A stretch of 64,000 bases of DNA. Source: Ceratodon purpureus (lineage: Eukaryota > Streptophyta > Bryopsida > Pseudoditrichales > Ditrichaceae). The DNA is taken from assembly GCA_014871385.1 (NCBI GenBank), contig CM026426.1, forward strand, positions 42,979,363 through 43,043,362, given 5' to 3'. The stretch's first letter is position 1. Every line of letters begins with the position of its first letter. The translations under genes and the position numbers were made by a program. Below are positions 1 through 64,000 of the stretch, in pieces. Under the pieces are notes generated by a model. That model was not told the origin of the DNA and did not search any database. It worked only from the letters and a program-made list of their open reading frames with translations.

Positions 1-22
1 GCCTCCGCTCGAACCCCCCGAG

Positions 23-418
23 ATGTGGAATTTTCAACATGACGGAGTTCCTTACCTCCCTGTAATACCCCGGTTGGAGCGACTCTTCCAGACTCCGGAA
101 TCTGCTTTGCTCTTGACCTTGCCTGATCGCAAGACTTTCGAAGATGCGTACCAATCTATGCCGGGCTTGGAAAAGTCAGACGGAGGTAGCAAGACTCACC
201 ATGACATTCCAGTTTGTCACTCCGAAGATCCACTAGACTGGCGTAAATCACCAACGTACAAGCTTGTCCTGGACTTCTGCTGTAGTGTTCTGTTCTTGCA
301 CTTGGTTGTCTGCAAGTTTGAGATTCCGGAGACGGACCATTGGCACATGTTTCGGCTACTGTTTGATCTTTACTTAGATGCGGGGGGACTCCGTAAATCA
401 GTGCAGAGTACATGTTAG
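23..418 (+). pseudogene. possible TNP2-like transposase fragment
   Basis: The frame is open from the window edge. Early in it, a stretch reading PVIPRLERLFQTPESA resembles the segment HFPLIPRLQRMYSTPVQAS of the CACTA transposase encoded about 2 kb downstream (near 1935-1990). After roughly residue 35 I see no further similarity to that gene, so this could be a short remnant of a second CACTA copy fused to unrelated sequence, or chance. It ends at a TAG with no continuation in the same frame. Function is not claimed. Confidence 0.25.
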
Positions 419-828
419 GCTACGAGATGTGATTATCTCATCACCTCGCTACAGAAAGGTCGTTCCAATTCTAGGCCATTTCAGTCCGGAGTCTGGTTCC
501 TAGATATAGAGCACTTCTAGTTTTGGGGAAGATGTCTGGCAGAGTAGCGGCATCGACACTTGGTGTTCACGCCTTCATTTGCATGAACGACCCTCACTGC
601 AACTACCTTTTATAATAATATATGACGGTTGCTGTTTGTGGAAAGTACATTCGCTGTGGAGTCAGTTATGCATGTTATCATCCAATTCTGTATGGATTCA
701 GTTAACCCATGGTAGATGATATCTGTTATGACGTGCCGTGGGTGAGGACTATGGGTTGGTTGTTGTCTTCTTCGCGGAGTTATATCGCCATCAGTCGGCT
801 GTGGCAAGTTCTGCGACCACCGTTAGCT
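419..828. other. stretch without recognisable gene
   Basis: Between the fragment above and the likely start of the CACTA transposase I see no coding segment that I can support. The frame of the next gene is open from 709, but the first ATG in a sensible protein context is at 829. The interval probably holds the promoter and 5' leader of that gene; no clear TATA box stands out. Confidence 0.3.
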
Positions 829-3800
829 ATGGAGAATGCCGAGAGATTGCCGATTGATGACAAGCGACGCCAGGATGCACGTGATCAGAAACTATTGTTC
901 AGAGAAGAGTTGGTGGCGGATAGAACTCGTGCTGCGAAGCGATCATGTCCGTGTAATGTGTGCCTTGGTGAGGTCCGATCTGTGAGATACAGAGCCACTG
1001 TTCGACAACATTTGCGGACTTACGGGCGACACCCGTGTCGACGAGGTACCACGCAGGTAATGCTTGAACTATGCACAACTCTCTTCATTGCAATTGTCGA
1101 ATTAAATATGTATACCTTCTGTAGAAATTTGGGACTGAGGATGTTGATGCGCATTGACTTATTTCGCAACGCCTTGTTAGGGTTTACCTCAAGACGAATC
1201 GGATAGTGAATGGGACGCAGCTATATTAGATGAGTTTGGAGCCAGGGGGGGTTTAATTCACAGGACCAATCATGAGTCACTAGATCATGGCATGGACATG
1301 GAAGGTCTGGTGAATCATACATTCCATATGTATGATGGGCTTGTTGGCCGTTTGGGAAACATTCAAGACAATACCGTTGATGGGTCTGTGGAAGAAGGCG
1401 AAGCTGAACCGGTGGAGAACAGAAATGAAGAACCTGATTTAATGGAGACTGAACCAGGAGCTGAAAGGAACACACTTGCATCAGAGGATAACCTAGCGGA
1501 AGAGGAGATGCCGGATGATGATATACCGGCCATACAGCACCGAGCCCCAACTAGGCATCAGCTGTTAGAAGAGTCCGCACGAACGCCATTGTTCGCAGGG
1601 TCATCCGTTACTCAACTGGGTTCTACGCTGCTCCTGCTTAACTGCTTACGCACACACGGAGCATCGAACATGCTAGTAAACGAGGTATTCTCCATCCTAA
1701 GCAAGAGCGTGTTACCTAAGCCTAATTCGCTCCCTGTAAACGAATACCAAGCATCCAAGGTACTTAATGACTTGGGTCTCGCTTATGACCTGATCCATTG
1801 CTGCCCCGGACCTTCCACCTGTATACTCTTTAGAGGTGATGACTATAAGGATTTGGAGCAATGTCCGAAGTGTCAAGCCTCAAGATACAAGCGAGTGGGA
1901 AAATCGAAGGTGCCCATCAAGGTACTTAGACACTTCCCTTTAATTCCAAGGTTGCAGCGAATGTATAGCACTCCGGTTCAAGCTTCATTTATGACCTGGC
2001 ATGCTCGTCACGGAAGTGAAGATGGTGTGATGAGAGGAGCGGTTGATTCTTATCAATGGAAATTCATCAATTGGAGATGGAATGCTGAGTTTGCTCATGA
2101 GCCTAGGAATTTGAGACTTGGACTTGCCACAGACGGTGTTAACCCTTTCTCCATCAAGAGGTCAACTTGGAGTACGTGGCCAGTCCTAATCCTAAACTAT
2201 AATTTGCCTCCTTGGATGACAACAAAGAAACATTTTATCATGCTAAGTCTCATAATCCCTGGGAAGAAATCGGTGACGGGCGAGAATTTTGACATATATT
2301 TGCAGCCCTTGGTAGAGGAACTTCATATTCTATGGCATACAGGTGTTCCTACAGAAGATGCTTCCATGTACCAAGGTAGTCGCAGGTTCAACATGAAAGC
2401 AATTTTAATGTGGACGATGCATGACTTCCCTGCTTATGGGATAGTTGCAGGGTGTGTGACAAAAGGCTATCGCGGCTGTCCCGTTTGTGGAGAGAACACA
2501 GTGTCACGGAGATCACTGGCCCTGCACAAAAACTGCTATGACAACCAGCACCGGCGTTTTTTACCTGTTGATCATCCTTGGCGGTCATCAAGGTCCGAAT
2601 TTGGTGGAACGTCAGAGTTCAGACCACCGCCATCGAAGTCTACTGCTGCAGATGTGCTCAGATGGGGACAACTACGAGAATCCTGGGTTGCGATGGGTGC
2701 AAGCCCAGCGTCGTCGGACCCTGCCCGACTGTTTGGCATCAAGAGGATATCTTCCCTCTTCTCTCTTCCGTACTGGCAGGTTAGTTCTATCTGATGTGTT
2801 CTGTTTTATGGCTTCTTCTGGCATAGTTTGTACTACTTATATGGATTTTATGTGTTGGGGTGATAAAGCTGGGGATATTCATGCCAAAACAGTACCTTCC
2901 TAATCCCGAGGCTTTTTTAAAAATCTGATGCAATTGCGCTGTTTCGGTCTATGTTTATTTTTTCACCGTGGTGTTCGTCCATGAGAGTGTGCCTTTTTTT
3001 TGGATTCTTGGTAATTAGTGGCTGCTGTTGTGGAGAAGTGTGTGCGGTAGGGGGATATTATCTCGCCCCAGCTATGGTCATTCGTTTCCTATATGTTGCA
3101 TCTTATAAGAGAATTCACTGTGTGCATCTCTGACCAACTTCTATCATGGACCTGTTAGGAAGTGCTCGACGGGCATTATGGTTTTCAGATCAGAGTGGGG
3201 AGTAGTGTCATTACACGATCTTGTGTTATGTTTATCTTCGGTCGTTACTATGAGGTAATCCTCGGGCACAGATAGAGTTATGGGAGTAAATGCGTAACCC
3301 CTACGAAACCGTTAGTGTTTTTTTTTTATCATGACTGATTCATAGAACTGTACTTGAGGTGTAACTTCGAGTGTCATGTCGGAGTCTAAGACGTTAAAAT
3401 GATTTCAAGAGTCTTTGACGGTCTTTGTTGAGTTCATGGGATTTATCATAATTCTGTAGGAGAACATCTGCTAAAAAAACTATGACGGGAGAACATCGCC
3501 GCAGTCTTTTGCATACGGCTACTTCTGACTCCGGGTTTTGCAGTTAAGCTTACGTCTCGCTGCGTGTATCCACTTATAAAAACACAGCGAAACAATTAGT
3601 AGTGATTTGGGCTTAGTAATTAATCTGTACTTATGTCTGCTGCTTAATTCTGGTGTGAGCAGAGTTATACTTACATGGATTTTAGGTGTAGAGGGCGATA
3701 ATGCTGTACGTTTTCAGGGATCTGAGGTGCCTTAGAAAACATATAGATTTCGGTCATCCTGTGACAGTTGCTCGAGGCTGTATATGGTATTGCCTAATAA

Positions 3801-6076
3801 CTAGCCATCGCTGATAATTGTATAGTACTAACGAAACATCCGCCCATAACTTACATTTCAATGGCCACGTCTGTAATATTAATAACTAATCGATGTCGTA
3901 CAGTTATTGGGAGTTCGAGTAATGTTTATGGCCTCTAATCTGTGTCATATATAACCTTTCTAATAGCAGGGTGCACGAGCTCTTGATGCATGTCGAATTA
4001 TTGTGCCTTTAATCTTTGGCCATGGCTACTGCCGTCAATAACACTTTGTGCTGTAGAAGTTCACCTCGTGCTGTAGAAGTAACGGAACAGCGTGGTGGCT
4101 GGAGAAATTTATTATCAACCTACTGCTATGGTTCTGTGAATGCAGGAATTACCGATACGAAATACATTGGATGTCATGCACATCGAAAGGAACGTGTCAG
4201 ACAACATCCTCAAACACCTGTTCGGGGACAAGGATACTCTGGAGTCGAGGCGGGACATGGAGCAGGTTGGTACAATGCCAGAGCTTCACTTGGTACAGTC
4301 GCGAACAGGTAACTACATTAAACCCAAAGCTCCGTACGTTTTCAGCGAGAGAGAGAAACGAGAATTCATCACCTTAGTCTCGTCTACAAAGGTGCCAAGT
4401 GGATTTAGTAGCACTCTAACCAAGCATGTCGGAGAGCGACGTCTGAATGGCCTCAAAAGCCATGACCACCACGTGTTGATCCAGCAGATACTACCAGCAG
4501 CCATCAGAAACTCCCTTACGCGAGCTGTACGAGAAACAATAATCAGGTTAGGGAATCTCTTTCAGCGGATTTGTGCTAAGGTTATACGTACATCTGAAAT
4601 CGATGCTTTGAGGACATTAGCTGCAGAAGTTTTGTGTCTACTAGAGGTTAATTTTCCTCCCGGGTTTTTTGACATCATGCCCCACCTAGTTGTTCATCTG
4701 GTAGATGAATTGGAGTTTTGTGGCCCAGTCCATGCGAGATGGTGCTACTCTATTGAGCGCTACTTAGGTGTTTTGACGAAGTATGTTAGAGATAAATCCA
4801 AGCCAGAAGCCGGCATGGCATCAGGCTATATGATAGACGAGAGCTTGGGGTTTTGTACAGAATACTTTGAACTATATGAACACAGCCGAAGTAGAGTCTG
4901 GGACCCTGAAGAAGAACTGAAAGACTCTGGCGAGTGCCTATTAGGGAAACCACGATTGAGACGCTTAACTGACAAGGAACTTGACTTCATACACGACTAT
5001 GTTTTAAAACATTCCATCCACACGGAGGAACTGTTAAGGTAAACTCTTCTAATGTGAATAATTGTTCATGCTCGTTACATACTCACTGCCCCATTGAATG
5101 GGGTTGTTTTCGAGCTGTATACCAAGTAGGCTTTAATTTTCTGTGTCACTAACATTCAGCCTAAAATACAGTCAAGCAGCTAATACTGTTGATGGCCATG
5201 TCCAGTGAGTGGACAGAACAGAAGGCCGAATTCAAGCAGCGGAGGATTGCTTTTGCAAACTCTTCTCGTAGGGCCCATGGCGGTCGAATCCGATACCCTC
5301 CTGAACTGTCCACATCGTTCCCAACATTTGCCCAGTGGATCAATGACCATGTACGAGAATTAAAGGAAGCTGGATTTCCTGTTTCACATCAGCTGGATTC
5401 GTTGCACTGCCCACCATCACGTACAGCATTAAGTTTTTCATCGATGTGGGCTTATGGGTGTCACTACACCTGTAACAGCGAGACGGCCCCAACAACCGTG
5501 GCGTTTGACTGCGGGATCGCCACCATTCCTCCTTCTCAAAATTGTACAGAGATAGATGTTGGAATACTGAAGAGAATATTGCTGATTCAATACCTTGATC
5601 TGAGTTGCGTTGTCATGGAAGGGAGTTGGATCAAGTCTGTCGATCAGGGCAGACGGGTAGTTAGGAAGGATCCATACGGTTTCTGGACCGTACAGTACTC
5701 ATCAAGGGAGTTGAGGGACAAAGACAATCCCTTTGTTTACCCCGCTACCGTCTCCCAGGTATTCTTCATCGGAGATTCGAAAGATGCTGCATGGCGTGTA
5801 GTGTTGCGACATGACCCCCGCAGTAGAAGAATTCAGGGCGAGCAAGAGACTCACGTATTTGGTGCCCCAGGTTCTTCTCGATCTGCGTTTAGCACTCACT
5901 CGCGTACCGAGGCTGCTGCATCGATTAGTCATATCCCTACTGCAGATGACCAAGCAGAAGTTGTACCAGCAGAGCAATTTAACGCCTTTGTCATGGACGA
6001 AGAGCTTGTAGATGATGAACGTCACCTGGCCGAAGACCAGTACGAAGACGCTGTTGATATCCAGTACTTCGAGTAG
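829..6076 (+). CDS. CACTA (En/Spm) transposase, TNP2 type, spliced
   Basis: Proposed exons: 829-1056 (CAG|gtaatg), 1181-2779 (CAG|gttagt), 4146-5038 (AG|gtaaac) and about 5180-6076. The first three join in phase; the start of the last exon is not fixed. Exon 1 carries the transposase-associated zinc-finger region (CPCNVC, then RATVRQHLRTYGRHPC). Exon 2 carries the Transposase_21 core (HFPLIPRLQRMY, GLATDGVNPF, MWTMHDFPAYG, GCPVCGE). The exon 2/3 junction rebuilds the LPYW..LPIRNTLDVMHIERN block. Exon 3 contains the DUF4218 domain (LPAAIR, MPHLVVHLVDE, RWCYSIERYLG) and exon 4 a DUF4216-like end (QVFFIGDSKDAAWRVV). TNP2 proteins cut and paste elements with CACTA ends and 3-bp target duplications. 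The model gives about 1,200 residues with no internal stop, unlike the other elements here. A TAG at 6074-6076 ends the last ORF, but the frame stays open to a good donor (CAG|gtatgt) about 30 bases later, so the C-terminus is uncertain. I could not find this element's own ends. Confidence 0.85.
2780..4145 (+). other. long intron of the CACTA transposase gene
   Basis: The interval starts with gttagt after a CAG and ends in gaatgcag. Removing it joins the conserved block LPYW to LPIRNTLDVMHIERN in phase. It is 1,366 bp, far longer than the other introns of this gene (about 120-140 bp). The short ORFs inside resemble no protein I know. It could hide an inserted element, but I see no terminal repeats. 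Confidence 0.6.
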
Positions 6077-6417
6077 CCCCTGAGACGTCATCTAAACCAG
6101 AACCAGGTATGTCCGTTATTGAATTTGATTATTAGACTTCTTGCGTACATGCGCTGGGATGATCTCTGCAGTCGTACTTAGGAGGCTGAATTTGTACTCC
6201 GGTTTGACTTTTATATTTCTCATAGCACAGCGAATCTGAATAGTGTTATTTGACACGGAGATTAACTTGTAGACAGTCAATGTAGTTGTGATTTTTGTAT
6301 GGTGATATGCTGTGATCCTCGTATGGCTACTTGTGTAGAGTCAAGTGTCCATTATATTTTTACAAGCAAGCGTCCCCGGTGTTTGTGTCTAAGTCTATGT
6401 GGTGCTGTATATTGCAG

Positions 6418-7060
6418 AGAGCAGTATTAGAACCGGCCATGCAGAGAAAGAATTTGATTGCACGAGCTGAGACTGGAAGTGGAAAAACTCTTGCGTTTGG
6501 AATCCCAATTATTAATAACATTTTACGTGAGAATGAGGAAAACAAATCAGGAAGGTGCGTTTTGTCTATTCGAGTGAGGCTGGTTAGATTTACATTGGTG
6601 TCTGCGTTTATTTTCTGATTATTCCTGTACATATCGTTGAATATAGTATTGATGAAATGTGAAATTAATTGCCGCTGAGGATGATGGTAGTAAGTAGTTT
6701 CTTGACTTAATTGAAAGGTGTTTCTTTTGGTTCCTATGTTTTGGTCTTTTTCTGAATTCGGAGTTTTGAAATACTATGCATGATATATGAAACGCAGGCG
6801 ATCTGGTCGATTTTGGTTCTGGACGAGGCTGAGCAGATGCTGGCTGTCGGATTTGAAGAGGAGGTAGAGCAGATTTTGGAACAGATGCCAAACCAGAGAC
6901 AGAGCATGCTGTTCTCAGCCACCATGCCCACATGGGTGAAGAAACTCTCTCGGAAGTATTTGAGGAATGCGTTGACAATCGACTTGGTAAACGAATCCTT
7001 GTTACAGCAGAGAACTTCGACAGTCCACGCCAACCTGATCGATGGGGACTACAATGACAC
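6418..7060 (+). pseudogene. DEAD-box RNA helicase fragment (PMH1/PMH2-like), two exons
   Basis: Exon a (6418-6554, after ttgcag and before AG|gtgcgt) encodes [31 protein letters not shown], covering the Q-motif edge and Walker A (TGSGKT). Exon b (from 6798 after acgcag to about 7060) encodes [18 protein letters not shown] (motif II, DEAD changed to DEAE) and [19 protein letters not shown] (motif III, SAT). The closest remembered family is the plant mitochondrial DEAD-box proteins PMH1/PMH2 (RH9/RH53), which remodel RNA for group II intron splicing. The exon that should hold motifs Ia, GG and Ib is missing and the whole second RecA domain is absent, so the protein cannot work. It lies just behind a CACTA transposase with its introns retained, which suggests genomic capture by the element. 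Confidence 0.75.
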
Positions 7061-7944
7061 ACAGTATATGTCTTCCATCCCTCCTTAGACTGTTCTCTTT
7101 GCCATGGGCGGTGGTATTGCGGTATGCTAGAATGCCCACTTTTACCAGGGAACTTAGTGTTCTTCCTAGTTGTGTTGCTCAATGATGTGATGCGTGGAGT
7201 TGCACTAGGGCGTACTGTTTTTCTAGTGGAGATTTGGCCTTTTAATTTCCTGCATGGCAACTGCATTGAGAAGCCTCTTCCTTTATTTCTTGAGTTATTG
7301 ATTGAAATTCAGGCCTAGCTCACAGGGTCCTCTAGTCATGTCACCCACTTCTCACATTCATGGCGATGGGACATGTTGATATGTTCAGGATACACTTTAT
7401 CACCAGAGGATCCGATCAGCAGACAATAGTTACTCACTAATCGAGCAATAGTGAGTGCATGCATCCTGTCGTGGCTTCGGATCATCATTCGATCGCCAAG
7501 CTAGAGCTGTCACAACTCACCATGACTGCAGCCATCTTCTTCAACCTCGAGGATTAATCCGACCCATAACCTGAGGTGAGTACTCTTTCAGTATGACTTG
7601 ATTAGTGAGGCCCGAGCTTCTCCTTTGAGTCTCACTTTGTTTTATGCCTGCAGCACTTCGTCCACTGCCTCCATCGCCGGCTACTGTTCAATTTCTCGAA
7701 CCCATCCCTCGGTTATGTTTCCATCTCTCGCACTACCTCCGTTGAATCTGCGCATGCACATTTTTGTTGACACTTGTAATTTGCCTTGCAATTTCAGCGA
7801 TCATTGTGAAGGTCTTGTATTGTCCGTCAACTGTTTTTTATTCCCATGCCGCTTCTGTAACAGTTTTGCTTACTCGTAGCGGTGTTAACCCATTTCACTT
7901 CGCTAACATCGTACATTGCTCGGAGTTGGCAGACTTGTGCAGCC
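7061..7944. other. stretch without recognisable gene
   Basis: No coding segment is supported between the helicase fragment and the next gene. The pyrimidine-rich part from about 7600 to 7900 could be leader or intron sequence of the downstream gene. Confidence 0.3.
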
Positions 7945-9349
7945 ATGGCGCGCCCCGACCCTTCTTCTATTCCCTGGTTCGTCACCTACATGCGACTTCA
8001 TAACAATGGCATCGTGCCCACCGTTACACCCACGGAGTACATGCCATCGCGGCCGCAGCTAGCGCATTTCTTTGGCCCCAAGTATGGTTCTGGGTACGTT
8101 TTCGATTCCCACGGATCGGTTGAATACGAAGAGTACGTGCGAGAGCTCCACGTACGTGTATCGCAGGTGAATTGGCCGGTGAATTCAGTTCTCTCCTTTC
8201 ATTTCGCTCGGGGCTTGCTGGCGGAGGCTATGGGGGACGAGGTAAATTGGGCGGAGTTTGCCTTCAAGGTTACTCATCCACACCAGTCCCATACCGATGT
8301 TCCCCGTGTCTTCCCTGACTTCGAAAACCTGGACACCCCTCTTCACGCGATTCCGAAAGTTATCCCCCCGCCATTCTCCGATGCGGTGAGCAATCTGGCT
8401 GACCCTCACAATATCACCATAGCGGTCCCCTGTCTCTGAATTTGTTAATTTTTCCACGTTGCCCTGCATCATTATGGTTTTGGCTTCTGGTTGTGGCCGT
8501 ATCATCCCATACCGGCATCATCTGATGCAGTTTTGTTTTGTGGGTGTACAGGTGAACATCGTTAAACGCAGCGGACCTCCATTGGACCCGACTGAACCGA
8601 ATTCAGAAGCCCTCGTATCAGGTTACTTTACGCCAGACACCGAGGATATGGCTAACACCAAACCGACCCTGAATACGATGAGCCCTGAAACAAAATCCCC
8701 AGCTGTCAAGTATAATTATGCTCGGGAGAAGAATAAACAGGTCGAGGTTGGAGAGACATCTACACGTAATCTTCGTACCCGCCATGTCCAGACTACTGGG
8801 AATACTCCCGTTGACGTCGACAAAGTCCTCCCAGGTCTCTGTGCGCTTCGTTCCGGGATAATTCCATTAGTACAGGCAGAACAAATGAAACTCCAAGAGG
8901 CTCGCCACCTCGCGTATGCTACTGTGAGCAAGAAGAAAAATATACTCCGCACCGAGAAGGAGCGTTCTAGAACACTTACTCGGAAGATATCTGAAAAGCG
9001 TGAGCAGTATGAGCAGGCTATGGGAAAGTATGAGCACTCCCGGACGGTGCTTGTCGTTGCGATGGGAGAATGTGGTTCCGGCAATGGCGTAGAGGAAAAA
9101 CGTTCTAACAACATCATACTCCGCAATTGCGAGGCCCTGGTTAATTCATGGTACGACCAAGTGCAAGCATCCCGAAACCGAGTTGCTGAGTGGGAGTTTA
9201 AGAAAGAGCGACACGGTGTAATGCTTGCCAGAATTCGTGCACAGCTACATGAGGCAGAGATAGCGTACCGTACTACTTGTGAGACCCTGGACGCCGATCA
9301 TGCTCACCTACGCGCAGTGCTCGATGTCCTCGGAAGTGTGAAGGACTAA
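7945..9349 (+). CDS. unrecognised two-exon protein with long charged helical C-terminal part
   Basis: The chosen start is the ATG at 7945 (MARPDPSS), following a TGCAGCC context; the frame is open further upstream but the translation there looks unlike protein. Exon 1 runs to 8424, the intron is 8425-8551 (gtcccc...tgtacag, a weak donor), and exon 2 is 8552-9349 with a TAA stop. The join is in phase and gives about 426 residues. The first 160 residues are proline- and aromatic-rich. The rest (from about residue 235) is rich in Lys, Glu, Arg and Gln with long uninterrupted helix-like stretches (EARHLAYATVSKKK, LTRKISEKREQYEQ), suggesting a coiled coil. I do not recognise a family. Its position behind TNP2, on the same strand, would suit a second element protein like the TnpA of En/Spm, but no sequence feature proves this. 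Confidence 0.55.
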
Positions 9350-10497
9350 AATGCAACTAACATTCAGGGGTGGAGTTCGCAGTATATTCCTCCGGGTTCG
9401 TATGATTACTTCGCGTCATGAGGTTTTCTGAAGAGAAGTCCCACATCGAGCTGATCTCTGCTTTTTCCCTACTGTACTTGGTCTCACATTCGCGCAGAGG
9501 TAGCAATATAATTACGTTTTTGAACTAGTCTGGTGATCAGTCTGTCCTTCCGACATCAAACATGGGAAATTGATTTCCTCAGGTGTCGTTCAGAATATTA
9601 CATTGTCTGGCGGATTTTTTTTTCTTTTCAACTTGACCTTGTCATATACAGCAGCATTACTGTTTTACAGTTCCGAACTTGCTCGCTTTTGAACTTACGT
9701 ACTCTCAATTCCGTTGTACTTTGACAGTTTCTCAGAAGATGACTCCGTATTCTAGTGATAACTTGTGTGAACGCAGGGTCTTCTGTGTTGTGAATTCCAC
9801 GTCAATGTGTCCTTTGTTTTGAAATAAATGCTTGTCGAACTAAATGCTTGATTGAGACGTTTCTACGTGTAACCTTGTATCCTTGTCACCTGTTTGAGTC
9901 TTTCGTACTGCTGTCCCTCGAAATTAATCACCATGAATATGCATAATTCAGACGCCGAGAACCACAAACGGCGACACGCAGCAAGTAGACGCTTGAACGA
10001 TTTCTATCCACCCCCATCTGTAGTTGGCAACTGTCATCCCATACCCTGATCCCACCCTAGACCATACCCGGCATGCTTAAAAAATTACAGGTAGATTCAA
10101 TTTACCCCTCAATATTACTGTGTCGCCTAACTTACCCGCCGTAGGTGAACGGACGAAAATCCAACATCATCCAAGCCGTCTTGAAATCACCACGGATCTT
10201 GGAACTGTTCTCGGAGTCCTCTTTACCAACCTGACCTCAAAAGGTTACTATGCTTGATCATCGGAGTAAAAGAGTGGGCCATCGACCATACCAATAATAT
10301 AATGCGTTCTCATTGGCCGAAACCCACCGTGAACAGTAGTCTGCTCGTTTTGGCTGTGGCAGCGGAGTTACCCCCCGTCGTGAACACCAAAAATCCTACT
10401 CAACCAATCAGGTTCCATTTCCAAATTCAGATCTACACCATTAAGATTTTTCAGTGTAAAGCCTCGGTGTAATAGAGGCCTGTTTCTACTAGTGCAG
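9350..10497. other. stretch without recognisable gene
   Basis: No credible coding segment. The last bases (to 10497, ctagtgcag) form a splice acceptor for the DUF7869-type exon that follows; the matching upstream exon was not found, so 5' exons may be missing. Confidence 0.35.
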
Positions 10498-11801
10498 GGT
10501 CGAAACCTTTACCGAGGAAGTTATACCTTCAACTGGATAACTCCGCCAAAGATAACAAGAACCAATATCTCATGGCGTTTCTCTCCCTGCTGACTGCACG
10601 GGGTGTTTTCAAGGAAATTCAGGCTGGATTTCTACTAGTGGGTCATACGCACGAAGATATTGACGCTTATTTTAGCCATTTGTCGAAGGCATTAAAAAGC
10701 AAGAATACGTTCGTTCTAGCGGATCTAATGAAGGCCTTCATGCAGTCCCAGGAGTTGTCATTCATGCCGAAGTTCATTCAAGAGGTTGCAGACTTCAAGT
10801 CTTTCATCAAAGGCTACCAAAGTAGTGGTGCAGCACGCCTTATTGGACTTGGAGAGATGCACCTTTTCAAGTTCTATGTGGACGATGATGGTTGGCCGGT
10901 TATGAGGTACAAGAAGTCAGCCGTCGACCCACAATGGCTACCCCTCAACAGACCCCCTATTCGATTGTGGAATGAAAACATGGATGGCGGCCCAAAACTT
11001 CCTCACGGCTCACCGAAGCCGGTTCCGTTCAAACCTATGTGGGGAAGTGAGGTTCCTAAATCTACTGGGAATCAGGTGAAGGCGAGAGATAACGCAGCCA
11101 AAGCTACAGAGAACAAGAAATTCATGAAGTGCGGACTCCAAAAGTACATTGAGTACTGGAAAAATGGAATGGCAAAATGCGAGGGATTTGCAGCAGCGTT
11201 TGGGCCTTATGTTGACTACTGGACTCGTTTGTTGTCTGAGCTTGATAAGCCTCTGGTAGTGACAAATCCTGAATTGTTAGAGGGTTTCTAGCCAAGCCAT
11301 GACTGGAGGGACGTATCCAACGGAGTACCGCGCCCAAGATTTTTACAATTTTTACTTGAGGATGTGACTACTGAGGATGAGGAACCAGAAGCGTATTGTG
11401 GCCCAGCAAACCAAGCTCCGGAGAGTCCTTTCAATCCGTGGCGTGATATTCGGCCTGGCAGCTGGGCTCTTTTGAGACCTGAAGATCCACTCATTTGTCC
11501 TGTATGGCAGGGAAGAGCAGCGACTGCTGTATGCAGAGAGGAAGGCCATGTAAACCATGGGAAATTTTTAATTCAGTTTTGGGAACCTCGTAGCGCGGAA
11601 AGAGACCTTGCATTGAAATACCGTAGCTGTTGGTCTGCTAAGTGGGTAGTAGAGACGTGTGCTCCGGAGTGGGTCTCTGTTGGTGCAGCTCTGTTTCAAA
11701 ATTGGTCAAAAATCAAGGACCCGTCCACTAGAACCATTCCTAAGAAATCTATGGAGGCTGCTTTAGCAAACTTAGAGAGAGCTAACGTAGTTGATCCATG
11801 A
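10498..11801 (+). pseudogene. DUF7869-type transposase-like protein, split by one in-frame TAG
   Basis: After an acceptor at 10497 the frame reads LYLQLDNSAKDNKNQYLMAFLSL and then GFLLVGHTHEDIDAYFSHLS. These two blocks, with conserved Asp and the GHTHEDID motif, mark the DUF7869 family, common in plant and animal repeats and thought to be transposase-derived. The frame is continuous to 11801 except for a TAG at 11289-11291; after it, translation goes on in the same frame (PSHDWRDVSNGVP...). The segment after the stop (about 11440-11700: IRPGSWALLRPEDP, GKFLIQFWEP, Trp-rich) looks like a small beta-rich reader-type domain seen at the end of such proteins. N-terminal exons are not found. It is probably a decayed copy, since CAG would restore Gln at the stop. 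Confidence 0.7.
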
Positions 11802-11898
11802 TCCTCTATGCCACTTAGGCACGACAGACGGTCATCCCTCGATGATTACATCTGAGTCACCTGTCTTCCTCATTCTCTATTAAAGAAATAAGAGTCAT
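11801..11898 (+). repeat. 3' end repeat of the DUF7869 element, copy 1
   Basis: The stretch after the stop codon (tatgccacttaggcacgac ... tcatccctcgatgattac ... cattctctattaaagaa) recurs at 13976-14055, 14984-15096 and 15929-15990. Because this copy directly follows the coding region, the others are likely 3' ends of further copies of the same element. Each contains a near-palindrome around catcgggagatccctcgatg. Confidence 0.6.
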
Positions 11899-12922
11899 CA
11901 CTGCTTGACCGTTTCTCATCCCCGTGTAATATCATCCTTCCTCGTGTCAATGATGTTTGTTTCTGAGATTTGTGACACTTTAAGAACCATGACGATCATG
12001 ACTGCGCAACGTGGAGACTGGTTGTGGAAGCAGATGGAGTCATGGGAAACTGGAGGAAGGAAGTAGAAGCTTTCAGAACAAGGGGGGAAGGAGAGAAACT
12101 GCAGATTCATACGCCCAGTTCATTTGGTGTCGATAAACTTGAACTCCGGGCGTTCTGTTCAGGAGCGACTTTGGCAGCGGCAGTAGAAAGCAACGCAAGT
12201 TCCCGAGCAGGTGAGAGCAATGCACACATGCAGGGGCCATGGCCAATCGACTTTAGTTTTTAGTTGAAATTCTCTTCTTTGCGTTTTTGGTTGTGTTGCG
12301 TATCGAGTCTGTTGGGTTCTTGAGCAATTAGCAACACGAGTCATTGAGATTAGCTGGTGTATTAGTTTGAGCAGATACGGTTGGCATGTAATTAGGTTTT
12401 GGTCCACTGGAGTCGTCGTTTTCCTAATACGTATGGACATACAATGTCGACAGCCTGATCCCCCTGTATGTTGTTGCATTTTTGTCTAAGTTTTATCACT
12501 GTTATCGTGACGAGTTGAGCGGGTTTCATTTGTTGCAGTAAAGACGGAGTTGATTGATGTCTACTCGAGACATCTACTTGTTCACGAATTGGTAGTTTGT
12601 TTTAGGGGTACTACTGATAACACATGTCGATCGAGTACTTTTGTTGAGGTGGAAATTTGGCTAAGTGCTGCGATGAACTTGTAGAAAAAAGGATTTGCTG
12701 TTTAGGGTTCAGGGTTTAGGGCTCTGGAGGTGGATTTACATTCATATACATCATGTGTTTCAGTTGAAGGGTTTGAGATAACATATCTTGTCATCAGTTT
12801 TTTAGTTTCTTTGAAGTGTGTTGTGGTTATTGGTTCTTTCGGATCTGGTTTTATGAACTCCATGTGGGTGTAGAATTTTCTAATCTTTTTCTCTTGAATT
12901 TTTTTTTCCACAGTTCCCAGGT
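11899..12922. other. stretch without recognisable gene; short telomere-like motif
   Basis: No coding segment is supported. At about 12702-12722 the sequence tttagggttcagggtttaggg holds two plant-type TTTAGGG units with a variant between them. This is too short for an interstitial telomere and may be a telo-box-like promoter motif. A pyrimidine tract ending in ccacag at 12914 forms a likely splice acceptor just before the next ORF. Confidence 0.35.
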
Positions 12923-13534
12923 ATGGAACAGGATCCGACTCTCACGAAGGGGAAGATGATGATGATTGAGGATGGTTCAACCTCCCAGAGGGAAGTCCAG
13001 AATATGGTCTTCAATGGAGATTGCGAGAAACCAGAACTTCCAGTCTGGAGAGATTCAGCAGCAAGGAGAGGTGGAGAGTTTCAATTCATGAAAGATGCAC
13101 CTCTCAACCTGCCATGCCTACGACATTGGCTGAAGGATCTGAAGACATTTCAAGAGACAACAAAGTATGAAGTTCCTGATTATGACAAAGTTTCTGGGAT
13201 GAATTGTGAAGGATGGGATGGAACTTGGAGCTCCATTGCTTTGAGGCAATTTGTGGCCGTTGCAAATGCAACTGGGGTGATGCACCCTCCAAGGAACAAG
13301 AAGAACCAACTCGACTACATGAGGAATCAGGTCCTTTCCATCATGAAGCACCTGGAAGAGACAATGGAGATAGAAGGGACAATGGAGACAGAGCCAGCTC
13401 CAGCTCCAACAGTGCCAGCTCCGACAATGGCAACTCCGAAAGCGACTGGATATTCTTTCGCCAAATATCAAGCCGCCATCAACAAAATGGAAGAAAACCT
13501 CAAGAAAATGGAAGAAAACCGCAAGGATTTGTAA
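12923..13534 (+). CDS. unrecognised 203-residue ORF
   Basis: The ATG at 12923 follows a strong acceptor (tttttttttccacag, ending 12914), so a 5' exon or leader may lie upstream. The protein is acidic at its start, has a conserved-looking middle (LPCLRHWLKDLKTFQ, GWDGTWSSIALRQFVAVANATG), then an Ala-Pro repeat (about residues 155-172) and a C-terminal lysine/glutamate helix with the internal repeat KMEENLKKMEENRKD. I recognise no family. The compact globular-looking middle with a low-complexity tail makes coding plausible. It sits between copies of the DUF7869 element 3' repeat and may belong to the same or a nested element. Confidence 0.4.
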   Translation: MEQDPTLTKGKMMMIEDGSTSQREVQNMVFNGDCEKPELPVWRDSAARRGGEFQFMKDAPLNLPCLRHWLKDLKTFQETTKYEVPDYDKVSGMNCEGWDGTWSSIALRQFVAVANATGVMHPPRNKKNQLDYMRNQVLSIMKHLEETMEIEGTMETEPAPAPTVPAPTMATPKATGYSFAKYQAAINKMEENLKKMEENRKDL

Positions 13535-13975
13535 GTGTGGTGGATGCCTTACGAGGAGGATTTTACTTCTGATGTAGCGGATATGTTGTAGTCAGAGACT
13601 TCAGGTGCCATTGAGGCAGGTTTTGTAGTTCTATGTTTCAGCGGACACGTAGGAGATTTTGTGTAAAAACATTCCTACTGCTCTTGTTCTCTGGACAAGT
13701 CTGTTTAAGTCCATTCTCACAGACTTTAGTTGCCATTGAGCCCGGTTTAGAATTTTGACTAGATGACATGAAGTACTCGTAATTGTAAATTCTCAATCTG
13801 TAATGGTGGTTGTATGAGCACGGTTACACCTATTTGTTAAATAGGTTTGAATGTGTGAATATCGCAATGCACTGGATCGGCAGGACGTAATTGACCGATT
13901 GCAAAATTTAAATAAATTAATTCCTCAGAAAACACAAATCAACATCGCACAGAAAATAACGCCCTAAACCAAAAC
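13535..13975. other. stretch without recognisable gene
   Basis: AT-rich sequence after the ORF, with no coding segment or repeat that I can support; probably 3' untranslated or intergenic. Confidence 0.3.
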
Positions 13976-14055
13976 TGTTTACAGTTTTTTGATTGGAGAT
14001 CCTATATGCTGTTTAGGTACGACATCGGGAGATCCCTCGATGATTACGTCTGAGT
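13976..14055 (+). repeat. 3' end repeat of the DUF7869 element, copy 2
   Basis: This runs from tgtttacagttttttgat through tatatgctgtttaggtac and catcgggagatccctcgatg to acgtctgagt. It matches the copy at 14984-15063 almost base for base, so the roughly 930 bp between them are flanked by a direct repeat of about 80 bp. Confidence 0.65.
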
Positions 14056-14243
14056 AAATAAGTCCTAGTCCTAATGATGCAAATGATGAGTAAGCTAGTC
14101 CTAGTCGGCTACCAGCCGAGTAGGAGAGTAGGGGCTACTAGTCCTAATGATATTCACAAATAAGTCCTAGTCCTAATGATGCAAATGATGAGTAAGCTAG
14201 TCCTAGTCGGCTACCAGCCGAGTAGGGGAGTAGGGGCTACTAG
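14056..14243 (+). repeat. tandem repeat, 102-bp unit, 1.8 copies
   Basis: Copy 1 (14056-14157) and partial copy 2 (from 14158) both begin aaataagtcctagtcctaat and contain cggctaccagccg, a small hairpin with a 5-base stem. They differ by very few bases (for example taggagag versus taggggag), so the duplication is recent. Confidence 0.8.
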
Positions 14244-14345
14244 ACTAGGTCGACGTTGGCAATTAGTCGTCCAGAAAACCCTAGAGAAGTGGATTACTAG
14301 AACGTTTACCAGTTTACTAGACGAACTCGTCGGCTGTCTACTCTA

Positions 14346-14405
14346 GAAGAAGGTCGCATACTGTAGAAGCAGGTCGCATACTGTAGAAGTTAGTCGCATA
14401 TTGTC
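14346..14405 (+). repeat. tandem repeat, about 20-bp unit, three copies
   Basis: Three units of the form gaag-n-aggtcgcatactgta (third unit gttagtcgcatattgt) lie head to tail just upstream of the ORF at 14421. Confidence 0.7.
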
Positions 14406-14420
14406 CAATATTTTGTCGTT

Positions 14421-14942
14421 ATGGGGAGGCGGGGTAGCAATGTGGAGCGACCATTTGGTCGGGAGACACCGGCTAACCTCGAAAAGCTTCGGCCGTGGTA
14501 TAGGGCGGTGGTTGCCCGTTCTCGCAACACCGCCATTCCAGCTTTCAAATACATCCCACGCCTTCTGCAGCCAGGTGCGCGGTGGTTTTGGAGTATTGCT
14601 CACAACATTGAGTTGTTGGAGATCTCTGACGCTTCCGGCATCGCCTTCCCACTGACGTTCGAGGAGTCCGAGGAGTCCGAGGAGTCCGGGAGTGTTGGCA
14701 GTGTTCACTTCAGCCACACAGGGGAAATGTCAACGCAAACCATGTCAACTGCAGGGTGGCTCCGCCTTGTTGACGAAGCTTACGACATCTCGGAGGGTGC
14801 TGGAAGTCGGTGCTCTGGCCAAGATCAGTGGTGCGGAGGGAACGCAAGCCCGCAGTCCACGTATTCGTCGTTTGGATCCGTGCATCCATCCGTCGATACT
14901 GGGTGTAGTGTTGTCCGAGCCAAGTCTACTGCGAAGGACTGA
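14421..14942 (+). CDS. unrecognised 173-residue ORF
   Basis: The ORF starts with ATG in the context gttATGG. It contains a short repeated acidic tract EESEESEES made by three copies of gaggagtcc (about 14660-14688) and a Ser/Thr-rich C-terminus. No domain is recognised. An overlapping frame (14692-15090) is also open, so coding is uncertain. It lies between the two direct repeat copies at 13976 and 14984 and may be internal to a small composite element. Confidence 0.3.
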   Translation: MGRRGSNVERPFGRETPANLEKLRPWYRAVVARSRNTAIPAFKYIPRLLQPGARWFWSIAHNIELLEISDASGIAFPLTFEESEESEESGSVGSVHFSHTGEMSTQTMSTAGWLRLVDEAYDISEGAGSRCSGQDQWCGGNASPQSTYSSFGSVHPSVDTGCSVVRAKSTAKD

Positions 14943-14983
14943 TCGTCTGTGGGTCCTTCCCGTCTGTGGGTCCTTCCCGTCAG

Positions 14984-15096
14984 ATGTTTACAGTTTTTTG
15001 ATCGGAGATCGTATATGCTGTTTAGGTACGACATCGGGAGATCCCTCGATGATTACGTCTGAGTCACCTGACTTCCTCATTCTCTATTAAAGAACG
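14984..15096 (+). repeat. 3' end repeat of the DUF7869 element, copy 3
   Basis: It matches copy 2 through acgtctgagt and then continues as in copy 1 (tcacctgacttcctcattctctattaaagaa), so it is the longest copy. A short tandem duplication (gtctgtgggtccttccc, twice) lies immediately upstream at 14945-14980. Confidence 0.65.
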
Positions 15097-15760
15097 CCCT
15101 CCTCATGTTCTCATAGTAATAGATTACGTTCGCTGTATGTCTTGCGCAGAATTCCATTGCCTGATGCTCAGTTCGTGGTGATTGTCAAGAGGATGAGTCC
15201 GTGCTTTAGACCTGCACTTCTCGGTTTTAATCCCTGAACTTCATACCATCTGATCCTGTTTTCCTCTTTGCTTCTGAACTTGCAGGCATTTTCCACATGT
15301 TTAACTTCTTGCTGCTAATCAGCTCAGATATCGGAAGGGGACTTTAGCAAGTAGTTAGCAAGACCGTTATATCCTACGATGTTTGGTAACCATAGATGTA
15401 AAAACAGATCACTTTCATCTTTTTGTATCTCTTGTCGAAGGTGTCCCCCGTGTGGGTTGTGAACTACTTTTTGAATGGAATGCCTTCAAAACAGAGTTGC
15501 TTTGAATAATAAACAGAGTTTCATTTGATGCTTTCATATTTGTATATTTCGTATTCTAAGATTTCCATGGTTTGGAATAAATTTAGTAGCAGCAAATCTA
15601 GAATAGTTTCAAAACTGCTTCACATTATAATATGTCGGTCATGTTTGATATTGGGGTATTGCGTGAAAAATACTTCTGAGGCCGCAAGCCTTGTACCTGA
15701 TTGTATGTTTGCCATGTGATATCCATGGTTCTACTCTGACATCGCGGGATCCCCCGATGA
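15097..15760. other. stretch without recognisable gene
   Basis: AT-rich, with no supported coding segment. At about 15190 the string gaggatgagtccgtgc resembles part of a hammerhead ribozyme core, but the other parts are absent. Confidence 0.3.
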
Positions 15761-15925
15761 ATGGTAGAGTACTTCCGAGCCCACATCTCGGAATCTCTTC
15801 CGTTGGTCACTGTTGATGACGTGGTGTATGCAACTTCGTCGTGGATCATGGATCCGACGTGTAGAATCATTCCCAAGATAGCCATGGAATCTGCGTTAGC
15901 AAATGTATTGGGAGACAATGTTTCT
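15761..15925 (+). pseudogene. C-terminal fragment of a second DUF7869-element copy
   Basis: The translation WIMDPTCRIIPKIAMESALAN matches the C-terminus of the gene at 10498-11801 (KIKDPSTRTIPKKSMEAALAN). It is followed, as there, by the 3' end repeat (copy 4, 15929). Everything upstream of this C-terminal segment is missing or unrecognisable. Confidence 0.6.
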
Positions 15926-15928
15926 GAT

Positions 15929-15990
15929 CGGAGACCCTATGTGCTGTTTAGGTACGACATCGGGAGATCCCACGACGAGTCCGTCTGAGT
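15929..15990 (+). repeat. 3' end repeat of the DUF7869 element, copy 4
   Basis: The segment gatcggagaccctatgtgct, tttaggtacgacatcgggag and atcccacgac...gtctgagt is the fourth copy of the dispersed 3' end. It is followed by a short tandem duplication of gagttaattctcttcct. Confidence 0.6.
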
Positions 15991-16076
15991 TAATTCTCTT
16001 CCTGAGTTAATTCTCTTCCTTCTGATCGGAGATCCTATGTGCCCCCATCTCTTCTATTCATTTGTATTACCGTAAT

Positions 16077-16330
16077 CCCAATGTATGTATATCTCGGTCA
16101 AGTTGGGTGCTGGGGATCCCGTGATGAATATTGTAGAGCCGAAATCTCTTCTGTTTTCCGTTCCTTGCTCGCAATGTACGTATAATTATCTGGGTCAGGT
16201 TTGCTATCGGGGGATCTCGTGACACATACTCTGGAGCCCAAATGTCCTCTGCTCTTTAATATCTCGCTCGCAATTTACTTATATCTTGGTCAAGTTCGGT
16301 GTCGAGAGATCCCGTGATGAATACTTCCCG
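16077..16330 (+). repeat. diverged tandem repeat, period 93-99 bp
   Basis: Units start near 16077, 16170 and 16269 with variants of cgcaatgtacgtata and carry the shared blocks tcggtcaagtt, gggatcccgtgatgaata and gagccgaaatctcttctg. A further diverged unit is visible near 15733-15810. The gggatcccgtgatga block resembles the gatccctcgatgat of the DUF7869-element 3' repeat, so the two may be related. Confidence 0.55.
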
Positions 16331-16444
16331 TCCACGACGGTTCTTCCCATACATTGTTACATTTATGCTCTAAATTTGAGGACCAATTATCGGGTGATTA
16401 CTTAATTCTGGACTCTGGACAGTCCAGAAATAGTTAAATATGGC

Positions 16445-16993
16445 ATGTGGAGTCTCATCTACGTTATGGACATAGTCCATAAGGCTGAAATCCTCCACAA
16501 CGACTTAACGCCATCCAACATTCTACTCCACTTTCCACCTCATGACAAGGATAAAGTATATATTGGTGTGTGCGATTGGGGTGTGGCAAGCAGAGTCATT
16601 GAGAATAAGGCCTCCCCTTATGGTGTGATGGACCCCGATGATCTTGTACGAGTAAAGGAGAGGAGGGTAGGAGTTGCACCGGAGTTGTTCTTTTTATATG
16701 GCAAGAAAGATGATGAGGAACGGAATTTGGAGCGCATGAAGAGGATGCATCCATGTACGACGCTATCTGATGCATTTTCGGTAGGCCATTTGGCAAAGAT
16801 GATATGGAGAGAAGAAGATTGCCCAGAACTCTTCAAGGATTCAATCTCAAAGATTGTATTCTCATCAAAGTTGGATGGCTTGCTTAACGAAGATCCTACA
16901 AAGAGGCTTTCACTTGCAAAAGTTGTGAATGATTTCATGAGCTTCCCTTACAACTTCCAAGCTCCCAATGGTTGTTTTAGATACACATTGTAG
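16445..16993 (+). pseudogene. protein kinase C-lobe fragment, N-lobe absent
   Basis: The 182-residue ORF begins in the kinase alpha-E helix and shows the catalytic loop ILHNDLTPSNILL (HRD variant HND with the catalytic Asp and Asn kept), the metal-binding loop as CDWG instead of DFG, and a VAPELFF motif for APE. It continues through an alpha-F-like segment (LSDAFSVGHLAKMIW) and an alpha-H/I-like end (LLNEDPTKRLSLAKVV). No glycine-rich loop or VAIK lysine is seen upstream, where instead tandem repeats lie, so ATP binding is not expected. It could be a 3' exon of a gene whose 5' exons are lost, or a fragment carried by a neighbouring element. A TAG ends it at a sensible place. Confidence 0.7.
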
Positions 16994-17207
16994 TTCCATA
17001 GTGAATTACGTTTGGAACATTTTGATTGCCTATGTGGCCTTGTTTGCACATTTCTAATATTTTAATAAATCGTTTTTTCGGCGTATACATGCCTTGGTGG
17101 AACATGAAATGGTATTGTTGGTTTTGTAATGGAATGAAAAATTGTTTTTAAAAAAAAAATTAAAAAACTGTATGGCCCATTCACCGAGACTGCCCCTCGT
17201 ACAAGGG
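16994..17207. other. spacer upstream of minisatellite
   Basis: AT-rich 3' flank of the kinase fragment with A-runs near 17150; nothing else is recognised. Confidence 0.3.
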
Positions 17208-17600
17208 TGCCTCCCCCCCTCTGGAAGCTCGCGCCCCCCCCCCCCCCTCTGGAAGCTCACGCCCCCCCCCTTCCAGAAGCTCGCGCCCCCCCTCTAAGAA
17301 GCTCGCGCCCCCCCTCTGAGAAGCTCGCGCCCCCCTTTGCAGTAGGTTGCGCCCCCCCCTTGGAGAAGCTCGCGCGCCCCCCCCCCCCCCCCCCCCTTGG
17401 AGAAGCTCGCGCTCCCCCCTGGAGAAGCTCGCGCCCCCCCTGGAGAAGCTCGCGCTCCTTCCCTGGAGAAGCTCGCGCCCCCCCTCCCCCCCCCCCTAGA
17501 GAAGCTCGCGCCCCCCCACCTGGAGAAACTCGCGCCCCCCTGGAGACGCTCGCGCCCCCCCCCCCCCCTGGAGAAGCTCGCGCCCCCCCTCACGAGTATA
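17208..17600 (+). repeat. C-rich minisatellite, left of the hAT gene
   Basis: About 14-16 variable units of the form ctggagaagctcgcg followed by 6 to 18 cytosines. Reading it in any frame gives proline-rich or glycine-rich ORFs that are artefacts. The minus strand has many runs of guanine and could form G-quadruplexes. Confidence 0.85.
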
Positions 17601-17800
17601 AATGCCACCAACTTAGCCCAAGCCTAATATCATTTGAAGTCATGGCCTCTAGTCCCGGAACTCCTTGTGGGCTCCTTGCTTGAGACTATGTGCATCACAT
17701 TGGCCTGTGGTTGATGTCTACACATACCATTTTTTTCTCACATGTGTCATACTAACACTTGCAGACAGGAGATCATTGTACTTTTTCAGAGACACGGAGA

Positions 17801-20800
17801 ATGGCAGGTCAACAGCGTCAGTCGACGGCTGAGTGGGCTCTGTGGTGGACGTTCATTGATAAGGACCATGTTAAATGTGTGTGGTGCAATTTCACCTTTC
17901 GTTATAAACGACAAAGAGCTTTCAAGCACTATGGATGGGGTGAAGGTTCAAGCAAGAGTCATTGTACCAAGGCCCCTGCCGCCGTATTTAGGCGCTTTGC
18001 CAATTGTGGTAATGTAATACCAAAAAAGATGACACATGCGGAGATATACGGCACTGATGGTGGTGATGGCGAGGCACACTTGGCACACTTGGCACCATGT
18101 TCTAGCCAGTCTATGCCTGCTGAGCAATCTACGGAAGTGCCTCAGAGAACGGAGGAGGTCCAAGAGGAGAGGATTTCCCAAGTTCAACCGTCTCAGTCAA
18201 CTCCGCCTATAAGCAGAGGCGATTCATGTACACCAAGATCTATGCGGCAACAAAGTTTTACCGAGGCCTATCAGATTGGGATGCGCAATGAATTGGATGA
18301 GAAATGGGCGTCTTTTTTTTACAAAGCGAATGTGCCTTTCAATGTGGTTAGACATCCATCTTTTATCGCTGCTGTGGAGGCAACATCGAAAGCAGGTTTT
18401 GTCTACCGTCCACCAGCATACAACGCAATGCGAACCAAGCACATCCAGCCAACAAAGCAGCTTCTCAAGATGAAAATAGAGGAGAAAACGAAGCAGTGTA
18501 TTAGCTTGTACGGGGCAACTATTTGCTCGGATGGATGGGACAACGTTGTTCATCGGCCGTTGATGAATGTCATGCTTGTGTGTCTAGCAAGAGATATATT
18601 CCTGGGTTCCATTGATACAACGGGGTACAAGAAATCAAAGGCATACATAGCTGGGAAATTGAAAGAGTACATCAAAGAAGTTGGACCGCAGAATGTGGTA
18701 CAGATTTGCTCCGACAATGCTAGTGCGATGTTGGGAGCCATGGACTAGGTGGTTGAAGCTTATCCTCACATTTACAAGCAAGGTTGTGCAGCTCACATCA
18801 TGGACCTCTTACTAGAAGATTGGGGGAAGGAAGCAACCTTCAAAGAGCTGATTGCCTTAGCAAAACGCATACCGAATTTTATACGTCGCCGTCATGTCAC
18901 CATGGCTTTGTTTCGCCAATTCAGCCCAAAGTTGTCTCTGTTGTTACCAGCGGAGACAAGATTTGGATGCCAGTACTTGATGATTGTTCGATTGCTTCAA
19001 CTGAGGGAGGCACTAATCCAGGTGGTAGCCAGTCCGAAATGGGACGAATATGTGGGTACTTTATTCAATCGGTCAAACGGGTATCGAGCTCACGCCTTAG
19101 CATGTCAAGTACGGAGTACCGTTCTCGATGAGACATTTTGGTTACGTTGTGAGGATCTTGTGTATGTTATGAAGCCGGCTGTTGTGACCTTGAAGACATT
19201 TGATGGACAAACACCGGCAATGGGGAGGGCATGGTTGGCCATGAATAATTTGAAGAAGCATGTGTTCCGTCTACGGGGTGATCCTTTTTTCTTAGACCCC
19301 GCTATAGCAGGGCGCTTTGAGAAACATTTTACGAAGAGATGGAAGATGATGTTGACAGATCTCCATTACGCAGGCGCCATTTTGAATCCCTACATTTTCC
19401 CGGAGAGCCACGAGCTATTGACTAACAGTGCTGCGAAGCGTGCACTCCTGCAAGTGCTAATTCATTTGAGTGAGTCCCTTAAACTGGACCACGATACTGT
19501 GTTGTTCGAGCTAACACAGTTTGAGGAACGCACCGGTCCATTCAGCCCTTTGGAGGCCCCAAACATTCGACAGACTAAGATGCTACCTCATCAATGGTGG
19601 CAGCGGGTTGGGGGCGATGCGTTACCGTTGATAGCAAAGCGCATCCTTTCGTTAACATGCTCGGCATCATCATGTGAGCGAAATTGGAGCATGTATTCCT
19701 TTGTTCACAGTAAGGTTCGCAACCGATTGGCCGTGAAGAAGGCAGAGGACTTGGTGTACATATACACGAACAGTAAGCTCCTTCGAGAACGACGTGGAGC
19801 AGATCCTGTTCTTTGGTACGAGTACCAACCGTTCTCCGAAGACTCGGATGAAGAAGTGCCAGCCATGTACGATGAAGACGTATGTGATGATGATGGAGAT
19901 GAAGGATTCCACAACGGACTTGAAGTTAATGAAGGCAATGGTGATGACGGTGGAGTTTATTACACTCCTGCTACTATGGATGATGAGTATCAGGAGTTAC
20001 CCGTGGACAATGCTGATGGTGACATGCCACGCACTGAACCCGTTAACCAGCCGAATGGAGTTTTTGACTGGGCAGGATTTGATGAAGAGGCAGCTACTTC
20101 GCCTCACCACGTTGTCAATGAAATACAAACTAGAGGCGAGGTCGCATACGATCGGGCAGACGATGATATTGACGATGAATTTGAAGTCAAAATGACTCAG
20201 CATCAAAGCGACGATGGTGGCAATAATGATGACATTTACCCCGTTCGTAGCGTTTCGAACAATGACAATGAAGGAGGGGGTAACAACATGGGAGAGCAAA
20301 TTCCAATTCCAGAAGACGTTGAGGGAGGAGAAGAAGTTGAACAACTCCAGGGCACTCTGCCAGTAAATGTTGAGGAAACAATCAGGTCCGGAGGTTTGGA
20401 TGAAAGCCCTCCTAGAAATGAACAATCAAAGACAGTCAGAAATGGACAAGAAGATGAAATTCCTATTGGCCGATTGTTTCAAACACCCCTGGCCCAGAGT
20501 ACACCTTCAATCGGAGCAGTACTTGCAGGGTTGGGTCGACCTCCCCCACCTCGTTCAAGCACTTCTACTGGGCATTGTTCATTAACTCCAACACCGAATA
20601 CAAGCATTCCACTCACTTCTTCTGGACGAAGTCTACCAGCTGGACCTTCTACGACGCGTCATGGAGTGATACGGTCACGGAAAGGTCCAACAAACGTTCG
20701 CCCTTTTTTTTCAGGATATACTGTTGGAACTACCCCATCTTTACCTGTGGCTGTGCGTAAACGTAGATTACCCGTAATGAATGTGGACGGAATCACCGAT

Positions 20801-21085
20801 AAGACCAAAAGACGGAAGATCAAAAGAATTGTGACCACAGTGGTGGATGGTACAATTGACCACGAATTGCGCAACATTCATTCCACGGTGGAGGAGTATG
20901 TGCCTAATCAGGGGGGAGATGGAGATGACGAGGGGTCGAAATCCTCAGAAGGATATTACTCATCAGAAGATAGCCGTGAAGAAGCACCTGATGATGAAGA
21001 CATTGTTGTAAGAGTACCATTGGGTATGCCCGGTACTCGAAGGAATCCAGAGCGGCGCACCGCCAAAAAAAAAAAAAAAAAGTGA
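17801..21085 (+). pseudogene. hAT transposase (BED finger, DUF659, hAT dimerisation), split by one TAG
   Basis: Start: ATG at 17801 (MAGQQRQSTAEW), after a likely acceptor at 17764. A BED-like zinc finger has Cys26-x2-Cys29 and His54/Cys55. A DUF659 region follows with ICSDGWDN and QICSDNASA, which hold the first two catalytic Asp. The frame is then interrupted by TAG at 18746-18748 (codon 316) but continues unchanged with the CAAHIMDLLLEDWG block. The hAT C-terminal dimerisation signature SASSCERNWSMYSFVHSKVRNRL lies near 19657-19725; its Glu is the expected third catalytic residue. After that comes an unusually long acidic, low-complexity tail of about 430 residues that ends in a lysine run made by 17 adenines at 21065-21081. 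hAT transposases excise elements with 8-bp target duplications. Apart from the single TAG the frame of almost 1,100 codons is intact, so the copy is young. I could not identify its terminal inverted repeats. Confidence 0.9.
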
Positions 21086-21172
21086 TACATCTATTAGCAT
21101 ATTACATATAGAAGTTATATAGAGAAAGTATAATATATATGTCTCCAAAATAATTTTAAAAAAACACAAAAA

Positions 21173-21175
<3 letters not shown>

Positions 21176-21212
<37 letters not shown>
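21176..21212. repeat. AT dinucleotide microsatellite
   Basis: An uninterrupted (AT)n run of about 18 units directly downstream of the hAT gene. Confidence 0.9.
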
Positions 21213-21214
<2 letters not shown>

Positions 21215-21384
21215 AAATTTTATACGTAGATACTTATATGTTAACCTTAGTCAATGTCCATAAAACATTAGCTAAGGCTATTGAATGTAATTTTGTTTCG
21301 ACATGAATTGATACTTCTCTCATTTATGTCACTATGAAAAATTCAGTCATGTCTTAATTTCCTTCAATGCTTGATTCTTGTTCC

Positions 21385-21468
21385 CCGCTCGCGCCCCCCC
21401 TTCGCAGGCGCTCGCGCCCCCATCGTAAACCCCTTGCTCGCGCCCCCCTGCCATCGCAGGCGCTCGCG

Positions 21469-21499
<31 letters not shown>

Positions 21500-21665
21500 C
21501 CATCGCAGGCGCTCGCGCCCCCCCCGCCATCAAAGGCGCTCGCGCCCCCCCCCCCCCTCGCAGGCTCCCGCGCCCCTCCCAGTCGCTCGCGCCCCCTCGC
21601 TCGCGCCCCCCTTCCCAAGATGCTCGCGCCCCCCCTCTTAGCCGCTCGCGCCCCCCTCACTCAAG
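21385..21665 (+). repeat. C-rich minisatellite, right of the hAT gene
   Basis: Units share gctcgcgcccccc with the left array, but the spacer is catcgcaggc instead of ctggagaa. The two arrays are in direct, not inverted, orientation. Together they bracket the hAT gene at 17.2 and 21.7 kb and may be internal parts of the element or of its insertion site. Confidence 0.8.
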
Positions 21666-22932
21666 GCGTTGGCGCCCTTCCTCTTAGCCACGTCATCCCC
21701 CGAGTCAACAATATATGTGGAATATTTGGTGACATGTCAGACGCGTGGCATCCTAGGTGGCCAAGGTAACTCCCATTTCACCATTTGGGTGGTCAACCGT
21801 AAGTCCTGGTCAAACGGACCTCCCCTGACCCCTAACGAACGGACGAGCGGACCGGACGGATGGACCGGTCCTTTTGTCCCATGAACAACCCTGATGTCCA
21901 TGAATCATGTTGTGTCCAGAAATTGGAAGTTGGAATCTTGCGTACAGCAAGGCATATCCCAAACCGTTGGGTTTGTTACACACAACATGATGTAGAATAT
22001 AAGAACAACTGCGGGACATACAAGGCATATACTCATCATTTCAATTAAGATCAAGAAAATAAAAGTACTTACAGTCAAAAGTGGATTAGTTTCAGAAGTA
22101 AGGTGGAGGCGGTTCATCCCCCACCACTCCTTTCTGATTTCGTAAGTCCAAGTCTTCAAGTACCTCAGCATGCTGGATCTTTGTCATCACTCGAAAAGGA
22201 TGAAATAGGATTCAACCACATCGTAGAGTCCTGGTTCCATGGAGGAATGGAATCAGCTAGGTTGGATATAAGTGGAAGTAGAAGTCCCTTGGGAATGTCC
22301 ACAAGTATCAAGTCAACGCAAGGGCGGGGCTTAGAAAAATCCTTGTATAGGCGGCTTCTACCAATACAATGCTGTCAAAAGACAAAGAATTAGTAAATCA
22401 AAGTTTTAAAAATATCTACTAATAAAAACTTATAATTTGAAACAATGTTTGTCACGTACAAACTCATAATTACATCACTAGTTCCACGGAGAATATTTTC
22501 TACACAAATGCCACTATAATAAAATCTCCATGCAAAGAAATCCGAATTACAAACTCACTGCTCTGTTCACTGAACACAATCCCGGGATTAATTGTGTGGG
22601 CATTAATGGACATAGGCATGGTACATGCTTACACATGGTTTAGGCATGTATCTACTAAGAGCACATGATCACAAATCCAGAACATTGATGCTAATTCAGA
22701 ATACTCCATGCAAATTCAGAGTAGCGAGAGTGTGTTAATTAATTCCAGCATATATTCAATCTTCTCTGCAAATAGTGAACAAGTGATATGAAGCATTGAC
22801 ATCAGCAGAAGCTGAAAAAGAATCATATTACCTTCCTAAAAAAAACCCACAAGTTCGTGGTAGGCCGGTGTAGGGACTTCTGATTCACCTCCAAGAATTA
22901 AATCCATTGAAGAGTTTAAAATAAACTCTCCC
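21666..22932. other. stretch without recognisable gene
   Basis: No coding segment is supported. Around 21835-21880 short repeats of cggac/ggaccgg occur. Confidence 0.3.
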
Positions 22933-23599
22933 ATGGACTTCTTCTTCTGTAATGACGATATTGAGAGATGCGTCAAGGGCACAAAGAGGAAGTGGGTTCT
23001 CTCAATGATGACCATTCCACAAATATGGCGAGTTAAGTTGGGGACCAACTTAACTTGCAAAGAGATCCTCACTTTGGAAAACGTAGGCTTTAGACTGCCC
23101 CAGCGGAAGGAGATGGCACCTACAAGACTTTTTCAGGACCACCAGTTGCCTGTGGACCTAGCAAGCTACACGAATCTTGCATTTCTGGCGTTCAGAGAAG
23201 TTGATTTGGCAAAACAAGAGCGCTCTGTCAACAAAGCACGCCAATAACTGTGCCTCAGCCCTATCATTGAAGGGCACAGTGCGCAAATTGTGCATGCTTC
23301 CAGCCCCTGCCTTAGCATGCATTGTCTCATTGGAATCCGGCACGCCCTCAAATGTACAACAATATTTCTTGACCCTTTCGTAGCTGCCGGCATGCAGTTG
23401 TCCTAACTTCAAAGAGATGGCTATTGAAGCTATTGGAAAACGGGGTCAGTGGGCGAACTGTAAATATTTGTACTTTTTGTTTACTGTAGCATGTGGTTTG
23501 GACTCAGATTCAGATACGTTCATTCATGCTGCAAGTTTTAGCTTTAACGAAGTGAAGCGAGTTTTAGAAGGTGGTTTACTAAAGTACCTTGAGTCCTAG
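22933..23599 (+). pseudogene. MULE transposase C-terminal remnant, plus strand
   Basis: The translation FCNDDIERCVKG, then VKLGTNLTCKEILTLE and GFRLPQRKE, matches the minus-strand MULE at 53.5 kb (FCPDDISHCVKG, VKIGTNLTRQEVLDLE, GFQLEQRGE). Further on, 23417-23599 encodes GKRGQWANCKYLYFLF and DTFIHAASFSFNEVKRVL, matching GKAKQWKYCKHVYYIL and DSFMHAPSYS of the same protein around its SWIM finger; the His of the SWIM CxH is Tyr here. The frames are broken between the two parts, and the DDE region is absent. It is a decayed fragment of the same family as the 53-57.7 kb element. Confidence 0.7.
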
Positions 23600-24299
23600 A
23601 GTTTGTTAGTTCTTCAAAGGGACATATAGATGGAGGGTTTGTTATAATCATGATGTAGTGAGACCAAATGGGCCACTACAAGATATTTGACTCACCACAT
23701 ATATTTCAGTATTCCAAAATTGCTTGACCCTTTTGGAGTACTTATAATTATCATTTTATTGAAGTTGTTTGTTTTTAACTTGACTCATTACGTTTTTTAA
23801 TTATTGATACAATAACTCTCAATTCCTATAATAGTAATTCTCATTCACCAAAACATAAATTTTTATCATATAACTAATACACTTATGCATCACCTTAGTA
23901 ATACAATAAATTTCATTTTAAAGTATATTTTTTATTGTTAAATTTACCACATTTTCCAATTTTTTCATTGATATATTTTTATTCTTTTCAGTATGACAAC
24001 CCGTAATTGTCCACGGTCATAGGTCCTAAATGTACTAAAATTAGAAGATTTTTTTTTATAAATGACGGTTAGTCCAAAAATACCTTAAACTTACTGCTTA
24101 AAGTTTTATTTTCATCAAAAATCTGTGAAGTTACCGCTCACTACTCACCGCTCATCAATCTATGCTCGCAAAATAGCTTCACTCCTTCTACTCCTCTTCA
24201 AGACAAAAAGGAGCAGGTAGCCAGGGTCATACAATGTGCAACTCACGCTACCTAAACTGCTTCCAGAGGCCACCTTGTCACGAACTTCAAAGCGTCTCA
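23600..24299. other. AT-rich stretch without recognisable gene
   Basis: From here to about 42.4 kb the composition becomes markedly AT-rich compared with the transposon-dense parts on both sides. No coding segment is supported in this piece. Confidence 0.4.
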
Positions 24300-24662
24300 T
24301 TAATAGATCATTTTAGGGTTGTAGTTGTTGTTAACCTTGTACAACAACACCTCCTTCAATTGCGGAATGAAAGAAGAAATCGCAACAAAAACATTGCCCT
24401 CTTCATTAATTTGCTCATACAATTTCCCTACTGTAAGGCCAACAATCATGTCGTGACCTACCACTTTTGCAGTGGCCTTCTTGTCTTCGTCAACTTTGAA
24501 GATTGTAACCTTGGATCTTGTGGCCAACGCAAGAGCTGAAACCTGCACCAACTTTGAATGCAAGACCAACGTAGGAGCTGAAGTATCCGCTGCTTTGAAG
24601 TCCGTGGTTGGCACTAAGCTTGAAGCTTCCACAGCCACTGTCAATGCTTTGGGTTCTTGCAT
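24300..24662 (-). CDS. unrecognised minus-strand ORF
   Basis: A 120-residue ORF with balanced composition, including TRSKVTIFKVDEDKKATAKVV and VGLTVGKLYEQINEEGNVFVAI, more protein-like than the surrounding frames. No family is recognised, and no neighbouring exon can be linked to it. It may be a remnant of a longer decayed minus-strand gene that also includes the ORF at 26825-27190. Confidence 0.25.
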   Translation of the reverse strand: MQEPKALTVAVEASSLVPTTDFKAADTSAPTLVLHSKLVQVSALALATRSKVTIFKVDEDKKATAKVVGHDMIVGLTVGKLYEQINEEGNVFVAISSFIPQLKEVLLYKVNNNYNPKMIY

Positions 24663-26824
24663 CTATGGTTGATAGGATTGAAGGTTAGAAATTTCATGGA
24701 GAAAAACAAACAAGAAAATGATGATGTACCATGGACCTACCAATTTCTGTAGTATCGTTGCTTAGCCAACCTTGTTGGCCAAATGCCCTAAGAAGTATTC
24801 AAAGTCAAAGGGGTTGCAGGTTGAAGCTTTGAATGGCTCTATAATTCTGCTCAATAGTCTTTGTTAGGCTCTAAGGGGTTCCATGGTGCAGGGTTCATCA
24901 CATTTAAGGGGGAGGGGGATCGCGCCATTGGAGTTGCATCTCGGACAAATTGAAGGCAACAACCTGCATCAGCTGTTGGGTTAAGAATTATGCTAAAAAG
25001 ATCAATGAGCTCTCTTATGCTACCGTGAGGTTCTTTTCACCCGTGTTTTTCTTGTCAAAAGCCTGGCCCCTACTTCTAGGAGATTGTGCTCTATTAGCAA
25101 CCATATCTCAACATTGAAACTCCTAGACAACAACATCAAAAACTGCCCGTAGTCTACCCTCATCTTAATCTTCACATCAAACTCTCTGCCATAAAAAACC
25201 ACTAAAATTGCATTTATTCTCGCCTAGTGTGTAGTGGCTGGATGTCATATAGTAAGCCTACAACGTATAAGACAACTTCTTCTTACCTGGGGAATAAGAC
25301 AATATTACTATTGGAAACATTCGTCCACCCCTCACCTTCTTCTTCTTTGATGGACTCCTTGCTTTATCACTACGCTTAGCGACCATATTTGCTGCTAGCT
25401 AAGACAAGTCCTCCTTCGCATCTTGATTGCAACACCTCTATGACCAACAACTAATACCATGTTGAGAGCCAATGCTAATTACATGCGTCAAACTTCTATC
25501 TAGTCACTGATGTTAGAATAAAAAGAGGACTACTTGGTGTAGTATCTAATCTTTATAAATATAACGCATTTTGTGATAAATGAAAATTTTTATGACTAAT
25601 CCCTATCACATCAAGGGCATGTGACAAGGTGAAAAGGCAACATACCTTTACTTTTGCTGATGCTCACCGCTTAGATTGCGAGGTTGTTCCGCCATAAGCT
25701 TCTTGACCTTGCCTCTCTTCTTCTGTGGCGGCTCCTTGTCCTTCCTTGTGTGCGTCTACCTCATGGCTTCAAACCGTAACAACATCAAAGGTTTATTGCT
25801 TTCCCCTAACTTCCCGCTTTCCCTAGGCTCTTAGTAACTCACATACGGCCAACATCAATTAATTTTAACTTTCTCTCCCTACTCCAACACGACTACGTGT
25901 CGCACTCTCCCATGCATCTTTCTAAATCTGACTCTTGCCCTATCTAACGCGACTTCCTCTAGCTCAAACCCGACTCCCTCTTCCTCTTATCAGGCTCTCT
26001 ACCCTGTCCAATGGGACCCTCTCTCTCTGTCTTGGCCACACCTCCCACCCTCAATATGACTACATGTCCTTTAGACCCGACTGCTTCTTGTTTAACGCCA
26101 CTCTTTCTCCCTGCCTTGATGAGACTCTCTTACTCTCAACCCCTCTCATTGTCCTTGTCTAATTCATCTCCCTCTCTTGAACATCTTCCCTTGTCCCTTA
26201 CATTCAGGTTAAAGAACATATCTCGTAAGATACATGTGCTGCCTCAAGCGGTGAAGTACTCACCACATTTGCGGAGGAATTTCTTACGGTTATTACCTAG
26301 AGCGGATCTACAACTAGGGCTCCTTCTTCAAGCGGCCCATCTTCATGCAGAAGGCCTTCCTCCAACCTTGTCGTGCTCACCTCAAACAAAGCTGGTGGAG
26401 TTGCCCGTGACCTTTGCTTGGAGACCTCCTATAGAAGCTCTTTGAACACAGCCTTCATGTCCTTCAATTAGCCATCCACACTGTCCTGGAAGGAGTGCAA
26501 CTTGCCATGGACAACAGCAAGGCCTTGCTCTCTTCCCTGTAAAGGCGACGAATCATTGCGGCCTCATTTCTTGAGTGCCAAGAAGCTCCATCTCGACTTT
26601 CGATTGTGTTTGAGGGCAATCCAAATCTGTGGTCTATGAGAGAAACAACTGCAAATTTATGAAAAGGATTTGAAGGGATTATGATTAAACAATCAAAGCA
26701 ACTATGATTAATGTGAGTCATATTGTTATTTTTCCTCCAATATAAAGCTCAAGGGAGTCATTTGTAGCTCTATGTACAGTCATTTGGTGTATAAAAATGA
26801 CAACTGTGAGTCACATGTTCTACA
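24663..26824. other. AT-rich stretch without recognisable gene
   Basis: Only short, low-complexity ORFs are present (for example the Ser/Leu-rich ones at 25.9-26.4 kb), which I do not consider genes. Confidence 0.3.
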
Positions 26825-27190
26825 TCACTTATATAACAACACTTCAAACTTGGTAGAATCATTTTCAAAGTCAATTACAAGCCGAAATCTCACTCCCCCC
26901 TTTAACCACCCAGAGTGGGACACATTTTGCACACTTTCCCTGCAAGCCTTCATCCTTGATGCCTTGGTGATCTTGTTGGTCCTTGCGATCAATTTCTTGA
27001 AGTTATCCAAGTATTGTTTCTTGACATACCTAGGAAGAGGGACACCATGCTCTAGCATCTTCATCATGTTCAACCTCTTTGTTTGCATCTGTGTCCGCAA
27101 TACTTGGAAGAACACCTCGTCTAGAACATCACCAAGTTTGCCCTCGTATTCAAATTGCCTCAATAATTTTTCCTTTATCGCAAGGAGTAG
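26825..27190 (-). pseudogene. unrecognised minus-strand coding remnant
   Basis: Reading leftwards from about 27190 the frame gives AIKEKLLRQFEYEGKLGDVL, then VLRTQMQTKRLNMMKMLEHG and YLDNFKKLIARTNKITKASR, a charged helical segment with good protein character. It stops at 26825. Upstream frames are closed, so only a fragment remains. I do not recognise the family. Confidence 0.3.
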
Positions 27191-30100
27191 CGGTCAAGGA
27201 TGTGCATCTCTATAGGTTTCTCTTCCTCTGACTACTCCTCGTGGCCAATGTCCCCTTTGCCTCTCTAGAGCTTCTCTTCTTGCTCCCTTTGCGATGCTCG
27301 AGTGTGCACTACCTACAAGGATTTCACAGTGCTGAAACCATCAGTGCCCTCCAACTCTTGAATTCTGCAAGGCTCTAGCAATGGCATGCCTTGGCTTCTC
27401 TCAAAAACGTCCGCAAGCTCATTTGACGTCATTTCCAAGATTGACAACGTAATTTTTAGGATACTAGAAATTTTGCAGAATACTTTGACTTACATATCAT
27501 TTAGCAAGTTAGCAACTACTCATAGCACATTCCCTACCTTCTTATCAATATCCTAACAGAGGGAGTCACCAGTACAGAAGTCTTTTCAGCACAATCCAAT
27601 GGCTCTTAGTAAAGAAGTCTTGTCAATACAACTAGGAGTCACATAATCTTTAAAACGTGACTCAACCGCGTCACAATATCCTGCCACTATGACTTACAAG
27701 AGTCATATTGTCCTGTGAGTATGACTCAAAGAATCACTTCCTCTTTAAACATTGTGACTCTATTGCAAGTAAGACACAAGCAACTCATCAATATGCAATA
27801 TCACATCTACGGTCCTCTACTGTGCTTTGAAAAATTCTAAACATGTATATCGTTGCGAAACCCTAGCCATACGTAGACAACAACCTTGACAAGAGCCACA
27901 ATCCTTAGCTAGACACCATGACTAGCAAACTCTAAATCTTACCTCTTTGAAGACATCTCCCATGTGCCCAAATTCGTGATGTTTTTAATGACAAGTATGC
28001 ATGTGCGGAAACAACATGTGGCGGCAAACAACATTGAAAGGGAGCATCAAAATTGCAACAACAGTCCTACAAGGTATGTAATTTGCGTTGGATCAGCACG
28101 TTTCTTGAATGTGTTTTCCGCAATGGCAGGTAAACCTAGCTCCTTTAAGACCTCCTTGTTCTCCTAAATTCTCTTCATGTGCTCCTTCTCAAACTCTAAA
28201 TTTGGGGGGTCATATTTAGTCCATGTAGGACGAGATAGTCTCTATCTTGGTAACTAAGTCCAAACAACATACCTTTGAATGAGCATAACTACTCAGTGGT
28301 CCGTAAGTGGCCGACTTGAAGACCTTATGTGTACAATCTGTGAAGGCTCGGAGGAGATCTATTGTGCAATGATCTCCGCGTGCGATCCCATCAAGCACAT
28401 ATTCCAACTCCTTTGTCATGTGCTGCCACATGAGCTCCCACTACAAGAAAAACTATGTCAAATTGACACAACTATGATAGCAAAATGTCCAATATGATAA
28501 CTTGAACATTGTGCTCTCTAATCTTGTCGCTGAGGTTTTATTTTTTAATCCCTGCCATCTTTTTGTCAACATTTTAGTTCCAAATATTCTCCCAAAAGAA
28601 GAGCTAGCAATGCAAGGAGAAAAATGCCAAGCTGGCAGTCTGAGGTGGAAGAAAGGAAGGGTGATCAGAAATCCAAGCTGGCAAAGGAAAGCCACGTCAT
28701 CATCACCCTCAAAATCATCGCAATTCGCAACAATTCCTTTACGAAGAAGCTACTGCACCTGCTGTAGCTTGCTCACGGCACTTGCTTCAATCTTCTGACC
28801 TACACCCGACCTTCTGACCATGGCGGATGCAAACCCTTTTACGCTCCTCGCCATCTCAAAAAAATCTTGTCCTCTGGCGCTCTCTCTGCGTCATTTTAGC
28901 CATGATTGTATCATTAGGGTTGGTTTCTAGGTTTAGGTCTAGGTTTTGCACGCAGGGTTGTTGCCATGGACTTATTCATGTGGGTTTTGGTTTTTGTTGT
29001 TGTAGTGGAGCTCATTCGGTTAACTTGGTTGTTTGGATGGCAGCCCTATTGCGGTCATTTGCTCAGGCTGCGCCAATGGAGATGGATGCCGTGGCGTTGT
29101 GTGTTGTGCAGATTGATGGCTTGGTATGTGGTGGCTTTTTTTTGGTGGGGGTTGAAGTGGGTGCTATTTTTTATTCTTGTTGTCGTTAAAGAACTCAAAG
29201 CAGTCTCGTAGAGTTTAGTAGTATATGTTGGATATATATTGTAGAAATGACTTGGAGAGAAGAACATATTATAGCTGGTTCAATCTGGCTTATCTGGAGA
29301 ATGGATTAATGTATAGGTACTTTCTAGCCTCAGAGCAAGCTTCTCTAAAGAATGGTATTATGCTAGATTAGAATTCATATTTTATGGTGTTGGAATAAGT
29401 TTTGGGAACTTTAGGGCAGTGGGTTTAAATGGTGGTTTTGAAGAGGGTTCTAACTAAGGACAATGGTGGTTAGTTGGAGCCTTTGATTGACTTGAAAGTG
29501 TTGTTCCGGAAGTCTATGGTTCAGCAGGAGTGGTTGATATGATGTTTAATGGTGTTTTTAGCTTGGAGACTGTCAGGTCAAAATTTTAGAGTTGTGCTGT
29601 TCTTGAGAATTGGGTGGTATTTTGCTTTTGTTGTGTAGATTTCATTGAAGATTATTAAGCATTGCAAGGAGTGCATGCTTGTGCTTCTAACAGGCTAGCT
29701 GCTTAGGCTTGATATTGAGAGCTTTCTCGAGGTCACCAATTGCTTTCCATTTTCGGTACACTTGCATTCGTTTTTCACTTGTCCGTTGATGAAGAGATGG
29801 TACACTTGATGGAAAGTTTTAGTAGGTGATTTTATAAATTTTATGTATTCTTGTGTTGTATGCTATCGTACTAGGGAAATCTGAATATTGTGCATTGATC
29901 AAGTATGGTGCATCTATTGTTTGATAATAAATTAACATGTGAGTTGGTTGTTCAAGCACTGGTAGAAGCTTGGGCATGATGACAGTCCTGAAAGTGAACA
30001 CAGCGGTCAATATTCCCTGAACAATCCAAGCACATGGTATAATATTAGGGGACTTCAAAGAGTCTTCTTAATTTAATTAGTTTACCAGTTGGATGTTCTC

Positions 30101-30701
30101 ATTGGGGAATATATGATCTTTGGTTAGGTTTTGGTGTTAGTGCTCATCTAGAATGAACTTGCATATTGTATTAACCAACGCACCCTATTGGATTGGTCGT
30201 AGAGCCAAGGTAGAGACGCTGAGGATGAGTTGGATACAGATGGGGCTAATTATCAAATAGAGATGATGTGTTGTTTTTGTGAAGTCAATATTAACAACAA
30301 CATTGTTGGCTGCTACTGTATATTTTTGTGCTAACTTTTTAGGAGATATAGGATGGTGACTCTACCTTCTCAATTCGATTTTTAACGGCATAATTTGCAA
30401 TTTAATTGTTTCGTGGATCTTACAAGTCATCAGTGGGCATTTAGGGTGGGTCTGATCATTAACATTTGATCTTAGAAACTAATGGTTTTGTACCGGCTCA
30501 TCGGATAGAACCATTAAGGAGATTGTCTCTGTAGTGACCTGCTAGTGCATTTCAATCGCTTGTTGCATAAAGGTATGAGGACTGCCAGGAAGAATCTCAG
30601 AATTGCATATTGATTCCGTACGAGGATTGACAATGTTGCTTGATCAAGTTGTAATGAATTTCCTTCTTTTTGTGATTAATTTTAATTTTATTGTTGTATA
30701 G
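27191..30701. other. AT-rich stretch without recognisable gene
   Basis: Nothing is supported. A segment at 28.82-28.95 kb (ccatggcggatgcaaaccc onward, with aggtttaggtctagg behind it) has the look of a plant first exon and leader, but no domain or continuation is found. The T-rich sequence from 29.2 kb to 30.70 kb looks like intron. Confidence 0.3.
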
Positions 30702-31016
30702 ATTTGGAATAGTGGAATTGGACAACTGAAGTTGACTTTAATTGGTCATATTAAGCAAGTTCGAGGTATGTATATACTGAATATGTTTCAGCTTGTAGAA
30801 TTTAATGCTTTATTTATATCATTGGTACTTCTATCTATCATTAAGTTGTATAATCAAATTTGTAATTAAGTTCTATTATTGAATTGAGCGAGTGAATGTT
30901 GTTGTACAGGCCTTGCAGTGAGTGCACGACATCCATATAAGTTCTTAGCCGGTGACGACAAACGGGTCATATGTTGGGATTTGGAGAAGCGGAGAATTGA
31001 CGGTGGTTGTGCCTAG
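30702..31016 (+). pseudogene. PRL1/PLRG1-like WD40 protein fragment, two exons
   Basis: Exon a (30702-30765, after tgtatag and before CGAG|gtatgt) encodes IWNSGIGQLKLTLIGHIKQVR, and exon b (from 30910, after tgtacag) encodes [19 protein letters not shown] followed by [12 protein letters not shown]. Joined in phase they match a WD repeat of plant PRL1, the nuclear spliceosome-associated (Prp19/NTC complex) regulator, including the expected boundary before IWD. The similarity ends after RRID, where the next WD repeat should follow, and no upstream WD exon is seen. Intron retention shows that genomic DNA, not cDNA, was duplicated. It is a relic inside AT-rich sequence. Confidence 0.75.
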
Positions 31017-34000
31017 ACAAGACAAATGGTTGTGCCTATGCCAGCAGTTCCTACCTGGACGAGACAACTCATCATAATTTGGACTTAGACTTGAAACATT
31101 TTAGAGTCAATGATGTAATGTATAGTATTCAATTTTAGTTTTTAAAATTGCAACAGGCTTCACATGGAAGACCATGACAGAACAGTGTTCCTCATATCAT
31201 GCTTTAGAACATTTGGATAAATTAAAATCCTTTTATCTAATGTGCATGCATGTGTTATGAAAATTGATTTTCTACGTCAAATATAGCAATTTCACATATA
31301 AATCTTCTAGATATGGAAATATGACGTATGTTGGATGATTTCTACCTATACAAAAGCATAATAATCAGATTTGTCATCAAGACACATGGTCACTCTTAAT
31401 AGGACCACTTGTACTTGAGAAAATCAAAGCTTTGCAAATTCCACAAAATTCCCACACAGTTAAACGTGAATGTAAACTAATTTCACCTTCTAGCTGACAT
31501 GAATTCGTAAATCTAGCGTGGCGATGGGGTTCAACCGCATGTGCTGCAGACGTGTAACTATGTCCTAATTGACAGCAAAACTAACAATATTCTGTCAACA
31601 TGGTGACCAAATCAGGGTCTCCTAATTGATAAAGCAGTTAACAAAACTTTGTCACATCGTAGTCAATCAAGTCACAGAAGTTCTTGTAGTGTCCCCTCTG
31701 TTCACCTTTACATTGTTGCCGTTTGCATATATGAGCATGAAACACCAAGTTTCGCCTTTACTATTGTTGTGGCGAGCAAATATGGTCCGCATGATGGCAC
31801 GCAATTACTTCACGACTTTTAAGCTATAGACCTCGGCTATGTCAAACTGAAAAACACACAATCAAATTGAGAGGTCAAAGAGGGGAATGCAATCAAAATC
31901 AATTCACGTTTGAAAATATTGATAAAAATACGTAGTTAATTACTTCTGCATTGTATATCCACATAATAACAACACTTTCTTTCTAAAGTAGTACATCAAT
32001 AGGTAGTATTCAATTCTATAATTCACCAGGTGTCACCTAAACAGAGTAGAAGGAATCCTTGCCGAGGTGTATACAATTCACGTCCAAAACAACTCCAACA
32101 TTGGATAAAGAATGTAGAGTCTACACAGTTCATGCCATGATGCATGTAAAATTAAAATCTAATTACTAACGACAATCACACGTTCCGAGTACTCACATAA
32201 AAGTACAACCACGGGCTAGCAGACGAGTGCTTTGCAAGAAATGAGTTGACATAGGGTGCTTTGAACCTACACAGCTTTGACTTACTGAAGGCCCTTTCAA
32301 AATCAAATCTTATGTAGCGTTTGAGGAAATCCCCCATCAACAAGTCGTAGTCAAACCCACCTACTTCTCTTCAAAAGATTGATAGCGAGTGTTGTCAGCT
32401 AGTGCTTGCAAGCCATTGCAACATAATGTTGAGGAGTGCCTTGAATTCAACATCCGCCCAAATAGCATTAAAAATCTGCAATAACTCCCAAGTCGCCTTC
32501 TCCCTACATTGCTCCCTACGATTTGTGCTTGCCTTCCAGCTCCCTCCAACAAATTACGCTTGATTTTAGGGATGTGCGAATTACGCCTTGGGCAGCCATG
32601 GCAAAGGGAAAAAGTTTGAGCCACAGTCAGTAATCAACATAAACATGAATGGGAGGAAAAAAAGGTTTGGGAAATACGGAGGAGAACACAAGGGGATGGA
32701 ATATAGTGAGGTGAAGAGTGGAGAGGGAAAGATGGTTCACGCAAAGGAGAAGGGAAGGGAGAAAAGCTTTACAATGATGAGAAGGAGAGTGGAACAAAGC
32801 ATTTACTCGGAGGAGAATAAGAGGGGAGAAAGACTCAAGAATTACAAAGGAGAATGGAATGGGACAGAGGACAAGAGTGGGGTGAAGAATGGAATGGGGC
32901 ATTGGGTTCATGAAACGAGTGTCAACACTCACCTAGCACTACGCGTGATTCAGAACGTGACATGTGGTAGCGTAGCCAATTTTTGGAGTGGATGATGGAG
33001 TGCAATCATATAGATTTGTCCTTTTTAAGCCGCATCGATTGTCTACTTTCAATCATTATTTGCAGTGATCATGGTAACAGGTCGGCTCTCTTATTAGAAG
33101 AATTACTCTGCGCAATGATTGCAATTTTGACGATATTTTTTTTACCTTCTCAACATTATGTTGTTACTTTGTATTATGTATTCCATTATATTTATTATTT
33201 ATTAAATTTTATTTTTTACTTTTTTGGTGCACAATTATAGAAGGCCTTTTATTACAAGAGAGCATTGAATTTTTGTAATTTCAAAATCTTAGTACAAATA
33301 TTTGATACAAAACGTAAAGTGTTGTTAAAAACTTTAAGTTTCAAACATTGTTTGTATTTGAGAATACAAGGTACACATAAATTCTATTAAAAGATTGTTA
33401 TATTAAGCACTTGAATTAAAAACCACATAAATAGAGAAAAATACAGCTCAACGGTGTTTGGTAGCAAAGCTATTACATTTGGACGATGATTTTGCACCTT
33501 CTTGCCTTAAAAGAAATCTAAAGAACTAAAATTTCAAGATAAGACTATAGAAAAGTGCTACAAATTGTTAGAACTCTAATTCAAGACATTGATCGTTATG
33601 AAAATTATATTTTTAAGTCTTGTGAGGTAATTTTTTAGTAGTTCCAAAAAATACAAAATTTATTTAATAACTGAAGTCCTTTTGGTTCTATTTAATAACT
33701 AAACTCTTTTTGGTTTAAGTGTGTTTTAAAATAAACATGCTATGTCTCCTCATTATTTATAATAGAGCTATTCACTCCAATTTTGTCATTTACTTCTAAA
33801 ATATATAAAATTAAGATAATTGTGGTTGTATCACCTACATAATCTTCCTAATGCCAAACTACTTTGAGACAAATCTTCTCTTTCACTATATCTTGTTATT
33901 TATTATTTATTTGTATATACATATCTTGCATTGTTTATGCTTTAAATAAAATGAATTGCAATTTATTGGTCATACCAACAATTCAAGTACTAAAGTATAA

Positions 34001-37000
34001 TACCTTGCTCATAACTTAAAGAGTTTATCTTGAAATGGTCATTGATACAATCATTTGAACATGGAAGTGTTTGTTATAGTTTCCTTTTAAAATTAAATTT
34101 AAGATATTTCAAGTTACATTTGAAAAGTCTATTAACTAAAATTAAGTTCAATTTTGAAATTAAAACCATGTAATTGCAATTCATGAGTATTGGTGATAAA
34201 TGTCTTCAATTTTAATAATGAACCTTAAACAAAATGTCAAGTACGCAAACTTGACAAGCTACTTCAAAAAAGGTTTGTAAATAACCAAGAGTCAAAATTA
34301 TAATTAAACATAGTTCAAATTAAACTCTCAAGCCAGAGCATTAACTTGTAAATGATAAAAAAAATAAACAAATAAATAAATAAAAGAAATTTATTACGCA
34401 AATTCGTCAAAATTTTAATTAAAAATATACATATACACTCTTTTAGCATTTATGTACATAAAAGTAGTCACCATGAATACCTTAAAAAGTATTACAAAAA
34501 ACCATATAGAATATTTAAATTAAATAGTATGTTTTGAGTATTAAAAAATAAAATTTTTAGTTTGTAACCACAAAATCTTGTACTAAATCTTGGTCATTTC
34601 TTTTATGCCGGACCTTTAGAAATGTAAGGAGTCACTGTAAAGATGAACGGGCTATTTTTTTTTTGCAGCATATTTGTCAATTCTACATCCATTATAAAAC
34701 TTCATAAAGATCCGTTCAAAAGTGGTATTATCCATCCTAATTCAACAAACAAACATTCAAAACCTAGTTGTCCTCACCTATGTCCAATTTGTGCGGTTCT
34801 ACAAAGACGCATTTTATAATGCAACTCTCATAAATATTTGAATCTTGATGTATGGAATACGCATTATACATTTTGAAATTCGGATCCAATCTATATAGTT
34901 AGATCTTTGATTGCTATCACTGATGTTTTTTAATAAATCTTGAAACATGAATGTAAAGATTATTTTTTAATTTGAGTAAGAATAAGAAGTTGATAGTATG
35001 GGGATAAAATATTGTGATGATGGATTATATTGTAGTACTATAGGTGTAATGATTCTTGGCGATATGAGTTTATTTTTAAATATTAGTTTTTATTTTATTT
35101 TAAATGTGAGTTTTTTTTTTCAAATATGAGTTTATGTTTTCATGAACACTTTAAGACTAAAGTCTTCAAAATTTTGAGCAAAACACTGCAACACAAAAAG
35201 AGGCATAAATAGTTCAAAAATGCTTTCCTTATCAATTGGATGACACGTTTCGTAAACTAACTTTCCATAAAAAATTTAATAATAAAAATCACCCAACAAA
35301 AAGTGCATGGTCTGTCAAAACGGGCACAACATGAGACAATTCTCCATCCTGCACTCACGGCGCACTCCTCCTCCCAATTCAGAGTGACAAGGTACAAAAG
35401 AAGTACTTCGACAACGATGGCGAATTGCAGACATGCAAGACCATGGAATTGGAGATCAGCATGAAATCAAAGCTTAGAAGGTACCATGATACCTACAGCA
35501 ATGGTGGGCTGACAAGCACTTTGTTGGTACAAAAGACAACAAAAACGTTGGCTGCATACAACATTATAAATTTAGGTAGAGCTCCAACTTAGACGGTGTT
35601 GTCGTCACGGCGTGTCATGATCTTTGGAGTCCTAATGTCCCTGGTCCATTAATTGATTTCTATGGAGAATTTGTATAAGCATAGGCACCATGAACGCTCG
35701 AGCCGACTCATAGTAAAGACCTATCATTTGATGTGGATACTAGAATGTGTGAAACAGAGACGATCTATACGCCACAACGATTCCGATAGTGAGAGAAGCG
35801 TATGAAAGTGCTCTGTATATAAACTTTAGCAATGTTGTTGTTGTCAAGAGTGACCATTACGTCCCCACAAACATGTCAATCGACACAACCGGGAGCCCAA
35901 CATATCCCAAGTGAGCAACTCTGTCTCCACCACCAAAATCTTTGTTGTCGCCATGGTAGCTTCAGAGTAAACTGATGCATTCACAAACAACTTCGCGGTT
36001 GATGAGAGACATAAACTCTTAGCCCTAAAACTTTGATGTTTTGAAAAAATTTGGTGCAACATTGCGATGATGATGCACCGCTACTCTAACCCTCATGAGT
36101 ACGCTTGCGCATGCATGCACGGATTGCAAACGATCCTTGGCTCCATTTATCAATAGCTAGATTCGCTACCACTCGGCGAGATCAAGTGTATGACCCTAGT
36201 TTGGACCACGGAGTTAATCAATTGTTAACTCCTACAACCAAAGCATCAACCTCCACTCGTCTCTATAATAATGTTGGACCTTACAAAGCGTCTACCCATT
36301 GACATTGGCCGTCTATTTGATGATGTTCCGTATTATGCGTTCGCATCCAAATTCTAATTTGGATTTTTGAAGCACGGAAATCCTTGGCCACGTAAGCTAA
36401 GGCGCTTGAGTGCTTCTTTTAGACTACAAAGTTTTCTAACAATACTTAAGTTGTTCAAAAACCTACTGATTAGAATTACAAACTGTTTATTTGAAATGTC
36501 TAATTATTTGTGTCTTATGACAAAATCCAGAATTTCATATTTGACTTTTTGAAGTTTAAATAAAAGTCTACTTAATAAAAGATGGCAAAATTGAGCCTAC
36601 ACTAAGTTTCACAAGCCTAGAGCTAGAATTTCATATTCAAATATTTTGATGCGGCTGTGATATTTGATTCAAAATGAATTGGGTTTGCATACAAAGACTT
36701 TCATTCAAATCTAATATGTCTTGAAGACATGGCAAACATGTATAGTCTAAAGGTGTCTAGTCTTTTAGTCTTTTCGCTTGTAAAATTTTGCTCAATTGAG
36801 ACTTGGTAAGATGATTTTTACACGTCAATTTTTTTTCATGATAATATGCTAACCAATTTGTTCCTAAGGCAATTTTCAAAGACCTCATAGATTGATGGGT
36901 AGTTTTTTGGAAAACGTTTTCTATGAAGAAATTCTACCTTCAAAGTAATGACAACCAATTTTAAAGACCTATATTTGATGTTAAATATTGTGATCTTTCA

Positions 37001-37990
37001 ATCCCCAATTCTGGCTTCTTCAAGCAATTTTAGATTTACAAAGAATGAAAAACCAAATTATATTCTGAGATATAAGTAAATGGTGCAACTATTATTAGAG
37101 TCCAAATGGTGTATAGATCAATTAATATCATAAGTACCACATTGCTTAGCCTTATTTATATTTGTCCCTTTTCAAATCGCATCCATCCACAATTCACTAT
37201 GGATCCTAACGTATAATGAAAACAACATATTTGTTATTTTAGAAGATTTCTTATCTTTCAAATTAATGCATCTTGTAGGATTAAGGTAAATTGAGCATGA
37301 AAATTTTACACATGAATGAGGAATGTATTGGAGAAAATTATTTCCAACAAATTAAGAGGTAATCATGAAAAGCCAAAGCACAAGATTGACTTGGTAGTAT
37401 ACATATAGGTAAAGTTATATATATCATTTAATTGCTCTAGATTAGACACGCCTTAGACGATATTCTTTTAAGACCATCCTAGCTAAAGTGCACGGGCGTG
37501 GCCTAATTTTTAGGCACGGATTCCGACCAAAGGCCCTTAGGAGACCCCAATCTTGCCCTAATGGTACAAGACAAAATTGAACAAATGGATAATCTTTGCC
37601 AACTTATAATAGGTATATGATTGAAGATACAATTTACCTTGGACCAACCAAATATTGCAATGCATGGCTGACACAAAGTTTAATGAAGAACAATTTAGGT
37701 TGCTTCAACCTAATTTGCCAAATGTAGCCAAATTAAAGTTTAAATAGAATCTGCGGGTACAAGACATTTGTACAATTGACGTCCAAATTTCCTACTACAC
37801 AACAAGAATACTACTTGCCAGCATATCAAAACCCTACTCTAGCAACTTCAATACAATATGTGTATTTTGATTCCAAAGAAAGAAACTTCTCTAAGGAGGT
37901 CTTAATGATGTTGATTTGCTTTTGTGGAATCGTCATGGTAAGATCCTTTCTACGGCCTTGATCTGCAACATCTTCCTTCATATTAGATTT
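31017..37990. other. AT-rich stretch without recognisable gene
   Basis: About 7 kb with no supported coding segment, tRNA or repeat array. ORFs at 32.6-33.0 kb are Gly/Lys/Glu-rich and low in complexity, and I do not call them genes. Confidence 0.4.
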
Positions 37991-39868
37991 TCAAGCAATT
38001 AGAATTACATGAGTATACTGCCATAAGATGGGCATATCCTTCTCCAATGTCCAACAAAGTCTCTCATCTACATCCCAGTCTTTATAATATTTCAAAAAAT
38101 CTTCATCTTGCAAAATTGGACAGAAGAACTCAACATGGACTATGTTTGGCGATTCCAGATTTGAATTTTGATCAAAAAGTGCCTGTGCAAGCGAGAAAGG
38201 ATGTTTGTCTTTGTCGCAAGGCCATAATGTAAGAAAGTACCTTGCAAATAGTTCTTGGGCAACTTGGAACAAAGGCCCAAGGTGATCTTGTTTGTGTCCA
38301 TTTAATGATCATCTTCTGCATACTCTTCGAAAACAGTTCCGTCCTTTCCAAACTCATCCTCAAGGGAATGGGCATGCCGAGTAGATGGCTAGAAGCCATG
38401 CTGCAAAGAAAAAGGAGCATCAGAGGGAATATCTAAAGAATTTTTTACATTGTTCCAATAGTATAAGAGGGGCTCATAGATTCTTCTGGACTCTACAAAA
38501 TTAGTTGATAGTCTTTCCTAGTGATCAACAAAGCTTGATGGCCCTACAACCACTTTGAATAGGTGCCGCATATTGCAAGGCGCCATAGAATTGGGGACAC
38601 CGCGGGGCCATAATGACCTACCTTTAGAATCCTCCTTCTCTTTTAGACAGCCAATTGTTGTTGTGGAAAAATATCTTGTACTTCATTACAATGCATCTAC
38701 TAGAATTGACATAAAACTTGAATTGATGAACTTTCTTATGTTCCATCAAAGTGTTGTACCGCCTCATGAAGCTGCCTCTTGCGATCACAAGACTTTGAGG
38801 AGCATAAAATTCCCATACGCTTCACTAAATACAGGCTTTGCTACTAGAAGATACCAAAATGAAAAAACAAACTTGTTCTTGTCATCACTCACAACATTAT
38901 CCATTTACAAATTTAGAATAGGAAGAAAAGGCTTGGCATGAACAACAACCTCTAGAGGTGGGCCTAGAAGTTGAGGCACATCTTTGAACCGTGTGATAGT
39001 ACAACATATAGAGGATGAGAAGGGTATTTTGATAAGAGTTCCCTAGAGGCCGATTTTGTGGGTGCTTCCAGATTGTGGAGGAGCTTTACAATCATGTAAT
39101 AGGCATCTTGAGAATGTATATCAAGACCATAATGTGCATAACGCTATTCAACATGGCTATAAGGTACCATTTTCCTGACCACAAGAGGTAGCTTCGTACG
39201 GTCGTCTAATTGTATTACTTAGTGGGATATCGTCGGCGAGGTTGTCTTGGAGAGGTCCATCTTATCATGTATAATTTTCAAAACCATATGCTGGAATGCC
39301 TTCAACCCAAATTGGTTAAGGTAGTACAAGTCTCCATGCACATAGGCACACTCCATGTAGATCTTCATCTTCTTGGACCACAATAAGTAGGCTTGAGAGC
39401 CGCTTTGGATCAACCTCTTCTACGACTGAAATTCATCACACTTTGAGCAACAAGCAAATTTTTTCCTTGCTCTTTTGGCATAGTATTCTAGGCAGCTAAC
39501 CCTTTGTATCTTGCTCAAATTTGAAACAAAAATTGGTGGCAGTCCACAACCAGCAAGGTGCTCATCAACAAGAGGACTTTCATTTGAAACTAAATGGAAG
39601 AACCTTTTCTACAACCGTCTCTCTTGTAAGAAGAACGCAAGTCTTCTGAGGCATGTGGTCAAGATGCCTCTCAAGAATTGCGCCAAGGACCACTGTTGCT
39701 ACAATAGTTTGGTGTTTGATGGAATTGAGTCTCAAAGCTAGCAGTAGTGTGCTTTGTATTGCAATAGAATGTACTGAAATTGGCGACTATGATCTTCATC
39801 TGCGCAAAGGGGCAAACATCAACACCCTCTTGTGTCACTACATTCCGCCCAACAAACTGCACTACCAT
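37991..39868 (-). pseudogene. decayed minus-strand coding tract, family unknown
   Basis: Several minus-strand frames read like protein but are broken: about 39.68-39.87 kb (VATVVLGAILERHLDHMPQ), 39219-39413 (KKMKIYMECAYVHGDLYYLN, then QFGLKAFQHMVLKII), 38172-38420, and 37991-38272 (EFFCPILQDEDFLKYYKDWD, VDERLCWTLEKDMPILWQYT). The order and common strand suggest one ancient gene or element of at least 1.8 kb, now interrupted by many stops and frameshifts. I cannot assign a family. Confidence 0.35.
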
Positions 39869-39984
39869 AGATTGGGAACTTTATGACTGGGACAATATGA
39901 CTGAGGGTGACAAGGGATTACCGGCACTCACATGCTGCGAGTCACATTTTTGTCTGTGGCGGTCAAAATTAAGAATGTGGCTCA

Positions 39985-40165
<181 letters not shown>

Positions 40166-40889
40166 AACGTTTGGTTTGATGTGGTTACTGAACTGAACCG
40201 TGGTCTCCTTGTACATGCAAGAGCTATGAATAGAGATTTTGTCTCTAAGATGGTGATGGACAGTAGATTGACTACAACATGTATTTGAAACCACAGATTG
40301 ATTGATTGCAAGGTCATGAGAAATAATGCATTTCGTGAGATTGGAGGCAAAGAATTTCTTGAGGAACTGTCATAGAATCAGGCGTTGTTACCAATGAATC
40401 TCTTATGCTCAAAAATTGATTTGTTATACACATCACGTTTACTATGGTGTTGCAGACTAACCTTTCCTAGATAGACGGGGTTGATAGGCCATGTCTTCAA
40501 CGAGTATCTATAGTCATCTGAAGCCTCATTGTCAATCAAGGATTGCGAGACCATCATGACAATGACAAAATCTTCCAAGCGACAGACAGAATCAAAAATT
40601 GCACTAGATCGTGGGTTTCAAATTAATTCCTTTGCTATGAGAGTAGTAGTCAAATTGAAAATGTTTACAATCTTGTTTTGCCAGAACCTTGATGGGACAA
40701 CCTGGAAATTGGGAAGATCTGGGTTCATTAATGCTTCAAACAAAGCCTTGTCATTTAAAGAGTGTTCCATAATGCGTGATATGTTCTAAAAGAAAGTGTA
40801 ATTTAGTATGAATGAATTCACTGAAAACATTCCATAACAAGGGGGTTAGAATTAGCAATTGGGTCTATAGAAACAATTGTCTAATAATA

Positions 40890-41290
40890 TAAAACACGTT
40901 CAGCTCGAATTAAATTGATCTGACATCATTCTGTTTCTAATCCATGAAAGACGTCTGTCTTCACAAGATAGGTAAAGTTTAGCTCAAATCAAACTAAGCT
41001 GTCAATAATAAGTTACGCAAACAATTTAGCTTACATTGAGCTAAACTATCTTATCATGTTTATACTGAGTTTGGCTCATATTGAGCCAAAGATTTATTAG
41101 TCATTTTCCATCGGATGTAGTTTAGCTCAAATTGAGCTTAACTATCTTCATAGTATACAGTGCAGTTTAGCTTGAATTGAATCAAATTATCTTTATAGTA
41201 CTGAGCGGAGTTTAGCTCGAGTAGAGCTAGACTACATCAAATTTTGTGGAGGCAGTTGAGCTGGACTCAAGCTAATTTGTGCTGGATACA
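40890..41290. repeat. array of short imperfect palindromes (tttagctcaaattgagctaaa type)
   Basis: At least five hairpin units, spaced roughly 40-60 bp apart (about 40978, 41027, 41067, 41120, 41163 and 41210), share a form such as gtttagctcaaattgagct followed by taactatctt. In one unit both arms changed together (tttggctcatattgagccaaa), keeping the pairing. The array is embedded in AT-rich DNA with no gene nearby. Confidence 0.6.
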
Positions 41291-42484
41291 CATAAGGCAA
41301 TCTAGCTTAGGGTAATTAAATTGCATCATAGAAATATTGTCTCAATTGCAAGAGCTCTCATTTGCGCAATCCTTCCTAGTTGTAGAGAAAGGCTCATCGG
41401 TTTCCGAATGATGTGTGCAAAGAGTCTACAAGCAGAGGTGGGGACATCAAACCATTCACCGAGATGACAAGACTATGATTATAGAGGACTACTCCATACA
41501 CTTCTAAATTCAGTCTAAAGAGTAGAGAAGACATACTCAAAAGGAGACCAAAGATTGCTACGGCACTGAAAATTGCAAGCTCGTTAGAGAGCAATTTTCA
41601 TTCTCAATCGCATGATGAACAATAGAAAACAGAAAAGGATCCAAGGAACGGCCTTTTCAAAAGTCATTTTGAATCCTGTAACAGTTTAGATGGGGCCCTA
41701 AATTTCAAAGAAGGTGGGAATACATTTAGATGGAAATTCTGTCAACATCTATAGTATAGCATCCGCAAGAACTTCAGCTTTTCCTGAAATCCTACAGTTT
41801 GTTCGCGATGCTCCGCCGGGGTCCTAGATAAAGATGTGCCCTTTCCTTGTGATGGGGTTAACATATAATCCAATCAATCTAAAAATAGACCTTTAAAGGT
41901 CCTACTAGAATTTTATTATTAACAGACATATGATTTACGATTCGCGATTAACGATTTAGGGTTTAGAATTTATGGTTTTGAAGAATATATTAAAATATTG
42001 AATGAAATATTCAATTTTCATATTCATATAATATATTGAATTATAACTTATTTAAAATTTTGCTAAAGCATTAAAGTTGATTTTTTTAATTCTACTTTTA
42101 AATGAAGAATCAACTTTATTGTTGAAAAATCTTGTATTATGTATTACGTATTGTTTACATGAACTGATAGATATTTAAATCTTTGAAATTTTTATTTTTG
42201 TTTAAAAGGACCATCTTGAAACATTTTTACAACAATACGAGGAAACTTTGTTCTGTTTAGTTTTGATTATGTCCATTTCTTTTATAAATTAACTATATTA
42301 GAAAAATTTCAAGTGGTTCGCAAAGAAAACGGAAGTGACGTGGTTTTAAGGTGCATATAGGTTTTGATCACTGTTGCTTCAGATTGAAGAAGGACAACTG
42401 ATTTCTACTGAAGGCTTCTCAGCAACGTTTAAGGAATGACAGAAGCGGCGTCTCACTTAATCCGTGGCAACGTTTTTTTTGCAG
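41291..42484. other. stretch without recognisable gene
   Basis: AT-rich sequence, ending in the acceptor tttttttgcag (42474-42484) of the epimerase fragment. No coding segment is supported. An (a/g)tttagggttt motif at 41950 is too short to interpret. Confidence 0.3.
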
Positions 42485-42861
42485 GCTTAGATTTCTCAAG
42501 AATGAAGCCTTGGTTGTACTTCGTCATCAAGGTAGTGTTGGCAGCCTTGCCCACCGCCTTCTATCTGAGTGCTTGTCGCCAGTTGGATTCTCTCATGGGT
42601 TTCAACAAGGTGTGGCTCCAGGTCCCTCTAGTCCATTGTAGCCTCAAGGAATCAACAGAATAGGATGGACTTAATATCCTGCTTTGTGACTTTTGCTAGT
42701 TATATTTGCAGCTTGACAGTGCAATTGCAATCTGTGTATGCAGTTTGCAATGCATGAGAGAGGAGTGACTCACGTGCTAATGACGGGTGGTGTTGGTTTC
42801 ATTCGCTCCCATGCCGCATTGCGCCTGCTTGAAGATGGCCATCAGATCACCATTGTTGTGG
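42485..42861 (+). pseudogene. UDP-D-xylose/UDP-arabinose 4-epimerase (MUR4/UXE-like) N-terminal fragment
   Basis: Exon a (from 42485 to about 42611) encodes LDFSRMKPWLYFVIKVVLAA and LPTAFYLSAC, a signal-anchor membrane segment. Exon b (42744-42861, after gtatgcag) encodes [20 protein letters not shown] followed by [16 protein letters not shown], the first beta-alpha-beta unit of the NAD-binding Rossmann fold. MUR4-type enzymes interconvert UDP-xylose and UDP-arabinose in the Golgi and share the sequence HEPGVTHVLVTGG at this site. In the motif GGxGxxG the last Gly is Arg here (GGVGFIRS), which should harm NAD binding, and similarity stops abruptly after TIV where DNLSRG is expected. The gypsy remnant begins 25 bp further. 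It is a truncated, non-functional duplicate. Confidence 0.75.
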
Positions 42862-42886
42862 AAATTTCACATCTACAAGTAACGGC

Positions 42887-44964
42887 CTGAAGCAATTTAT
42901 CCAAGTCCTGCTTCACAATACTGGCATAATTTGGATTCATGCAATATCTGGCCTAATGGGATGGTGGGATATCCTTCTCCAACTCAATCCTGTGCTGTGC
43001 AATTGAGGGTGGGATACCCTTCAAGTCCTTATAGGTCCAGGCAAATACATCCTTGAATTCCCTGAACAGAGCCTTTGCTTCAATTGCCTGTTCTGGACTA
43101 ATGGCTGCATTAATCTTCAAATACTGGAGCTCCTCCTCTGTTCCAAGGTTAATTTTTCTCAACTGCTCCGACTCTGGTAAGCTCAAGGATGCAATCTTCA
43201 ATTTCTTCACTTTCTCCCGAGCTGGTGTCCTAACCACCTCAATGTCGCCCTCCTCAAAGTCGTAGAAATGATCTAGGTAGGCTCGCTCTGATCCCCCCTC
43301 TTGTCCCTGGTCCTGGTCCTGGTTCTTTGCTTGGTCCTTGATTTGGTCCTGGTCCTTCTTCTTCTCCATTCGGGGCAGAGTGACTGTTCCAACGGCCAGA
43401 AAGTCCTGCTCACTAGCTAACCACAAGGCTTCCTCCTCATCTGTCAGTCCTTCAGTAAAATTATAATAGACTAGGACTTCAGGTAACTTAGGCTAGGGCC
43501 CCTTCCTCTGACTGACTGAAATCGTTTTTACAGTACTATTACCTCTGATAGTGACGAGGTTATTACCCCAGTCATGATTTACCTTAGCATCAATTAACCA
43601 AAGTCTGCCTAGCAACATACTATAGGCTTCATTAACTTCTTTGTTTTTAATAACAGTCAAGGTGATAAGGTAAGGCATACCATGGATGTGAATTTTCACA
43701 TTACGAATCATTCCCACCGGGTCAACGACTATCTTGTCCGCCATCCTTAGTCTGAAAGGAGCAGGTTGTGGGTCCTTTAGGCCCAGTCTTTTACGCTCCT
43801 CCTCAGTTATCAGGTTCACACCTGATCCTCCATCCAGTAGGACATTCTCCAAAGTCCCATTGCCTACCTGCACATTTAACACCAGCAGTTCCCTGTCAAC
43901 ATCAATGGCCAGACTGCATATTAAATCAGTCTTACCTGGTCGACTGGTTGTTGGCTTCTTGCTTGGTGTTGGCTCTCGCAAAGTGGGGTGGTCTGCTACC
44001 ATTTTTGGGAATACATGGGCCTTCACATATTCTGTCAAATTAGGGGCCATCTTCAGCAGCTGTCCTAGTGAGACGGTGATGGGACTGTCCAGTATTTTTC
44101 TTCCAACTACAATTGCATAATGCTGCTCCTGGTTGTTCTCTGTACTAGTCTCCCCTTCTGTGCCCAATTCCTGCTATATGGTCTTGGAGTTGTAGTCTAA
44201 TGTGTCCGAGTCTGGAAATCATGCCCACTCATTGTCTAGTACTTCGCCATCTCCTTCGTTCTCTGTTGTTTTTAAAATCTCCTTGAGTCTCTCGGCTTCT
44301 ACCTTCTCCTGCCACTCCTGAAGCTGAGTTTCCTTCAAGGTTTCCAGCATAGACTTCCTGATTTTTTCTTCCTCCTGCCAGTCTTCTTTTGTTTTGGCCT
44401 TTCTTGGTTCAGGTTCCCTTGATTCATCCTGGATAGGTAATAGTCCTGCCTTCAAACGCTGGGCTCTGGTCATGGTAGCTACCCCCACTGACTCTTCAGG
44501 TTCCTCTATTAGCTCAATCTCCACCTTGCTTACATGGTGATCCTGTTTCTTGTTGGTCTTCTCCTGGTCAGCCAAAAATTGATCCCATTGTGCCTTCTTG
44601 GGGCAGTTCCAGCTTTTGTGGTCTGCTCCTCCACACAAGAAACAACACGCTCGTTGATCACCATAACTCCTCTGTTGATTACTGCCTGCCCTTGGGTTCG
44701 GTGGTCTCTGGTACCCTTGGCTGTAACTGTAAATTCCTGCAGGTTTAGAAGCAGAAACTTCATTGACACAAACAGGTTCTTCTCCTTCCTTCTTCGCACC
44801 TGACCCACTCTGATTGGCTGGGTTGTACCAACAGTTGGCATCGTTATGTTCCAGCTTCTTACAGATACCACAGGCTTTCCTTGGAGCCTCCTGGCCTGGT
44901 TCCTTCCTGGTCACTGTGGCTGCGTTACTGCTGGTCTCCACTTTCTTCACCTCGATCTTAGTAT
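42887..44964 (-). pseudogene. gypsy gag 3' part, protease and RT start
   Basis: From the nested insertion leftwards: two perfect CX2CX4HX4C zinc knuckles (CGICKKLEHNDANC and CFLCGGADHKSWNC, about 44865 and 44625), an acidic Lys/Glu helix, and a protease with the active-site motif LLDGGSGVNLI (near 43830). A DQ-rich linker follows (about 43290-43380), then the segment EFKDVFAWTYKDLKGI typical before gypsy RT, and the start of RT. In-frame stops are TGA 44219-44221, TAG 44174-44176, TAG 43493-43495 and TAG 42953-42955; translation continues in the same frame over all of them. At 42953 the family pattern PSHQAR has the stop at the Gln position. Confidence 0.85.
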
Positions 44965-47426
44965 CACTATGGCAGAGATGCGTCAAAGATAACGCCGTTT
45001 AACGCGGTTTTTAACGCGGTTTAACGTGGATTTTTTGACTAGTCCAAAGTGACGCGCCCTATCACATAGGTCTTTTGATTATGACGCGGCGCGTCATGGC
45101 ACGTTAAAACGGTTTAACGTGCGCACGTCATCTCTGTTAAACCACGTTACTCAGAATAGCCAGAAGTTACCTGAGGTCAGTAAATCGAGGGAGTTACTTT
45201 TTGCCACATGAGCATTTCCCGCTGTTTTTCATTCCACGTTGGAGTTTACGTGGATATTTCCCTCCTTTGTCCATTCCACGTCAGATATTGCGTGGCAGTT
45301 GACGTGGCACTTGATTTCAATGGTTGAGATGGTGACACGTGTCATGATCATGGATTGGAGAATATTCGCGGATGCGTTTATGGTGTCGGGTTTTGTATGT
45401 TTACAGAAACGGTTTATGTTGACGGTTTTTGTGTGTTTACATAAACGTAGTGTGACGTGTTTTGTATGTTTACGTAAACGTAGTGTGGACGTTCATTATA
45501 ACGTGTTTGGACGCTGATAAACGCATGTGTCACGTATTTGAATGCGTTTTGAAAAACGCATTTAGACGGAAGTTGACGTTCGCAGCGTCAACTCTTTGTA
45601 ACATTAAAGTGGATTTTGGGTGTTCACTGAAACGCAATTTAATGTTTATCCGGACGCATAGCTCATGATCATTATGACACATACATATAGTATTGAACGT
45701 AAGCAATAACGTTCTGTAACACAAGAGAACGTCATTCACAACGCAAATGAAGCGTCAATTAAAACACAATTAAACACGCTGTAACTTTTTTGCTACAATG
45801 TTCTGTCATTCAAATACAAAATACATAAAGTCTACCTCTACATTGCGATAGCATACAGCTTTCTACCAAAATGAGCTCGTCCACTTCTTGGAGGTGCGAT
45901 TGGCATGTAGAGGACGCAAACGGTGCGTACATCCCAAGAGGCTCACGCTAGATTCTTCTTAATCTACACAGGCCACATGATCAAGCCAACGGTGAGGTCA
46001 CAGCAACAAATCAGCCAAAAAATCCCATCTAAAGGTTTAGTATCAAGAAGCTCTTACCCGTTTAAAGGTTTTTACCGGCACTATTGCATTCTGTCCCAAC
46101 AATTTCTCCAAACCCCCAACTTCTTCCTGTATACACAATTGCGTCATCATTAGGATAGAGGAAAGTAATGGCCTCATGAAAGTAATATTCAACTTCTACA
46201 CTTGCACACACACACACACACACATTCCTAGCTCCACACTCACACACACACACACATTCCTAGCTCCACACTCACACACACACACATACTCCTAGATTCA
46301 TACTCACACACACTCCTTGCTCCATACTCATACACACACACACACTCCTAGCTCCAGCTGAAACACCCAGATAGAGAGAAAAAGAGTCAATCCTCAACCC
46401 AAAACCCCCTCAAAAACCTAGCCGCCAAACCCTAGCCATCAAACCCTAGCCGCAAAACCCTAGCCGCCAACCCTAGCTGCCTTTATTTTTTGTAATACAT
46501 TTGAACGCACTTTATGTTACAAGAAACGCACTTCCCATTACAAGAAACGCACTTTCTGACCTAAGAAACGCGTGCGTCACTGTTGACAGCCCCCTAGACT
46601 CCCAAATAAAATATTGCAGGTCAAATCTTACATTCCACGTCACCAAATTCCTCCACGCACACGTTCCACGTCTGCGCAAGCATTCCACGTCAGATATGTT
46701 CATACGTTTTTTGCCACACATCTTAACGCACTTTTTGTCACAAGAAACGCGCACGTCAATATTGACAGCCCCCCCAGGCTCTCAAACATTGCTTGACCGG
46801 TCAAACCCTAAACCTTCCACGTCAGCCTATCACCCTACAACGCATTCCACGTCAGCACAGTCATTCCACATCAGACTTCTCGGTACGTTTTTTTTAACAC
46901 ACTTGAACGTGGCGCATGTTACCTATAACGCCTCAATGTTATAAGAAACGCGCTGCTCTGGATACTACTATGGTCAACCATAGTCAAAACTACCTTCCAC
47001 GTCAGCCATTGACTCTTCAAGCATTCCACGTCAGCGCACTCATTCCACGTCAGTCAATGTGTTACGTTTTTTTTAACACATTTTAACGTAGCACATGTTA
47101 AAATAAACGTCCTCCTTGTCATAAGAAACGTGCTGACGTGGAGACTTACTATATTTAGTCATATCTAAAGTTCCTTGAGGTAAAAAAGTAGGTGAAAAAA
47201 TTACTGTCCAACATGAACGTGTCCGTTTAATTTAACGTGATGCCGTTATTTTGAACGTATAAATTTTATTCGCGTTTCACCCATATCCTCTTTGACGCAA
47301 TGACGTTATTGGTGACTTTTTCACGTTAAAACGCTTGACGCGCGCCACGTTTAATTGGATATTTTTTCCACACTAATTCAGGATAGTGTGGATTTACGTC
47401 ATTTTTGACGCATCTCTGCCATAGTG
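44965..47426. mobile_element. non-autonomous CACTA element inserted in gypsy gag
   Basis: Both ends carry a perfect 23-bp terminal inverted repeat (44965-44987 and 47404-47426) that starts CACTATGGCAGAGATGC. It is flanked by the 3-bp duplication tat (44962-44964 and 47427-47429). CACTA-type ends and a 3-bp duplication define the superfamily. Removing the element and one tat rejoins the gag frame exactly. No transposase is encoded in its 2462 bp. Instead it is filled with short motifs: aacgcggttt/aacgtgg near the left end, attccacgtcag repeated about ten times between 45230 and 47060, and gtttacgtaaacg near 45400-45490. Such subterminal repeats are known as transposase-binding sites in En/Spm. 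It would need a TNP2 source such as the gene at 0.8-6.1 kb, but I see no end of that element to compare. Confidence 0.92.
46203..46350. repeat. CA-rich minisatellite inside the CACTA element
   Basis: Four to five units of cacacacacacattcctagc followed by tccacact, 35-45 bp each. Downstream (46405-46480) aaaccctagcc is repeated about five times, reminiscent of a degenerate plant telomere or telo-box array. Confidence 0.75.
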
Positions 47427-47429
47427 TAT

Positions 47430-49794
47430 GTTTACCACTAGAGTCAGTGCAGTTCTCCCCGCATCTCAAGGCTGCATCCACTAACTCTGTCAAACTCCTG
47501 ACTGGTGCCACACTGGTAGTAATCTTGATATACTCTAGCACTCCTGCTTGAAAATTAGTGATTCTGAACCCTTCTCCTGGATCAGATTGTAGACATTTAA
47601 TTAGTGTCATGAACCGATCATAGTAGTCCTGTACCTTCTCTTTGTCCCCCTGTTTGAAGGACTTCAATTCCCTGTATACTGCCTCATCAGTAGTCTGGTC
47701 TCTGTACCTCCTTCTGAAAGCAGCTTTAACATCCTCCCATGAGCAGTAGACATGGTTCTCCAGGAAATTCTCATACCATGCACCAACCTTGTCCAGCAAA
47801 GTGGTACCCATCAGGTTGATTATCACCTGCTCATCGGTTTCTCCATTGTGCCAGAGGGTCCTTTCGAACTGCCGTTTGTAAGCATCTGGATTTGTCTCCT
47901 CCTTGTACTTGGAGTAGGTCAGCGGCTTCCTCTATGCCACAAGAACTGGTCCTGTCACTGGTGGTACTCTGGGTCTAGGAGTTGGTGGGTAGGCTGGTGG
48001 ACCATGCCTCACTGGATAACTGCTATCCACTGTATCCCCTGGTACTCCTATTCCTGCAGGTGGCCTAGTATCATACGGCATCCCCCTCATTATCTCCGCT
48101 GGCCTTCTGTATCTTGTTCCTGTATCAAGAACTCCTGCTCCGGCTTCTGCTCCTCCACTAGGCCAGTATGCACTTCTGTTGACTTCTAGTCTGTACTCAT
48201 CACCTGTGAGGTGATCCACATAGGTAGAATATACCCCTCCTCCTTTTGTTGGGCTCACTCAAGTCCTCCAGGTTGGAAAATGGTCTGTCCCTGGTCTTCC
48301 CGGCATAGCAGATGTGGTGTATGGTGCTCCCATCAATTCAGCTTCCCTCAGTTGACCTGGTCTGTCCCCCTGGACCACTGAATGGTCATATGCTGCCCAC
48401 GGATGCGCCCTGGTTTGGCTTGGAGTTTTTGGCTCTCTTCCCTCAGTATCTCCTACCATTTGTAAAGGGTCGCCTGCCAGGTAGCTTCTTTCATCTCTTC
48501 CTCCTTCTTCAAGTCCTCTAATCTCTGTGCCTCTTGTAATAAACGCAGAGCCTCCTGCCTTAGCAAGTCCTGCTGCATCGCTTCCTTCCTCTCAGCTGCC
48601 TGCTTCATTTCCTCCCTCCTTTGAGCCTCCTGCCAGGTTCTAAGAGCTTCCTGTCTCTGATTCTCCTGGTCCTCCTCTTCAAGTCTCTTTGTTTGTTGCC
48701 ATAGCTTCATGGCTTCCTTCAATTTAATCTCCTCCTGATTCTTTTCTTCCCAAGCCTCCATTGTCTCTCAGAACCTGGCTGCCTGGCCTAGCTCCTCCAT
48801 CTGCCTCCTATACAGGTCCTCTGTTGCCTGCTGGTTTCTTTGCTCTCTCTCTGCTTGTCTTCTAGCCTACTATCGAGCCTTTAACTCCTCCAGCTGCCTT
48901 TTGTCCTCCTCATCTTCCTTTAGCTCCATTCTCTGGAACTGCTCTTGTGCAAAATGTACCACTGGTCTCCTGGGATTCACCTGTGCAGGCTTACCCGTCT
49001 TGTACATTTCTGACAGTGCTGCTGCTCCTGTCTAGACTCTGTCTCCGGTGTGAACTTCTTCCAACTTTTTCTTCAGCGTTTCCAATGTCTCCACCAAATC
49101 ACCTGGTGTTTTCTCCCCTGGTTTCGGTGTGTCTGGTCTGCTGCCTCTTTTCTTTTCCTCCTCCTAGTAATGGTCATAGGCTGATGCCATTCTGGTCTGA
49201 GTGTTCCACCAGTGCTTTGTGTCTCCTTCACCAGGCCTTGGGAATTCCCTCATGCGGGTCCTGGGTGATAGTGGATGTCCCTCATACTTCCGAATTTCTT
49301 CCTCATCCTCCTGCCAATTCTTGAAGCTTGGGCCAGGTTCTCCTCTTGCTGACCCTGTCCTCCTGCTTACTCCGAGTAATGTATCCTGGCTCGAATTCTC
49401 TCCTACCAGGTCCATATCAATCAGGTCCCTGGTTCTCCCTTTAGCTATGTTTTCTTCCGAGCTGAATTGTCCTCCCATAGGTTTTCCTACTTCTGCTGCT
49501 GCTCTTTGCTCCCTAAGTTCGTACCTCGCCAACCATTCTGCTGCTTGTCTCCTGGCTATCTCCTCCTTGTCCCACCCTGGGTATTTTCTATCCATTGCAG
49601 TACAGTTTGCTGCTCTTCCCTTGGTACTCTCTGGTCAGGTGCTCTTCTGGTTTGGCTGGTGCTTCTAGTAACTGAGTCTGCTCCTTCAAAACTCCTGAGT
49701 AGCTGTTGTCGGCTACTGTCCTCAGCCCTCCTCTGGTTTGTCGAATGCTAGTCCTCCTCTTCCCTAGTTCCTGTCCAATCCATCTCTTTGCCAC
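47430..49794 (-). pseudogene. gypsy gag 5' part
   Basis: From 49794 leftwards: an N-terminal region, then a long Gln/Glu/Lys/Arg coiled coil (about 48950-48460; REEMKQAAERKEAMQQ), a Gly/Pro-rich linker (48460-47935), and the Retrotrans_gag domain (47826-47450; RQFERTLWHNGETDE, GAWYENFLENHVYCSWEDVK, FRRRYRDQTTDE, LKSFKQGDKEKVQDYYDRFM). In-frame stops: TAG 49164-49166, 49032-49034, 48867-48869, 48870-48872 and 47932-47934; TGA 48768-48770 and 48259-48261. Probable frameshifts lie near 49600 and 48465. Gag would form the virus-like particle in the cytoplasm. CAG or CGA in place of each stop would give a residue that fits the context. Confidence 0.8.
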
Positions 49795-50655
49795 CCTTCC
49801 ACTTTGGTTCCTTTGGGACCTGTCAGTCTTTACTGTCCTACTGTAGATAGTTTTCTGCCCTTAGTTTTGCAAGTTCTAGCATAGTCTCAGTTTTTCTAAG
49901 CTTCTATACATTATTGTTTTGCAAGCTTCTCTCCACAAGTTTTTTCCTGGTTCTTTATTGTCCATTCATTTTTGTTTTTAACTTTTCAATTTTTTCATTT
50001 CTCATTTTTCTTCTTAAGCCACTTACTGTTTTCTTATCTCATTTTTACTGTTCGCATTTTTACCCTTAGTTTCCACTGTTACCTTTTATTGCTCAACTGT
50101 TTTTATTGACTAGTAACTTTTCGATTTTTACCGCTACTTTTTACTGCTCGAATGTTTTTTATAAGCTAATAACTTTTTGATTTTTACTGCTACTTTTTAC
50201 TGGTCGTTTTTCACGCAACCTACTGTTCCTTTCCTGACTGTCTGAATTCAACAGTGGTTTGAAACATACCTGAATACTTGCGACTATCCTGCCTCTGCTT
50301 TGGAGCTGTCCTCAGCTCCTGTACTGTTGATTGCTTGGGCAGTGGCTCCTCTCCCACGAGATTCTGGAACTTGGCACCCTCAGCTTCAAAATGTGCTCCG
50401 ACTGCAGCATCTGTGGTCCTCCTATAACGTTGACTACTCGGACATTGGCTCCTCCTCAGTGGATTCTGAAACCTGATCCCCTCAGCCTCGAACTGTACTC
50501 CTGCTGCAGCATCTGTGGTACTTCTGCTACAGTAATCCTGTGACTATAATCCTATGACTGTAACCCTCAGCCTTGGCCACTGTGCCTGTCTACTTGTTCC
50601 AAAACTGTCCTGGACTGTACAGGTTCGCAGTAAGAGCCACATGGTTCGTACTTAA
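49795..50655 (-). other. gypsy leader region
   Basis: The interval between the primer-binding site and gag. It includes a T-rich tract (49.85-50.2 kb) and two related segments near 50310-50420 and 50430-50530, both carrying gattctg-aac-tg and ctgcagcatctgtgg; no coding is supported. Confidence 0.5.
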
Positions 50656-50669
50656 TGCATGGTCGCCAA
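50656..50669 (-). other. probable primer-binding site
   Basis: On the minus strand the LTR ends ...TTTAACA and is followed after one base by TGGCGACCATGC. A TGG at this position is expected to pair with the CCA end of a tRNA primer. Which tRNA is used cannot be told from sight. Confidence 0.5.
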
Positions 50670-51280
50670 TGTTAAAGGGTGATTTAGCTCATCCTTTGAA
50701 AGCTAGTTTATTGTCCTAGAAAAATGAAGAACCCTCGAAATTTGGAATACCCACCTAACTATTACTACCTAGACCCTCTACTCCTAGACTGTACTAGATT
50801 TCTAAGCATCATGCCCCTTTCTACTGACATTAAAGCAACAACTCAACAACCCCACACACATTTCCCACAAACCTAATATAAAATGCTCACCAAGCCAATC
50901 TGCTCAAAAGAGTCTTGGTTTTCACATTAATGATCCTCAAGTACTCTCAGTCCTGTCCTATCGATCCTGCTCCTGCTATCATAACTACTCCTAACCTCTA
51001 CAACCACATTCCAACCTCCATATTCACACAAACTCCAAGGGGAGTGAGAGTGAGCGAGAGCCGCCACTGCCTCACTCCTCACTACCCCCAAACCCTAGCC
51101 GTCACCATCCAATCTGTCCGTTTTTCATCCCAGTTGATTTTTCATCCGACTGTCAAAACTTCATCCAAAACGCAGTAACTAAGAAATCCGCAGTAACTAA
51201 CTCTTTACTGCTCCTCGCAGTTTATTGTTCTTGCTCCTAAATTACTGCTCCTAGGTAAAAGGTAAAAAGTCCCTTTAACA
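50670..51280 (-). repeat. gypsy 5' LTR, 611 bp
   Basis: Its ends form the inverted repeat TGTTAAAGGG (50670-50679) and CCCTTTAACA (51271-51280), with the canonical TG...CA. Inside are ctcctaggt and agtaactaa-type short repeats. The 3' LTR is not in the window, so insertion age cannot be taken from LTR divergence. Confidence 0.8.
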
Positions 51281-51334
51281 ACCATATACAAACTCTATAC
51301 TAGCACATTAACCTCCATCCTTTCCGCATACGGT

Positions 51335-52405
51335 GAAAGACATCAAATTCTTCACGAAAGCCAAGAAGGATTTTGAGCAGAAAGAAGAACATCTCGACAA
51401 CTTCAACTACTCATTGCAGCCTTAGAAGATGCCAGATTTACAAACCAAGATATTTATATTCTCTACATTGACTTCAAAAATGCATTCATCTCCATTGATC
51501 ATGCAAGACTTTTAGCCATAATGAAAGATCTTGGATACCCAATCGATGCCACAAACCTCATAGGAAACATATATTCGCAATCTATTTATAATATTCTTAG
51601 AACCCCTTTTTGGATGGTTAGAACAAGGTGATAATGGATATACCTTTGGTACATCCAAAGTAAAAATTTCATATATAGCATATGCTCATGATTTAGCAAC
51701 AATTGCTAATAAAATAGCCTCATTACAAACACAATTAAATAAATTAGACAAATTTTGCAAATGGGCGGGGATGGACCTTGGAGTTTCCAAATGCGCAGTG
51801 ACCGGATGCCCCAATAAATTCAAAATGAACCCGATAGCATTCAAAGCACAGATTCAAGCCACCAATATAAATTACAGAAACCAACCATTACTTGTTCTAG
51901 GAAAACACGATCCATACACATATCTACGAATAAATCTCGCACCATCGCTTAAATGGAAAATACGAATTTAACACCACTACAGCTTAAGTTGTTGAACAAT
52001 GCCAAGCCCTAGTGGCCTGCCCAGCCACTATAAAACAAAAAATCAATATGGCCAATACATTCATACGTGCTGGAATTGCATACAGCTTTTACGCAGTACC
52101 ATACTCTCTGCCGGCAATCAGAAAACTTGCCAAAACGATCATAGCACTCCATAAAACAATATGCGGATTTCCAAAATGCACATCCAACATCGATATACAA
52201 CTCCCACATGATCTATTTGGAATGGAAGCCTTTTCATTAAAAAATGCCTACTAACGTTGTATCGAAAAACAATTACAAAATGCACTTAATGATAAAGGTA
52301 GACTCGGCAAAATATACTATGGTTTGATACAATTTATACTTGCAAAATAGGAAGGCTCCATAGAAATAACCCGCATTAAATACCAAGATAGCAAAGCAAT
52401 CTTGT
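51335..52405 (+). pseudogene. LINE (non-LTR) reverse transcriptase remnant
   Basis: The first part (to about 51590) reads SRQLQLLIAALEDARFTNQD and IYILYIDFKNAFISIDHARL, the fingers/palm start with the first catalytic Asp region. After a jump to another frame, LEQGDNGYTFGTSKVKISYI is followed by AYAHDLATIANK, where the catalytic box YADD is AHD (Asp to His). KFCKWAGMDLGVSKCAVTGC and the thumb region (ACPATIKQKI, AGIAYSFYAVPYSLPAI) follow. The middle of the palm is missing, and several stops including TGA near 51371 and TAA at 52252 break the frame. It cannot be active. The gypsy LTR adjoins its upstream end. Confidence 0.8.
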
Positions 52406-52680
52406 GAGTAGCGAGCAGCGTGCATCGAGCAGGAAATCTAAAATTGGACTAAAATTTTGAAAAAAAATTGACTTTTTTCAAAATTTGCGTTTTTTTTTTT
52501 TTGGTTTTTTTTTTGCGGGCAGTAAAAAATGATTATATTTAGTAAAGTACCTATTTCCGTGGATTCCATGTATAACCACAAATTATACACATAATTACAA
52601 AAACAAAAGTTTTATTCTTTAAAAACAAGAAAATATTGATTTACGGTGAAAATTACTTAATGATTTCCAGCCTCGTTAGG
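52406..52680. other. spacer, T-rich
   Basis: T and A runs (around 52490-52515), with no gene. Confidence 0.3.
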
Positions 52681-52746
52681 GGGTATCTTGGATCCGAGGG
52701 ACTCCACATTTGCATTTGGTAGGTGTGTCTCGGATCCGAGATACCC
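52681..52746. repeat. hairpin with two GGATCCGAG cores
   Basis: gggtatcttggatccgag (52681-52698) pairs with ctcggatccgagataccc (52728-52745) across a loop of about 29 bases. Both arms contain the GGATCC core found in the introns of the ParB-methyltransferase gene 7-9 kb away. Confidence 0.75.
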
Positions 52747-52957
52747 TTTGACGATGCGGAAAATTACAAATTTTTTTACCGAAAAAAAAAAAAAAACAAA
52801 AAAAAAACAAAAAAAAAAATTTTTAAAATATGTATAGGGATGATTATTGCCTCTTTAGAACTATGCATGTAAATCATCCGTGCAAACTAAATAACTAAAG
52901 TATAAGATAGTAGTAGAATCTTTATTCTTCGTAGTTCAAATCAAATACAAATCTATT
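52747..52957. other. spacer, A-rich
   Basis: A-rich runs with interspersed cytosines (52780-52820); no gene. Confidence 0.3.
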
Positions 52958-54146
52958 TCAAATCAAGGGACTGTTGGGATATTGTGAACATAGATGTTCA
53001 CTTGTGAAGGGTAAATGCATGCTACACTGCGTCCATACGTTTGAGGACGTGCATAACTTCATTTTAGCTATAGCTAGGAGCATGCATGAAGGAGTCCTCC
53101 TTAGGATCCATCTTGCACATGTATCGAAGAATATAGTATACATGTTTGCAATATTTCCATTGCTTTGCCTTCCCAAGAGTCTCCGAAATCATCTTCACAA
53201 AATATAGGCAAGTGCATTCGGGGAAGCTTGCAATGGTGATGCGGTACATCTTGTTCCCTCCTGTGTTTAGAGTTACCACGCATCCATAACCAGGATAAGG
53301 AATAGTGGTTACTCCTGTAACACCGCAATAGTCCATGAAAGCGGCACTTTGCCACTTGTTTCTGTGATCTACGGTGGGTACGTCAGGGTTCCTTCGAATG
53401 GAATGATTATTGCGGAGCGTCGGATGCGCATCTCGGTTTGCTGGTTCCTTGAAGTGGGACCTGGGAAGTGGCCACTTTGAAGCTCATTGGAATTGATGCC
53501 TTGGGGACAATTCACCTCGCTGCTCCAATTGAAATCCAGCCTCCTCAAGATCTAGAACTTCTTGACGAGTGAGATTAGTTCCAATTTTCACAGGCTACAC
53601 CATAGGGATGCTCAGCCAATCCATAACCCAAGTCTTGGGCCCCCCCTTCACGCAATGGCTGATATCATCGGGGCAGAACCAAAACTCTGCAGGAACAATA
53701 TGTTTGGTGTGATAGTCTTCCTTCCTCCCAGAATATGTAGGCGCAGGTGTGCCTTTTGCTCCCCTAGAAATCATTGCATCGCAATTCTTCCTCGTCTAGG
53801 CTTGAAGGGCTTGACATTTTCGTGCTGACCGATTCGAAAGGCAAGCAATGTGCCACGTGTTAGGATCACAGTCTGTTTCCTGTACAGACGTGGTATGTTG
53901 GACACCGCACGTTGGATCCGAAAGTGCTTCCTCAATCCTCGCTCTTCTTGACCTGGTCCCCATGGCAGGTATTGAATAATTCACCTTATCTGAGCGATGT
54001 GAGTCGTGAGCTGATCCTTGGGGGAGATCAAGCTTCCACTTCAATGAGCCAAAGATCTCGGTGCCCTCTAGTCCTTTCTCTTTCGTTAGCTCATCGTCCG
54101 CTCCAGGATAGGCCTTCATTGCTTCAGCAATCATGACAGGGTCCAA
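52958..54146 (-). pseudogene. MULE C-terminal exon with SWIM zinc finger
   Basis: From 54146 leftwards: DPVMIAEAMKAYPGADDELT, then FCPDDISHCVKGGPKTWVMD, VKIGTNLTRQEVLDLEEAGF, and a SWIM-type zinc finger (ECTCLYF ... QWKYCKHVYYIL, pattern CxC...CxH), which in MULEs binds DNA. Interruptions are TAG 53796-53798, TAG 53595-53597, TGA 53484-53486 and TAA 53064-53066. At the 53595 stop the related copy at 22.9 kb has Trp nearby, so TGG to TAG is possible as well as CAG to TAG. A frameshift lies near 54150 at the border with the middle exon. Confidence 0.75.
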
Positions 54147-54400
54147 GCTTCATTGTGCTTGACGAAGTCGGAGCTTTGCTTTATCCGGTCCTTTGCCTCC
54201 TCGCCCCCCCCCCCCCCCCCCCCCCCCCCCTTCAGATACTTCCTGTACTGCATGATTTGCATGAAGGCGCGCATCATATCGTCCACTGTGGCGTCGTATA
54301 GGCATTTCCCAGTGTTACCAGATTGTTGTAGCCACTTGTTGTGTATTGTCTCCGCTAGGTTGCAAGAAGGCATGTCTGCTCGTTCATCAAGCGATAGATT
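54131..54400 (-). pseudogene. MULE middle exon with poly-glycine insertion
   Basis: It starts at 54400 after the acceptor ctccaacag and reads NLSLDERADMPSCNLAETIH, then ATVDDMMRAFMQIMQYRKYL. A run of 27 cytosines (54204-54230) encodes nine glycines. The frame ends at a TGA at 54131, but the C-terminal part continues in another frame, so a small indel occurred around 54150. Confidence 0.7.
54204..54230. repeat. poly-C tract, 27 bases
   Basis: A mononucleotide run within the MULE exon; its length keeps the frame, giving poly-Gly. It may be hypermutable and hard to sequence, so its exact length is uncertain. Confidence 0.9.
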
Positions 54401-54489
54401 CTGTTGGAGAAAAAGAGAACTGATTCAGTGAATGGAAGAATTTGATACAGGACTTGCATAGGGGCCAAGGTTTAGGGTTAGTTACTTAC

Positions 54490-55620
54490 CAGCTGCATCG
54501 CTCCACCCCATTGCCTGTAGTGGTAGTGCCAGAAGACCATCCAGTCGTTGAGAGCTTGTAAAGCAGCGTCGGAGGTGACACACCCTCCAGATTGCCACCA
54601 TCCTTGGATGACGTTGTACATGTCCTCCACCTCCTCCTAGGTCTTAGTGTCCTTCCACTGCTTGCACAGGGATCTCATTTGCTCTTGATACTCCGGCTTG
54701 ATGTGGGCTATGGTCACCCGCTCAAGGCACTTGGTCCAGTAAAAAAGAGAAGTTCGTTCTCGACCTTCCATTTTGTCATTCACGTTTCCGTCGCCGTACA
54801 CCTTCCGCACAGCATGCCAGTTTGCGCTTGCACTGTCCGCCATGAATCCTTTGAAGTTTGGCTTCGGATGTCCATTGTCCTCCATCATACTCTTCAGGTT
54901 TTCCCAGAACAAGGTCTGGGCAGTGGCGTCCTCGGACTGCATATCACATAGAGCTATGGTCATGACTCTGCAATATCTACTATCATATACATGACATGCC
55001 ATGGTGCTCCAGTCCTTCACTCGTCTGATATGGTCGAACATGATCCACGTATCTTGAAGGTCTCCCCCGGGCTGCATGCGCTTCACTAGGTCCGTACCAC
55101 TGCCTGGCATATCCACTGACATTTTGAAGATGAACACCTTCCCTTTCGTCTGGCCTGGAAAGCTGTTATCGTGGATGAATTTGAAGGCGTTGTACTCCTT
55201 CAATCGCATGATGTTATCGACTAGACCATTGTCCTGGCGTAGGAATTTCTTTGTACCTGCAACAAAGTGCCGAATGTTTGTATCCGACATGGTCTCAAAC
55301 TTGTCCATCACCTGAGCCATAGGTGAACCACAAAGGTGATTCTGCCCTGGAGTCGCTTGAATGAGGTAGTCTGCCAGAAATATCTTGCTCGCTCCCAAGA
55401 CGATGACAGAGTTCTTTGCATTTGGAGTACGGAGGACTTGCTCGCCTATGCACTCGTTCATGAGATCCAAGGTCTCGAGGCAGGTACCATCCGAAACTGG
55501 ATGTTTATGATGCCCGAGATGGATGGCAGCCCGAGTCATGTCTGGATCTTTGCTGGTGACATGGAAGATCCTCGCAGCACATAATTCTAACAGATAGGGG
55601 GAGTATGGCAGATTTTGCAA
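54490..55620 (-). pseudogene. MULE transposase core domain
   Basis: The frame runs from about 55620 to a TAG at 54637-54639 and, in the same frame, on to a donor at 54489. It holds FDHIRRVKDWSTMACHVYDS, VMTIALCDMQSEDATAQTLF and FKGFMADSASANWHAVRKVY, laid out as in the MULE transposase RNase H-like fold; Asp in CDMQSED and in MADSA are likely catalytic. The block RTSLFYWTKCLER is the later core. The exon after the stop (EEVEDMYNVIQGWWQSGG) is Trp-rich and fits the known helical insertion region of such proteins. An N-terminal Met is not certain, because the frame is probably an internal exon. Confidence 0.75.
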
Positions 55621-56590
55621 ACAAGAGTTGAGTTAGAGGGATGCTTCTCTCTTACTAAAATCTGACTTGGGGTAAGCCCAGCCCACTCAGTGGAATTCAC
55701 CTTCCCTGGATTCCTATCTATATAATCACAGTTCAAGTTCGGCACTGAAGATGGCCCGTACAGTTGGACTTGCGAAACTTTAGGCCAAAGTCATTCTTAT
55801 CATTCATGGTCATAGTCTTACACCACGCGTGCCCGTCGTATTGCTTCCCCATACCATCCAACTCTCCACTGAATGTCGTCGGGATGTTCTCAGGGAGAGG
55901 AGGCAACTCAAAGATCTTGTCACCATCATAGGTTGCGGGAAGGTACTTCACTTCTACATGCTCGAGGCTAGCAAAATCAATAGACAAGATATCTGACCTG
56001 CAGCCTTTCCTTCCAGCAGTCTTCTTGATGACCTCCAAGATGCTACGCGGCTTCCGTGAAGTTGGATGAACAGGGGGACGCCTAGCGGAAACTGATGGCA
56101 AACGTAGCTGAGTCCTACCCGACAGCAAGCGAGTGAAACCCACAGAGCTCCATCATTGGAATGGATTTGCACAAGTATCTGCAAGCCGGATATCAGGGAC
56201 AACATCATCGTCCGAATCGCTAAGGCGGTGGACGTCAGGAGCACTGCCTTCTATCTTGACCTTCACCAAAGTAGGAACCCGAACAGTGGAAGTAGAACTG
56301 GGCGGAGTCAACATGACGGTAGACTCTGACATCTGTGAATCCGTGAGGCCATAGACATTATATGTACCACTATGTAACGTCCAAACGAAACCCTCTTCCT
56401 CTCTGGTTTTCACTTGAAGAATAGTCTCACTCAACACTCCATTGTCATCAAAAATCTCCTTCTCAACGTACATGGACCCCATTCAAAAATGAAACCTAAG
56501 ACTCAAAAGCTGCTCCGACACCTTCACTGATCCATCTTCACCTAATGGCGCTGTAAACGGGGCCACATGGCCATGGGCACGAATAGATGC
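55621..56590 (-). pseudogene. MULE N-terminal half, frame-broken
   Basis: ORF 56482-56153 (MGSMYVEKEIFDDNGVLSET) and ORF 56143-55733 (KPRSILEVIKKTAGRKGCRS, PLPENIPTTFSGELDGMGKQ, GHAWCKTMTMNDKNDFGLKF, RKSNCTGHLQC) overlap in order but lie in different frames. The second carries a Cys/His-rich block that resembles the zinc-binding N-terminal domain of MULE-type proteins. After 55733 the frame remains readable for about 50 residues towards the core exon. Confidence 0.6.
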
Positions 56591-57244
56591 CATTCTAAGC
56601 GCCTGGTAGAAGATTGGAGATATAGAATCATGCATTGAGAGAGAACTAAAGGAAGAGTGGGAATAAGAAGTGAGGTGATGATGATTAATCCGGAACTCAT
56701 TTATGTTGGTATCACTTCATGTGCCATCTGTTAGGTAAGAGCGACATTGATGATGTCAAATCAGATTAGTAAAGTTGTTAAGCATTGGCGTTAAGCAAGA
56801 AGACGGCTGAGAGAAATATTGTTGGCTAGATTAGCATGAAATTCAAATCAATTACTCTTTATTCAAATACAAACACAAGTAGCTGGCGCAGTGCAGAGAA
56901 AATATGTCTTTTGGATCAGAGGGACACTTTTACGCCGTCATTTGCAAATTGTAAAAGCGGAAAAAGATAGACATGACTGACATGGAGCTTACAAACTAAT
57001 CTCCTCAACAACTCGACACAGTATTAAAAAAAGAATATGCAACTGCGTAACTGATAAGGGAGAAACGAATGACGGCCACCTACACCAAATGCAGGATTGG
57101 TAGCTTTAATATTATTAAGAAATAGGAATGCCACTTTCCAGTGATACATGTCCATGCTTATAGAATTAAATAAGTGGAAGTGATATAACAAGTAATTCTA
57201 AGGTCATGGTCCTAGCAGAGTGTCAATACTCCTCCTAATTCAGA
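56591..57244. other. non-coding interval within the MULE region
   Basis: No coding segment is supported; it may be an intron or 5' leader of the minus-strand element. Confidence 0.3.
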
Positions 57245-57713
57245 CCAATAATCAAACGTGGCGGCCTCGCTTGGACGTATCATTTTCGCGCATATTGGCC
57301 CTACTATTCTTTTGGGATCCAGGGTCCACATCTACAATTGCCGAACATCCCTTCATCTGAAGCTTGCGTCCTTTACGACTGCGGTGTACCACGTAGACAG
57401 AGCTCTTGTGTACGTTCCCGATTGAATGATCCCAACATCAGCATAGGCATGCTTCTTCCTGGAATCAGATTCATCGACGTGAGCATCATCTAACGTCACG
57501 CGTGGTAGCCTCAACGCAAGGATGTACATGGGACTTCAAAATAGGAGAATGTAATGAAGTAGGAAGAGGATCAGGAGGAGGTGAGACGTGGCCTTCATCA
57601 CTAGCTTTCGGAATAGGCTCGAAAGGGCCTTGGAAATCGTCAATTGAAAACACTAATGGCATGGCATCCTCGTCCAAGGGGGAACTAGACCGCTTGGCTC
57701 CCTTCGCGTCCAT
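57245..57713 (-). pseudogene. basic N-terminal ORF, probably part of the MULE
   Basis: ORF 57713-57486 begins MDAKGAKRSSSPLDEDAMPL in a good start context. After a frame change near 57490 the same strand continues with DDAHVDESDSRKKHAYADVG. A further frame then gives SRKGRKLQMKGCSAIVDVDP, and the next residues are rich in Arg and Asn. No domain is recognised. Its position and strand suggest the first exon or a leader ORF of the MULE, with about 650 bp of non-coding sequence between. Confidence 0.4.
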
Positions 57714-57974
57714 GGTGAGATGTGCGAAAAGTACAACCAGAGCGTTGACGATGAGAGAAAGAACTAATTGGTATGGGTCCTTATATTACCACTGATAATT
57801 CATTCGTGGACTAAGAGGATTTGACATCCACGGAACTGTTCATCTGAACTCTGATTTTAAATATATGTCCAGAAGGGTAGAGTATAAGTACTGAAGCGTG
57901 GTCTCGAGCACGGCATTAGAGAGCGTGTAGAGTCAGTTGTTATGGTTGGGAATTTCTCTTGAGTTCTGCACACA

Positions 57975-58838
57975 TGACGGCAAAAAAGTCAAAAGATGTA
58001 GGAATAGAGATGTCAGTACCTAAGAGTAGCAAAAAGAGAGGGCAAACTTATAAGTTTCCGAGCGGTAAGCAGAAAACTGCTGCAGTAGCGAAAAAGGAAA
58101 AAAAAAAGTGGAAGGTGATAGCATAGACAGAACTCTTAGGACTCTAATGTATGAGGAAGTCTCTGAACAAGGGACACAGTCATTTTGATTAGAAAGGGTG
58201 GAGGAGGATGCACCTGAGTTTGAAACACCACGTACTGGGAAGAGTGCGGCGGGAAGGAACCAAGCAGTCTCATCCGGGCGAGCACTTGAGTACAGTGACG
58301 TGGGGTTGAAGGATTACAACCTAGGGTTTAGGGGAGGAGGAAAGAGGAAGTCCTGTGAGTGTGCCCTCATTGAGAGTGAGGAAGAGGTTTTGGTTGAGGT
58401 AAGTAGAGTGTGATCATCTTGTCCCTAATCCCATTCTCATGAGTCGCCTTGTGTATAATCATTGTCGTCTTCTTCCCCAGTATAAGGCTGCGTTGGAGGT
58501 TGCGAGTATGGATATTCTTCTTTGTAAACGCAAGTCTTTCTTCACTGCATTTGTTTGTAAGTGAGAAGTTATAGAGTCGACTGTGTTGAGTTAATGAGAG
58601 ATGGCAGAAGAAATAACTAGAGACTTGGGTGCGCTTATAACACTCGAAGGGTCAGATAGTAGTGACGAGAAGGAGAGCACTAGTCCATCTCGGTCCAATG
58701 TGGGTTCACAAGAAATGTCGGGGGGAGTGCGTAGCACGTCACGAGGGAAGGGGAAGGCGAAGCAAAAGTCAGGCGACGCATTTGCTTCAACTCAAACTGC
58801 GAGGGATCGTCCGTGATGGAGGAAGGGGGGACAGAGGA
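57975..58838 (+). pseudogene. unrecognised Lys/Ser-rich spliced pseudogene
   Basis: The ATG at 57975 starts MTAKKSKDVGIEMSVPKSSK, a basic N-terminus. At an A-run (58101-58110) the frame shifts, and the continuation VEGDSIDRTLRTLMYEEVSE passes over a TGA at 58186-58188 into EEDAPEFETPRTGKSAAGRN. A donor GAG|gtaagt (58398/58399) and acceptor ttccccag (ending 58480) join in phase to YKAALEVASMDILLCKRKSF, with a second donor after it. A later segment from 58601 (MAEEITRDLGALITLEGSDS) is Ser-rich and reads over a TGA at 58814-58816 to an AGG|gtaagt donor. I recognise no domain. The single-strand order suggests a nuclear, DNA-binding-type or disordered protein, possibly a relative of the gene downstream. 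Confidence 0.4.
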
Positions 58839-58993
58839 GGTAAGTATTGGAGAGACATTCCTATGAACTTGTGCATCGTCGTCAGAATTATTGTCTGTAT
58901 CAGTTCGTATTGAGAAATTACTATTAAGAGTGTCTGTGTGAGTGCGCGAGCAGTGGGCCCGCGGGTGAGCATTTAAGAGGGGGGGGTGCGGGG

Positions 58994-59000
58994 TATAAAA
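58994..59000 (+). promoter_or_regulatory. TATA box of the ParB-methyltransferase gene
   Basis: A TATAAAA within a G-rich context (gggtataaaaggg) lies about 450 bp upstream of the chosen start codon. Transcription would begin near 59025-59030, leaving a G/T-rich leader to 59449. Confidence 0.6.
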
Positions 59001-59544
59001 GGGTGGGGGTACTGAGAGAAGCTCTTTTCTTTTGTTTCTTGCTGGAGGAGTCTGCGGTTTTCCGAGAGGGGTTTGGAGAGTAGTGTGGTGGTGGTGGAGA
59101 AGAGGTGATTGTGAGTATGAGTGTGTAGGGACAGGTTAAGACTCGGTATGGAGGGGGGTGATTTCGATTTTACAAGGAGGGAAGGAGGTAGTGAGGTTGA
59201 GGGTTTCTCTTGAGAGCTATACTGAGGCTTGTGGGGGAGGGTTTGCGGGTTTCTATGGAGGAAGGGGGTTGTATGGTTGAGGGTTTAGTTAGAGCTTCAC
59301 TCTAGGTGTTTGGAGGAAAGTTTGCGGGTTCTTGTTGTTGAGGGGGTGTTAGGAAGTTAGTTTGTGAGGGTTGTGGAGGAGTTCAAAAGTAAGGAAAAGG
59401 AGAGAGGTTTGTTGGTCTCTTTGGAGTAGTGACGTTCTTGTCTATGACAATGGACGAGCGAGAGTCTGTGGTTTCCGAGGGTTCGCAGGTAAGAGCGGCC
59501 ATAACAAATTATGTTTAGATCGGAGAGTGGGCAGTGGAAACACA

Positions 59545-59562
59545 TGTCTTGGATCCAAGACA
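59545..59562. repeat. GGATCC-centred palindrome in intron 1
   Basis: tgtcttggatccaagaca is a perfect 18-bp palindrome inside the proposed first intron (59489-59621), the simplest member of the family seen in later introns. Confidence 0.7.
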
Positions 59563-60909
59563 CATTTTTGTTGCTCAGAAAATTGGATGATTTAGGAATT
59601 CGGGATTGTTTTCTTGCGCAGAAATTCTGGAAAAATACTCATATTGTGTGCTTCAATCTGTATGGACAAATTACACCTTACGAGCCAGTGGACATGGATG
59701 CACCTCCACGCATTGGAGAGGGTGATGTTGATCCTGGCATTCATGTAACCATGGAGAGACTGCGGCAGAAAAGGAGGGGGAGAGGTCAAGAAGCAATGAC
59801 TGAAAGCCTTGAGAAACCCGTCTATGAGCTTGATATTCCTCTGTGTCGTATGATTCCAGTGACAAAGGTTCGCGGCGCATTAGCTCCTGACATAGAGAAG
59901 CTGAAGGCTGAGTTTGCTCACGGCTACAGACATGGGTCATCTGTTTTCTATGTGTCCACCCGAAGTTATCCAATGAAGACACAGGAGGTCACTAAAGAGC
60001 AGCGAGGCTTGTGGGATCCGATTTGGAGGGAGGCTGAGAAGACATTTGAGGAGAAGTTGAAGAGAACACCTGGTTTGGAGAAGTACTCAAACAAGATGTT
60101 TTACATCTGGGATGGTAATCACCGCTACAAGGCATGGAGTAGTGTCATCAAAGATTTTCATTCCCAAGATCCGAATCCAGCGTTTCATCCTAGCCTGAAG
60201 ACACATATTATATGTGTCACAGAGGAGAACAAGCAACAACTTCTGCATGCGATGACACAGTGGAAGAAGTAAGTTCTCTTCTAGGATTGTCTTTTATGGA
60301 AAGTTTTGGTTAATGTGAAGTACTAATCATCGGATTATTCAATATCAGGAAGAACGGATTCGATCATGTGAACCAACATTGGACACACGAGCTCCAAAGA
60401 GTCATGCAGTTTGGTAGTATGCCCTTCAACCAGTTGAGAGCTCTCATCCCTGTACGTGATTTTGAGAACAGTATGATAGATTGGAACCGTGCCACCAAGA
60501 ATAAAAAGTGGTACCATCTCACGGCGGATGCATTTTGCAACTTCTTGTATGAGGTATTATTTCAAGAAACTTCCACGTCTTCTAAAAAATTGATTAAAAT
60601 TGCATTGGAGTACCCATGGAAGTACTGATTATACCTCGTTTGCAGAGAGAGATTATCAATGCACAGGAAGCAGCAATGAAGATACATGACGACTCCTTAA
60701 TAACTCATGGTGAAAAGCGACAGGGGGACAGCAACATTCTCATTGAACGTGCAAATGCAGCGATAAAGGCTTGCAAGGCGCATCTGCACACTAAGATGGA
60801 CCGCTTACTAGCCATAGCGGATCCCAAGGATGGAGAGGGATTCATCAGAGACGTAAGGAGTTTTTAGTCTTCAACTCTGATTTCCTTTAAGTTTTTTGAG
60901 TTATTTGGC

Positions 60910-60971
60910 CTCTTTTGACCCTCCCAAAGGGTCTCTCGGATCCGAGGGACCCTTTGGGAGGGTCAAAAGAG
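60910..60971. repeat. GGATCC-centred palindrome 1 of intron 4
   Basis: A 62-bp inverted repeat with no loop: the left half starts ctcttttgaccctcccaaag, and the halves differ at a single position (a G-T wobble in RNA). The centre is ctcggatccgag. Confidence 0.95.
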
Positions 60972-61001
60972 ACCCAAAATGCCTCAATATTGTCATAATT
61001 G

Positions 61002-61069
61002 AGCACTTATAGGGGGCCCTTTAAGGTCTCTCGGATCCGAGAGACCTTAAAGGGCCCCCTATAAGTGCT
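61002..61069. repeat. GGATCC-centred palindrome 2 of intron 4, perfect
   Basis: A perfect 68-bp palindrome without spacer, from agcacttatagggggccc to its complement gggccccctataagtgct, centred on ctctcggatccgagag. Its arms differ completely from those of palindrome 1 outside the core. Confidence 0.97.
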
Positions 61070-61090
61070 AATTTATCATGATAAGTTAGC

Positions 61091-61150
61091 TTTTTTAAGG
61101 GGCCCTAAAACGTCTTTCAGATTCGAGAGACGTTTTAGAGCCCCTAAAAG
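61091..61150. repeat. GGATCC-type palindrome 3 of intron 4, degenerate
   Basis: Arms ggggccctaaaacgtct and agacgttttagagcccc pair around a decayed centre ttcagattcga, where the GGATCC core is mutated. A second small hairpin follows (gtgctaaaat ... atttttt agcac, 61150-61176). Confidence 0.8.
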
Positions 61151-61177
61151 TGCTAAAATATCACCATTTTTTAGCAC

Positions 61178-61240
61178 TTCTTTAGGGGCCTGAAACGTCT
61201 CTCGGATCCGAAAGACGTTTTAGGGCCCCCTAAAAAAACT
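61178..61240. repeat. GGATCC-centred palindrome 4 of intron 4
   Basis: Arms taggggcctgaaacgtct and agacgttttagggccccct pair with a few mismatches around ctcggatccgaa. The flank aatttatcatgata is repeated after both palindrome 2 (61070) and palindrome 4 (61240), so these modules arose by duplication. Confidence 0.85.
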
Positions 61241-61613
61241 AATTTATCATGATATTTGCAACATTTTTCTAAAATATGCGGATGTTATTGGTTTCCTTAG
61301 AGTTTCATGACGTTTTGACAGAAACTTCATTGATTTTGTGTACATTGAAGCCCATTTCAGCACGTTCAGAACCAAAACATAGATGAATCCCGAGAAGCTC
61401 CAACTGTTTGCCACTGCCAAAGTGCCGGCGAAATACAAGGAGAGATGGGTGCACTGGTGGAATATGACCAAAGAATCACGTGATTTATATAACTTTCCAA
61501 AGTATCCTGCATCTACAGGACAACTTCGTCCATGGGTTGAAGTTGCAGCTTTGTGGGCAGGAGTAAGTTCATCCTATTTATCATGTATTTGTGCTTATTT
61601 ATGCTACCTAAAT

Positions 61614-61637
61614 ATGTCTTTCGGATCCGAAAGACAT
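61614..61637. repeat. GGATCC-centred palindrome in intron 5
   Basis: atgtctttcggatccgaaag followed by acat is a perfect 24-bp palindrome within the intron 61563-61766. Confidence 0.9.
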
Positions 61638-63783
61638 TTTTCAATGCATAGATTTTCCTAAAATGTCTTCACGGAAGGTCATAGTCTTGCAATCAGATGA
61701 CGAGACTTAGCTATAACGGTGAATCGATTTACATGGGCTAACAATGAACATCATATTTCCTTGCAGCTTGAAAAAGAAACTGGGATTCAATATGCCCAAA
61801 TTATTGAAGACGAGGGAATTGTTATTCCACCTGAGGCACCTGCAATGGGTATTGTGTTGATAGATAAGTTCGTTAGCACAGGAGCTCTCAAAATTTGGAA
61901 GAAGGGGTTCGTAGAATTTCTTGGAAGGTATGGTGGGTTTGTGAAGAAGCATCCTTTCAATGAGCAAAAAGACACTAAGTTGGCTGTGAACTGGATGATT
62001 GTAAGGTATTTTTATGCGAAGCTTCTGAAGAAAGGTGCCATTACAGTTGATAACATTCCCATTCGGTTCTCCAAGTGGCTTGATACCTCCAGCCCCGACT
62101 GTATCTTCAACGATTATCAGAGAAAAAATTACTCTCGGCCTCACCTCCAAGAATGTCCGTGGTATCTCGAGCTCAAAAAGAAAGAGAAAGATCAAGACTC
62201 AGAGCGCGCCTACAGAGCCAAATGTAACAAGGAGACAGAGGAGATGGAGGCGCAAGGCATCAATATGCAGAATCCAACTCGGAGGAATTCATGTCTGAGA
62301 AAGATCGAGCAAAGTCACTCACAAAGAAACAGAGCGCAGAGAACAGGGCAGCAGCGAAGGCTCAGAGCGACAAGGAGAAGGCGCTAGCCAAGCAGAAGGC
62401 AGCTGAGGAAAAGGTCAACAATGAGAGACTTACTAAGCTTGTCAAGCAGAAGGGACTAAAAGGCGTTTTGGAGGATGAGGGATTTTTCCCTTCAGGAAGT
62501 AGCATGCCCTCTCAGCGATCGCAGGGAGTCTCTATTCTGCCCAGCCAGGTCCTTAGTCAGACATACTACTCTATCAAGTCCAAGGCCCGGGAAAATTACG
62601 ATCCCAATGTTCTGCTGATCAATAAGAGTGCACAACAGATTATGGACGACCTCAGCTTCAATAATGTAAGATCTTATAACGATTGGAAAGCCATCGGTCG
62701 TTTCATTGGTTTGCACTAGCAACAAAAGCGCCGCCAGTACAAGGGTGCCACTCTGGATGCCAAAGCAGTTGACCTTATCGTATTTGACGTTCCAGAGAAT
62801 TTGCCTGTGCCCTTCTTTGATGATGAAGACATTCCAGCATGGAATGTATTGCTGATTGATACAGATCTTGATTCCACAAAGTCAGAGTCTCCCTGGATCC
62901 ATAAACACTTTGAGTGGGCCAATGAGTGGATCGCAGACGATGGAGTAGTCCTTGTGTTTTATCCTGACAGTAAGTTCATTCTCTCGGAGTTGGAAGGATG
63001 GTCGGAGTGGGCGGGATTCAAGGTGTATCACAAGTGGATCGTCATGAACGACCTCAAGACGAATAGCCCTGATTTTCCAGATATACAGACGACGGTCACT
63101 AACGCTATGCTGTTCGCGTGAAATGAAGATGCCGCTTTAGACATTCTTGCTTCTCGATTCCATTTCTATGAGCAATCTGACCTTGAGGCTAAGGACGTTG
63201 ACATGGTTAATCTGGGTTTTTTGGTTAACAAGACAAACCAGGATAACTGGACAGTAAGAGAAGTCAGTGGTGGTCGATGGCGTGGTCCAGGTGAGAAGGC
63301 AGAAGACCTTTTCATCAAGTTGCTGGACCTTCTAACTCAAGAGGAGGACATAATTATGGACCTTACCGCATCTACAGGTAAACTTAAATTTCTTCATACT
63401 TGTTAATTTCATGGTTTCCTGATTCTTCCTATACATCTTAATTCTTATTTCTATTCCTTTTCCAGGCGCCTCTATCAAGGCCGACAGATATATGCACAGG
63501 CACCTCATTGCTCTCGAGGAGGACACGGGATCTTCACGATGAGATTCTGGTTCCACTTGTTCCGGAGCCTATCGAGGACAAATCGCCAGCCCCTACTCCT
63601 CCTCCAAAGAAACGAGGACCATCCAAACACGCTGAAGAGCCTCCTTCAAAGAAAGCTCCTAGACGCTCCTGTGAGTGATTACTATATTTCAACTGTAACT
63701 GTCATTTCTCTTTTCTAGAAGTATTTTTTTTGTCTCCATTTCAAACTCATTCTAATGGATATCTCGTTGCAGATATAAAGTGA

Positions 63784-64000
63784 ACGCACTGCACCTTTGG
63801 ATCCGCAAGTCAGCACCAGCTATGCCAATTTTCAATATCATAGCAATATTTTTACCGGATAATATCCACTATCTTCATATGTCTCTTACAGTTTAGGGGA
63901 TTACAGTTTGAGTTGCATAGATCTCTAAGACAATACTTTCAATATTACCTAGCCACAACAACAATGCTACATTATATTTTGTAATACCAATACTTCTATG
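63784..64000. other. 3' flank of the ParB-methyltransferase gene
   Basis: AT-rich sequence after the proposed TGA stop at 63781-63783, probably 3' untranslated or intergenic. No polyadenylation signal is clear, and no further gene begins before the window ends. Confidence 0.3.

Follow-up and report, generated by a model that had tools for sequence, protein, structure and literature searches.

A methyltransferase-like fusion gene in a large DNA transposon of the moss Ceratodon purpureus, and the palindromes that may be its targets

The window, a 64,000-nucleotide stretch of contig CM026426.1 of the moss Ceratodon purpureus, carries on its forward strand (59444–63783) an intron-bearing gene of eight exons and seven introns, as the initial annotation had proposed (Table 1). 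It belongs to a large DNA transposon with terminal inverted repeats (TIRs), 9-bp target site duplications (TSDs) and a divergent transposase gene, and is a decayed copy of that element's second gene. The window copy is thus a pseudogene, one of many copies. Searches of the window for tRNAs and Rfam families gave no match.

Table 1. Features of the transposon and its methyltransferase-like gene in the window
Feature	Position	Strand	Remarks
Element, as far as the window reaches	52388..64000	+	Right part beyond the window; the adjoining 10 kb are N
Element 5' end, TIR	52388..52433	+	GCAATCTTGTGAG, then GAGCAGC-like repeats
Two 5'-proximal palindrome sites	52687..52740		CTTGGATCCGAG at 52687, CTCGGATCCGAG at 52729
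Decayed ORF, SWIM-like CxC...CxH motif in intact homologue	53025..54415	-	tblastn 92–95% to 460-aa C1 ORF, two pieces
Decayed transposase gene	54481..56167	-	tblastn 86–94% to 746-aa C1 ORF, three pieces
TATA-like sequence (putative)	58992..59001	+	Upstream of gene; read directly
Exon 1, putative start codon	59444..59488	+	GTAAG/GTAAA donor in 20/21 aligned; TTAAG in L011
Palindrome site, intron 1	59548..59559		CTTGGATCCAAG, both CpGs changed
Exon 2	59622..60268	+	647 nt in 19/21 aligned; 646 in L009; insertion in L021
Exon 3	60349..60553	+	AG acceptor and GT donor in 21/21 aligned
Exon 4	60646..60852	+	AG acceptor in 20/21 (not L009); GT donor in 21/21
Palindrome sites, intron 4	60935..61212		At 60935, 61030 and 61201; within imperfect long inverted repeats with a period of about 85
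Exon 5	61383..61562	+	Splice sites kept in most copies
Palindrome site, intron 5	61620..61631		TTCGGATCCGAA
Exon 6	61767..63377	+	Ends inside methyltransferase motif I; broken in window copy
Methyltransferase-like domain	62786..63530	+	PF01555 profile match, PDB profile
Motif IV, DVPE	62786..62797	+	In place of DPPY
Motif I, DLTASTGAS	from 63359	+	Interrupted by the last long intron; DLTAST at 63359–63377
Exon 7	63466..63670	+	Rest of motif I, basic tail; 205 nt here, 204 in open copies
Exon 8	63773..63783	+	Last codons, stop; read directly in window only

The 20 best-matching of 30 other copies were fetched and aligned with the window copy, giving 21 sequences. Exon boundaries 1–7 align in most of the 20; parts are missing from L011, L021 and L027. 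Near full-length matches to the gene, the window included, make up 31 of the 40 scored, at 87–100%. Exon 5 is absent from L011 and L027, its donor is changed in L024 and, judged by eye, it is joined to exon 4 in the diverged copy L035. Six exons (1,018 codons) are open in nine of the 20 fetched copies, as is exon 6, at 1612 nt (1611 nt in the window). The reading frame of the window copy changes near 62270 and again within the final long exon, and stop codons interrupt it at 62717 (TAG) and 63119 (TGA). A candidate 54-nt intron at 62666–62719 was rejected because the open copies read through it as coding sequence. Among the nine open copies (36 pairs) pN/pS is 0.153, which shows that the gene is under purifying selection in the window's own family (the W family). 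The methyltransferase part is constrained (pN/pS 0.15) and the first 62 codons show no constraint (0.98). The latter value, and an exon-2 acceptor without AG in 10 of the 21 aligned sequences, including seven of the nine open copies, make the N terminus of the gene uncertain.

The element is about 15.4 kb long; two full copies measure 15,359 and 15,460 bp as cut. Alignments of the C5 and C1 copies both start at 52388, and in each 37 bp of TIR are common to both ends at 100%. Target duplications of 9 bp (TTGCATGAG and ACTTGATAG) were read in the two copies with both ends available. Transposase homologues in two other elements are 49 and 52% identical. Apart from the three subfamilies read, there are others at 38–44%. 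For the transposase, Pfam gave nothing at E up to 1, a MULE transposase domain included, and the PDB gave no match; values of 0.25 (Smr) and 0.075 (Antitox_RHH) on fragments of it were taken as chance. At the C terminus of the 460-residue ORF the top Pfam match was SWIM in two elements, below the cut-off (0.016 and 0.39). A literature search found no description of the element. The methyltransferase-like gene lies divergently, 3–15 kb away, at 71 of 94 scored transposase hits, where shifted positions gave a mean of 0.42 and a maximum of 3 in 200; seen from the other side, 71 of 150 methyltransferase-part hits have a transposase partner among the matches listed. The initial annotation had taken the protein for a domesticated one. 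Splicing and purifying selection would suit a host gene, but the TIRs, the TSDs and the pairing of a multi-copy gene with a transposase contradict this for these copies, and a domesticated host gene was rejected as highly improbable.

Assignment of the C-terminal part to the beta class of methyltransferases is supported. PF01555 (N6_N4_Mtase) matched a piece from the window (E = 6.2e-5), open copy L020 (E = 1.2e-5, 25.9 bits, profile positions 16–218 of 221) and L035 (E = 3.4e-4), all below the curated cut-off of 26.7 bits. A piece cut before motif I gave no match, so the signal is mainly C-terminal. When three copies (two from one family, one diverged) were combined in a profile, the PDB chains it matched were those of three DNA adenine methyltransferases: HpyAVI/DpnA at 2.7e-6 and 3e-6 over a C-terminal stretch, and CcrM at 0.0058 over the whole domain, with DVPE aligned on DPPY. 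Motif IV precedes motif I, as in the beta class. With NCBIfam models on L035, the unrelated ApbC (0.0072) ranked above CcrM (0.082). The PF01555 and PDB profiles indicate, mainly through motif I, that the C-terminal part derives from bacterial-type N6/N4 DNA methyltransferases of the beta class. No prokaryotic or viral relative was confirmed in viral or genome contigs; phage tblastn matches had E of 3 or worse, those listed having no methyltransferase annotation, and plasmid methyltransferase matches had E of 0.1–9 taken singly. The two halves of the protein stay together in L035 at only 32–36% identity, in agreement with the original view of one fused protein rather than two neighboring genes. 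The basic tail noted in the window copy is present there, but that of L035 is acidic, and a basic tail is thus not general.

Beta-class enzymes carry the catalytic motif [DNS]PP[YFW] and the SAM loop DPFxGxG. The catalytic motif is absent from the moss protein, which has DVPE in 15 of the 20 copies (the position was not read in five) and DFPD in L035. Motif I is DLTTST in 16 of the 20 and DLTTSI or DLTASI in one each (two not read). DVPE therefore recurs in the paralogues as first read in the window; motif I is altered in them too, mostly as DLTTST and not as DLTAST. L035 has DLSPGTG, in which GxG is kept and DPF is not, and SAM binding may survive in that copy. Both motifs are thus changed in the W family and, as far as one sequence indicates, likewise in a diverged copy; the change is known from two subfamilies because the L036 gene was read only in its N-terminal part. 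A still active N6-adenine or N4-cytosine methyltransferase that modifies palindromes of its own element (GGATCC or GTTAAC centers, described below) would explain the homology and the constraint on the methyltransferase part. The GTG of L035 would fit such an enzyme, as would the centers, which resemble restriction-methylation targets. Set against this, neither DVPE nor DFPD has the first proline or the aromatic residue found in DPPY, motif I of the W family is TTSTG, and we regard an active enzyme as unlikely. The recurrence of altered catalytic motifs in other copies makes a nonenzymatic role plausible, in line with the suggestion of a binder or reader.

A ParB-like domain had been proposed around DGNHRYKAW (60111–60137, inside exon 2). 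The motif itself stands: four sequences, some as little as 36% identical, all have DGNHR. Homology to ParB, on the other hand, found no support beyond this motif in the tests made. ParBc (PF02195) was not found in Pfam, NCBIfam or PDB profile searches, and hhalign against 80 Spo0J domains scored 1.65; of 30 shuffled controls, the ten best, as listed, all scored higher (4.74–7.76). A single-sequence AlphaFold model for the ParB fold had a pLDDT of 31.8, too low to use, and a tblastn search of plasmids with the DGNHR part yielded a single match (E = 4). Around the motif DUF1015 matched at 0.033 and 0.089; a longer piece of an open copy showed no such match even at E up to 1, and L035 had none.

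A new observation is that each of the three subfamilies read holds about 20 copies of a perfect 10–12-bp palindrome (CTCGGATCCGAG, TCGGATCCGA and GCCGTTAACGGC). Exact 12-mers number 18 in C1 and 19 in the other full element, TCGGATCCGA has 22 copies within 4,161 bases of L036 and GCCGTTAACGGC has 21 in a flanking diverged element; shuffled sequences (n = 200) had at most 2. Genome-wide, 407 extended sites were found and none for the reversed pattern. Thirty-three of 50 listed sites lie ≤12 kb from a gene hit (shifted mean 0.7), and 17 form two clusters without a gene hit among the matches listed. The W core and the GCCGTTAACGGC core do not occur in window positions 1–52387 or the C5 flanks, and never share an element among those read. 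Next to a third transposase (L027), a stretch of 3.2 kb was read that held no repeated palindrome. Intron 1 of C1 contains CTCGGATCCGAG (matched by eye). With the inner 10-mer common to the W family and L036, the comparison with one diverged element is the only one in which protein and site are seen to change together.

Sites are placed at both element ends and around both genes, as might be expected if the transposase or host factors read them, with the fusion protein doing something else, such as recruiting chromatin or repair proteins. Subterminal repeats are bound by transposon proteins in other plant elements. Many of the 18 sites in C1, however, lie not at the ends but in introns and in an array within the 3' part, and we consider this reading rather doubtful. 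Alternatively, the palindromes could be no more than hairpin or cruciform repeats that gene conversion has spread, with no protein partner. The arms beyond the 10-bp core differ between sites and are often self-complementary for up to 25 bp, and some sites stand in tandem arrays. Such repeats would not account for a core that stays constant while the arms change, for different cores in two element types, or for the little symmetry outside the core at L036 sites, and this origin appears improbable.

We favor a spliced fusion protein, its C-terminal part derived from a beta-class methyltransferase, that has most likely lost methylation and would act as a DNA-binding protein. The most likely targets would be the approximately 20 palindromes of its own element; their number in each element read suggests that the protein may recognize and mark that element. 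Marking its own DNA could counter silencing, as with VANC, or the protein could assemble the element for transposition. That this second transposon gene encodes a pseudo-methyltransferase that acts in a sequence-specific way on its own element, with the palindromes as predicted targets, is in our judgment evenly poised. More tentatively, and by analogy, the group may possess its own site-recognition system, in which the pseudo-methyltransferase fusion and some 20 cognate palindromes change together between subfamilies and mark self DNA like ParB-parS or the VANC-target pair. If this is true, a plant DNA transposon has recruited a bacterial-type DNA methyltransferase fold and kept it in many copies, probably as a reader, and the palindromes are a direct candidate target. 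Should protein and palindrome co-vary, they would form a natural set of protein-site pairs in which transposon self-recognition and escape from silencing could be studied.

The moss protein shares with the beta-class N6/N4 methyltransferases HpyAVI/DpnA and CcrM the motif order and the C-terminal pattern EKS..L...D...TG....A....R...E, and with CcrM a weak alignment over the whole domain. It differs in having DVPE/DFPD for DPPY and DLTTST/DLSPGT for DPFxGS/T, and in being eukaryotic, spliced and fused to other domains. By analogy with bacterial ParB-parS, a protein bearing a DGxHR-type motif may recognize repeated short palindromes, but the moss protein showed no ParB homology in the profile tests made. 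The element resembles Mutator-like elements, as described in PMC6446971, in its 9-bp TSD, TIRs, SWIM-like motif and second gene on the other strand; it differs in a transposase without a MULE or other convincing Pfam match, and the main text of that paper mentions neither ParB nor methylase. According to PMC5890265, dinoflagellate and charophyte retrotransposons carry DNMT genes for C5-cytosine methyltransferases able to methylate CG. These too are methyltransferase-domain genes in many mobile-element copies, whereas the moss gene is related to the N6/N4 type and lies in a DNA transposon. For VANC proteins of Arabidopsis VANDAL transposons, PMC10398659 describes targets in noncoding regions of the element, where they make up repeats that diverge. 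Unlike these targets, the moss sites are perfect palindromes, and anti-silencing in the moss element is hypothetical. Both systems have an extra gene besides the transposase and repeats in noncoding parts, which in the moss element are candidate targets.

Eight exons of the fusion gene can be read on the + strand of the window across 59444–63783, in agreement with the initial annotation, which had placed an intron-bearing gene with seven introns at 59450–63783. The window copy is broken. Exon 6 measures 1611 nt versus 1612 in open copies, with a change of frame near 62270, exon 7 measures 205 nt versus 204, and in-frame stops occur at 62717 (TAG) and 63119 (TGA).

Exons of the window's fusion gene, its open copies elsewhere in the genome, and palindrome clusters without a listed gene match
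Feature	Position or locus	Strand	Remark
Exon 1	59444-59488	+	read in window and compared with copies
Exon 2	59622-60268	+	read in window and compared with copies
Exon 3	60349-60553	+	read in window and compared with copies
Exon 4	60646-60852	+	read in window and compared with copies
Exon 5	61383-61562	+	read in window and compared with copies
Exon 6	61767-63377	+	read in window and compared with copies
Exon 7	63466-63670	+	read in window and compared with copies
Exon 8	63773-63783	+	by eye
Open copies	L013, L015, L016, L018, L019, L020, L023, L025, L028		
Palindrome cluster	C1:19263394-19267364		10 sites
Palindrome cluster	C1:23493991-23497659		7 sites

The genome (362,488,568 bases in 151 contigs; the window's contig, C6, has 110,524,308) was searched with a 461-base piece of exon 2. 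Among 40 scored matches, 31, the window included, were 87–100% identical across nearly the whole query; the remainder were one 85-base fragment and eight matches at 67–73%. The 20 best of the 30 near full-length matches other than the window were fetched. Nine of these 20 are open, with the six compared exons (2–7) equal in length and free of stops over 1,018 codons, and three more (L022, L024 and L026) are one stop away from that state. The fusion protein is under constraint: the 36 pairs among the nine open copies gave a pN/pS of 0.153, with 0.20 for the DGNHR part, 0.07 and 0.13 for the middle, 0.15 for the methyltransferase part and 0.13 for the tail. Its N-terminus is only putative; the first 62 codons gave 0.98 in the same copies, and the exon 2 acceptor lacks AG in seven of the nine. 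On C7:10259300-10289200 the element's 3′ part is present together with its flank in two consecutive copies (L029, L016, L030), apparently a tandem duplication.

The beta-class methyltransferase-like domain proposed initially draws support from profile and plasmid matches. PF01555 matched the C-terminal part at 6.2e-5 (window), 1.2e-5 (open copy L020) and 3.4e-4 (L035, the fusion gene of a diverged element), each short of the curated cut-off; when motif I was left out of the piece, it did not match. A profile of these three sequences found three chains in the PDB, each of them a DNA adenine methyltransferase: HpyAVI/DpnA twice, over the C-terminal stretch (2.7e-6 and 3e-6), and CcrM across the whole domain (0.0058), with DVPE aligned under DPPY. 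Plasmid tblastn matches were individually weak (E 0.1–9), and 17 of the 20 listed fell on methyltransferases (the other three unannotated), as did nine of ten in another listing (the remaining one hypothetical); phage matches did not fall on methyltransferases. We accept, on sequence similarity, that the C-terminal part descends from the N6/N4 DNA methyltransferase class. The altered motifs recur in the paralogues. Motif IV is DVPE in 15 of the 20 fetched copies (unreadable in five), and motif I is DLTTST in 16, DLTTSI in one and DLTASI in one (unreadable in two); L035 has DFPD and DLSPGTG. That motif IV has lost its aromatic residue and its first proline argues against catalysis, a situation paralleled by METTL14. 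The N-terminal half had been described as ParB-like. Its DGNHR motif is identical in four aligned sequences, but ParB profile tests (PDB profile, hhalign) failed and an AlphaFold model was unusable; we use the label DGxHR-motif domain in place of ParB.

Alignments of the window with the family copies on C5 and C1 both start at 52388; with the C7 copy, the third to be read on both sides, alignment starts only at 55196. The C5 and C1 copies (15,359 and 15,460 bases as cut) have perfect 37-bp terminal inverted repeats and are bordered by target duplications of 9 bp, TTGCATGAG and ACTTGATAG. On the strand opposite the fusion gene, the C1 element carries ORFs of 746 and 460 amino acids. Neither ORF matched Pfam at E up to 1, and a profile of the 746-residue ORF and two homologues found nothing in the PDB. 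The C-terminus of the 460-residue ORF carries a CxC...CxH motif, for which the top Pfam match is SWIM, sub-threshold at 0.39 (C1 element) and 0.016 (L034). In its target duplication, terminal inverted repeat and SWIM-like motif the element agrees with the features tabulated for Mutator-like elements in PMC6446971, but no MULE domain was recognised in its ORFs.

At least 94 transposase matches (2428 first-look candidates) and at least 150 methyltransferase-part matches (1815) were scored, and all passed. A divergent methyltransferase-part match lies within 20 kb (3.3–15.3 kb) of 71 of the 94 listed transposase matches: 21 of the first 25 (89–100% identity), 15 in rows 26–54 (78–97%, mixed) and 35 of the last 40 (67–69%). 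Conversely, 71 of the 150 listed methyltransferase-part matches have a transposase partner. One different arrangement was seen. In a control of 200 shifts, for which the lengths of some chromosomes were rounded, pairs averaged 0.42 and never exceeded 3. Transposase and fusion gene thus travel together across subfamilies, and the element is a transposon with paired genes. The C1 copy is nested inside another element of the same group, whose transposase (L034) is 47% identical and whose fusion gene (L035) retains both halves, 32% (methyltransferase part) and 36% (DGNHR part) identical to L020. Judged by eye, most L035 intron positions agree with the window's family, including a phase-1 intron within motif I; exons 4 and 5 are joined, and the methyltransferase part has additional introns. 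L036, a member of a third subfamily, is 48–50% identical across exons 2–4 and keeps DGNHR, and further relatives at 38–44% occur among the listed matches, many with open frames of 550–593 residues.

The elements carry repeated palindromes. CTCGGATCCGAG occurs 18 times in the C1 element and 19 times in the C5 element (20 for the inner 10-mer), GCCGTTAACGGC 3 + 18 times in the outer element, and TCGGATCCGA 22 times in 4,161 bases of L036, mostly within an intron array. In 200 dinucleotide shuffles the top palindromic 12-mer count was 2 (C1 element) and 1 (outer element). The two different cores are mutually exclusive between elements; L036 shares the inner 10-mer with the window's family and lacks its 12-mer. 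The C1 element has sites close to its 5′ end, between its genes, within introns 1 and 4, and in its 3′ part. Many palindromes sit in longer inverted repeats whose arms vary from site to site; those of L036 show little symmetry outside the core. Neither core is present in window 1–52387, two C5 flanks or two C7 flanks; among the stretches read, the palindromes are confined to the elements. No repeated palindrome was present in the 3.2 kb read next to L027's diverged transposase. Genome-wide, GTNTCTCGGATCCGAGANAC occurs 407 times and the reversed pattern never. The 50 listed sites form five clusters and were compared with transposase and methyltransferase-part matches on C1 and methyltransferase-part matches on C2. 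Thirty-three have a listed gene match no more than 12 kb away (shifted mean 0.7; 33 never reached in 1000 shifts), and the other 17 form two clusters with no such match nearby, possibly non-autonomous copies or another subfamily. The window copy has three exact 12-mers versus ten in the same length of the C1 element; gene-region palindromes number 5–10 in the nine open copies and 0–9 in the other eleven. At 59548–59559 both CpGs have become TpG and CpA with the palindrome retained, as methyl-cytosine decay would give.

Other features share the window. Two fragments at 22930–23569, 35 and 55% identical to the element's SWIM-type ORF, are probably remnants of a second, diverged element. hAT transposase ORFs (17756–21082) are flanked by C-rich arrays (17186–17617 and 21395–21689) that have GCTCGCGCCCCCC in common. 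CACTA-type ORFs at 1181–6073 match Transposase_21 (1.7e-72), DUF4218 and DUF4216 (under cut-off), and an ORF at 10476–11288 matches the function-unknown domain DUF7869 (4.3e-38). The minus strand at 43496–47931 matches retrotransposon gag (6.4e-13) and, weakly, aspartyl protease; a perfect 89-unit TG microsatellite lies at 39987–40164.

We suggest that this constrained protein of methyltransferase ancestry with altered motifs would read the palindrome, would not be an enzyme, and may mark the element that encodes it, either to counter silencing or to aid transposition. Searches of open-licence papers, PMC9273592, PMC6446971 and PMC3671162 among them, turned up no account of an element of this kind. 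The nearest comparison is VANC, which according to PMC10398659 binds noncoding, fast-diverging tandem repeats in its VANDAL element and causes silent marks to be lost. Capture of DNMTs by retrotransposons (PMC5890265) offers a second parallel.
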